Assembly: GCA_012519925.1 (NCBI GenBank)
Contig: JAAYPF010000212.1
Coordinates: 1 to 41,018, forward strand
DNA length: 41,018 nucleotides
DNA from: Clostridiaceae bacterium
GTDB lineage: Bacteria; Bacillota; Clostridia; Acetivibrionales; Acetivibrionaceae
Direction of reading: 5' to 3'
In this document: in pieces, positions 1 to 41,018 of the stretch
Layout of the letters: each line of letters starts with the position of its first letter
Numbering within the stretch: position 1 is the first letter of the stretch
Position numbers and translations under genes: made by a program
Notes under the pieces: model-generated
The model's database searches: none
What the model was told of the DNA's origin: nothing
What the model saw: only the letters and a program-made list of their open reading frames with translations

Positions 1-317
1 GAATCAAGTCAGCTACTGAATAACCTTAATTTTGTCTACATATTCAATTTTTAAAACCACCGAAAGATGGTTTGTTTGCTATGCACTTAAATATTTGGAC
101 AATCTCTACTATTCTTTTTCAACCTTACACCCTCTTTTTTTGGAATTTGTTAAGTATAAAGTTAACTTTACAAGCATAAACCATTTCTATGTTTTTTATC
201 GTCATAAAAGTATAAATTGTTTACCTTTTTTTAAAAATTAATGTTTACACTGCCTACAAACAAGATAAAACTAAAAAGTTTGTAATAATCATATATTTCC
301 AATTATAGTAGTTATGT

Positions 318-346
318 TTGATTTTATATCAATATTAGGTTATATT
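318..346 (+). promoter_or_regulatory. Candidate fabV promoter with overlapping inverted repeat
   Basis: TTGATT (318-323) and TATATT (341-346) are separated by 17 bases, which fits a vegetative sigma-A promoter about 60 bases before the fabV start. The -35 box lies in a small perfect inverted repeat, TTGAT-5-ATCAA (318-332), where a repressor could bind. The rest of 1-406 is AT-rich and shows no convincing gene; the short open frame at 32-241 has no ribosome site and biased composition. Confidence 0.45.
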
Positions 347-406
347 ATTGTATGTAAAAAATATTGTTAAGTAATAAATATCTTTTTACTTTAAAGGAGA
401 TAAACA

Positions 407-1594
407 ATGATTATAAAGCCAAAAACTAGAGGATTTATTTGTACTACGGCACACCCAGAAGGGTGTACACAAAATGTTCGAGAACAGATTGATTATGTCA
501 AAAGTAAAGAACCGATAAACGGACCTAAAAAAGTTCTGGTAATTGGAGCGTCAACCGGTTATGGATTAGCTTCACGAGTTGCAGCGGCTTTTGGCTCTGG
601 TGCAGACACTATAGGTATATTTTTTGAAAGACCTGCGGACAGTAAGCGTACAGCAACGGCTGGTTGGTACAATATGGCAGCGTTTGAGGAAGAGGCAATC
701 AAAGCAGGATTATATTCAAAAAGTATTAATGGAGATGCTTTTTCAGATAGTATTAAAGAGCAAACCATTGAGCTTATCAAAAAGGATTGGGGAAAGGTTG
801 ATCTTATAATATACAGTCTTGCTTCTCCAAGAAGAACTCATCCGCAGACAGGTGAGGTATTTAATTCTGTAATAAAGCCTATAGGAAAGCCCTACACAAA
901 TAAAACAGTTGATTTCCACAACGGTGAAGTATCGGATGTAACCATAGAGCCTGCCACTGAAGATGAAATCAGGCAGACGGTAGCTGTTATGGGTGGAGAA
1001 GACTGGGAGATGTGGATGAAAGCACTTAAAAATGCTGGAGTACTTGCTGATGATGTTACCACCGTTGCGTTTTCATACATAGGTCCGGAATTGACTCATG
1101 CTGTATATAAAGACGGTACAATAGGAAAGGCAAAAGAACACCTTGATACATCGGCAAAAAATATAACAGAAATGCTTAAGGGAATTAATGGTAAGGCGTA
1201 CATTTCAGTTAATAAAGCTTTGGTAACTCAATCAAGTTCAGCAATACCTGTAGTTCCTCTATATATTTCACTTTTATACAAAGCGATGAAGACCAAGGGA
1301 ACTCATGAAGGTTGTATTGAACAAATGTATAGGCTATTGAAAGAACGATTATATGCAGATAATCTATTGCTTGATGAAGCTGGTAGGATACGTTTAGATG
1401 ACTTTGAAATGCAAGAGGATGTACAAAATGAAGTGGCTAAATTGTGGGCTTTGGTAAATACTGATAATATTGAACAAGTATCCGATATTAAAGGATATAG
1501 AGAAGAGTTCTTCAAGCTTTTTGGATTTATGCGTGCTGAAATTAACTATGATGAAGAATGCGAAGTAGATGTTAAAAATCCCGGAATGATTTGA
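407..1594 (+). CDS. fabV: Trans-2-enoyl-ACP/CoA reductase FabV (TER family)
   Basis: 395 aa, the usual length of the FabV/TER family. FabV reduces the trans-2 double bond of enoyl-ACP or enoyl-CoA with NAD(P)H, the last step of a fatty-acid elongation cycle, or crotonyl-CoA to butyryl-CoA in TER enzymes. It starts with the family signature MIIKPKTRGFICTTAHP. A Rossmann dinucleotide-binding motif GASTGYGLA is at residues 47-55 and the FabV-type catalytic Tyr-x8-Lys pair is Tyr234/Lys243. The start has a good ribosome site (AAAGGAG, 7 bases before ATG). It is a single-gene unit: its own promoter lies upstream and a terminator follows at 1680-1720. FabV is the triclosan-tolerant enoyl reductase type. 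Whether the physiological substrate is ACP- or CoA-bound cannot be told from sequence. Confidence 0.96.
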   Translation: MIIKPKTRGFICTTAHPEGCTQNVREQIDYVKSKEPINGPKKVLVIGASTGYGLASRVAAAFGSGADTIGIFFERPADSKRTATAGWYNMAAFEEEAIKAGLYSKSINGDAFSDSIKEQTIELIKKDWGKVDLIIYSLASPRRTHPQTGEVFNSVIKPIGKPYTNKTVDFHNGEVSDVTIEPATEDEIRQTVAVMGGEDWEMWMKALKNAGVLADDVTTVAFSYIGPELTHAVYKDGTIGKAKEHLDTSAKNITEMLKGINGKAYISVNKALVTQSSSAIPVVPLYISLLYKAMKTKGTHEGCIEQMYRLLKERLYADNLLLDEAGRIRLDDFEMQEDVQNEVAKLWALVNTDNIEQVSDIKGYREEFFKLFGFMRAEINYDEECEVDVKNPGMI

Positions 1595-1679
1595 TTGTAT
1601 TGGATTTTAAGTTTGGCTTTTTATTAAAACTGAGTGTTAAAAAAGCTATAGGATATTTTTAAGAGTATAGGAATTTATA

Positions 1680-1720
1680 AAAAGCCTATCTTACTAACGC
1701 TGTAAGTGAGATAGGCTTTT
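1680..1720 (+). terminator. Rho-independent terminator after fabV
   Basis: A long hairpin with arms AAAAGCCTATCT(TACT) and (AAGT)GAGATAGGCTTTT sits about 85 bases past the fabV stop, with T-rich DNA at its 3' side. It is A/T-symmetric and could work in both directions. Confidence 0.8.
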
Positions 1721-1729
1721 GTTATTACG

Positions 1730-1751
1730 CTTCTTTCGAAGGAAGTGAAAG
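1730..1751. repeat. Left copy of a palindromic repeat flanking the SPFH remnant
   Basis: CTTCTTTCGAAGGAAGTGAA reads as a near-palindrome around TTCGAA. Its reverse complement matches 2499-2520 at 20 of 22 positions, so the SPFH fragment at 1908-2492 lies between two inverted copies. A further hairpin (CGAAGG...CCTTCG followed by T5) at about 1770-1795 may be a terminator. Confidence 0.55.
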
Positions 1752-1861
1752 AGGCAAAAGCGAAGGAGCTCGATGCCCTTCGTTTTTATTAGCTTTGCTG
1801 TTGTTGTAACTAGAATGTAAATGCTATAATAAAATCATTGAAAGGATAAATTGGGTTTTGG

Positions 1862-2492
1862 ATGAATAATAATAACCTGTTAGTAATCTAGTGTTATTAT
1901 TTTTATAATGATCGGTATATGGTATGAAATGTATATCAGTAATCCCCTAGACTATATATTTAGAAATACCGATCCACGGGGATCACTTGCAGCAAATGTT
2001 GGCAATTCAACAGTAAGATGTCTTAGTAATTTACATCTTGAGAAAATGTTAGCAGATAGGCACACAATGAGTAAAACAGTAAGAGACGAAGTTTCTGAAA
2101 AATCAAATGAATGGGGATATAGGCTAGGTTCCTGTTATGTTCGTAAGGTTCATTTCAGAGATCTTGAAATGATAAGACAAATTGAGAGCAAGGTTGTAAA
2201 CCGATTAAGACAGGTAACATCGGCAATTAAGCAAGATGGAGCTAATCAGGTTAATATAATAAGAAGTACAGCTGATAAAACTGCAGCTGTGGATTTTGGT
2301 AAAGCTGCAACTATAAGACCTAAAATAGTTGGAGAAACACTAAGGAAAATATCAAAGGACAAGGATGTTGCAACGGCAATGTTTGATATTCTAGAAACTG
2401 AGAGGATAATTGAAAGGGATATTCCCATTGAAATGCTACCGGAAGGACATGACTTGTTGGCACAGATCTTAGCAAGTAAAAGAGAAAATTAA
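1862..2492 (+). pseudogene. SPFH/band 7 (slipin-like) protein remnant, N-terminus lost
   Basis: The longest open frame (1908-2492, 194 aa) corresponds to the middle and C-terminal parts of an SPFH/band 7 protein: a YISNPLDYIFRNTDP-like beta segment, the RHTMSKTVRDEV helix region, and an Arg/Glu/Ala-rich C-terminal helix. The N-terminal membrane anchor and first half of the SPFH domain are absent, and the ATG at 1908 has no ribosome site. Upstream, ATG at 1862 begins a nine-codon frame (MNNNNLLVI then stop) that resembles the start of a membrane-anchored protein. I infer an internal deletion that removed the anchor, leaving a non-functional relic. Alternatively, a short soluble protein could still be made from 1908. 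It is unlike the intact hflK/hflC pair at 9.8 kb, so it is not a duplicate of either at recent date. Confidence 0.6.
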
Positions 2493-2498
2493 TGTTCT

Positions 2499-2520
2499 TT
2501 TTCACTTCGTTCGAAAGAAG
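2499..2520. repeat. Right copy of the palindromic repeat flanking the SPFH remnant
   Basis: The core CACTTCGTTCGAAAGAAGTG is a 20-base palindrome with one mismatch. It is the inverted partner of 1730-1751 (20/22 matches). Confidence 0.55.
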
Positions 2521-2529
2521 TGTAAATAA

Positions 2530-2563
2530 AAATCCCCAGCGGATTGCTGGGGATACTTTTATT
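2530..2563. terminator. Bidirectional terminator between convergent units
   Basis: AAAAATCCCCAGC-GGATT-GCTGGGGATACTTTT forms a GC-rich hairpin flanked by A and T runs. It lies just beyond the stop codons of the SPFH remnant (plus) and the SLH gene (minus), so it probably ends transcription of both. Confidence 0.85.
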
Positions 2564-2573
2564 TACTACTTAA

Positions 2574-4127
2574 TTAATCTGCTAAAACAAAGTGAATTTT
2601 GTATAGATTTTCTGTACCGTCTTCAGCTTTTACAGATACTTTAGCTGTTCCTGGCAAATATGTTGCCTGAGTAACAGTCAATCTAGCATCATCATCGTTT
2701 GCAACAGCTGTAACTTTAGGAATATACTTATCATCGTCAAGTTCTACAATATAAGATGTAGTATCAGCATCAAAGTTTTTTACGCTCTTGTTATCATATT
2801 TAAGAGATCTAAGTGTTGCATCAGAACTTTTATTCATTGTAAATTTTACATAATAAATATTTCTTGTCACACCATCTTCAGCAACTACAACTATTTTTGC
2901 ATATCCAGGTATTTCTGTTGCTTGAGTTATAGACACTGTAGCGTCATCATCGTTTGCAACAGCAGTAACTGTAGGGATGTCCTCATCATCAGCAAGATTC
3001 ACTGTGTAGTGAGTTTCATCTTTATCAAAATCTTTTACAAGCACATTATCATACTTAAGAGCACTAAGTGTAGCATCTGAACTTGCTTCTTCTACTACGA
3101 AACGAATTGTATATGTTTTTTTAGTTTCTTTGTCTTTAGAAGTTACAACTACACTTGCATATCCTGGTACTTCTGTTGCTTGAGTAATACTAACGTCTGC
3201 ATCAGAATTAGTTGCTTTTGCTGTAACTTTAGGAATATCCTTATTGTTAAGCTTTACTACATAATATGTATCAATTTTGTCGAAATCTTCAACCATTTGA
3301 CCATCATACTTAAGAGCACTAAGTGTAGCATCGGACTCGTTGCCTATTACTACTTTGTCTTCGTCTTCATAGTCACCAATAACAATCTTTTCTGTCTTTT
3401 CGATAACTTTTTCTAAAAGAGCAGCAGCTTCAGCTCTAGTTAAAGAACCTTGAGGATTGAATTGTCCATTAGATCCGATCATAATTCCTTCTTCATAAGC
3501 GGTATAAACAAAATCTCTTAAATTTTCAGAAATTTTATCGTAATCGTCAAATACTTCTTTTAATTTTTTATCATTACTAACTACTTGTAATTCAAGTGCT
3601 TTAACTAATGCAACAGCCATGTCTTCACGTACAGCACTTCTTTCACCATAGAAGAACATATCACCATTGCTTTTCTTATATCCTGTTAGGTAGGACTTTG
3701 CAGCTTCTACTGATTGGAAGTCCCATCTGTTTTTAGGAACATCTTTAAAGGTTTCAGATTTACTTTTTGTTTCTAAGCTGAGTGTTTTTGCTAACATTGT
3801 TGCAAACTGAGATCTTGTAACCTGATCGTTTGGTCTAAAGGAATTATCTGAGAATCCAGCAATAATTCCACGATTATAAAGATCGGATACTGAAACATAT
3901 GCCCAGTGTGAATTGCTCAAGTCAATAAATGTGATATTGATATTTTGTTGTGCCTTTGGCACTTTGTGGTGTGTGTGGATCTCAATCTTTATTTTTTCTT
4001 TTGCTGGTGGTGGCGGTGGTGCAGGTTTCTTTGGCTTTGGTGCGGCATTTACTCCGCATACACTTGTTAGCATTACTGATACTAACATACATAAGGCTAA
4101 TAATCCTTTGGTCTTCTTAATCATCAT
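2574..4127 (-). CDS. SLH-domain surface protein with three cadherin-like beta-sandwich repeats
   Basis: About 517-519 aa. A signal peptide (hydrophobic 10-28, cut near VNA-AP) is followed by a Pro/Lys-rich spacer, then three S-layer-homology repeats (about residues 68-120, 127-183 and 193-250) that anchor proteins to pyruvylated cell-wall polymers. The C-terminal half has three tandem copies of about 85 residues (from 267, 352 and 437), each opening SDATLxxLKYD and containing the I/LTQAT motif; they resemble the cadherin-like beta-sandwich family (PF12733). The ATG at 4133 directly abuts the AAAGG ribosome site, so translation more likely starts at the third or fourth codon (4127 or 4124). 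It is a single-gene unit. It is probably an exposed cell-envelope protein binding a carbohydrate or protein partner; no catalytic motif is seen and the ligand is unknown. Confidence 0.9.
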   Translation of the reverse strand: MMIKKTKGLLALCMLVSVMLTSVCGVNAAPKPKKPAPPPPPAKEKIKIEIHTHHKVPKAQQNINITFIDLSNSHWAYVSVSDLYNRGIIAGFSDNSFRPNDQVTRSQFATMLAKTLSLETKSKSETFKDVPKNRWDFQSVEAAKSYLTGYKKSNGDMFFYGERSAVREDMAVALVKALELQVVSNDKKLKEVFDDYDKISENLRDFVYTAYEEGIMIGSNGQFNPQGSLTRAEAAALLEKVIEKTEKIVIGDYEDEDKVVIGNESDATLSALKYDGQMVEDFDKIDTYYVVKLNNKDIPKVTAKATNSDADVSITQATEVPGYASVVVTSKDKETKKTYTIRFVVEEASSDATLSALKYDNVLVKDFDKDETHYTVNLADDEDIPTVTAVANDDDATVSITQATEIPGYAKIVVVAEDGVTRNIYYVKFTMNKSSDATLRSLKYDNKSVKNFDADTTSYIVELDDDKYIPKVTAVANDDDARLTVTQATYLPGTAKVSVKAEDGTENLYKIHFVLAD

Positions 4128-4133
4128 AATCAT

Positions 4134-4718
4134 CCTTTCAAAATAATATAAATACTTATGTTTATAATATATACCAAATATTAATGTTTAATATTTGATA
4201 TAAATTTCTACTTTTAAGTCGGCTTATGTTGTGTTTTTGTCATTCGTTGTATGTGCTGCTTAGATTGTTATAGTTGAATAGAAGTATGTAGTTTGTAGGG
4301 CAAATTTTTTTGAATATATATAACTGTAATAATATTCGAAAGTAAAAAATAAAAATTTGGGGTTAAAAATATTTCTAATAAAATTTTTAATAAAATTAGC
4401 CAAAGATTAAGTCTAAAAACTATGTATTACCGTTCTTAAAACTAATATTTTCAATATTAACAACACAATTAATCAGGATAAAATTTTTGTAAAAAACAAA
4501 CAATACATATTGAAATATGGTTTAATATGGTATATTATATTATTGCAAGTGGTAAAAATAACTAATTATATAATAAATTGCAATTAAGTAGTTAAGATAG
4601 TCAAAAATCGACAGTTTATCATTTCAAATTCGCATTTAATTCACCTGACAAAAGTTTGATTAATTGTTTTATCTATTAACATCAGTTCACAATACCAATC
4701 ATTTAGGGAGGGAGTATA
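4134..4718. other. AT-rich divergent intergenic region
   Basis: 585 bases between the divergent SLH and radical SAM genes, with no credible ORF. A perfect 9-base inverted repeat, CAAATATTA-5-TAATATTTG (4175-4197), lies about 45-70 bases before the SLH start and overlaps a weak minus-strand promoter-like sequence, so it may be an operator. The middle (4260-4500) is featureless AT-rich DNA. Confidence 0.4.
4510..4538 (+). promoter_or_regulatory. Candidate promoter for the radical SAM gene
   Basis: TTGAAA (4510-4515) and TATTAT (4533-4538) have a 17-base spacer. It would leave a leader of about 170 bases before the TTG start at 4719. Confidence 0.35.
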
Positions 4719-6044
4719 TTGAGTAAATGGAAAAAATCAATTTATACTTTTGTAATTGAAAAGGGTGAGGAAATAATCTTATACAACAGTTTTATGGGTG
4801 CTATTGCACGAATACCTAAGGAACATACAAATAGGGTAAGAAATATTTTAAACAATGGAATTGATGAGATTCAACTAGACGAATTATTGGTAGCTGAACT
4901 TTGTGTACAAGGGTTCTTGATTGATAGTGAAATCAATGAGCAATACCTAGTGAGATCAACTCTTGAAAAAGAGCAAGACAGCACTTTAGGTCTTACTATA
5001 ATGCCTCATGAAGACTGTAACTTTAGATGTTCGTATTGCTATGAAAGCTTCGAAAACGGACTTATAACACCTAAAATAATGCGTGGGATAAAATTGTTTG
5101 TTAAGAAAAAAGCAGAAAGAGAAAATTTTTTAAGGATGACTTGCTCTTGGTTCGGTGGTGAACCACTTTTAGCCTTTGATGAAATACTAGATATGTCCGA
5201 TGCTTTTATAGAATCCTGCAACGAAAACGATATTAAATATTTAAGTTCAATGACAACCAATGGATATTTATTGACACCAGAGAGGGTGGAAAAGCTTATT
5301 GAGCGTAATGTGTTATATTTTCAGATAACACTAGATGGACCTGAAGAAATACATAATAGGAGCAGAAAGTTAGTTGGAGGTCAGGGGACGTATAGTACAA
5401 TTATGAAAAACCTTATAGCTTTAAAGGATATTAATAATAAGGATCTTACTGTTAAGATTAGAGTGAATTTTTCTCCAACAACAATTGAAACAATTGAAAA
5501 TTGGATTAGAGATGAAATAGCTCCTGAATTTTCAGCAGACAAGCGATTTATGATAACATTTCAGCCGATAAGAAATTGGGGAAGATGTAATAAAAACATA
5601 AACGAATACTTTCATGATCAAATTTTTATAGGAGATTATATTTCATATTTAAATAATGCTTGTATTAATCTGGGTTTTTCAAAACAAGATGTTCGTCAAT
5701 CGCTAGACCCCCATGGAAATGTCTGTTATGCAAGTAAAAGCAATTCAATAGTAATAGGTTCCGATGGCTCTATATATAAATGTACAGTTGCCTTTGATAA
5801 CTCCATAAACAGTATAGGAGTAATAAATGTGGATGGAACATTAAATCTGAACAAAGTAAAAATGGGTATGTGGACAAAAGACTATGTTGATAGTACTGAG
5901 AAATGTGGAAAGTGTGCATTTTATCCATCATGTCAGACCAAAAAGTGTCCTCTAATATCAATTAATTGCGGTAATCCTACATGTCCAGATATATTTGAGA
6001 ATATTGAGAGTTATATTACAGCAACTATAAGTGCCGAAATATAG
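4719..6044 (+). CDS. Radical SAM/SPASM enzyme, probable peptide maturase
   Basis: 441 aa with a TTG start behind a strong ribosome site (GGGAGGGAG). Residues 1-90 form an N-terminal region (YNSFMGAIARIPKE) of the kind seen in peptide-modifying radical SAM proteins. The [4Fe-4S]/SAM motif CNFRCSYC is Cys100, Cys104 and Cys107; a GGEPL motif follows. The C-terminal SPASM region (about 336-422) carries Cys336-x18-Cys355, then Cys396, 399, 405, 410, 417 and 422, enough for two auxiliary clusters. Enzymes of this type (AlbA, SkfB, ranthipeptide and sulfatase maturases) make radical cross-links or oxidations in peptides or proteins. A 79-aa Cys-containing peptide gene follows 109 bases downstream and is the obvious candidate substrate; no sulfatase or transporter is nearby. 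The exact reaction is unknown. An anSME-like role is the main alternative. Confidence 0.9.
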   Translation: MSKWKKSIYTFVIEKGEEIILYNSFMGAIARIPKEHTNRVRNILNNGIDEIQLDELLVAELCVQGFLIDSEINEQYLVRSTLEKEQDSTLGLTIMPHEDCNFRCSYCYESFENGLITPKIMRGIKLFVKKKAERENFLRMTCSWFGGEPLLAFDEILDMSDAFIESCNENDIKYLSSMTTNGYLLTPERVEKLIERNVLYFQITLDGPEEIHNRSRKLVGGQGTYSTIMKNLIALKDINNKDLTVKIRVNFSPTTIETIENWIRDEIAPEFSADKRFMITFQPIRNWGRCNKNINEYFHDQIFIGDYISYLNNACINLGFSKQDVRQSLDPHGNVCYASKSNSIVIGSDGSIYKCTVAFDNSINSIGVINVDGTLNLNKVKMGMWTKDYVDSTEKCGKCAFYPSCQTKKCPLISINCGNPTCPDIFENIESYITATISAEI

Positions 6045-6118
6045 ATTTTTACTTTTGCTGCAATTTAGATGACCAATTTTAATGATATATGTGATCTTCA
6101 AAATAAAGCCATAAAAAA

Positions 6119-6138
6119 TTATTCCGCCTAGATTTTTT
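6119..6138 (+). repeat. Left inverted repeat flanking the 79-aa peptide gene
   Basis: TTATTCCGCCTAGATTTTTT is matched at 17 of 20 positions, including a perfect first 10, by the reverse complement of 6448-6467. The pair encloses the small peptide gene. Confidence 0.5.
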
Positions 6139-6153
6139 TAAGGAGATGATATA

Positions 6154-6393
6154 ATGTTGGAGAATTTAGAAGAAGTTAAAAAAGCCAAGGCACAGATAAT
6201 GGAAGGTGCATTGACTATATGGAATACTAGATTGGAGGCTTTACAAAAGACCGGAAATTTACAAGATTTACTTCAACATTTAGGCTCACCGGTCGAGTGG
6301 AGTGACAATTGCGGGTGTAATGTACAATGTGAAAGCTTCTATGGTTCACTTGACCAACAAAGTGTTAATCCCGCAGTTAAAAAAGTAGTATAA
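6154..6393 (+). CDS. 79-aa Cys-containing peptide, candidate RiPP precursor
   Basis: A small acidic-to-neutral protein with a clear AAGGAG ribosome site 8 bases before ATG, so it is very likely translated. Residues 1-45 are a charged amphipathic, Leu-rich leader-like helix (LEEVKKAKAQIMEG...LQDLLQHLG). After LGSP comes a short Cys-rich segment, WSDNCGCNVQC (Cys53, Cys55, Cys59), then a Ser/Gly/Asn/Ala tail to residue 79. Clustered Cys in the first half of a putative core followed by a Cys-free acceptor half is the layout of sactipeptide and ranthipeptide precursors. Its position directly after the radical SAM/SPASM gene supports an enzyme-substrate relation. I do not recognise it as a member of a named precursor family, and no protease or exporter gene is adjacent. 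It could instead be an unmodified metal-binding small protein. Confidence 0.75.
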   Translation: MLENLEEVKKAKAQIMEGALTIWNTRLEALQKTGNLQDLLQHLGSPVEWSDNCGCNVQCESFYGSLDQQSVNPAVKKVV

Positions 6394-6447
6394 GGGTCAT
6401 TATAAACTTATATGAGTTACATAGGAGAGGCTTTTCTTGATTTTTCA

Positions 6448-6467
6448 TAAAAATATGGGCGGAATAA
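6448..6467 (-). repeat. Right inverted repeat flanking the 79-aa peptide gene
   Basis: GGCGGAATAA (6458-6467) is the exact complement of 6119-6128, and the adjoining A-rich bases extend the match. It lies about 65 bases past the peptide stop and is followed by T7, so it could also fold with the left copy into a long-range stem in the transcript. Confidence 0.5.
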
Positions 6468-6559
6468 ATTCTTTTTTTACTTAGCGAAATTGTAACAACA
6501 GAACTTGTTGATGAATAGTATGCTATTGTAAAGAAATTAAAATGAAAGGATTGATTTTT

Positions 6560-6685
6560 ATGTTAGGTAAAGGTTCTGTAGGCGGTATATTCGATAACGA
6601 TGAAATTTTATGGTTTATTATTCTATTCTTATTACTGTTCTTCTGTAGACCATGTGGACCAGTAGCGGGTATTGCTGATTGTTAG
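6560..6685 (+). CDS. 41-aa micro membrane peptide ending in Asp-Cys
   Basis: ATG at 6560 follows an AAAGGA ribosome site by 9 bases. The peptide opens MLGKGSVGGIFDNDEIL, continues as one very hydrophobic helix (about residues 16-28, WFIILFLLLFF), and ends in a Cys-rich tail with CRPC and the terminal GIADC. Cys are at 29, 32 and 41. A second peptide with the same plan is encoded on the other strand at 7231-7335. The arrangement resembles very small clostridial single-helix proteins of the YjcZ/sporulation-associated sort. I cannot assign a function. It could also be a second substrate of the radical SAM enzyme upstream, but its hydrophobic helix argues more for a membrane microprotein. Confidence 0.65.
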   Translation: MLGKGSVGGIFDNDEILWFIILFLLLFFCRPCGPVAGIADC

Positions 6686-7230
6686 TTTTATTAAGAAATT
6701 AGGCATGTAAAGTTTATAGTCGTGAAATTGTTTGACTACTATAAAAAATTTACAATGGTATTTGTAGTGATTTTTGTTTACTTATTTACTACCAAGAAGT
6801 ATTTCATGGCTTAGTATGTGTTTAAAAGAATAAAATGTAGTGGATGTAATAATCGGAGGACAAAGTCTATCCGATTATTACATTTTACATATGAATGTAG
6901 TTATGAAGCTTTCTTTAAGTAAACAAAAATAGCATATGGGAACATTCGTAGCATGAATGCTCCCATATGTAAGCTTTGCTATTAATAAATAATAACATTA
7001 GGCAATTTATTCAGTATATTAGTAAAAGCTTATCATCAATTTTAAAGATTTTCGTTGTAGAAAGGGTATTCAATATATAAGGTGTTAAAAAATTTAATAG
7101 TAAATATAGCTCTTTATGGAATCACCTAATATGTAAATTGTACTTTTAGAAATTACAAATGTAGAGATTTTACAAAAACTCTAATAATTAAGTAGTCTTT
7201 TCACTCTATGTAGGTTATAGAAATGCTTTA
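6686..7230. other. Noncoding region rich in nested inverted repeats
   Basis: No credible ORF. It holds a perfect 15-base inverted repeat (6770-6784 with 6916-6930). That pair encloses a perfect 14-base-pair hairpin, ATGTAATAATCGGA-12-TCCGATTATTACAT (6844-6883). Immediately after is a third hairpin, CATATGGGAACATTC-7-GAATGCTCCCATATG (6933-6969, 14 of 15 pairs). Together they make about 200 bases of unusually structured DNA or RNA. The hairpin at 6844-6883, followed by TTTT, could end transcription from the left. The remainder, 6970-7230, is plain AT-rich sequence. Confidence 0.6.
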
Positions 7231-7335
7231 TTAACAATCGTAGCCTTTTCCGTTGCAAAATAGTATTAAGAAAACAAGGATGAAGAACAATATATCGCTA
7301 TTATCACCAAAAAACTTTTTTAAGCCGTCTTTCAT
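7231..7335 (-). CDS. 34-aa micro membrane peptide ending in Asp-Cys, paralogue of 6560-6685
   Basis: On the minus strand, ATG (7335-7333) is preceded by GGAGGTAAATAAAT, a strong ribosome site. The peptide opens MKDGLKKFFGDNSDIL, then has a hydrophobic helix (FFILVFLILF) and ends CNGKGYDC. It matches the 41-aa plus-strand peptide in plan and residues: Phe, one residue, then Asp-Asn-x-(Asp/Glu)-Ile-Leu-aromatic-Phe-Ile, a Leu/Phe helix, a Cys at its end, and the same terminal Asp-Cys-stop. Two copies with good ribosome sites on opposite strands argue against chance. Function is unknown; a small membrane protein, perhaps spore-associated, is a guess. Confidence 0.65.
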   Translation of the reverse strand: MKDGLKKFFGDNSDILFFILVFLILFCNGKGYDC

Positions 7336-7489
7336 ATTTATTTACCTCCATGAAATAATTTTAGAATACTACATACTATTCAACTTATAAAAAATGGTGC
7401 ATGAAAACTTTTACAATTTGCTAGACCATCATTGCTAATTGATGTTATAATATAAAAGGTAAGTATTTATTGAGAGGGGTAGTTTTGAT

Positions 7490-8071
7490 ATGAAAAAGTT
7501 TGTGGTAGGTTTAGTTTTAGGTAGTCTTATCACAGGGACAGTAGGGGCAACGGCTCAATACATCTTAAATCCAATAACTTACGATATAACAGTTAATGGA
7601 AAAAGCTTGAAAGATGAGGAATACCCAATGCTGAACTTAAATGGGACAACTTATTTAAGCCTAAGGAAGACAACTGAAGCAGTAGGGGCAACACTTTTCT
7701 GGAATGAGGCTACTAAGACAGCTGAATTGACAACAACTCAGAATTCATCAAGTGTCAATGTAAGTTCAAGTGGAAGTTTTTCAATGAAATCAGAATTTTT
7801 TGTATTACGTGAAGAGCCAATTATGTATGTAATACATGATAATGAATACTATATTGAGATTTCTGCTTTTTCACAATATTTAACTGCAGATGCTAGTAAC
7901 TGTTACATAAAAATTCCTGGCAAACCAGAATTAACACTGCCAAAAGAACAAGGAAGCGACAAGTTAAAAACAGGTGAAACAGTAATTGAATACTTGAACT
8001 TTACTTATGTTAGATTAGCTGATTTAGAATTTACAACAGAAATAAAAGATAATGTTTTGTGGCTAAAATAG
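7490..8071 (+). CDS. Secreted stalk-domain (copper amine oxidase N-terminal-like) protein
   Basis: 193 aa. Residues 1-23 form a signal peptide (KKFVVGLVLGSLITGTVGATA). Residues 29-83 match the copper amine oxidase N-terminal-like fold (PF07833): an ITVNGKSL strand, a LNLNGTTYLSLRK motif, then an AVGATLFWNEATKTA motif. This module is common in clostridial surface proteins and does not imply oxidase activity; no oxidase domain is present. A Ser-rich linker (86-97) leads to a second beta-rich half (about 98-193) that I do not recognise, which may be a degenerate second copy of the same fold (YLNFTYVRLADLEF). The start has a GAGAGGGG ribosome site. It is transcribed alone and ends at a clear terminator. 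It is probably an extracytoplasmic or wall-associated protein. Confidence 0.8.
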   Translation: MKKFVVGLVLGSLITGTVGATAQYILNPITYDITVNGKSLKDEEYPMLNLNGTTYLSLRKTTEAVGATLFWNEATKTAELTTTQNSSSVNVSSSGSFSMKSEFFVLREEPIMYVIHDNEYYIEISAFSQYLTADASNCYIKIPGKPELTLPKEQGSDKLKTGETVIEYLNFTYVRLADLEFTTEIKDNVLWLK

Positions 8072-8101
8072 TCCCTATGCGAAGAAAACAAGAAATGTGA
8101 T

Positions 8102-8142
8102 AAAAAAACCGGTATACATTTTATATTGTAGCCGGTTTTTTT
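8102..8142 (+). terminator. Rho-independent terminator after the stalk-domain gene
   Basis: AAAAAAACCGG and CCGGTTTTTTT arms flank an AT-rich loop, 30 bases after the stop codon. Confidence 0.85.
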
Positions 8143-8353
8143 AAATTCTTTTTTTCTGTGCAAATCCCAATTTTATGCTTCCAGCGGAATAGCTGGTCTG
8201 TTTAGCAAACCTCTACATTTACGAACAACAATGATATCTCGTATATAGCAAAAATCAATCATATGTTATGACATAGCCATTATTTAAAGGGTCTAAAATA
8301 AATGAAAAATCCCTGAAACACTTTAGTTTCAAGGACTTCATCATTACTTTTTA

Positions 8354-8431
8354 TGGTCGGAGTGACGTGACTTGAACACGCGACCTCTTGCACCCCAAGC
8401 AAGCACTCTAGCCAAACTGAGCTACACCCCG
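8354..8431 (-). tRNA. tRNA-Pro (anticodon GGG), CCA encoded
   Basis: The minus strand folds as a full cloverleaf: acceptor CGGGGTG/CACTCCG, D arm GCTC...GAGT, anticodon stem CTTGC/GCAAG around loop TTGGGGT (anticodon GGG, reads CCC and CCT), T arm GCGTG-TTCAAGT-CACGT, discriminator A and an encoded CCA. It is the only gene in its unit. Elsewhere in 8143-8353 and 8432-8620 I see no ORF. Confidence 0.95.
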
Positions 8432-8444
8432 ATAACGAATTCTT

Positions 8445-8473
8445 ATTATAGCACAATCATTTTCAATTGTAAA
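8445..8473 (-). promoter_or_regulatory. tRNA-Pro promoter
   Basis: On the minus strand TTTACA and a perfect TATAAT are 17 bases apart, with the -10 box about 14 bases before the tRNA 5' end. Confidence 0.8.
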
Positions 8474-8620
8474 TATAGAAAAATTAAAAAACAAATGTAT
8501 AAAACATGAATTATTTGTTGATAATTAAAACTAAGCAATATTATTACACATTTTGAAAATAAAAATCAAATTTAAGTGGTTTAGTTCTACTTAAGATTTA
8601 GTTTAAGGGAGGAAACTATT

Positions 8621-9454
8621 ATGTTAAGTGATGAGGTAGCACCATTAAGCGAACCTCCGAGGTTAAAGGCTCAAAAAAAGTATAAAAAGACAATTATATT
8701 GGTGGTATATATTATATTTGTCGTACTTGTATCACTAGGGGTCAATAATTACATTATATATAAATGGTACAAAGACACTAGGCTAAAGTACGAAGACACA
8801 TTTCTCAGAATACAAACAATCGCAGAAGAAAATGACAACTTATTATCTAAAAATAAAACTATAACCTATGAGTACAATATGTTGGAAGAGCAGTTCAAAC
8901 AGATAGTGGCACAAAACGAGCAAATTAATACTATGCTTGATCAAATCAAGAACAGAAATTACGAGCTGATGGAGCAGAATAAACAGCTTGAAGAGCAAAA
9001 TAGGGAATTATCACAAGACAATATTGAGCTTCAGAACTCATTGAAGAAGGCAGCCTCTGTAGGAATAAAACCTCAGAGCTATACCGAATTTGAAGGGATA
9101 AGTTCAAGAGGTGCTGTAGACAGAGGTAAGTATTTAGGGAAATTTCTAGGGACAGCATATACACCCTGTAGTTCAGAGTGCGGTAATGATTTGGGTATTA
9201 CAAATTCTGGACAACCGATTATTCCGGGAGTATCTATTGCAATTGACAAAGAATACTGGCCCTTTGGAACGATATTCTATATAAAAGGATTGGGATATGC
9301 AGTAGCTATGGATACAGGTAGTGCAATTAAGGGTAAAAATAGATTTGATTTTGCAGTGTTTGACAAAAACTTTGCATATAAATTAGGTTCTGATTATTGG
9401 GACGTTTATCTGGTAAAGATGGGAAACGGCAAAGTTGAGGATATATCCCTTTAA
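8621..9454 (+). CDS. Membrane-anchored coiled-coil protein with 3D (Asp-Asp-Asp) domain
   Basis: 277 aa. A cytoplasmic tail (1-22) precedes one membrane helix (about 24-42). Residues 50-145 are a long Gln/Glu/Asn/Leu-rich coiled coil (EENDNLL...EQFKQ...EQNKQLEEQNREL). The C-terminal 3D domain (about 177-269) begins GTAYTPC and has the three diagnostic aspartates at 209 (AIDKEYWPFG), 231 (AMDTGSAIKG) and 243 (RFDFAV). The 3D fold is shared with MltA-type lytic transglycosylases and with YabG/YuiC/resuscitation-factor-like muralytic proteins, so a role in peptidoglycan cleavage outside the membrane is likely. The coiled coil would hold the domain away from the membrane. It has a GGGAGG ribosome site, is monocistronic, and ends at the strong terminator at 9581. 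Confidence 0.88.
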   Translation: MLSDEVAPLSEPPRLKAQKKYKKTIILVVYIIFVVLVSLGVNNYIIYKWYKDTRLKYEDTFLRIQTIAEENDNLLSKNKTITYEYNMLEEQFKQIVAQNEQINTMLDQIKNRNYELMEQNKQLEEQNRELSQDNIELQNSLKKAASVGIKPQSYTEFEGISSRGAVDRGKYLGKFLGTAYTPCSSECGNDLGITNSGQPIIPGVSIAIDKEYWPFGTIFYIKGLGYAVAMDTGSAIKGKNRFDFAVFDKNFAYKLGSDYWDVYLVKMGNGKVEDISL

Positions 9455-9580
9455 GAGAAATAAAATGTAACTCATTACTAAGACCATTTCTAAAATAAAA
9501 AACACTTATATCAGAAGAACTAACATGTTAAACTTTTTGAAATAGCAATTGAATAACCACTTTTATTTAATCCCCTAAAA

Positions 9581-9633
9581 ATAAAAAAGGAAAAAGGTGT
9601 TTGCATCAAGTATAAACACCTTTTTCCTTTTTT
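9581..9633 (+). terminator. Strong terminator, 20-bp stem
   Basis: A perfect stem of about 20 pairs (AAAAAAGGAAAAAGGTGTTT and its complement) around an 11-base loop ends in T6. It separates the 3D-domain gene from hflK. The remainder of 9455-9817 has no ORF; a possible hflK promoter (TTGACA at 9740-9745, weak TGTAGT at 9763-9768, 17-base spacer) lies near its end. Confidence 0.9.
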
Positions 9634-9817
9634 GAAATGTTAAGTGAATTTTGGGTGCTGTAAATTTCTTGCTTAGAGTACTATAAAGCTTTACATCTTT
9701 GCATCAATATGTTATAAAGAATAATAAGCTGTTAAAAATTTGACAAACGATTCTTGTAAAAATGTAGTGTTAAAATACCACAATCTAATTATTTTCAATA
9801 AAAAAGGGGGCATAGAG

Positions 9818-10783
9818 ATGAATGTTGTAGATATTAAGCCAAAAAAAAATCTGCCAAAAATTCCGACTAAAGCTATTGTAGGTATTGGCGTACTTGTGTT
9901 GATATTAATTATTGCCTTTAATTCAGCTTACACAGTAAATGACCAGCAGCAGGCTGTTGTTCTCACCTTTGGTAAAGCAACCAGTGTTGAGGGTGCCGGA
10001 ATACATTTTAAGTTGCCTGATCCTATTCAATCGGTAATAAAAGTGCCTGTTCAAAGAACTCAAAAACTTGAACTGGGTTATAGAAGTCAAGGTGATGGAA
10101 AGTATGTTTCAGTAGATGAAGAGTCTAAGATGATTACAGGGGATTTTAATATAATCAATATAGACTTTTTTATCGAGTGGAAAATTTCAGATCCTACAAA
10201 ATATGTGTTTTCTTCCATTGAGCCTGAGAGAATTTTAAGAAACACAAGTCTTAGTGCTGCAAGGTCTGTTGTAGGCTCAGCATCCATAGATGAGGTTTTG
10301 ACCAGTGGGAAAGCTGCAATACAAAGTGAAATGAAGGAAAAGATAATGGAAAGTCTCGATATATACGATATTGGAGTTCAGGTAATTAATATAAAGGTTC
10401 AAGACTCTGAAGCACCTACAGATGCAGTTAAACAGTCCTTTGAAAATGTTGAAAATGCAAAGCAAAGTAAAGAAACAGCAATAAACGAAGCAAATAAATA
10501 CAAAAACTCAGAGATACCTAAAGCACAAGCTGAAGCGGATAAAATAGTCAGAAATGCGGAGTCTAAGAGAGAAACTAAGATTAATGAGGCAAAAGGTCAG
10601 GTTGTTAAATTTCAAAAAATGTATGAAGAATACAAAAATTATAAGGATATAACAAAAAAGAGGTTGTATCTTGAAGCAATGGAAGAAATACTTCCAGGTA
10701 TTACTGTATATATAGAGGATGCTTCGGGACAGATACAGAAAATTTTACCGCTAAAATCCTTTGATAGTAAAGGGGGCAATTGA
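9818..10783 (+). CDS. hflK: HflK, SPFH/band 7 membrane protein
   Basis: 321 aa from the ATG at 9818, which follows AAAGGGGG; an upstream in-frame start at 9740 has no ribosome site. HflK and HflC form a large membrane-bound complex that cages and modulates the FtsH protease. A short basic N-terminal tail is followed by one membrane helix (about 20-40), then the SPFH domain (YTVNDQQQAVVLTFGKATSV... to about residue 230) and a charged Ala/Glu/Lys-rich helix (ENVENAKQSKETAINEANK...) typical of HflK oligomers. hflC starts one base after its stop, so the two are co-transcribed. FtsH is not in the window. Confidence 0.92.
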   Translation: MNVVDIKPKKNLPKIPTKAIVGIGVLVLILIIAFNSAYTVNDQQQAVVLTFGKATSVEGAGIHFKLPDPIQSVIKVPVQRTQKLELGYRSQGDGKYVSVDEESKMITGDFNIINIDFFIEWKISDPTKYVFSSIEPERILRNTSLSAARSVVGSASIDEVLTSGKAAIQSEMKEKIMESLDIYDIGVQVINIKVQDSEAPTDAVKQSFENVENAKQSKETAINEANKYKNSEIPKAQAEADKIVRNAESKRETKINEAKGQVVKFQKMYEEYKNYKDITKKRLYLEAMEEILPGITVYIEDASGQIQKILPLKSFDSKGGN

Positions 10784-10784
10784 T

Positions 10785-11648
10785 ATGAAAAAAGTTATTA
10801 TACCAATTGTAGTTTTTTTTCTTCTGATAACAACACTGATGAGTGCTTATATTGTTAGAGAAGATGAGTATGCATGTATTAATAGATTTGGAAAAATTAT
10901 TGATATCAAGTCTTCAGCTGGCTTGTATTTTAAGGTGCCTTTTGTAGACAATAAGTTTGTGCTTCCAAAGAAGAAGATTTTATATGACTTGAAGCCATCG
11001 GATGTACTTACAGGAGATAAAAAGGCCATGGTTGTAGACAATTATGTATTGTGGGAAATCAGCGATCCACTAAAGTTCTATCAATCGGTTAGTTTGATTT
11101 CTGAGGCTGAAAAAAGATTAGACGCAGCGGTTTATAATGCAGTTAAAAATACAATGGGAACTTTAGAACAAGCTAGTATAATAAATGAGAATCTTTCTGG
11201 AAGAGGAGAGCTTGATACGGTTATTACTAGCGAAGTGGCAAATCAGATTAAACCTTATGGCATTGATATTAAAGACGTTAGAATAAAAAAGCTTGATCTG
11301 CCCGTTGAGAATGAAGAATATGTTTATAAGAGAATGATATCCGAAAGAGAGAAAATTGCTGAACAATATATAGCAGAAGGGGCTTATGAGGCACAGAAAA
11401 TTAAAAACGAGGTTGATAAACAAGTAACCATAATGATATCGGAGGCAAAGGCAAAAGAACAGGAACTTCTAGGTGAAGGAGAGGCAGAACATATAAAAAT
11501 TCTTGCCGATGCTTATTCAGGAGAAAAAATGGAGTTTTATGAATTTATAAGATCACTAGAAGCTTTGAAAGCATCCCTTAAAGGAGATAAGACGTTAGTA
11601 CTTCCTATTGATTCGCCGCTTACAAAATATCTTGTAAAGGATAAATAA
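10785..11648 (+). CDS. hflC: HflC, SPFH/band 7 membrane protein
   Basis: 287 aa from the ATG at 10785 (ribosome site AAAGGGGG inside the end of hflK); the earlier start at 10761 would overlap hflK and lacks a site. An N-terminal membrane helix (about 4-22) is followed by an SPFH domain beginning YIVREDEYACINRFGKI and by an alpha-helical C-terminus with the HflC-like ISEAKAKEQELLGEGEAEHI segment. It is the partner of HflK in the FtsH-regulating complex. The order hflK-hflC matches the usual operon. Confidence 0.92.
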   Translation: MKKVIIPIVVFFLLITTLMSAYIVREDEYACINRFGKIIDIKSSAGLYFKVPFVDNKFVLPKKKILYDLKPSDVLTGDKKAMVVDNYVLWEISDPLKFYQSVSLISEAEKRLDAAVYNAVKNTMGTLEQASIINENLSGRGELDTVITSEVANQIKPYGIDIKDVRIKKLDLPVENEEYVYKRMISEREKIAEQYIAEGAYEAQKIKNEVDKQVTIMISEAKAKEQELLGEGEAEHIKILADAYSGEKMEFYEFIRSLEALKASLKGDKTLVLPIDSPLTKYLVKDK

Positions 11649-11677
11649 CTAAAAGATAAATAGCTAAATTTTGATTT

Positions 11678-11732
11678 AAATAGAGCTATCAATAAAGTAG
11701 TAATGCTGACTTTATCGGTAGTTCTATTTTTA
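11678..11732 (+). terminator. Terminator after hflC
   Basis: A long hairpin (AAATAGAGCTATC-AATAAAG against CTTTATC-GGTAGTTCTATTTTT, with G-U pairs) begins about 30 bases past the hflC stop. Confidence 0.8.
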
Positions 11733-11930
11733 TGAATAATTATCTGCCAATAAATCCATAATATGAATAGAAAACTTGATTTACCATATATCAACAAACA
11801 TAAGACCTTATCCTGAAAATAGTATATAAAGCATTTGTTGCATAAAACCCGTAAAATAAGATTTTTATAATGTTAGTTAACAAATTGTTTTTTAAATACC
11901 TACATAAAAGTTGCTTAAGGAGTGAATTGT

Positions 11931-13742
11931 TTGGCGGATTTCAAAAGTAAACTAAAGGGTTTGTTTTTCTTTAAGGAGCCGGAAAAAATTGAGAAGTTCA
12001 TATTAAAAGAAAATGAGTCAAGGAACAGTAGTTCTGAAAACAAAGAAAAAGATTCAGAAGAGAGAGAGGGAAGAACTTCTAGAGACAATAACAACAAGGA
12101 AAGTTCTAAGAAGAGAGGGGTAAAGACTCCCATTGCACGAATTAAGCAAGTTGGTGCAAAGGATGAAGAAAAATCTGAAGGTTCTGATGAAGATGATAAA
12201 GGCTCAAAAGATATAAGTGGGATGACTAAGGTGAGCAAAAAATTGTCTGACAATCTTGCTTATATCAAGGAAAAGTATACAATTCCTGTTAACTCAGATA
12301 TTGTTATAAGGGAATTCAATATAACTGTAAAGGGTAAAACTATTCCTACTTTTATTGTTTTTATCGACGGAATGACAGATACAAAAGTATTAGATTTGGC
12401 TATTTTACAGCCACTCATGTTGTTGTCAAATATGGAAATAAAGGATGATGATAATGAGGTTGGAAATATTATAAGAGATCATTTACTTCCTCACAATCAG
12501 ATACAGATTGTTACTGAGTTAAGCGATGTTGTGGATGATATTAACTTCGGGGGTTGTGGTGTTTTTGTTGACGGCATTGATAAAGCTTTTACTGCAGACG
12601 TAAAAGGTTGGAAAAGCCGTAGTATAGAAAGGCCCAACACCGAGATGGTTATTCGTGGACCACAGGAAGGATTTAATGAAATTCTAAGAACAAATACAGG
12701 GCTTATAAGAAAAATCCTTAAAGATGAGGATTTAATTGCAGAAAATATAAGTGTAGGCAGACGAAGTAAAACTCCCTGCTCACTTATGTATATTAAGGAT
12801 ATTGCAAACGAATCTTTAGTTAATGAGGTAAGAAGAAGACTAGAGGGAATTAAGATAGATTACCTATTTGACTCTGGTGAATTAGAACAGCTAATTGAAG
12901 ATAATCCCTACTTAGCTGCTCCACAAATATTAGCTACTGAAAGACCTGATAGAGTTGCTTCTATGCTGACGGAGGGCAAGGTTGCTATTGTTGTACAAGG
13001 TAGCCCTTTTGTACTAGTAATGCCAACTACCCATATTGACCTTTTTCACACACCGGAAGACTCCTATTTAAGATTTCCTTATGCGAATATGCTAAGAATA
13101 ATAAGGATAAGTGCTATAGCCATGTCACTGTTACTACCTGGATTTTATATCGCAATAACAACTTTTCATCAGGAGATGATTCCGACAGATCTTTTATTTG
13201 CAATTGAAGCATCACGGGAGAAGGTACCGTTTCCATCATTGGTAGAGATACTCATAATGGAATTTGCTTTTGAATTTATAAGAGAAGCAGGTGTAAGAAT
13301 ACCTGGACCACTAGGCTCTACTCTTGGAATAATAGGTGGTTTAATTCTTGGTCAGGCGGCTGTTGCTGCGAATATTGTAAGCCCCATTTTGATAATTATA
13401 GTTGCAGTTACTGGTATAGGCTCTTTTGCAGTTCCCAACTTTAGTTTGGGCTATGCTTATAGAATTATAAAGTTTGTTTATATTTTTTTAGCTGCTACTG
13501 CTGGTTTTCTTGGAATAGCAATCGGACTTTTTTTGCAGGGACTATGGTTAACCTCATCTAAATCCTTTGGTATACCATTTATGGCACCAATCGCACCCGT
13601 AACAAACGGAGGATTGACGGATCAGATTTTAAGAACTCCTATATGGAAGCAAGAAAAAAGACCAGATTTTCTCAATGCAAAGAATAATAGAAAACAAGAG
13701 CATTTCAGCAGGAAATGGGTGCAAGATGATAAGAAAAAATAA
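11931..13742 (+). CDS. gerKA: Spore germination protein GerKA/GerA family, A subunit
   Basis: About 603 aa. A GTG at 11922 overlaps the AAGGAG ribosome site itself, so the TTG at 11931, 8 bases past it, is the better start. Residues up to about 100 are a very charged Ser/Glu/Lys-rich extension. The N-terminal globular domain (about 105-375) carries REFNITVKG and family motifs such as GPQEGFNE and RSKTPCSLMYI. It is followed by several membrane helices (about 380-545), including the conserved PGFYIAITTFHQEMIPTDLL and EAGVRIPGP...GIIGGLILGQ segments. GerA subunits assemble in the spore inner membrane as nutrient-gated channels. It is the first gene of gerKA-KB-KC. A forespore-type promoter candidate lies at 11822-11847. 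Confidence 0.95.
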   Translation: MADFKSKLKGLFFFKEPEKIEKFILKENESRNSSSENKEKDSEEREGRTSRDNNNKESSKKRGVKTPIARIKQVGAKDEEKSEGSDEDDKGSKDISGMTKVSKKLSDNLAYIKEKYTIPVNSDIVIREFNITVKGKTIPTFIVFIDGMTDTKVLDLAILQPLMLLSNMEIKDDDNEVGNIIRDHLLPHNQIQIVTELSDVVDDINFGGCGVFVDGIDKAFTADVKGWKSRSIERPNTEMVIRGPQEGFNEILRTNTGLIRKILKDEDLIAENISVGRRSKTPCSLMYIKDIANESLVNEVRRRLEGIKIDYLFDSGELEQLIEDNPYLAAPQILATERPDRVASMLTEGKVAIVVQGSPFVLVMPTTHIDLFHTPEDSYLRFPYANMLRIIRISAIAMSLLLPGFYIAITTFHQEMIPTDLLFAIEASREKVPFPSLVEILIMEFAFEFIREAGVRIPGPLGSTLGIIGGLILGQAAVAANIVSPILIIIVAVTGIGSFAVPNFSLGYAYRIIKFVYIFLAATAGFLGIAIGLFLQGLWLTSSKSFGIPFMAPIAPVTNGGLTDQILRTPIWKQEKRPDFLNAKNNRKQEHFSRKWVQDDKKK

Positions 13743-13775
13743 GGTCTATTTACAAAAGTTGAGAGGGAGATTTAG

Positions 13776-14888
13776 ATGTCTAGTAATATTCGTTTTGGAA
13801 AAATAGAAGCAATACTTATGCTTATAACTGCAATTTCTATTCAGCTTTATTTAGGAATTGCCCGCAGAATGGTTGAGGCAGGAGGAGTAGCGGGTTGGAT
13901 GATTCCTTTGTATACATGCCTACTTTCATTAATACTATTCTTTTTTATTTCAAAATTATACAAAAACTTTGAGGGAAAGGATATAATTGATGTTGCTCAA
14001 ATTGCTGGGGGAAGCTTATGTCGCGTATTAGTAGGATTGATTTTTATCGTAGACTACTTCTTTATACTATCCATCATGTTAAGAATATTTGGAGAGGATA
14101 TTAAGATATTTGCACTTAACAAGTCGCCTTTAAGTTTTGTAATTATTTTTTTTGTTATAGCCATTGTTGTCTCTGCTTATCTTGGAATAGAGACAATTGT
14201 TAGACTCAATACAATTATAGTACCAATTGTTACAATTGCTTTTTTAATTGTTGTACTCGGAAACGTAGATTTCTTTGATACAACTCGCGTATTTCCGGTA
14301 TTTGGTGCCGGGCTGCATAATATTTTTGTTAAGCAGTTACCCCGAGTGTCAATTTATTCAGCCTTTAGCATTTTATTATTTATAGTTCCTTTTATAGGGG
14401 GAAATAAAGACTTTAAAAGTATAGGATATTGGAGTCTTATAATTACAGGTTTTTTATTGTCATTTGGAACTTTAGTTTATATATTAGCGGTGCCTTATCC
14501 AACTTCTACAGAATATTTTATTCCCTATTTACATTTAGCCAGATATGTTAATCACGGTAGGTTTTTTCAGAGAATTGAATCAATATTTATCCTAACGTGG
14601 ACTCTATCGGCAATTTTATACTTAAGTTCAGGGGTATTTTTTCTGATATATATGATAAAAAAGACCTTTAGATTGGAATATTATAGACCTTTAATTCTAC
14701 CCGTTGCGATTATTTTATATACTCTATGCTTCATACCTCCAAACTTAATGTATATTGTTTTTCTTGAAGGAAATATAATAAGGCAATATGCTTGGATAGT
14801 TACATTTGCTGTTCCTATAATAGTTTTATTAGTGGCTAATATTGTTAAAAGGAAAAAAGAAGGTGAAAAATGCAATGAAAAAATATAA
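13776..14888 (+). CDS. gerKB: Spore germination protein GerKB family, B subunit (permease-like)
   Basis: 370 aa with about 10 membrane helices and the APC-transporter-like fold of the endospore germination permease family (PF03845). The start LMLITAISIQLYLGIARRMVEAGGVAGW is typical. B subunits bind the nutrient germinant within the spore inner membrane. A GAGAGGGAG ribosome site precedes the ATG, 33 bases after gerKA. Its last codons overlap the start of the C-subunit gene by 14 bases, which suggests translational coupling. The germinant cannot be predicted from sequence. Confidence 0.94.
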   Translation: MSSNIRFGKIEAILMLITAISIQLYLGIARRMVEAGGVAGWMIPLYTCLLSLILFFFISKLYKNFEGKDIIDVAQIAGGSLCRVLVGLIFIVDYFFILSIMLRIFGEDIKIFALNKSPLSFVIIFFVIAIVVSAYLGIETIVRLNTIIVPIVTIAFLIVVLGNVDFFDTTRVFPVFGAGLHNIFVKQLPRVSIYSAFSILLFIVPFIGGNKDFKSIGYWSLIITGFLLSFGTLVYILAVPYPTSTEYFIPYLHLARYVNHGRFFQRIESIFILTWTLSAILYLSSGVFFLIYMIKKTFRLEYYRPLILPVAIILYTLCFIPPNLMYIVFLEGNIIRQYAWIVTFAVPIIVLLVANIVKRKKEGEKCNEKI

Positions 14889-16158
14889 GTTTATTTCTTT
14901 TATAATTGCTATTGTTTTACAAGGCACCATGCTTACCGGGTGTTATGACGCTAGGGAGATAGACGATATGGCCTATCCTATTGCATTGGGATTTGATAAG
15001 GGAGAGTCTAATGAGTTGAGAATGACTTTGCAGATAGCGGTTCCTGTAAATATAGCCGGTGGAGAGGGTGGTGGAGGTGGTGATGGCGAAAAGGGTGTGA
15101 CCGTGGTTACGGTGGATACACCTAGCATATACTCAGGGTTAAGTATGCTCAATACATTTCTAAGTAAACAGATAAATCTTTCTCACTTGAAGGCAATTGT
15201 TTTTTCTAAAGAAATTGCAATGGAAGGTGTTTCAAAATATTTGCATGCAATGATAAGAAACAGGGAATTTCGCCCAAATGCACGGGTAATCGTATCAAGA
15301 TGCCCTGCAGAAGAATTTATTTCAGCGGTTAAACCAAAACTTGAGACCAATCCAGCAAAGTACTATGAGCTTTTACTCAGTGCCTATAAGTATACAGGTT
15401 TTAGTACAGACACACAGTTGATAGGATTTTATCACAAAACAGAAAGTGATTCTATTCAAGCTGTAGCTGTTCTTGCTGATGTAAGTGAATATGAATCTTC
15501 CGATGAGTTTAGCATAGATAGCTCCACTTACAAGCAAAAGGGCAGAAGTTATCCGTTAGAGGGGGACTTTAAAGCAGGTGATTTGCCAAAGACAGGGGAG
15601 CTTAACATTGAGGTTATGGGATTGGCGGTATTTAATGGCGGTAAGATGGTTGGAGAGTTAGATGGTGAAGAGACAACCTATCATCTAATGCTAGAAGGAA
15701 AGTTTAAGTCAATGCTTTTTACAATGCCAGACCCGATGGATAGTGAAAATTTTATTGTACTAAATATTATGAAAAGCAGAAAAACAAAAAAGAAAGTCGA
15801 AATGCATGGGGACAAACCAAAGCTATATGCCAAAGTGTTTCTAGAAGGTGATATTTTGTCCATACAAAAAGGAACTAATTACGAAAATGAAAAAAACACC
15901 CCAATGCTTGAGGAAGCCACTGAAATCTTTATTAAAGAAGGAGTAATTAAGTATTTAGATAAAAGTATAAATGTATTTGGCACAGATACCAATGGTTTCG
16001 GTAAACAATACAAGAGCAAATTTCTGACATGGAATGATTGGGAGCAATTTGATTGGTTAACCAAATATAAACAGTCAAATTATGAAATAGATATTGATGT
16101 AAATATAAGACGACCAGGGCTTATTACAAAGACAGTTCCTGAAGTTATTGGTAACTAG
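14875..16158 (+). CDS. gerKC: Spore germination lipoprotein GerKC family, C subunit
   Basis: 427 aa from the ATG at 14875; the frame opens at 14842 but only this ATG has a ribosome site (GAAGGTG) and begins a signal peptide. The lipobox LTGC puts the acylated Cys at residue 23. The mature protein begins YDAREIDDMAYPIALGFDKG, the Ger(x)C family opening, and ends with the family C-terminal domain (about 245-420). GerC lipoproteins sit on the outer face of the spore inner membrane and are needed with A and B for nutrient response. A Gly-rich insertion lies at about residues 61-70. The order A-B-C in one operon is classical. Confidence 0.94.
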   Translation: MKKYKFISFIIAIVLQGTMLTGCYDAREIDDMAYPIALGFDKGESNELRMTLQIAVPVNIAGGEGGGGGDGEKGVTVVTVDTPSIYSGLSMLNTFLSKQINLSHLKAIVFSKEIAMEGVSKYLHAMIRNREFRPNARVIVSRCPAEEFISAVKPKLETNPAKYYELLLSAYKYTGFSTDTQLIGFYHKTESDSIQAVAVLADVSEYESSDEFSIDSSTYKQKGRSYPLEGDFKAGDLPKTGELNIEVMGLAVFNGGKMVGELDGEETTYHLMLEGKFKSMLFTMPDPMDSENFIVLNIMKSRKTKKKVEMHGDKPKLYAKVFLEGDILSIQKGTNYENEKNTPMLEEATEIFIKEGVIKYLDKSINVFGTDTNGFGKQYKSKFLTWNDWEQFDWLTKYKQSNYEIDIDVNIRRPGLITKTVPEVIGN

Positions 16159-16201
16159 GTCATTTTGATCATAGTAAAAATTTAAGAAGGAAGGATTTAT
16201 T

Positions 16202-16378
16202 ATGAGAAATTTAAATATGATCATAATAGTTATATTTCTTTTATGGGTATTTATTAAAACAGTGAGTTACGGGAAGTGGACTTGGAATAGAAAAAACAGA
16301 TTAGGTGCAATTGCCATTATTATTATTGCAATTATAGAGCTCGTTTTGCCTATTTATTCTGTTTACTTCATACTTTAA
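16202..16378 (+). CDS. 58-aa membrane protein, fourth gene of the gerK operon
   Basis: ATG at 16202 follows AAGGAAGG by 7 bases, 43 bases after gerKC. The 58-aa product has two hydrophobic helices (about 5-18, MIIIVIFLLWVFI, and 37-56) with a short basic loop (YGKWTWNRKNRLG) between them. Small two-helix proteins of this size occur with many ger operons (GerD-unrelated, sometimes called the D subunit of GerU/GerK-type receptors), where they modulate receptor activity. That comparison is from family knowledge; I see no specific motif. It shares the gerK transcript by position. Confidence 0.75.
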   Translation: MRNLNMIIIVIFLLWVFIKTVSYGKWTWNRKNRLGAIAIIIIAIIELVLPIYSVYFIL

Positions 16379-16404
16379 CTTAACGATACAAAGAGGTTGG
16401 AATA

Positions 16405-17325
16405 ATGGTAACTATAGGAATACCAAACGGTTTGTTTTATTATGAATACAGCTCAATGTGGAAAGAATTTTTTGAAAAATTAGGGCTTCACGTGCTAATA
16501 TCCCAAGATACCAACAAAAGGACAATGGATACCGGTGTAAAATACTGCAACAATGAGACCTGCCTTCCGGTTAAGATTTTTCATGGTCATGTGGCAAGTC
16601 TTAAGGATAAGGCTGACTACATATTTATACCGAGGTATCATAGCACAAGTAAAGATGAGTACACATGTCCCCAAATATGTGGACTTCCCGATATGACAGC
16701 AGCTAATTTAGGATGTAAGCATAAGATTCTTGAAGCAAAAATTAATATGGATGTCCATCCTGAGGAAACAAAAGAAAGCCTTATTGAGATGGCTAAGACT
16801 TTAAAAATAAGGCCTTCTAAAGTAATAGAAGCGTTTTATGAGGTCTATGATAAGTATTTGCAGTCAAAAACTGAAGAAAATATTACAGATTTGAAAAGAG
16901 TCGATGTTAATAAAGGGAAACTGTTATTACTGGGGCATCCCTATATGATTTATGATAATTACTTGAGTATGAGGCTTATAGAAAAACTAAAAAAAAGAAA
17001 TATAGAAGTATTTACACCGAAAGATTTTACTCATGAGATAAAGCGTAAAAATGCTTACCCATTCCAAGGGAAAAAGTTCTGGAATATAGGATTTGAACTT
17101 CTAGGAAGTGCTTTTACTTCTGTAAAAGATAAAAAAGTAAAGGGTATTATTTATCTTTCACCTTTTGCCTGTGGACTAGACGCTTTTATAATGGAGTTTA
17201 TCGAACTTAGGATTAAAGCAAAATGCCGTAATGTGCCAATGCTTAAGCTTACTGTCGATGAACATACTGGTGAAGGTGGCTTTGACACAAGGCTTGAAGC
17301 TTTTATTGATATGATTGGAGTATGA
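16405..17325 (+). CDS. Acyl-CoA dehydratase activase-related protein (DUF2229-type), first of a pair
   Basis: 306 aa, soluble. It belongs to the DUF2229/HgdB-like group that occurs as part of large 2-hydroxyacyl-CoA dehydratase activase-like proteins. Visible features are an opening VTIGIPNGLFYYEYSSMWKE, Cys48 and Cys53 in YCNNETCLPVK, Cys88 and Cys92 in YTCPQICG, Cys256 in SPFACG, and a C-terminal VDEHTGEGGFDTRLEAFIDM. These Cys could ligate an iron-sulfur cluster shared with the partner encoded 5 bases downstream, which has the same ending (VDELTGEEGYKTRLEAF). The ATP-binding (ASKHA) activase domain is missing from both. Reaction and substrate are unknown. A likely setting is a low-potential redox or ATP-driven electron-transfer protein. 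Confidence 0.8.
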   Translation: MVTIGIPNGLFYYEYSSMWKEFFEKLGLHVLISQDTNKRTMDTGVKYCNNETCLPVKIFHGHVASLKDKADYIFIPRYHSTSKDEYTCPQICGLPDMTAANLGCKHKILEAKINMDVHPEETKESLIEMAKTLKIRPSKVIEAFYEVYDKYLQSKTEENITDLKRVDVNKGKLLLLGHPYMIYDNYLSMRLIEKLKKRNIEVFTPKDFTHEIKRKNAYPFQGKKFWNIGFELLGSAFTSVKDKKVKGIIYLSPFACGLDAFIMEFIELRIKAKCRNVPMLKLTVDEHTGEGGFDTRLEAFIDMIGV

Positions 17326-17329
17326 TATT

Positions 17330-18439
17330 ATGAAAATTACTTTCCCACATATGGGAAATATGTATGTGCCAATAAAAGTTCTTTTAGATACAGTAGGTAT
17401 AAAATATGTGATACCTCCATTAAATACTAAAGAAACAATAGAATTGGGCGTTATAAATTCACCTGAATTTGCCTGTTTGCCCTTTAAAGCAATACTAGGA
17501 GACCTTGTTTATGGTCTGAAAAACGGTGCGGATTTTATACTTTTTGGAGGGGGAAGCGGACAATGTAGATTTGGATATTATGGAGATCTCCTTTCAGAAA
17601 TAATTAAGAATCTGAATTATGATGTAAAATTTGTGTGTCTTGAAACTACCAATATTACAATAAATGGGGTTTTAAAAAAGATTAGTCCATTGACAAAAGA
17701 TAAAAGTGCTTTTGGTCTAGTTAAAGCAATACTATTTGCAGTAAAAACTGTTTTTTTAGTGGATAAGCTTAATAGAATTGCTGCTTACACAAGATGCCGT
17801 GAGATAAAAAAAGGTGAGACGGATAAGATTATTTCTAAGTTCCACAGCAAGGTCCAAAAACATTATGGTTATAGTGAAATAAAGAGTATAATAAAATCTA
17901 CTAAAAAACAACTTAGGGCTATATCTGTTGATCGGAAGCTTAAACCACTCAAGATTGGAATAGTTGGAGAAATATATATAGCATCTCACCCTAGCACCAA
18001 TTTTGAGATAGAACAAAAGCTTGGAAACATGGGAGTTGAGGTACATAACCATTTAGGCATCAGTAAATGGATTTTCAACCATTTTATAAGAAATAATCTT
18101 CCCATTAAGAAAAAAGATAAGTTTCTTTCGGCAGGTAGGGAGTTTGTTAATACTGATGATATAGGGGGGCACGGCATTCAAACAGTAGGTGCATCAATAT
18201 TTTGTGCAAGAAAGAAATATGATGGCGTTATTCAAATATATCCTTTTACATGTATGCCTGAAATAATTGCACAGAGTATACTTAGTGAAGTTCAAAAAAA
18301 ATACAATATTCCAATCATGACCTTGATTGTTGATGAATTGACAGGTGAGGAAGGGTACAAGACCAGATTAGAAGCTTTTGTGGATATGCTTGAAATGAGA
18401 AAAAGCAAAGCATATAATCAATTATATATAGATATATGA
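17330..18439 (+). CDS. Acyl-CoA dehydratase activase-related protein (DUF2229-type), second of a pair
   Basis: 369 aa from the ATG at 17330, with the ribosome site TTGGAG inside the end of the preceding gene; a TTG at 17315 would put the start inside that site. It is homologous in plan to its neighbour. Cys49 (SPEFACLPFK), Cys79 (GSGQCRFGYY) and Cys308 (YPFTCMPE) are the likely cluster ligands, and the ending VDELTGEEGYKTRLEAF is shared. GEIYIASHP (213-221) is a conserved family motif. With its neighbour it probably forms a heterodimer resembling the two halves of a 2-hydroxyacyl-CoA dehydratase-like or double-cubane-cluster protein. The pair is an operon. No dehydratase or CoA-transferase gene is adjacent, so the substrate is not indicated. 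Confidence 0.8.
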   Translation: MKITFPHMGNMYVPIKVLLDTVGIKYVIPPLNTKETIELGVINSPEFACLPFKAILGDLVYGLKNGADFILFGGGSGQCRFGYYGDLLSEIIKNLNYDVKFVCLETTNITINGVLKKISPLTKDKSAFGLVKAILFAVKTVFLVDKLNRIAAYTRCREIKKGETDKIISKFHSKVQKHYGYSEIKSIIKSTKKQLRAISVDRKLKPLKIGIVGEIYIASHPSTNFEIEQKLGNMGVEVHNHLGISKWIFNHFIRNNLPIKKKDKFLSAGREFVNTDDIGGHGIQTVGASIFCARKKYDGVIQIYPFTCMPEIIAQSILSEVQKKYNIPIMTLIVDELTGEEGYKTRLEAFVDMLEMRKSKAYNQLYIDI

Positions 18440-18500
18440 GTAGACAATTGATATAGTTGATTGGTATAATTAAGTGTGTTGAGATTGATGGGGGGAACTA

Positions 18501-20654
18501 ATGAACATTGTAGATAAAAAGAATAATATTCCGGGTTTTAAACTAAATGAAGTTAAAAGTGAGAAATGGAGTTTATTAAGAAAATTTTTAATAGTTTTTG
18601 CAGTGGTTTTTATTTCTGTGCATATAGGATTGGAGAATTATCTTCTTTTTCATTTGTTTATAGAAATATTAGGGATGTTTATAGGTTTTGGTGTGACCTT
18701 GGCTGTATATCACAGTTGTCGGATAATAAAGAACGGATTTTATATATATTTAGCAACGATATTTTTGGTTACTAGTACTATACAGGCAATCCACATTTTT
18801 ACCTATGAGGGCATTAATGTTTTTGAATCAAATACCTATGATTTATCAATCCAAATTGCAATTATGGGCAAATACATAGATGTTATAGCTCTTTTTGTTA
18901 TGTTATTTATACCCGCAAATATCATAAGAAAGAACCTTAGTATTAAGAAGTTAATTATACCTTTTGGGTTAATTACTTCTGCTGTGCTTATTTCAATTAT
19001 ATATCTAGAAGTATTGCCACAATTTGCTTTGGATAATGCTCAATCAACATCCTTCAAGATAATGAGTGAGTATATACTTTTATTTTCCTATATTATTTTG
19101 CTTGTTCTAACCTTTTTAAAGAGGCGTATCTTGCAAAAAGATTTTTTTAACTATATTTTTTCGTATATTGCATTAAGATTGCTATCGGAGGTTTTATTCG
19201 CATCGTCTAAACAGGTAAATGATTTATTTTCTGTGTTAGCACATATTCTTCGGGTTTCATCTTTATGTGTGGTCTATAAAGCGGTTTCTGTGTGGGGGAT
19301 AAATAAACCTATAGCAGTTTTGGTTGACGAAATAGACAAAAAAAATCAGGAACTTGAAAAAAACGCAAAGGAGCTTGAAGTGACAAATGAAAAACTCAGG
19401 GGTGAAATAGAAGTATCCATGAGGACTGAAGAACTATTAAGAAAAAGTGAGGAAAAATATAGGTTGCTTTTGGATTCAATGCCAGATGCACTAGTCTTAC
19501 ATGATAGAGAAAGGATTATCTTTATAAATCAAACAGGTGCGAGGCTTTGCGGCTTTGAGAATAATTTAAAGATTATTGAAAAAAATATGCAGGATATCTT
19601 TGATGAAAAAAGGTATGCTTTGTTTCAAACAAGAATGGACGAGGTTGATAATTCAAGATCGCCCGTTGTGTACGAAGAAACGTTTCTGTATAACAATGAG
19701 CGAGTTTACGTCGAAGTTGTTACGACTTTGCATCGTTTTGATAATAAACCGGTGTTTTTGAGCGTAGTTAGAGATATAACACAAAGAAAGAAGTTTGAAG
19801 AAATGAAAAATAGTATAGATAAAAGTAAAAAACTTTTGATGAAAGTAAGGCAAAGGGATAAATTAAGGGCGGACTATTTTACTAATTTGTCTCATGAATT
19901 AAGGACGCCACTTAGCATCATATTGTGCAATCTAAAAATTTTAGAGTCCATGTATAATTGTGAATCCAATGAAGAGATAGATAAAGAAAAGCTAAATAAA
20001 TATGTTGTATCAATGCAAAACAATTCCTACCGACTATTAAAAACTGCAAACAACCTTCTAGACATAACGAAAATAGAAGCAGGATATGATCAGCTTAGCA
20101 TCCAAAACTGTAATATTGTGAGGGTTGTTGAAAAGGTTACTATGTTAGTATGGGAGTATACAAGAAACAGACGGGTAAGCTTAATGTTTGATACGGATGT
20201 GGAAGAGATCATCACTGCCTGTGATATGGATAAGATTGAAAGAATAATACTCAATTTATTGTCTAATGCAATAAAATTTACAAAAGAAGGAGGTCAGATA
20301 GAAGTAAATATATATAATAAGTACCCGGAAGTATTAATATCGGTTTCAGATACTGGTATTGGTATACCTAAGGACAAGCTAGAGATGATTTTTGAAAGGT
20401 TTAAGCAGGTTGATAATTCATTAAGTAGAACTTATGAGGGAACGGGGATAGGATTGGCTTTAGTTAAGTCGCTTGTAGAAATGCATGATGGAAGAATTGA
20501 AGTGGAAAGCGAAGTTAATAAAGGTTCTATTTTTAAGATATTTTTGCCAATATGGGTTTTAAGGGGAGAGGTTTGTTTGAATGATGATGAAACGGTTGCA
20601 GAGATTGAGAAGAATATCGGCAGAAATTTAGATGTTGAGCTATCAAATATATAA
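18501..20654 (+). CDS. Orphan sensor histidine kinase, MASE3-PAS-HisKA-HATPase
   Basis: 717 aa. Residues 25-265 hold about seven membrane helices that match the MASE3 sensor module. A coiled coil (277-315) joins to a PAS domain (about 316-430, ending SVVRDITQRKKFEE). The HisKA domain has the phosphoacceptor His465 in NLSHELRTP. The ATPase domain shows the N box (LNLLSNAIKFT), DTGIGIP and GTGIGLALVKS. No response regulator or receiver domain is nearby, so it is an orphan kinase. In clostridia many orphan PAS kinases feed phosphate to Spo0A, so a sporulation or life-cycle role is plausible but not shown. It has a GGGGG ribosome site and ends at the terminator at 20784. Confidence 0.93.
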   Translation: MNIVDKKNNIPGFKLNEVKSEKWSLLRKFLIVFAVVFISVHIGLENYLLFHLFIEILGMFIGFGVTLAVYHSCRIIKNGFYIYLATIFLVTSTIQAIHIFTYEGINVFESNTYDLSIQIAIMGKYIDVIALFVMLFIPANIIRKNLSIKKLIIPFGLITSAVLISIIYLEVLPQFALDNAQSTSFKIMSEYILLFSYIILLVLTFLKRRILQKDFFNYIFSYIALRLLSEVLFASSKQVNDLFSVLAHILRVSSLCVVYKAVSVWGINKPIAVLVDEIDKKNQELEKNAKELEVTNEKLRGEIEVSMRTEELLRKSEEKYRLLLDSMPDALVLHDRERIIFINQTGARLCGFENNLKIIEKNMQDIFDEKRYALFQTRMDEVDNSRSPVVYEETFLYNNERVYVEVVTTLHRFDNKPVFLSVVRDITQRKKFEEMKNSIDKSKKLLMKVRQRDKLRADYFTNLSHELRTPLSIILCNLKILESMYNCESNEEIDKEKLNKYVVSMQNNSYRLLKTANNLLDITKIEAGYDQLSIQNCNIVRVVEKVTMLVWEYTRNRRVSLMFDTDVEEIITACDMDKIERIILNLLSNAIKFTKEGGQIEVNIYNKYPEVLISVSDTGIGIPKDKLEMIFERFKQVDNSLSRTYEGTGIGLALVKSLVEMHDGRIEVESEVNKGSIFKIFLPIWVLRGEVCLNDDETVAEIEKNIGRNLDVELSNI

Positions 20655-20783
20655 GGTGATACAAAGCTATCATATACCAAAATAGAAAAGTCTCAAAATA
20701 TGTTTAAATAGAGTGTTTTGGGTTGTGTGTGAGTTTTTTGGATTTAGAGATGAAAAATCAATTCTACTCTTTTGGGAAAAAAT

Positions 20784-20813
20784 AAAAAGCCATGGAATAA
20801 AGCATGGCTTTTT
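20784..20813. terminator. Bidirectional terminator between kinase and tRNA-Trp
   Basis: AAAAAGCCATG-8-CATGGCTTTTT forms an 11-pair stem with A and T flanks. It lies between the plus-strand kinase gene and the minus-strand tRNA and can serve both. Confidence 0.85.
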
Positions 20814-20816
20814 GTT

Positions 20817-20891
<75 letters not shown>

Positions 20892-20904
20892 TCGGCACTT
20901 ACAT

Positions 20905-20933
20905 AGTATACAACATGATAAAATTTATGTCAA
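20905..20933 (-). promoter_or_regulatory. tRNA-Trp promoter
   Basis: On the minus strand a perfect TTGACA is 17 bases from TATACT, which lies 14 bases before the tRNA 5' end. The rest of 20934-21054 shows no ORF. Confidence 0.85.
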
Positions 20934-21054
20934 TGGTTTATTTTTGTTAAATTAATAAAAAGTTAAATTTTTTTATTTATGTGCTGAAATTTATGATAAT
21001 ATATTTAAAGATAAGGTGAAGCCACATAAAAAAGTATACTTAAGGGAGGATTTT

Positions 21055-21870
21055 ATGGTTAGTACAATAGGTTTTATTGGTGCTGGAAATATGGGATATG
21101 CGATGATAAGAAGCATAGCTCAATCTAATATTTTAAACTCGGACAAAATATATGTTTATGATGTAGATAAAGAGAAGTTATCAAAACTTAAAGCTGAGAC
21201 AGGAATAAGCATATCAATAAGTGAAAAGGAAGTTGTTGAAAACTGTGATATTATATTAATAGCTGTAAAACCTAATATAATTGAATCAGTACTTGAAAAA
21301 TGTAAAAATTCGTTTGACAGTACAAAAATTCTTGTTTCTGTTGCTGTTGGAGTTCCGATAAAGTTCTACAAAAAGCTTATAGGTGAAGACAAAAAGGTAA
21401 TACGTACAATGCCAAATACTCCAGCATTAGTGGGAGAAGGTATGACTCTTGTTTCTCCAGATAATAATGTGAGTAAGGATGAGTTAGACTATGTAATGAA
21501 GATATTCGAATGCTTCGGTAAGGCGGAATTACTTGACGAGAAATTGATGAGTGAAGTTACAGCACTTACTAGTAGTAGTCCTGCATATGTATTTATGTTT
21601 ATAGAGGCTATGGCAGATGCGGCTGTATTAGCGGGCTTGCCTAGGAAATTATCCTATAAACTAGCGGCTCAAGCCGTTCTTGGGTCTGCAAAGATGGTGC
21701 TGGAAACAGAGAAACATCCCGGAGAACTTAAAGATATGGTATGTTCCCCTGGGGGGACAACTATCGAAGCAGTTAGTGTCCTTGAAAAGAATAAATTTAG
21801 ATATGCAGTAATTGAAGCTATGGACGAGTGTACAAAGAAAGCTAAGGAAATCGGGAAGAAATTTGAGTAA
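21055..21870 (+). CDS. proC: Pyrroline-5-carboxylate reductase
   Basis: 271 aa from the ATG at 21055, which follows GGGAGGA; the in-frame ATG at 21016 has no ribosome site and would add 13 residues before the Rossmann fold. ProC reduces 1-pyrroline-5-carboxylate to L-proline with NAD(P)H, the last step of proline synthesis. The nucleotide-binding motif GFIGAGNMG is at residues 6-14. Other family motifs are VKPNIIESVL, RTMPNTPALVGEGMT, LTSSSPAYVFMFIEAMADA and the C-terminal CSPGGTTIEAV. It is full length and stands alone, with an AT-rich inverted repeat past its stop. Confidence 0.96.
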   Translation: MVSTIGFIGAGNMGYAMIRSIAQSNILNSDKIYVYDVDKEKLSKLKAETGISISISEKEVVENCDIILIAVKPNIIESVLEKCKNSFDSTKILVSVAVGVPIKFYKKLIGEDKKVIRTMPNTPALVGEGMTLVSPDNNVSKDELDYVMKIFECFGKAELLDEKLMSEVTALTSSSPAYVFMFIEAMADAAVLAGLPRKLSYKLAAQAVLGSAKMVLETEKHPGELKDMVCSPGGTTIEAVSVLEKNKFRYAVIEAMDECTKKAKEIGKKFE

Positions 21871-21872
21871 GA

Positions 21873-21939
21873 GATAACGAAAAGATAACTAGCAATTCTT
21901 ATATTTTGATAACCCTAGCAATTAGATTTTTTCGTTATC
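21873..21939 (+). terminator. Possible long-loop terminator after proC
   Basis: GATAACGAAAA (21873-21883) is the exact complement of TTTTCGTTATC (21929-21939). The loop is about 45 bases and contains a CTAGCAATT direct repeat. It is weaker than a standard terminator because of the loop size. Confidence 0.4.
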
Positions 21940-21996
21940 CTAAAATAGTAATTTATATTATAATGGTGTCTTAGTTGATTTTTAAAAGGAGTACTT

Positions 21997-22437
21997 ATGA
22001 AGAAGGTAATAATATACACAGATGGTGCTTGCTCCGGTAATCCGGGTGATGGAGGATGGGGTGCGGTATTAAAGTATGGTGCAATAGAAAAAGAAATTTC
22101 CGGTTTTGAAAAAGATACTACCAACAATAAAATGGAACTTAAGGCAGCTATTGAGGCTCTTAAGCTCTTAAAGGAGCCTTGTGAGGTTGAACTATACAGT
22201 GATAGTGCATACTTGGTGAATGGTTTTAATCAGAACTGGGTGAGAAACTGGAAATTTAATGGCTGGAGAAATTCCAGCAAAGAAGAGGTAAAAAATATAG
22301 AATTATGGAAAGAACTAGATCGATTGAATAATGTCCATAACATAAAATGGATAAAGGTGAAGGGACATTCTGATAACGAGTATAATAATAGATGTGATCT
22401 GTTGGCAACTAGTGAAATAAAGAAGAACCGACAATGA
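21997..22437 (+). CDS. rnhA: Ribonuclease HI
   Basis: 146 aa. It cleaves the RNA strand of RNA-DNA hybrids. The opening [24 protein letters not shown] is the RNase H signature. The four acidic catalytic residues are Asp9, Glu47 (NNKMELKA), Asp69 ([11 protein letters not shown]) and Asp134 (NRCDLLA); the His of [10 protein letters not shown] (His124) is also present. An AAAAGGAG ribosome site precedes the ATG. The stop overlaps the region of the ribosome site for the following NUDIX gene, so the two are probably co-translated. Confidence 0.96.
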
Positions 22438-22451
22438 TGGAGGTGTTTTTT

Positions 22452-23000
22452 GTGAATTATGAAGAAAAAACAATATCTAAAAAACAGATGTATAAAGGTA
22501 ATATAATAGATGTGGAGTCTTGGAGTGTTGTTCTTCCAAATGGAAAGGAGGCAACCCGTGATGTTGTGCTACACCCTGGTGCATCGGTTGTAATTCCTAT
22601 TACCGAGGATGGACAAGTCTATATGGTGAGACAATTTAGAAAACCCATTGATCAGGAATCACTAGAGATTCCTGCAGGAAAGCTTGATAAAGAAGAAGAT
22701 CCTCTTGATTGTGCTAAGCGAGAACTAAAGGAAGAGACTGGACTTGATGCTAAAGATATAAGACATATATTAGATATTCACAGTGCACCTGGATTCAGCA
22801 ATGAAGTATTGCATATGTATGTAGCTAGAGATTTATATGAGGGAGAAGCCTGTGCCGATGAGGATGAATTTATATCTGCAGAAAAATACACCATTAATAC
22901 ACTGATGGACATGATAATGAAAAATCAAATTACCGATGCAAAGACCATAATAGGTATTCTGATGGCAGATAAATTAGTTAAAGGTGAGATAAAAGTATAA
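22452..23000 (+). CDS. nudF: NUDIX hydrolase, ADP-ribose pyrophosphatase type
   Basis: 182 aa from the GTG at 22452, 8-9 bases past GGAGG; the ATG at 22434 would overlap that site and the rnhA stop. Enzymes of this group hydrolyse ADP-ribose to AMP and ribose 5-phosphate. The Nudix box is complete: GKLDKEEDPLDCAKRELKEE followed by TGL. The RQFRKPIDQESLEIPAGK segment before it is typical of ADP-ribose pyrophosphatases. In clostridia this gene often precedes spoIIM and xerD, as here. Ribose phosphate from it could meet the deoB product pool, though that link is inference. A terminator follows at 23027. Confidence 0.88.
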   Translation: MNYEEKTISKKQMYKGNIIDVESWSVVLPNGKEATRDVVLHPGASVVIPITEDGQVYMVRQFRKPIDQESLEIPAGKLDKEEDPLDCAKRELKEETGLDAKDIRHILDIHSAPGFSNEVLHMYVARDLYEGEACADEDEFISAEKYTINTLMDMIMKNQITDAKTIIGILMADKLVKGEIKV

Positions 23001-23026
23001 GTTTTAATTATCTTTTAAGTAAAGTT

Positions 23027-23058
23027 TACAATACATTAATATGTATTGTAATTTTTTT
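23027..23058 (+). terminator. Terminator after the NUDIX gene
   Basis: TACAATACAT-4-ATGTATTGTA followed by AT7 is a 10-pair hairpin, 27 bases after the stop. It isolates spoIIM from rnhA-nudF. Confidence 0.8.
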
Positions 23059-23191
23059 GTTTATATCGTCATAGAATTAATTAGGATTAAGCGATTAAGT
23101 TGATATTGTTAAAGTGCCCCGTGATACAAGTTATATATAAGTATCAGAAGGAAGTACAAAGAAAAAGATTGCAAATCAAGAGGGGATAAAT

Positions 23192-23830
23192 GTGATAACC
23201 AAAATACGTACCACAATGATGGAACATGTGAAGAAGAATAAGAATACTTATTTATTTCTGTTTTTAACTTTCGTAACAGGAGTATCAGCAGGAGCATTTA
23301 CAGTAAACGGTTTAAGTACAATTCAAAAGACAGAGCTTACAAATTACTTTCAAGGCTTTTTAGAACTTTTTAAAAACCAGAGGGTTGACAGTAATGAGGT
23401 ACTACAGATATCAATTATTGATAACGCAAGGCTTGTTATAGTAATGTGGGCACTTGGAGTAACTATAATAGGGATTCCTCTTATATATTTTTTTATTGGT
23501 GTAAGAGGTTTTATAACGGGTTTTACTTCGGGGTTTATAATTGATTTAATGGGATTTAAGGGAGTGATTTTTACTCTGTTTAGTATAGCCCCGAAGGAAA
23601 TAATTATTATACCCTGCATTATAGCTTTAGGAGTTAACGGTATCAATTTCTCGCTTAATATTATTCGAAGTAGGTCAATCAAACGGGGAAATAAGGAGAA
23701 CCTAAAGACGGGATTTATAACATACTCAATTACAACGGCGTTCTTCTCATGCTTTATATTTGGCGGTATATTGGTAGAATCCTATATTACTCCTGTATGT
23801 ATTAGGATAATATCATCAAAAGTTTTTTAA
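23192..23830 (+). CDS. spoIIM: Stage II sporulation protein M
   Basis: 212 aa, GTG start after AGAGGGG. A cytoplasmic N-terminus leads to four or five membrane helices (about 19-38, 85-110, 115-135, 145-165 and 182-205). SpoIIM, with SpoIID and SpoIIP, drives septal peptidoglycan thinning and engulfment in the mother cell. A segment like RVDSNEVLQISIIDNARLVIVMW is typical of the family. Its place just before xerD is the usual clostridial context. A possible sigma-E -10 box, CATAGAAT, is at 23070-23077, but its -35 partner is poor. Confidence 0.88.
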   Translation: MITKIRTTMMEHVKKNKNTYLFLFLTFVTGVSAGAFTVNGLSTIQKTELTNYFQGFLELFKNQRVDSNEVLQISIIDNARLVIVMWALGVTIIGIPLIYFFIGVRGFITGFTSGFIIDLMGFKGVIFTLFSIAPKEIIIIPCIIALGVNGINFSLNIIRSRSIKRGNKENLKTGFITYSITTAFFSCFIFGGILVESYITPVCIRIISSKVF

Positions 23831-24180
23831 AGTACATGAATTTGCATTTTGAAAGTCCGCTCGATAGGGCGATAAGTTCATTCCATTTTTAAATGAATGC
23901 TTTAATAAATACCAAATTTGTTGTATAATATTGGAATAATGTGTTGACAATACATATAGAAGTATGGTTATAATTTCATATAAGCATATATTTGTATTTA
24001 TTGCACAAAAATCACTGTAAATAACTAGTCAACATACCAAACTATATGATGCTACGTGGAAAATATTGTACAAAGAGCTATTTTTCTAGTATAATAGTAA
24101 AGATTTATACAATTGGAAATTATAAAGGATTTAGGTTTTTTATATATTATTTTTTATGAAGAGAGGAAGTAGGGTAAAAA
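23831..24180. other. Intergenic region with candidate xerD promoters
   Basis: No ORF. TTGACA (23944-23949) and TATAAT (23969-23974) are 19 bases apart. A second, better-placed pair, TTGTAC (24066-24071) and a perfect TATAAT (24090-24095), has an 18-base spacer and lies about 80 bases before xerD. Confidence 0.5.
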
Positions 24181-25065
24181 ATGGAAGATTTGGTTTTGAA
24201 ATTTCTCACTTTTTTAGAGAAAGATAAGCGTTTGTCGCTAAATACCTTACAGTCTTATAGGAGGGACATTGAGCAGTACATTACATATTTAAGTGGTATT
24301 AAAATAAATAACATTGCAAATACCAATAAAACTACTGTAATTACTTATCTCATGCATTTACAAAAGAAGGGGCGTGCAACTTCAACTATATCTAGAAATC
24401 TTGCTTCAATTAGGTCGTTTTACCAATATCTTACGAAGAATGGTGTAATTAGTGGTGATCCTACTGAAGATCTTGAATCTCCTAAGGTAGAAAAGAAATT
24501 GCCTCAAATTCTTTCGACAAAAGAAGTAGAACTTTTACTTGAACAGCCTAAGTGTGATGATTTGAAGGGTTTTAGAGACAAAGCTATGCTAGAATTATTG
24601 TATGCTACAGGAATTAGGGTATCTGAATTGATTTGTCTTAATGTATCGGACGTAAATTTAGATATGGGATTCATAAAGTGCAATAAGGGAACTAGAGAAA
24701 GAATGATTCCTATAGGTTCTCTTTCAATTCAAGCGATAAGCGAGTATATGTCAAAATCAAGAGGGTTATTGATTCAAAGAAGCGATGAGAAAGCTCTATT
24801 TGTCAATGTTAATGGTAAGAGGCTGACTAGACAAGGGTTTTGGAAAATAATCAAACAGTACAAGAATCTAGCAAAGATAAATAAGGATATTACTCCACAC
24901 ACGTTGAGGCACTCCTTTGCGGCACACCTTTTGGAAAATGGAGCTGATTTAAGGTCTATACAAGAGATGTTAGGGCATTCGGATATTTCTTCAACACAAG
25001 TTTATGCTCAAATTGCAAAAAACAGGATTAAGGAAGTATATAAAAAGACTCATCCTAGGGCTTAA
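24181..25065 (+). CDS. xerD: Site-specific tyrosine recombinase XerD
   Basis: 294 aa, the usual length. XerD with XerC resolves chromosome dimers at dif before division. A SAM-like N-terminal domain (about 1-88) is followed by the catalytic domain with Arg146 (ATGIRVSEL), Lys169, His240 and Arg243 (HTLRHSFA), His266 (MLGHSDIS) and Tyr275 (STQVYAQI). All active-site residues are present. Position after spoIIM and before deoB is the conserved Firmicutes arrangement, which supports a housekeeping XerD and not a mobile integrase; no attachment site or phage gene is near. Confidence 0.93.
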   Translation: MEDLVLKFLTFLEKDKRLSLNTLQSYRRDIEQYITYLSGIKINNIANTNKTTVITYLMHLQKKGRATSTISRNLASIRSFYQYLTKNGVISGDPTEDLESPKVEKKLPQILSTKEVELLLEQPKCDDLKGFRDKAMLELLYATGIRVSELICLNVSDVNLDMGFIKCNKGTRERMIPIGSLSIQAISEYMSKSRGLLIQRSDEKALFVNVNGKRLTRQGFWKIIKQYKNLAKINKDITPHTLRHSFAAHLLENGADLRSIQEMLGHSDISSTQVYAQIAKNRIKEVYKKTHPRA

Positions 25066-25135
25066 GGTGTCTAGACAAACTAGTATAATTTTGTAATAAT
25101 TAAATTAGTAAATTATTAAAGAGTATTAGAAATTA

Positions 25136-25177
25136 TATACAAAAAAGTAAGATAGGAATATCTTACTTTTTTGTATA
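25136..25177 (+). terminator. Perfect 19-bp hairpin between xerD and deoB
   Basis: TATACAAAAAAGTAAGATA-GGAA-TATCTTACTTTTTTGTATA is a fully paired stem with a GGAA tetraloop. It lies 47 bases before deoB, so it may end the xerD transcript or act as an attenuator if deoB is read from upstream. Confidence 0.8.
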
Positions 25178-25223
25178 TAAAGAAATAATGTTATAAAAAC
25201 TTTTACACAAGGAGAAAGATAAA

Positions 25224-26393
25224 ATGAAAAGAGCCATAATAATTGTGTTGGACAGTGTTGGCATTGGGGAATTACCAGATGCACACAAGTATGGAGACAA
25301 GGGAAGTAATACATTAGGGAATATTGCAGCTAGTATTAAGGATTTTTCGCTTCCAAATCTTCAACAGTTAGGTTTAGGAAATATAGATAATATAAAAGGA
25401 ATAAAGCCTGTAAACAACCCGAAAGGGTGTTATGGTAGAATGGCAGAAATGTCTGCTGGAAAAGATACTACAACGGGACATTGGGAAATTTCGGGGATTA
25501 TACTAAAGAAACCTTTTCCTGTCTACCCGAAGGGTTTTCCAAAAGATATAATAGATGCCTTTGAAAAGGCTATTAATACTAAGGTTATAGGTAATGTGGC
25601 AGCTTCTGGAACAGAGATAATAAAGACATTAGGTGATGAGCATGTAAAGACAGGATATCCTATAGTATATACCTCCGCAGATAGTGTGTTTCAAATTGCG
25701 GCACACGAAGACGTAATCGGAATTGAAAAGCTTTATGAAATGTGTACTAAAGCACGAGAGATTTTAAAAGGAGAGCATGCCGTAGGAAGAGTAATTGCTA
25801 GACCGTTTATAGGTAATAGTGGAGAATACAAGAGAACTGAAAGAAGAAAGGACTTTTCACTAGAACCTGTCGGCAATACTATATTAGATTATGCAAAGGA
25901 TAAGGGAGTTGATGTGAGAGCTGTAGGTAAGATAGAGGATATATTCAGTAAACGAGGGATTACTCATGCAGTACATACCCATGATAATCTCGACGGTATT
26001 AGCAAAACACTAGAGTATATTAATGAAGATTTTGAAGGGATTTTATTTACAAATCTTGTGGACTTTGACATGCTTTATGGACACAGAAATAATGCTGAAG
26101 GCTATGCAAAGGCTCTTGTTGAGTTCGACCAAAGTCTTCCTAAGATATTAGAGGCACTCAAAGAGGAGGATATTCTTTTTATTGCAGCAGATCATGGTTG
26201 TGACCCTACAACAGAGAGTACAGATCATTCTAGAGAGTACGTTCCTCTATTGGTTTATGGTAAGAAGCTCAAGCAAAACATCAATCTTGGTACAAGAAGC
26301 TCTTTTTCCGATATTGCAGCTACAATAGCGAAGTACCTTGAAATTACCGGTGAATTGTCGGGAGAAAGCTTTTTCGATAAAATAAAGGTCTAA
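25224..26393 (+). CDS. deoB: Phosphopentomutase
   Basis: 389 aa. DeoB interconverts (deoxy)ribose 1-phosphate and 5-phosphate using Mn2+, linking nucleoside breakdown to the pentose phosphate pool. Alkaline-phosphatase-fold metal motifs are intact: [13 protein letters not shown] at the start (Asp10), [12 protein letters not shown] holding the phospho-Thr, [13 protein letters not shown], and [20 protein letters not shown]. An AAGGAG ribosome site precedes the ATG. It is followed within 14 bases by pdp, its pathway partner. Confidence 0.96.
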
Positions 26394-26407
26394 AAGAGGT
26401 GTTAAAC

Positions 26408-27709
26408 ATGAGAATGTATGATGTAATTGAGAAAAAGCGTGACGGAAAGGAATTGTCTTATGATGAAATAAATTATTTTATAAAAAATTATTGTGACGAA
26501 TTGATACCCGATTATCAGGTGTCAGCTTTACTTATGGCTATATTTTTACAGGGCATGAATGAAAGAGAAATTGCAGATTTAACCGAAATTATGGCTAATT
26601 CCGGTGACGTAATAGATCTTTCTTCTATACAAGGTATAAAGATAGATAAGCATAGCACTGGTGGGGTGGGAGATAAGACAACTCTTATATTAGGTCCAAT
26701 TGTAGCGGCCTGTGGAGTGCCCGTTGCAAAAATGTCCGGCAGAGGACTTGGACATACGGGAGGCACAATTGACAAACTTGAGTCTATCCCGGGCTTTAAG
26801 ACTGACCTAACAAAGAAGGAATTTATAGATAATGTTAATAGAGTGGGTATTTCCGTGGCAGGACAGACAGGAAACCTTGCACCAGCAGACAAAAAATTAT
26901 ATGCACTTAGAGATGTTACAGCGACAGTTAACAGTATTCCGTTGATTGCGAGCAGCATTATGAGTAAAAAGATTGCCTGCGGTGCCGATAGAATAGTCCT
27001 TGATGTCAAGACTGGCAGTGGTGCCTTTATGAAGACTGTAGAGAAGTCTGTAGAATTGGCTGAAACAATGGTTAAGATAGGCAATAATTTAGGAAGAAGA
27101 ACTGTTGCAATAGTTACCGACATGGACATTCCTCTTGGAAGTGCCATTGGTAATTCTCTGGAGGTTATTGAGGCTATCGAGACTTTAAAAGGCAACGGAC
27201 CTAAGGATCTTGAGGAGGTATCTTTAAGCTTGGCCTCAAAGATGTTAGAACTTGCTGAAATTGGTGATAGAGATTATTGTAATAATAAAGCAAAGGAAGT
27301 ACTGGAAAACGGGCAGGCATTGAACAAGCTGGCTGAAATGATTGAAACTCAGGGAGGAAACCCTGATATTATTGAAAATTATGATATTTTCAAGAAGCCT
27401 AAGCATGTATATGAACTTACATCTGGACAGGATTGCTATCTAGAAAGAGTTAAGACCGATATGCTAGGTATCTCATCTATGATACTAGGTGCGGGAAGGG
27501 AAACAAAAGATAGTGTTATTGACTATTCAGCAGGGATAAAGCTAAATAAGAAAACAGGAATGTCTATAAGAAAAGGAGAACTTATAGCAACCCTTTATGC
27601 CGATGACAATGATAAAATAAATCAAGCCCTTCAAACTTTGAAAAAGAGTTTGATACTATCCGATTCGGTAGAACCTCAAAGACCCTTGATTCTTTCTAAT
27701 ATTGAATAA
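26408..27709 (+). CDS. pdp: Pyrimidine-nucleoside phosphorylase
   Basis: 433 aa from the ATG at 26408 after AGAGGTG; a TTG at 26399 would fall in the ribosome site. It splits uridine or (deoxy)thymidine with phosphate, giving the base and (deoxy)ribose 1-phosphate, which DeoB then isomerises. The family signature is complete: KHSTGGVGDKTTL (phosphate site), then SGRGLGHTGGTIDKLESIPG, plus KTGSGAFM. The C-terminal domain continues to residue 433 with IRKGELIATLYA. It forms an operon with deoB. Confidence 0.94.
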   Translation: MRMYDVIEKKRDGKELSYDEINYFIKNYCDELIPDYQVSALLMAIFLQGMNEREIADLTEIMANSGDVIDLSSIQGIKIDKHSTGGVGDKTTLILGPIVAACGVPVAKMSGRGLGHTGGTIDKLESIPGFKTDLTKKEFIDNVNRVGISVAGQTGNLAPADKKLYALRDVTATVNSIPLIASSIMSKKIACGADRIVLDVKTGSGAFMKTVEKSVELAETMVKIGNNLGRRTVAIVTDMDIPLGSAIGNSLEVIEAIETLKGNGPKDLEEVSLSLASKMLELAEIGDRDYCNNKAKEVLENGQALNKLAEMIETQGGNPDIIENYDIFKKPKHVYELTSGQDCYLERVKTDMLGISSMILGAGRETKDSVIDYSAGIKLNKKTGMSIRKGELIATLYADDNDKINQALQTLKKSLILSDSVEPQRPLILSNIE

Positions 27710-27732
27710 GGTAATAATGTTAGAAAGCATGT

Positions 27733-27760
27733 GCATATACAATTAGTTTTCTGCATAAAA
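27733..27760 (+). promoter_or_regulatory. Candidate forespore-type promoter before dacF
   Basis: GCATA (27733-27737), a 16-base spacer and CATAAAA (27754-27760) resemble sigma-F/sigma-G promoters, which have a GYATA-like -35 and CAT-type -10. A similar pair precedes gerKA. The match is partial. Confidence 0.35.
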
Positions 27761-27819
27761 ATCTATTAAGGTTATTTTTAGAAAATGGCTTAAAGAAAAC
27801 TAATTGGGGGGAATATACA

Positions 27820-29031
27820 TTGTTAAGAAAGGGTTTGTTAGCAGGTCTAGTCATTGTATCTGTTATTCTAAATGCTTTTAGTGGTGTTGCTTTTGCTATA
27901 GAAGAAATGCCGGTTTATAACCCAAATACTGTTGATAGCATAATGGCAAGCACTAGTGTTTCAGAGCTCAAGGCAAAAGCCTATATTTTGATGGATGCTT
28001 CATCGGGTCGGGTTTTACAAGGTAATAACAGCGATGAAAGACTACCCATTGCTAGTGTGACAAAAGTAATGTCAATGCTTTTGGTTATGGAGGCAATTGA
28101 TTCAGGGAGAATAAGCTTAGAGGATACAGTTACAGCTTCAGAATATGCTTCGGGAATGGGTGGTTCACAAGCTTACATCGAGCCTGGCGAACAGTATTCT
28201 GTTCATGATGCCTTAAAGGCGGTTGCTCTTCACTCCTCAAATGATGTTACTGTTTCTTTGGCAGAACTTGTATCTGGAAGCGAAGAGGCGTTTGTGGTGG
28301 AGATGAACGAAAAGGCAGCAGATCTTGGTATGAAGAATACACAGTTTAAGGATTGTACTGGACTTACAGATGTAGACCATTTTAGTAGTGCATTAGATAT
28401 TGCTATAATGTCAAGAGAACTTATAACAAAACATCCTAAGATATTGGAATATACATCCATTTATACAGATACATTCAGAAATGGTGAATTTGATTTGACA
28501 AATACCAACAGACTTGTAAGGTTTTATACCGGTTGTGATGGATTAAAAACAGGCTTTACAAGGGCGTCGGGCTTTTGTTTGACGGCTACGGCTTCACGCA
28601 ATAATATGAGATTGATATCGGTGGTGTTAGGTGAACCGGATTCAAATACAAGATTTGCAGAAATTAGAAAGCTACTTGATTATGGTTTTGCCAATTATGA
28701 GTCTGTGGAGGTCAACAAAAAGGGTGAGTTGCTAGCGGACATTAGTGTAAAAAAAGGGACTATTTCAAAAACAGCTGCAGTTATAGGAGATGATGTTAAA
28801 GTACTTCTTCCGAGAGGTCAGAAGACAAAGATAGTTCGTCAAGTGAATTTAGATGAAACAATAACTGCTCCGGTAAAAGCTGGGCAAAAAGTAGGAGAAA
28901 TTATATATAAGATAGATGAGAATGAAATTTCACGAATTGATATTGTTTCGGACAGAGATGTGGAAAAGACTAATTTTGGTATACTCTTTTTTAGAATGTT
29001 TAGAAGCTGGTTTAGTGTTGGCAAAAACTGA
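27820..29031 (+). CDS. dacF: D-alanyl-D-alanine carboxypeptidase, DacF type (PBP5 family)
   Basis: 403 aa with a TTG start after GGGGGG. A signal peptide covers about 1-26 (cut after AFA). The penicillin-binding transpeptidase fold has the SxxK motif Ser79-Val-Thr-Lys82, SxN motif Ser139-Ser-Asn141 and KTG at 243-245. A C-terminal beta domain (about 290-370) and an amphipathic end segment (FFRMFRSWFSVGK) for membrane attachment follow, as in PBP5. It trims the terminal D-Ala of peptidoglycan stem peptides. The order deoB-pdp-dacF matches Bacillus, where dacF is a forespore gene, though here spoIIA does not follow. Confidence 0.93.
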   Translation: MLRKGLLAGLVIVSVILNAFSGVAFAIEEMPVYNPNTVDSIMASTSVSELKAKAYILMDASSGRVLQGNNSDERLPIASVTKVMSMLLVMEAIDSGRISLEDTVTASEYASGMGGSQAYIEPGEQYSVHDALKAVALHSSNDVTVSLAELVSGSEEAFVVEMNEKAADLGMKNTQFKDCTGLTDVDHFSSALDIAIMSRELITKHPKILEYTSIYTDTFRNGEFDLTNTNRLVRFYTGCDGLKTGFTRASGFCLTATASRNNMRLISVVLGEPDSNTRFAEIRKLLDYGFANYESVEVNKKGELLADISVKKGTISKTAAVIGDDVKVLLPRGQKTKIVRQVNLDETITAPVKAGQKVGEIIYKIDENEISRIDIVSDRDVEKTNFGILFFRMFRSWFSVGKN

Positions 29032-29095
29032 AATAAATGCAAAAATTTTATTTCGTGATATTATAGAAGGGCAGTTAAGGCTATAGTATAATATT

Positions 29096-29135
29096 GAGTG
29101 AGCTAAAGAAAATCGTCATTTTTAGCTCACTCATT
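29096..29135 (+). terminator. Terminator after dacF
   Basis: GAGTGAGCTAAA-13-TTTAGCTCACTC is a perfect 12-pair stem followed by ATTTTC. Past it, 29136-29324 has no ORF. Confidence 0.85.
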
Positions 29136-29324
29136 TTCGCGTTTTAAATATTATTACAATTGGGTAGGCACCACCTTTCCCTGTGTAAATATGAAATGTT
29201 GAATCAATTAGCAAAATATGATATTTTATATAGATGAAGTTATTTGGAATTTAAATAGTATCTTTTGAAAGGGCATTTGACCAATTGTTTTTATCTTATC
29301 AAATCTACAGAACGTGAGGTCATT

Positions 29325-30362
29325 ATGAACAAATTAAAAAGTGATTTAAAACCTATGAATGTTGGAGATGTGCTTGATTATTCAGTGGAGGTTTTTAGAC
29401 AGAATTTTAAGGGCATTGTTTTGTTATCCCTTATTTTATATGTCCCCTGGGCGGTATTGAATTCAATAATTCTAAATTCGGTGGGGGACAATCAATTAGC
29501 CGGTGTTCTTAACATGTATAGAGATATGTTTAATGGCGTTTATTCGCCAGAAATGTTTGATAGCTATCTTGGGGAGACATCAATATTTGTTACTACAGTA
29601 ACAGCTTTGATGGGTATGATTCAATTGGCTTATTCACTTACTATTAAGCTTGTTTTAAATGCTGCAGTAATTAAAATGGTCTATGATTATGTGATAAGCG
29701 GTGAGGTCACTGTTTCTTCCTTTTCCGACGTTAAGGCTCTTATAAAGGATAGTTTTAGGTTCATGCCTAAGATGATGGGGAATGCTGTTTTAGTTGCATT
29801 GATTGTTGGAACTGCATATTTCATTTCTATATTTGTTGGGGTATTTGCTATTATTCTACCTATTATTGCAATTTCAGTATTAGATTTACCGCCTGTTTTG
29901 TTGGCAGTGGCTATGGTGTTTTTTGTAATTTTTGTGATTGTAGCTGTGTTGATTTCTATAGCTTTTTTTGTAATTAAGCTTCTATTTGGAGCTAATATTA
30001 TAGTAATAGAAGGCAAATCGGTATCTGAAAGTATAAAAAGAAGCTTTTATCTTTCTAAAGGAAGGTTTTGGCATATTCTATTCTCAGGAATATTCGCAAT
30101 AATGCTCTACTATTTGTTTAATTCGTTACTTATGGGTGCCACAATTTTTCTGACCATTGTAAACAATACACTTTATATAGTTGTTAATGCCTTTGCTAAA
30201 ATGTTTTCTACTATTGCAGAGCCATTTATATTGGTGTTTATAACTATATTATTTATAAACATGAAAGTTCAAAAAGAGGGATTGGATTTAGAAGTGAAAA
30301 TGAGAAGGCTTATTAAAGAAGAGAAATCAATAAACAAGGACGGAGTAACAACTAATGGGTAA
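29325..30362 (+). CDS. Multi-pass membrane protein of the MoxR/DUF58 cluster
   Basis: 345 aa from the ATG at 29325 after GTGAGGT; the frame opens at 29265 but has no site there. It has a short cytoplasmic head (KPMNVGDVLDYSVEVFRQNFK) and about six membrane helices. Such proteins are often labelled glycerophosphoryl diester phosphodiesterase membrane-domain proteins, but no phosphodiesterase catalytic domain is present. Its stop overlaps the start of the DUF4129 gene by 8 bases. It is the first gene of the cluster through 34504, where it may act as a membrane scaffold. Function is unknown. Confidence 0.75.
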   Translation: MNKLKSDLKPMNVGDVLDYSVEVFRQNFKGIVLLSLILYVPWAVLNSIILNSVGDNQLAGVLNMYRDMFNGVYSPEMFDSYLGETSIFVTTVTALMGMIQLAYSLTIKLVLNAAVIKMVYDYVISGEVTVSSFSDVKALIKDSFRFMPKMMGNAVLVALIVGTAYFISIFVGVFAIILPIIAISVLDLPPVLLAVAMVFFVIFVIVAVLISIAFFVIKLLFGANIIVIEGKSVSESIKRSFYLSKGRFWHILFSGIFAIMLYYLFNSLLMGATIFLTIVNNTLYIVVNAFAKMFSTIAEPFILVFITILFINMKVQKEGLDLEVKMRRLIKEEKSINKDGVTTNG

Positions 30363-31107
30363 ATTGCTGTTAGGGAGCACCTACAAGAAAATTTATATAT
30401 GGATTTTGGCGGTTTTTGGTATAACTGCTTTGTTTTCTGTTCAGATAAAAGGTTTTAGTCCTGAAAACGAAGAGCAAGTCAAAGATATACTTTCAAAAAT
30501 ATTAGCTTCGGATGAGTTTAGAGGAAAAACTAAATCTAAGAGCTTTCTTGAAATTTTACACGAAAAATTTATTGAATTTATAAAAAGTATTTGGGAGAAT
30601 ATGAACATATCAAATAAGCTTCAGAGAGTGTTTAGCGGTTCAAAAGTATCGAAAGAAGTAATGTTTATTCTTCAGATTATAGCTATTGTGTTGATACTTA
30701 CGATTATCGGGCTTATTATATACTTTACTGCAAAAAAACTCACACGTTCTCGAAGAATCAGACAGGAAGAGGATGCACTTCTGCTGAATATATTGAAGGA
30801 TGCTGACGAAGTTTATAAAAAGGCTTTTGATTATTACAACAAAGGAGATTATACTCAAGGCTTAAGATTTTTGTATATATCTCTTTTAATTCGGTTTAAT
30901 AAACTAAATATAATCAGAATCAATAAGGCTAAGACAAATAAACAGTATTTAAAGGAGATAGGAGAAAATAAGCCTGAATTTTATGAGGTTATGGCTGAGT
31001 TTACGCTGGTTTTTAACATGCATTGGTATGGTGGGAAAAACGCTGTCAAAGCGACATTTGTTAATTGGAATGAGGTTTACGGCAAATTGATAAGTTCTAA
31101 TATGTGA
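30355..31107 (+). CDS. DUF4129-domain membrane protein
   Basis: 250 aa. A first hydrophobic helix (about 13-28), an extracytoplasmic helical stretch, a second membrane helix (about 101-124), then a cytoplasmic C-terminal DUF4129 domain (about 155-245) with YKKAFDYYNKGDYTQGLRFL and HWYGGKNA motifs. DUF4129 proteins occur with MoxR ATPases and DUF58/transglutaminase proteins. It begins inside the end of the preceding gene and is in turn followed by the DUF4350 gene with a few-base overlap or short gap. Biochemical role is unknown. Confidence 0.8.
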   Translation: MGKLLLGSTYKKIYIWILAVFGITALFSVQIKGFSPENEEQVKDILSKILASDEFRGKTKSKSFLEILHEKFIEFIKSIWENMNISNKLQRVFSGSKVSKEVMFILQIIAIVLILTIIGLIIYFTAKKLTRSRRIRQEEDALLLNILKDADEVYKKAFDYYNKGDYTQGLRFLYISLLIRFNKLNIIRINKAKTNKQYLKEIGENKPEFYEVMAEFTLVFNMHWYGGKNAVKATFVNWNEVYGKLISSNM

Positions 31108-31148
31108 AGTTCACAAACGTCATTCTAAAGAGGAGGAAGCAGCAGTTG

Positions 31149-32171
31149 ATGAAACGATTTAGGAAAATTTTAGCATATATTGCCGTTATAGTAATTATTA
31201 TTGCTGCGGGATTAATTGCGTATGGTTTTAAAGGTGACTTGCAGCAGAGTATTGAGTATTCCGCCTATAACGTGGAAGGTTATGGGACAAGAGCACTTTA
31301 TCTTTTATCAAAGGAAATGGGGTATGATGTAGAAGTTTTTACAAAGCCATCAAGGTTTTTGCCAGACAATGCAATTGTAGTTGCAATCGAACCACAATTG
31401 GGAGTGTTAGAGAATCCTTTGGAAAAGAAATATTTTAAAGCTTGGTTGGACAGAGGAAACGTCCTTGTATTAATGTCCTACGGCAATGATATTGAAGATT
31501 ATATTGAGGAACTTGGTGCAAAAGAACCTAGTCACTTCGGACGATATGATCAAGGTTATAAATATAGTGTCGGGGATGGGAGTATAATTTTCTTTACCGA
31601 TAGTGAGAAATATACAAATTCAGGTGTAAAAGATCTTGAGCTAGGTGTACAGTTTATTGAAGCTCTTGAAGAAGCTAAATTTAAGAAGGTTTTGTTTAAT
31701 GACTATTTTCATGGTATAGGGAGCGGCAGTACAAAGCTTTGGGATATTTTAGGCTTTTCTGGAAAGCTAGTGATAATTCAAATGGCACTTTGTTTACTAA
31801 TATTTATGTTTATTGCATCCCGTAGATTTGGAAAACCGCTGGTGGTGTTCGAAACAATCAAGAGAATGGAAAATGAAAACCTTTTTGCACTATCTAATAT
31901 TTATTATAAGTCGAAAGCAAATGCCATGGCATTGGATATATATTTAGAGGGTCTTAAGCAAGAACTTGCGAAATTTTTGGGATTTGGCCGGGAGGGTTGG
32001 AGTGATAAAGACCTTGTTAAGGCGGCACAAACGGATAACACATTAAAAGATTTAGAGGTAGAAGCAGTATTTTTAGAATGCGAGAATTATATAAATAATA
32101 AAAAAAATGATGGCAAGGTATTGTTAAAACTATATAAAAGACTTGAGTTAATCAGAAAGGGGATAAAGTAA
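31149..32171 (+). CDS. DUF4350-domain membrane protein
   Basis: 340 aa from the ATG at 31149; a TTG three bases earlier is nearer the ideal spacing from AGGAGG (31131-31136) and cannot be excluded. A first membrane helix (about 8-26), an extracytoplasmic DUF4350 domain (about 40-200) resembling a GATase/Rossmann fold (NVEGYGTRALYLLSKEMGYDV; LDRGNVLVLMSYGND), a second helix (about 208-230), then a cytoplasmic helical tail. It is a regular partner of MoxR and DUF58 proteins. The TAATG overlap with the moxR start shows tight coupling. Confidence 0.8.
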   Translation: MKRFRKILAYIAVIVIIIAAGLIAYGFKGDLQQSIEYSAYNVEGYGTRALYLLSKEMGYDVEVFTKPSRFLPDNAIVVAIEPQLGVLENPLEKKYFKAWLDRGNVLVLMSYGNDIEDYIEELGAKEPSHFGRYDQGYKYSVGDGSIIFFTDSEKYTNSGVKDLELGVQFIEALEEAKFKKVLFNDYFHGIGSGSTKLWDILGFSGKLVIIQMALCLLIFMFIASRRFGKPLVVFETIKRMENENLFALSNIYYKSKANAMALDIYLEGLKQELAKFLGFGREGWSDKDLVKAAQTDNTLKDLEVEAVFLECENYINNKKNDGKVLLKLYKRLELIRKGIK

Positions 32172-33163
32172 TGGTTGAAGTTAATTCGAATAATGAAAAT
32201 GATCTTACTGGTTGTGAGTTTACAAAAGAAAAAGCAAGAGCAATTATAGAAGAGGTTTCTAAAGTTGTTGTAGGTCAGTATGAATTTATAGAACATATTG
32301 TAATTGCTCTTTTGTCTGGAGGACATATATTAATTGAGGGAGTTCCGGGACTTGCAAAAACCTTAGCCTCAAAGGTTATGTCAAAAACTATAGATGCAGA
32401 GTTTAAAAGGGTTCAGTTTACACCCGATTTAATGCCAGCAGATATAATAGGTACAAAGGTTTTTGACCCTAAACAAACAGAGTTCTTTTTAAAAAAAGGT
32501 CCTCTTTTTACCAATATATTTTTAGCCGATGAAATCAACAGGACACCTCCTAAGACTCAGGCAGCTCTTTTAGAATCTATGGAAGAAAAATCCATATCCA
32601 TAGATGGTGAGACTCATATATTAGGAGATGTTTTTATGGTGTTAGCAACACAAAACCCTATTGAATATGAGGGAACCTATCCCTTGCCAGAAGCACAGCT
32701 AGACAGGTTTTTAATGAAGCTGATAGTGGACTATATGCCTCAGAAGTTTGAAAACATGCTACTTCAAAAATACGACTCAGGTTTTAACAGCAAGGAAATA
32801 GACAATCAGAATATCCGTGTTGTATGCAATTTTGAAGATATAAAAAGATGCAGGAAGGAAATACAGGGGGTACAGGTTAACGAAGGAATAATTAATTATA
32901 TAACTTCCATAGTAAAAGCTACAAGAAATTCTCCTAACCTTGTACTAGGTGCTAGTCCGAGGGCATCTATTGCGTTACTACTTACTGCTAAAACCTATGC
33001 AGCTATGGAAGGAAGAAATTTTGTAATACCAGAGGATGTTAAAGAGCTTGCTTTGCCTGTATTGCGTCACCGTATAATAATTAAACCAGAAGTAGGAATT
33101 GATGGACTAACAAATGATGATGCCATTAAAAGCATACTTACTAAAGTTGAAGTTCCTCGATAA
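32171..33163 (+). CDS. MoxR-family AAA+ ATPase
   Basis: 330 aa. The AAA+ core has Walker A GVPGLAKT (57-64), Walker B FLADE (Asp120-Glu121), sensor 1 LATQNPIEYEG and arginine-finger region DRFL. The lid domain carries GASPRAS. MoxR ATPases act as chaperone-like activators together with von Willebrand-type (DUF58/VWA) partners, often maturing or remodelling envelope or metal-containing complexes. The gene overlaps the DUF4350 stop by one base, and the DUF58 gene follows after 30 bases. Substrate is unknown. Confidence 0.93.
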   Translation: MVEVNSNNENDLTGCEFTKEKARAIIEEVSKVVVGQYEFIEHIVIALLSGGHILIEGVPGLAKTLASKVMSKTIDAEFKRVQFTPDLMPADIIGTKVFDPKQTEFFLKKGPLFTNIFLADEINRTPPKTQAALLESMEEKSISIDGETHILGDVFMVLATQNPIEYEGTYPLPEAQLDRFLMKLIVDYMPQKFENMLLQKYDSGFNSKEIDNQNIRVVCNFEDIKRCRKEIQGVQVNEGIINYITSIVKATRNSPNLVLGASPRASIALLLTAKTYAAMEGRNFVIPEDVKELALPVLRHRIIIKPEVGIDGLTNDDAIKSILTKVEVPR

Positions 33164-33193
33164 GGGATAAAAGACAAAAAGGAGTTTAAAAAA

Positions 33194-34504
33194 ATGCCAT
33201 TTAGCAAGCGGTTTTTAGCACTTCTTCTATTAGGTATAGTGCCTGTTATAATAGCGTCCTTTACTGGACTTGAATTATATGTTTTTTTGATTTATAACCT
33301 AGTGATATTTTCTCTTCTCATAGTTGATTTGAGAATGACACCTAATGAAAAACTTCTATGCGTTGAAAGGGTATGCAGTGAAAAGTTATCTATGGGTACT
33401 GAAAATGAAATTGGTATAAACATTAGAAATAACAGTGAATATGCACTGAATATTGAGGCTGTTGACGAAGTACCAACCTATATGAAGACGAAAAACGCTG
33501 TTGTATCCATTCGAGTAAGCCCTCACTATGAAGCTCTAGGCAATTATATTGTAATGCCTGAAAAAAGAGGAGAGTTTATATTTGGCAAGGTTCATATTAG
33601 GTATAAAGGTGTAATGGGCTTGTGCATGAAAAAGGGTATCTATGATTTAGAAAACAGCTACAAAGTGTACCCAAATCTCAAGGATCTCAGTAAGTATGGC
33701 TTAGCAGCCATTAAAAAAAGTCAGCTAATGCGGGGAATTAAGAAGAATAAGAGTTTTGGTATAGGTACCGAGTTTGAAAGCTTGAGGGAATACACTGAGG
33801 GTGACGATTACAGAAAAATTAACTGGATGGCAACGGCTAGGTCCAATAAATTCATAGTAAACACCTATGAGCACGAAAAAAATCAGCAGATTATGATAAT
33901 GCTTGACTCAAGCAGGGTGATGAATTCTGAGATAAATTATATAAAAAAGTTGGATTATTCAATAAATGCTGCCTTTTTATTAGCGGATGTTGCAATTAAG
34001 AAGGGTGATAATGCCGGTGTAATGGTGTTTGACAATACTGTAAAGAGGTTTATCAAGCCGGGCAAGGGAAGAGGACAATTTCAGCTCATTGCAGAAAATC
34101 TCTATAATGTACAAGAAAACTTTGTATCTGCCGATTATATGGAAGCGTTGACCTATCTAAATCGTAATCACAAGCGTAGGAGCCTTTTATGTATTTTCAC
34201 AGAACTGTTTAATGCAGATGAGGCTTTTTACCTGGCTTCTGCTTTGAAAAACCTCGCAAAGCACCATATACCCCTTGTCATAACTATTAAGGATATGCGG
34301 CTCTACGAATATGCTGAAGGTGAAATAGAAGATACAAAGGGATTTTTTACAAAGGTTGCATCTATGAAGATGATTAGAGAAAGGGAAAAAATCCAGAAGA
34401 TATTTAATGAATCTGGCATAGCCGTTGTGGATGTTCCGCCGGATAAACTTTCTATTGAGGTTGTAAACAAATATTTGAATATGAAATCAATGATGCAGAT
34501 TTAG
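33194..34504 (+). CDS. DUF58 (VWA-like) protein, MoxR partner
   Basis: 436 aa. Two N-terminal membrane helices (about 8-24 and 28-46) precede a beta-sandwich region, then the DUF58 core from about residue 188 (GIGTEFESLREYTEGDDYRK, then INWMATAR). The VWA-like fold follows with LDSSRVM (Asp238, Ser240) where a MIDAS DxSxS would be; the last Ser is Val, so metal binding may be reduced. DUF58 proteins are the usual targets of MoxR ATPases. Its last 18 bases overlap, tail to tail, the SpoIIM-like gene on the opposite strand. Confidence 0.9.
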   Translation: MPFSKRFLALLLLGIVPVIIASFTGLELYVFLIYNLVIFSLLIVDLRMTPNEKLLCVERVCSEKLSMGTENEIGINIRNNSEYALNIEAVDEVPTYMKTKNAVVSIRVSPHYEALGNYIVMPEKRGEFIFGKVHIRYKGVMGLCMKKGIYDLENSYKVYPNLKDLSKYGLAAIKKSQLMRGIKKNKSFGIGTEFESLREYTEGDDYRKINWMATARSNKFIVNTYEHEKNQQIMIMLDSSRVMNSEINYIKKLDYSINAAFLLADVAIKKGDNAGVMVFDNTVKRFIKPGKGRGQFQLIAENLYNVQENFVSADYMEALTYLNRNHKRRSLLCIFTELFNADEAFYLASALKNLAKHHIPLVITIKDMRLYEYAEGEIEDTKGFFTKVASMKMIREREKIQKIFNESGIAVVDVPPDKLSIEVVNKYLNMKSMMQI

Positions 34505-35467
34505 CAAAGGCTTAAACTTTTTGGTGTTTGGCAATACCAGGTATATAACAAGTAGAATGAGTGTTATCAAGGCAAAAACCAGCTTTGCAATTTCGGAGAA
34601 ATAAGAAGAAGGAGTAAAAAATCCTTCGATTATGCCGGCGATTATAAAAATGGGAATAGTGCCAAGAACCAGTTTTATGGCATCTTTACCTCTGATAATG
34701 AAGGAATCCTTGCGGGAATATTTACCAGGGTTGATAATTGAGTAACCGATAATTATTCCAGCACCGCCACATACAAAGATGGCGAAAAGCTCTAATATAC
34801 CGTGGGGAAGAATTAGAGACCAGAACAACAGACTTCCGCCTTTATGAAGATATAAAGCTGCTAAAGCACCAAGCAAATATCCATTAGCATAAACAACATA
34901 TACCGTACCGATGGCAAGAGTTATTCCAAAGGCAAAGGCTAAAATGCCAACCTTTATGTTGTTGGTAAAAATAAAAGATGACAAAACTGTACCGTTACGG
35001 TCGGCAACATATTCATTTACGTCTCTTTCAAGGATGCTGTCTACCATATCTTGAGATAAGAAGGTCCCAGCGTTGTCAGTCGAAATGAGTGTAAATATAA
35101 AGCTTATTGCCACTGCAAGAAGAAAAATTGATGTAGATAAAAGTATAGGCTTCCAGTTTTTCTTAACAAGAATTGGAAAGCCGGCTATGATAAAAGTAAA
35201 AAACTTTTTAAGACTAAAGGTCTTAGTAGTGTATATATAGCTATGTGCCGAAGCAACCAGTTTGTTCAGATAGTTTGTAGTAATTGAGTTACCATAGTTA
35301 GTCCTCGCATAGGATAAATGACCGCAGGTCAAATTATAGTAATTAAAAAAACTATCCAATTCATCTTTGTTAAAGTGGTAAAGACTTTTGGATTTGAGTT
35401 TATTAAGGGTTGCTTCAAGATTATTCCAGACTTCAGAGTTTTGCTTGATGAATTTATCTTCTTTCAT
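34487..35467 (-). CDS. SpoIIM-like DUF95 membrane protein
   Basis: 326 aa from the ATG at 35467 with AAAAAGGTG before it; a GTG at 35503 has no site. The N-terminal 95 residues are soluble and helical (NLEATLNKLKSKSLYHFNKD), then there are about five membrane helices that match the stage II sporulation protein M superfamily (DUF95), with SLILPHGILELFAIFVCGGAG as the conserved motif. It differs from the sporulation SpoIIM at 23192. In many bacteria such a protein is encoded with RDD, MoxR and DUF58 proteins in one direction; here it is inverted and converges on DUF58. Confidence 0.85.
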   Translation of the reverse strand: MKEDKFIKQNSEVWNNLEATLNKLKSKSLYHFNKDELDSFFNYYNLTCGHLSYARTNYGNSITTNYLNKLVASAHSYIYTTKTFSLKKFFTFIIAGFPILVKKNWKPILLSTSIFLLAVAISFIFTLISTDNAGTFLSQDMVDSILERDVNEYVADRNGTVLSSFIFTNNIKVGILAFAFGITLAIGTVYVVYANGYLLGALAALYLHKGGSLLFWSLILPHGILELFAIFVCGGAGIIIGYSIINPGKYSRKDSFIIRGKDAIKLVLGTIPIFIIAGIIEGFFTPSSYFSEIAKLVFALITLILLVIYLVLPNTKKFKPLLNLHH

Positions 35468-35630
35468 ATTTTGCACCTTTTTGTTTTGAATTTTTGATGC
35501 CACTATTTGTTAGTGGTTTGAAATATATAAATAAATTTGTTCTATAAAAGTTATTTTATCAGAAAAGTTAATCCGTTACAATTGAATTTGTAATAGTAAT
35601 TAGAATAATAAATTTAGAGGTGGATAATAG

Positions 35631-36389
35631 ATGAAAAAAGTGCTAAACATACTTACTCCAGAAAATGTATATATAGAATATGAACTTGCAGGAATAGGGT
35701 CTAGATTCGCGGCTTTTATAGTGGATTTACTTATTCAGTTTTTTGCTTTTTGTTTAACCTTATTAGGTTTATATTTTGCAGGATTTAATTATGAAGGAAT
35801 TATAGCAGAATTGGGGATTCAGGTTGTCCTGTTTGCAGTTACTATGCTAATTCTCTTTCATTTAGTGTATTATTCTATTTTCGAATTACTTATGAGGGGT
35901 CAAACTCCTGGCAAAAAGCTTTTCTCTATCAGAGTAATAAGGCAGAATGGCGAACCCGAGGGCGTATTTGATAGTTTGCTCCGAAATTTCCTCAGAATAG
36001 TATACATTATTCCGTTTTTATACCTTCTAGATGCTTTTTTTATTATTCTAACAAAGAATTACAAAAGGATTGGAGATTATGCGGCAAACACCATAGTTAT
36101 AAAGGTTAGAAAAGCTGATAAACTAATTACTGTCGATGATTTATTGAGGACTAATTTTGATAGCGATGATTATGTTGAAAAGGTCAACAAATACCCGGTG
36201 ACTCATTTTGAATACGAAGTTTTGAAAGAATTTTTAGCAAGGAAAAATGGTATAGGTGATAGGCGCTATATTTTTGCATATAATCTTAATAAATACTTTT
36301 CTAGGAAGTTTAATGTACAAAACAAATATGAAAGCCCTTACGAGTTTTTTGAGGATATAATTCGGATGAATTCAGGCATAGATGTATAA
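35631..36389 (+). CDS. RDD-family membrane protein
   Basis: 252 aa. Three or four membrane helices lie in residues 20-150 and carry the RDD signatures: AGIGSRFAAFIVDLLIQ near the start, RGQTPGKKLFSIRVIRQNGE in the middle, and RIGDYAANTIVI at the end of the domain. Residues 165-252 are a soluble charged tail. It is a usual companion of the SpoIIM-like, MoxR and DUF58 proteins and starts 163 bases away, divergently from the SpoIIM-like gene, so the two may share a regulatory region. RDD proteins are proposed transporters, some of them sodium/proton antiporters. Confidence 0.88.
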   Translation: MKKVLNILTPENVYIEYELAGIGSRFAAFIVDLLIQFFAFCLTLLGLYFAGFNYEGIIAELGIQVVLFAVTMLILFHLVYYSIFELLMRGQTPGKKLFSIRVIRQNGEPEGVFDSLLRNFLRIVYIIPFLYLLDAFFIILTKNYKRIGDYAANTIVIKVRKADKLITVDDLLRTNFDSDDYVEKVNKYPVTHFEYEVLKEFLARKNGIGDRRYIFAYNLNKYFSRKFNVQNKYESPYEFFEDIIRMNSGIDV

Positions 36390-36739
36390 ATCAAGATATA
36401 TAATTCCTCTAAAAAAGTTTGTTTTTTTATTCTACTATAAGTGATTTGAGTTGCATTCAAATTTTCTAATTTGACTTTAATTTTATTGCACCTAATAAAA
36501 AACTATGGTACGATTTAATTATATAGTGCGTTTTGTTTAGTAGATAATATTTATAGAAATTGTTTAACCTAAACTATCTAATTTTCTTTGTTTTATTTCT
36601 ATTTGCAAATTTTCCAATACAACACAAATTAATTTTTCCTAAGAATTTTTCATATTATCTCGCTATTTAACAATTGCGGATATGTCGATTTTGACATATT
36701 TAATAAAGAGTATATTTTTTAGAAAGAGGGGATGTTAAA
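36390..36739. other. Regulatory region upstream of the xylanase
   Basis: No ORF above background. TTGCAC (36486-36491) and TACGAT (36509-36514), 17 bases apart, form one candidate promoter. A perfect inverted repeat, ATATGTC-6-GACATAT (36680-36699), overlaps a second candidate: TTGACA (36691-36696) with TATTTT (36713-36718), spacer 16. The repeat could be an operator for substrate-dependent control. Confidence 0.45.
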
Positions 36740-36781
36740 ATGAAACAAAAATTAGGAAAAGGATGGGTGAAGATTAAATGA
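36740..36781 (+). CDS. 13-aa leader peptide coupled to the xylanase gene
   Basis: ATG at 36740 has a strong ribosome site (AGAAAGAGGGG). It encodes [13 protein letters not shown] and its TGA overlaps the ATG of the xylanase gene (ATGA, 36778-36781). The xylanase start itself has only a poorly spaced AAAGGA, 15 bases off, so its translation may depend on ribosomes finishing this leader. It may alternatively be a duplicated 5' end (MKQK/MKHK). Confidence 0.45.
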
Positions 36782-38871
36782 AACATAAAATAAGAGGAAA
36801 ATTTTCGATTTTACTAAGTCTTACTCTTTTGTTATCTTTATTTCCGTTAAATGCACAAGCTAAAACGGTCACCTCAAATGATACCGGTACCCACGGAGGG
36901 TATAACTACGAATACTGGAAAGACAATGGGAACGGAACCATGGTATTAAAAGATGATGGTGCCTTTAGTTGTGAGTGGAATAATATCAATAATATATTAT
37001 TCCGCAAAGGTCTTAAATACAATGAGACCCAGACATATCAGCAAATTGGTACAATGACAATGGAATATGCTTGTGATTACTACCCAAATGGTAATTCATA
37101 TTTGTCTGTTTATGGGTGGACAAGTGATCCGCTTGTAGAGTACTACATTATAGAGAGTTGGGGAAATTGGAGACCACCAGGAAGTAACAATCCAAAAGGA
37201 ACTGTTAATGTTGATGGCGGTATATATGACATATATGAGACCACAAGAACTCAACAGCCTTCCATTAAAGGTACTGCAACTTTCCAACAATACTGGAGCG
37301 TTAGACAAAATAAACGTACTAGCGGAACCATTTCTGTAAGTGAACACTTTAAGGCTTGGGAAGCTAAAGGCATGAAAATGGGTAAGTTCTATGAGATTTC
37401 CCTTGTTGTAGAAGGCTATCAGAGTAGCGGTAAAGCTGACGTAACCAAGATGTCAATTAATATTGATGGCAAACCAGCGTCATCAGCTAATCCGACTGCT
37501 ACTCCAACTTCATTACCTGCGACTGAAAGAAGTGCTTTTTCAACAATAGAAGCAGAGGAGTATAACAGTGCAAACGGTACTAATCTGAGATCTATTGGTA
37601 CAGGCGTGGGATACATACAAAATGGTGACTATATTGTATATAATATGATTAATTTTGGAAGTGGAGCAAATACTTTCAAAGCAAAAGTTGCCAATGGCAA
37701 TACTACAGCTACTACTATCCAGTTGAGATTGGGTAGTCCAAGTGGCACACTTATAGGTTCTTTAGTTGTTCCGACAAACGGTGATTGGGATGCTTATGAT
37801 GAATTATCTACTACTGTAAGTGGTGTTTCGGGTACAAAAGACTTATATTTATGCTTTGATGGACCTGTAAACATTGATTCCTTCATCTTTGGAGGAGGAA
37901 GTTCTATTCCGACTAGTTCTCCTAACTCAGGAACAACATTACTTGGTGATGTTGATGGAAATAAGGAAATCAATTCATTGGATTTTGCCATGATGAGACA
38001 GTATTTGCTTGGAATGATAAGCTCTGTTTCGGATGCTGCAGACGTAAACCAAGATGGTGAGCGAAATTCACTGGATTTTGGAATGTTAAGACAACATCTT
38101 TTAGGTATAATTGATTTAGGTGATATTAATCCAACTAATCCACCAGCTACACCAACTCCAAAGATAACTCCAACACCAACTCCAGTAGAAACCGCTAAAT
38201 TCCGTTGTTTCTTGTTGTTGGGGCAATCGAATATGGCAGGTTGGGCTAGAGCAGAGTCTTCCGATAAGGTGACAAATCCACGCATACTTTCATTAGGTTA
38301 TGACAATAATCAATGGGGCGTAGCTGTTCCACCATTGCATGAAGCATTCCAAGGTGCAATAGGTCCTGGTGACTGGTTTGCTAAGACTCTAATAAATAGA
38401 CTCCCTGAAAATGATACGATTGGCTTGATTCCATGTGCTATAAGCGGTGAAAAGATTGAGACCTTTATGAAAAATGGAGGAAGCAAATATAACTGGATTG
38501 TCAGCCGTGCAAAATCAGCACAACAAAGAGGTGGAGTTATTGAAGGTATTCTTTTACACCAAGGAGAATCCAATAACGGACAATCCGATTGGCCAAATAA
38601 AGTAAGTACTTTGATTAGTGACCTTAAGAAAGATTTGGGCTTAGGTGATGTTCCTGTTCTTGCTGGCGAATTGCTATACAGCGGAAGCTGTGCAGGTCAC
38701 AACACTCAGATAAATAGATTACCATCAATGATTAATAATTGTTATGTTATTTCAGCAAGTGGTTTGTCTGGTGATCCATCAGATGTATGGGGACTTCATT
38801 TCAATCATGACTCAACAGTAGAATTAGGTAAGAGATATGCAAATAAAATGATTGAAGTTCTCGGATGGTAA
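36778..38871 (+). CDS. Cellulosomal xylanase/esterase: GH11-CBM6-dockerin-CE6-like
   Basis: 697 aa. Signal peptide 1-28 (cut after AQA). GH11 xylanase about 33-231: nucleophile Glu121 (PLVEYYI) and acid/base Glu212 (VEGYQSSG), plus [10 protein letters not shown]. Then a Thr/Pro linker, a CBM6-type carbohydrate-binding domain (about 253-372, [12 protein letters not shown]...NGDYIVY...DSFIFGG), a type I dockerin (about 388-446) with two calcium-binding repeats ([12 protein letters not shown] and [12 protein letters not shown]), and a PTP linker. The C-terminal domain (476-697) is a CE6/SASA-type esterase: GQSNMAG with Ser484, HQGESN (594-599) and DVWGLH with Asp669 and His674. It should cut the xylan backbone and remove acetyl groups while docked on a scaffoldin. 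Compare C. thermocellum XynA, which carries a CE4 instead. A terminator follows. Confidence 0.92.
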
Positions 38872-38910
38872 GAAGGATTTAGTTTTAGGGCATTTAGTTG
38901 AATGATTATA

Positions 38911-38951
38911 GAGGGGCTGATACACTTATAATTGGTGTAGCAGCCTCTTTT
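38911..38951 (+). terminator. Terminator after the xylanase gene
   Basis: GAGGGGCTGATACAC-8-GTGTAGCAGCCTC, with small bulges, is followed by TTTTGTT, 40 bases after the stop. Confidence 0.75.
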
Positions 38952-39062
38952 GTTAGAATCCATCAGCTGAACAAAGGCTATAAAGTGGGAAAAGTTGTAT
39001 TTATGAATTTGTTATGTTAAAATGTTATCGGATAATGGAATATACTGCTAGGGGGAGTGTTT

Positions 39063-40211
39063 TTGGATTCGACAATGAAGGATACTGTTAAAATAAATAT
39101 TAAATACAGGCTGAAGGACATTAAGGAGTATAGTTTTGCTAAAACATATAGTGGAATAGGTGGTAAACTGCTCTTGTTAACTGGAGTTCTTTGGCTTATT
39201 TTTATGATTATTAGTTTACCTGGTATAGTCTTTCTATGTATTTTGGATATTTATTCACTATTAAACATTCTACCGACGTATTTATTGATAATATTGATTG
39301 TTTGTGCAATTGAATTTTTACCATTGCTAGTTGATTATTTGGTATCTAGGAACAGTTTTATGAAAAGTAAACTTTTGCAGAGTATTAATTGCCTGGAGTT
39401 TTCTAGAGATAACTACAAAATATATTCAGCTGAAGGAATAAGTAGCTTATTGTGGGAAGAAGTATACAAAATTAGAGAAACAAGAAGGTTTTTTCTTCTA
39501 TATCTGTCTCCTCTGAAAGTGACTGTTATTCCAAAACGATGCTTTCAATCTCAAGAAGAAATAGAAGATCTAAGAATCATTTTTAAAGATTGTCTACCAA
39601 AGAAGAAGCTAAAACTTAAAAACTATAAGTTTAAAAACTTTTCCCCAGATTATGGTGAAGTGGAATTTAAGAATGAAAGCCATATCGTGGAAGAAAACAA
39701 TAAGGGAAATTTTGGTGAAGAGCCAGAGCTTATCTTTGAATTTACTTTAGAGAAAAGGGAGCTGTTAGTTGCGTATTTTACACTGCTCTATACGAAGCCT
39801 ATGGGAATAATTACAACACTTATTGGTTTGTTTTTTATTATCATCAATGTGATAAATTTTGAAATTGACAGCCCAAGGTTGATATTTATGTTAATAGGAA
39901 TTGTTTTAGTATTCCTAATGCCGATAATGCTTTTTGTAATGGCAAACAAAGGATACAACAATGATCCATTGATTCAAAAGCCCATAAAGTACATCATTTA
40001 CAAAGATTATTATTCGATTGACCACCCATCAGGCATGTCGCATATGGAATTTGCAAAGCTAGTAAAAATAGATGAGACTAAAAGTGTGATTTTGTTGTAT
40101 GTGACAACACAATTATTCCATGTGATACCTAAGAGGGTTTTTGAAGGCAAAGAAGATGATTTACTCAAGTTGAAAGAAATCTTGAGCAAATATCGTAAAA
40201 AGAGAAGATAA
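39063..40211 (+). CDS. Tandem YcxB-like domain membrane protein
   Basis: About 382 aa. GTG at 39057 lies inside the GGGGGAG ribosome site, so the TTG at 39063 is preferred; ATG at 39075 is also possible. The protein has two related halves. Each has a short N-terminal strand region (IKYRLKDIKEYSF; IFEFTLEKRELLVAYF), two membrane helices, and a C-terminal beta domain of the YcxB type ending LLYLSPLKVTVIPKRCF in the first half and LLYVTTQLFHVIPKRVF in the second. The repeat of VIPKR and the following acidic helix marks an internal duplication. YcxB proteins are conserved but of unknown function, and usually have one domain. It is monocistronic, with a terminator right after. Confidence 0.8.
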   Translation: MDSTMKDTVKINIKYRLKDIKEYSFAKTYSGIGGKLLLLTGVLWLIFMIISLPGIVFLCILDIYSLLNILPTYLLIILIVCAIEFLPLLVDYLVSRNSFMKSKLLQSINCLEFSRDNYKIYSAEGISSLLWEEVYKIRETRRFFLLYLSPLKVTVIPKRCFQSQEEIEDLRIIFKDCLPKKKLKLKNYKFKNFSPDYGEVEFKNESHIVEENNKGNFGEEPELIFEFTLEKRELLVAYFTLLYTKPMGIITTLIGLFFIIINVINFEIDSPRLIFMLIGIVLVFLMPIMLFVMANKGYNNDPLIQKPIKYIIYKDYYSIDHPSGMSHMEFAKLVKIDETKSVILLYVTTQLFHVIPKRVFEGKEDDLLKLKEILSKYRKKRR

Positions 40212-40239
40212 AGTCTGCGGAATTAATCCGTAGACTTTA
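40209..40239 (+). terminator. Terminator after the YcxB gene
   Basis: TAAAGTCTGCGGA-5-TCCGTAGACTTTA (one G-U pair) overlaps the stop codon region. A-rich on one side and T-rich on the other, it could also end minus-strand transcription. Confidence 0.8.
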
Positions 40240-40288
40240 TTACGATCATTGAATTACGGTATTTAAGGAATAATGTAACAGATCCTTT

Positions 40289-40780
40289 TTATGTTCCAAT
40301 AAATCTATAGCCAACACCTTTTACAGTTTGAATAAAGACAGGGTTTCTCGGATTTTCTTCGATTTTCTTCCTAATATTACTTATATGCACCATTACTGTT
40401 CTAACATCTCCTAAGCTTTCAATACCCCATATAGTTGAGAACAACTCCTCGTTGCTAAAGACCTTGTCTGGATTTTGAGCTAATAGTACAATCATATGCA
40501 CCCATATCAAGACCAGTCACAACACTGTATTCGTCATCGGAAGCAGTAAAAAAATAACCGGAGTATCAATATTTGCTTTGACTGCAGCACAAACAGCAAA
40601 GCCATTCCCATCACGTAAAGATATATCCAGCAAAATCAAATGGTATTTGCTTTGATTAATTTTTTCAATAGCATCACTCTGACCTGCCACTGATTCCACT
40701 TCAAAACCTTCACTAGATAAATATTCAGTTAAATTGGTCACGATGCTTTTATCGTCTTCAACAATAAGTATTTTTGCCGT
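40289..40780 (-). pseudogene. Decayed OmpR-family response regulator
   Basis: Reading right to left, a receiver domain (AKILIVEDDKSIVTNLTEYL, later LLDISLRDGNGF with the phospho-Asp) and the end of a winged-helix DNA-binding domain (NEELFSTIWGIE ... VHISNIRKKIEENP ... TVKGVGYRFIGT) are clearly recognisable, but the gene is broken. The expected ATG, 8 bases past AGAGG, is ACG (40780-40778). A 7-T run near 40550 shifts the frame; one more T restores FFTASDDEYSVVTGLDMGA. After GLDMGA the sequence jumps directly to IVLLAQNPDKVF, a deletion of roughly 80-90 codons covering the end of the receiver and the start of the output domain. No kinase gene remains beside it. Only fragments could be made. 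Confidence 0.88.
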
Positions 40781-40915
40781 GTTTTTATCCTCTATATAAT
40801 AGCAAATATATTAATTTATAATGCTTCAGAAATCTTAAAAAATCCTGCGAATAGAGCTATATTGACGTTTTTATATAAATAAAGGTAATAAATTAAATTT
40901 TGAGTTTCCCCAAAT

Positions 40916-41018
40916 TTAGTAACAAAAAACTGAGGGATCTTTGAGCTTAAAGGCTTTGAAAATATCAAGTTGTTGTGATGGAGGTGGTTTTTCTAGGAGG
41001 TATCTAACACCTTCCTTA
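40916..41018 (-). CDS. C-terminal end of an unidentified protein, cut by the window edge
   Basis: A minus-strand frame runs in from the right edge and stops at 40916 after about 34 residues. It reads GVRYLLEKPPPSQQLDIFKA and ends KLKDPSVFCY. Proline content and lack of the AT-driven residues seen in random frames here suggest real coding. I cannot place it in a family from the tail alone; a transposase end is one possibility. Between it and the regulator pseudogene, 40781-40915, I see nothing. Confidence 0.35.
   Translation of the reverse strand, partial: KEGVRYLLEKPPPSQQLDIFKAFKLKDPSVFCY

Follow-up and report, generated by a model that had tools for sequence, protein, structure and literature searches.

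A candidate radical SAM RiPP pair with a conserved PVEWSDNC..NV peptide block in a Clostridiaceae bacterium

Results

Two neighbouring genes of a Clostridiaceae bacterium, one encoding a radical SAM/SPASM enzyme and the other a 79-residue peptide, form what we propose with moderate confidence to be a minimal RiPP-type pair, in which leader-guided radical modification would act on the peptide block PVEWSDNC..NV. The peptide is probably the substrate of the enzyme, and the block would be the modified site. Both genes lie on the + strand of the 41,018-nucleotide stretch of DNA analysed here (the window), at positions 4719-6044 and 6154-6393, where the original prediction had placed them. The precursor is new; the kind of system, a radical SAM RiPP, is already known.

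The first gene has a TTG start preceded by GGGAGGGAG and encodes a putative peptide maturase of 441 residues; 109 bp separate it from the gene of the candidate precursor. Upstream of the pair are a reductase gene, FabV-like by eye, and a gene for an SLH protein, and downstream are genes for a 47-residue membrane peptide, a Cu_amine_oxidN1 protein and tRNA-Pro. As originally observed, no exporter, protease or immunity gene is found among the neighbours; a protease and an exporter are common in clusters of such RiPPs without being universal. Export of the product may nevertheless be possible, because C39 peptidase domains are present elsewhere in the genome (three matches on two contigs, one with internal stops). 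A promoter-like TTGAAA-17-TATTAT at 4510-4538 (+) is a consensus match only, in a region with 19 such matches against 21.2 expected; the stretch that contains it (4484-4571) is 82% identical to G001, the genome of a sister species. No terminator-like sites were found on the + strand between 4200 and 7500, and an Rfam search returned two tRNAs as its sole matches. The PADLOC matches were confined to viperin, at the radical SAM core, and we rejected a viperin identity for the enzyme (44.6 bits at best, against 201 for the RiPP maturase model TIGR04463). We also considered whether a third small gene (6542/6560-6685, GGIFDNDEILWFIILFLLLFFC) encodes a second substrate and rejected this: a conserved upstream region of its own precedes the gene, and of 21 genomes searched, 15 contain relatives (E 0.01 or better), 13 of them without the pair. 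G002, a third species of the genus, has this gene and lacks the pair.

Model scores place the enzyme nearest to RiPP maturases

The complete CxxxCxxC motif claimed for the enzyme is present as CNFRCSYC at residues 100-107 (5016-5039, +), the [4Fe-4S]/SAM motif, and its three cysteines are invariant in ten aligned sequences of the clade described below. The eight predicted C-terminal cysteines are likewise present, at residues 336, 355, 396, 399, 405, 410, 417 and 422 of the SPASM region (residues 336-422; 5724-5984, +). Seven of them are shared with the G001 orthologue, which lacks C417; among the ten aligned sequences, C336 and C355 are invariant and C396, C399, C405, C410 and C422 nearly so. 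The cysteine complement for two auxiliary clusters thus appears to be in place. The N-terminal stretch of about 90 residues (4719-4988, +) is at the position of a RiPP recognition element and may be RRE-like, and Pfam gave no RRE or PqqD match within it.

An hmmscan search against NCBIfam placed the enzyme closest to maturases of RiPPs, far below the curated cut-off of every model. The best model was TIGR04463 (rSAM_vs_C_rich), which aligns with residues 11-410 at 201.3 bits (cut-off 525), followed by the Clo7bot maturase CtpM (TIGR04334; 178 bits, cut-off 600), CefB (155), FlmE/OhkG (148) and the geopeptide maturase (138). The ranthipeptide maturase PapB (NF047865), which is also a SPASM maturase of a cysteine-containing peptide, scored 116.2 bits (cut-off 340), the SCIFF maturase model TIGR03974 scored 65 (cut-off 425), and the cyclophane models YhhB and GrrM/OscB scored 57.6 and 48.7 (cut-offs 445 and 310). 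A literature search for TIGR04463 found no paper. Among solved structures the best match was 5wgg, which we take to be CteB, the SCIFF ranthipeptide maturase (E 4.8e-16; 7e-34 with a profile); the window has no SCIFF-like peptide sequence.

These scores argue strongly against an anaerobic sulfatase maturase, or another protein-modifying SPASM enzyme, a reading that we find barely credible. The four PDB matches do include solved sulfatase maturases (4k37, E 2.5e-10), but these align only from residue 90 on and less well than 5wgg, and the sulfatase maturase model TIGR03942 gives 74.2 bits against a cut-off of 349, compared with 201 for TIGR04463. This comparison rests on model scores rather than on a tree. 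As the original prediction supposed, the enzyme scores as RiPP-maturase-like and not as a sulfatase maturase.

A short block of the peptide is conserved

The peptide gene is preceded by a Shine-Dalgarno sequence, AAGGAG (6140-6145, +), which is kept in G001. In that genome the pair is syntenic, and a peptide orthologue is encoded at the same position (L003:2893-3066; E 7e-19, 54% identity). Over the 57 shared codons dN/dS is about 0.29; for the enzyme, which is intact in G001 and 69% identical, it is about 0.10, with dS near saturation. On sequence grounds the peptide gene is real and more than a chance ORF, because it combines a Shine-Dalgarno sequence, a syntenic orthologue and this dN/dS. 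The peptide has no match in NCBIfam and no significant one in Pfam (best E 0.19).

The window peptide contains C53-G-C55-NVQ-C59 within WSDNCGCNVQC, with no cysteine beyond C59, as had been reported, and then a tail of 20 residues. Other features read from the peptide alone did not hold. The tail (ESFYGSLDQQSVNPAVKKVV) had been called rich in Ser, Gly, Asn and Ala, which make up just 6 of its 20 residues, and the supposedly amphipathic leader has a helical moment over residues 1-44 that was reached by 918 of 2,000 residue shuffles. The G001 peptide (...LGTPVEWSDNCEGNV) ends in WSDNCEGNV, with a stop at the position of Gln58 of the window peptide; it keeps C53 and lacks C55, C59 and the whole tail. 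The loss of cysteine conservation that would have counted against the original prediction is therefore seen for two of the three cysteines. What is kept is a block at P46-V57 (6289-6324, +), PVEWSDNCGCNV in the window and PVEWSDNCEGNV followed by the stop in G001: 10 of its 12 residues are identical, four of those codons with silent changes, whereas 21 of the 45 preceding residues are identical. In these two sequences, which represent a single case of inheritance and carry all our statements on peptide conservation, the conserved element is PVEWSDNC..NV and not CxCxxxC, because G001 retains the block but one cysteine of three.

The short G001 form could reflect a recent loss of the peptide end, or it could be what the enzyme needs. 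If the peptide formed a sactipeptide-like hairpin, with C53, C55 and C59 as donors to acceptors in the tail, the window form would be the functional one and the G001 gene a decaying copy that acquired a recent stop; we consider this somewhat unlikely. The bases that follow the G001 stop (TGTGA) still match the window DNA, as expected of a recent stop, and both the intact G001 enzyme and the purifying selection on the first 57 codons (pN/pS bootstrap 0.26-0.72) fit a recent loss. Beyond those first bases, however, the tails align unconvincingly; G001 also lacks C55, whose codon lies before the stop; and several peptides of related loci are short and end at or near their cysteine cluster, so that the long tail of the window peptide may be the odd feature. 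A sactipeptide is expected to have a cysteine half followed by an acceptor half, both kept in homologues; in the sole homologue the acceptor half and two of the three cysteines are missing, and the layout of a CxCxxxC motif before an acceptor half, on which the original prediction was built, did not stand.

The pair is narrowly distributed

At a threshold of 1e-20, enzyme matches were found in 17 of 148 relatives, own genome counted. The G001 enzyme is the sole orthologue among them (69%), the next best match being 35% identical. The family comprised 14 genomes, 2 with both genes and 12 with neither, one of which (G011) is 55% complete; each genome set had one genome per species. The association of the two genes that the original prediction implied was thus observed, and the sets searched yielded no convincing case of the peptide in the absence of the enzyme. 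Among 58 genomes of the order the peptide was detected in G000 and G001 alone, and among 398 of the phylum in G000 alone; searches of viral contigs, phages and plasmids gave nothing, and the 381 genomes of the class yielded no convincing further copy (two weak matches, E 0.008). We treated as chance a match in G163 (E 0.008), which overlaps a 590-residue ORF out of frame in a 3.1-kb locus lacking a radical SAM ORF, another in G008 (E 0.008), and the best matches in 13 other genomes of the order (E 0.013-0.77). Of two scans of contigs from named relatives, the first found nothing and the second found one distant Alkaliphilus locus. In the available part of a survey of RiPPs in anaerobes (PMC4289311), the pair was not found. 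The pair is real and, judged from these searches, very narrowly distributed. G002 has the downstream genes and, at the position of the pair, a partly N-masked ORF that looks transposase-like by eye; gain and loss of the pair are therefore indistinguishable.

A rival reading, which we judge quite improbable, is that the two genes are unlinked neighbours, with the enzyme acting on another target and the peptide serving as a small protein of the cytosol. The gap of 109 bp and the presence in two genomes only are compatible with this reading, as is an inverted repeat that has one arm on either side of the peptide gene in both species and could mark this gene as a separate unit. The arms of this repeat lie at 6113-6137 (5') and 6449-6473 (3'), with a core of TTCCGCC...GGCGGAA, and pair at 21 of 25 positions in the window and at 13 of 13 in G001; its score was reached by none of 60 dinucleotide shuffles in either species. 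A search for the spaced repeat pattern gave one occurrence in G000 and two in G001, of which one lies elsewhere; the reversed control gave 0 and 1. Against unlinked neighbours stand the joint presence or absence of the genes in 14 genomes, although both presences amount to one inheritance, and the occurrence of short N-C peptides next to some of the related enzymes.

Between the species, both members of two pairs in the repeat seem to differ, the arms having been read by eye. The predicted folding energy of the peptide transcript was no better than that of shuffles (z 0.25 and -0.91 in the two species), and the minimum-energy RNA structures of both species draw a long-range stem.

Related enzymes and their peptides

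We placed the enzyme in a tree of 32 rows, none of them a proven sulfatase maturase. The window enzyme groups with that of G001 (support 100/100), and these two join that of G730 and two Deinococcus plasmid enzymes (99/96) in a group of five nested within a clade of 13 rows (99/98). A tree of 30 rows, with G730 and L021 left out, agrees (clade of 12 rows, 100/98). Long branches and deviating composition in several rows make the deep branching order uncertain. Outside the clade are rows with Clo7bot peptides, the SCIFF maturase L056 (691.7 bits on TIGR03974) and L098, a plasmid enzyme annotated as TIGR04463 that lies beside a CefA peptide. The position of L098 implies that TIGR04463 is not the true home of the window enzyme. 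The Clo7bot system, also clostridial, differs from the window pair in its locus as well: in Paraclostridium (L097), seven annotated peptides of about 41-53 residues are accompanied by ABC transporter proteins.

By tree path, the nearest enzyme outside the genus is that of G730 (2.27; 2.42 for Deinococcus), which also gave the top score of its search (268.7 bits). Its locus (L105/L106) resembles the window in having a short cysteine-containing peptide directly after the enzyme: MEWIQKPDAALDPPQHFDSNCHNC, of 24 residues, starts 20 bases after the enzyme gene. It differs in that the peptide ends in cysteine (HFDSNCHNC) and is followed by genes for a PF02441 flavoprotein, an S9 peptidase and an MFS protein, which the window lacks. 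The flavoprotein may be Cys-decarboxylase-like (32.5 bits on the CypD-type peptide-cysteine decarboxylase model and 127.8 on the CoaBC model); because both scores are below cut-off, an ordinary CoaC-like enzyme is an alternative that we keep in view. By tblastn, no gene for a flavoprotein of this type was found in the other ten loci tested, window included.

Elsewhere in the clade, G249 has two copies of MKKLVKPMKEKM(N/T)FALYNENNCWC near the enzyme, and peptides beside the enzyme end in ...TNYGNCNCTAGC, with YGNCNCTAGC (G102), ...VLYCGENGICF (G056) and ...KKYEGCC (G295). All of these, like the peptides of G730 and G001, end at or near their cysteine cluster. ACP-like proteins are encoded in the loci of G102, G056 and G110 (30-38 bits, below cut-offs) and G249 (PF00550), a protein with subtilase and DUF1611_C matches together with ABC proteins in those of G110 and G249, and ABC proteins in that of G295; the window pair has none of the ACP-like, subtilase, ABC, flavoprotein, S9 peptidase and MFS partners found in several clade loci.

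Five of the 13 clade loci, those of the window and G001 included, have a motif written as aromatic-x(1-4)-N-C-x(0-3)-[CN], compared with 1 of 15 control loci; the other eight, both Deinococcus loci among them, lack it. Counted per small ORF with a Shine-Dalgarno-like box, the motif is found in 6 of 54 in the clade and 1 of 73 in controls, and residue shuffles of the clade ORFs gave a mean of 0.69 and a maximum of 5 in 500; the motif was written after the peptides had been seen, and the window and G001 are not independent, so that these counts are a lead and not a test. Taken together, the maturase scores, the co-occurrence of the genes and the short cysteine-containing peptides of the clade support the idea of a two-gene RiPP system, without the sactipeptide or ranthipeptide layout originally attached to it.

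A possible reaction on the conserved block

In the mechanism that we propose, the enzyme would bind the N-terminal part of the peptide (the leader, about residues 1-45), reductively cleave SAM at the CNFRCSYC cluster and abstract hydrogen from a residue of the block PVEWSDNC..NV. The radical would then be captured as a side-chain cross-link, aided by the SPASM auxiliary clusters. Our best guess is that the invariant C53 forms a thioether, for which N56 (in an invariant C-x-x-N) or a neighbour would be the acceptor. We favour it because the nearest enzyme models are maturases of cysteine-containing peptides, because of the invariant C-x-x-N, and because, in the portions of these papers available to us, a Cys-Asn S-Cbeta ranthionine is reported from Streptococcus (PMC11002830) and PapB is reported to accept Cys-Xn-Asp with n = 0-6 (PMC9413430). 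In the window peptide, C55 and C59 might form further thioethers, which the sister species, lacking both, would do without. The PapB substrate PapA differs in having six motifs, whereas the peptides of the two species have one to three cysteines and the window peptide has no CX3D/E repeat of the freyrasin type.

The main chemical rival to the C53 thioether is a carbon-carbon cross-link, a three-residue Trp-x-Asp cyclophane between W49 and D51, with the cysteines incidental or reserved for later modification. We think this clearly unlikely. W49-S50-D51 is invariant in both species and conforms to the aromatic-x-Asn/Asp core motif of triceptides, which is weak evidence by itself, and OscB is reported, in the available part of PMC11002830, to join Trp C7 to the Cbeta of Asn or Asp at i+2. 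An aromatic residue also precedes the cysteine at the same distance in G730 (F) and one residue further in G249 (Y), but the i+2 residue is S in G730 and E in G249 rather than N or D, the enzyme falls below the cut-offs of the cyclophane-forming subfamilies, and its scores are closer to the thioether type (PapB 116 bits, compared with 57.6 for YhhB and 48.7 for GrrM/OscB). Sactipeptide, ranthipeptide and carbon-carbon cross-links cannot be separated from sequence.

Once modified at the block, perhaps through the C53 thioether, the peptide might be cleaved near G44-S/T45, just before the block, which would give a product of 34 residues in the window species or 12 residues in G001. The G44-S/T45 boundary resembles a leader-removal site of the double-glycine type, of which GT is not typical. 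A peptidase and an exporter encoded at other sites of the genome would be needed, unless the product stays inside the cell. Such RiPP products are usually secreted signals or antimicrobials, and we can only guess at one of these roles here.

Discussion

The peptide has no NCBIfam or significant Pfam match and so would be missed by tools that rely on known precursors. With a long and a very short natural candidate substrate for enzymes that are 69% identical, the two species offer a ready-made test of what a SPASM maturase needs, and the clade offers a candidate sequence signature. A broader picture, which we regard as rather doubtful, is that of a tail-less, exporter-less radical SAM system that modifies PVEWSDNC..NV, with the 12-residue sister product as its short form, in an undescribed clade (window, G001, G730 and perhaps Deinococcus) with aromatic-x-x-N-C cores, and with a flavin-dependent Cys decarboxylase acting on the same core in G730. 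The gene set of G730, a radical SAM enzyme, a peptide ending in cysteine and a Cys-decarboxylase-like flavoprotein, is unusual; if this picture is true, G730 would join radical SAM chemistry to C-terminal cysteine decarboxylation.

An inverted repeat brackets the peptide gene

The candidate precursor gene of the window (6154-6393, + strand) lies between the arms of an inverted repeat, at positions 6113-6137 and 6449-6473. In the sister genome from the same genus (locus L003), the repeat occupies the same position relative to the peptide gene, with arms at 2859-2871 and 3174-3186. The inverted-repeat score was reached by none of 60 shuffles in the window and by none of 60 in the sister genome. 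The repeat could act by pairing the ends of the mRNA, as a terminator or as a boundary.

Radical SAM loci in other genomes

At the locus of G730, the same-phylum genome whose enzyme is nearest outside the genus by tree path, a radical SAM enzyme, a 24-aa peptide with Cys at its C terminus, a CoaC/CypD-like flavoprotein, an S9 peptidase and an MFS gene stand in a row (L106, 6158-12061), a possible RiPP cluster joining radical SAM cross-linking and C-terminal Cys decarboxylation. Two further relatives in the clade, from G249 (L107, 5681-14341) and G110 (L045, 5910-14462), both have an ACP-like protein 3' of the radical SAM gene, one protein matching both subtilase and DUF1611_C, and an ABC protein by Pfam with a second by eye; G249 adds a transglutaminase-like protein and a pair of near-identical 24-aa peptides with C-terminal NNCWC. 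Gly-Cys repeat peptides, ASGAGCGCGCGCGCGCGTKA and a Gly/Cys-rich one of 75 aa, adjoin a clade enzyme in G193 (L059, 850-1373), and in G042 a 50-aa ORF with eight Cys (L048, 9125-9277) accompanies four radical SAM/SPASM enzymes in a single stretch (9353-17791). The enzyme ORF of Deinococcus sp. KNUC1210 (L072, 4986-6137) encodes 383 aa, compared with 441 aa in D. actinosclerus, and its final Cys cluster appears to lie in a different frame.

Other genes of the window

A gene at 6542-6685, with a conserved upstream region, encodes a 47-aa membrane peptide (GGIFDNDEILWFIILFLLLFFC) that has relatives, often several per genome, in 15 of the 21 genomes searched. By eye, the protein encoded at 36778-38871 combines a dockerin-like repeat with an SGNH-esterase-like C terminus; this would suggest a host with a cellulosome.
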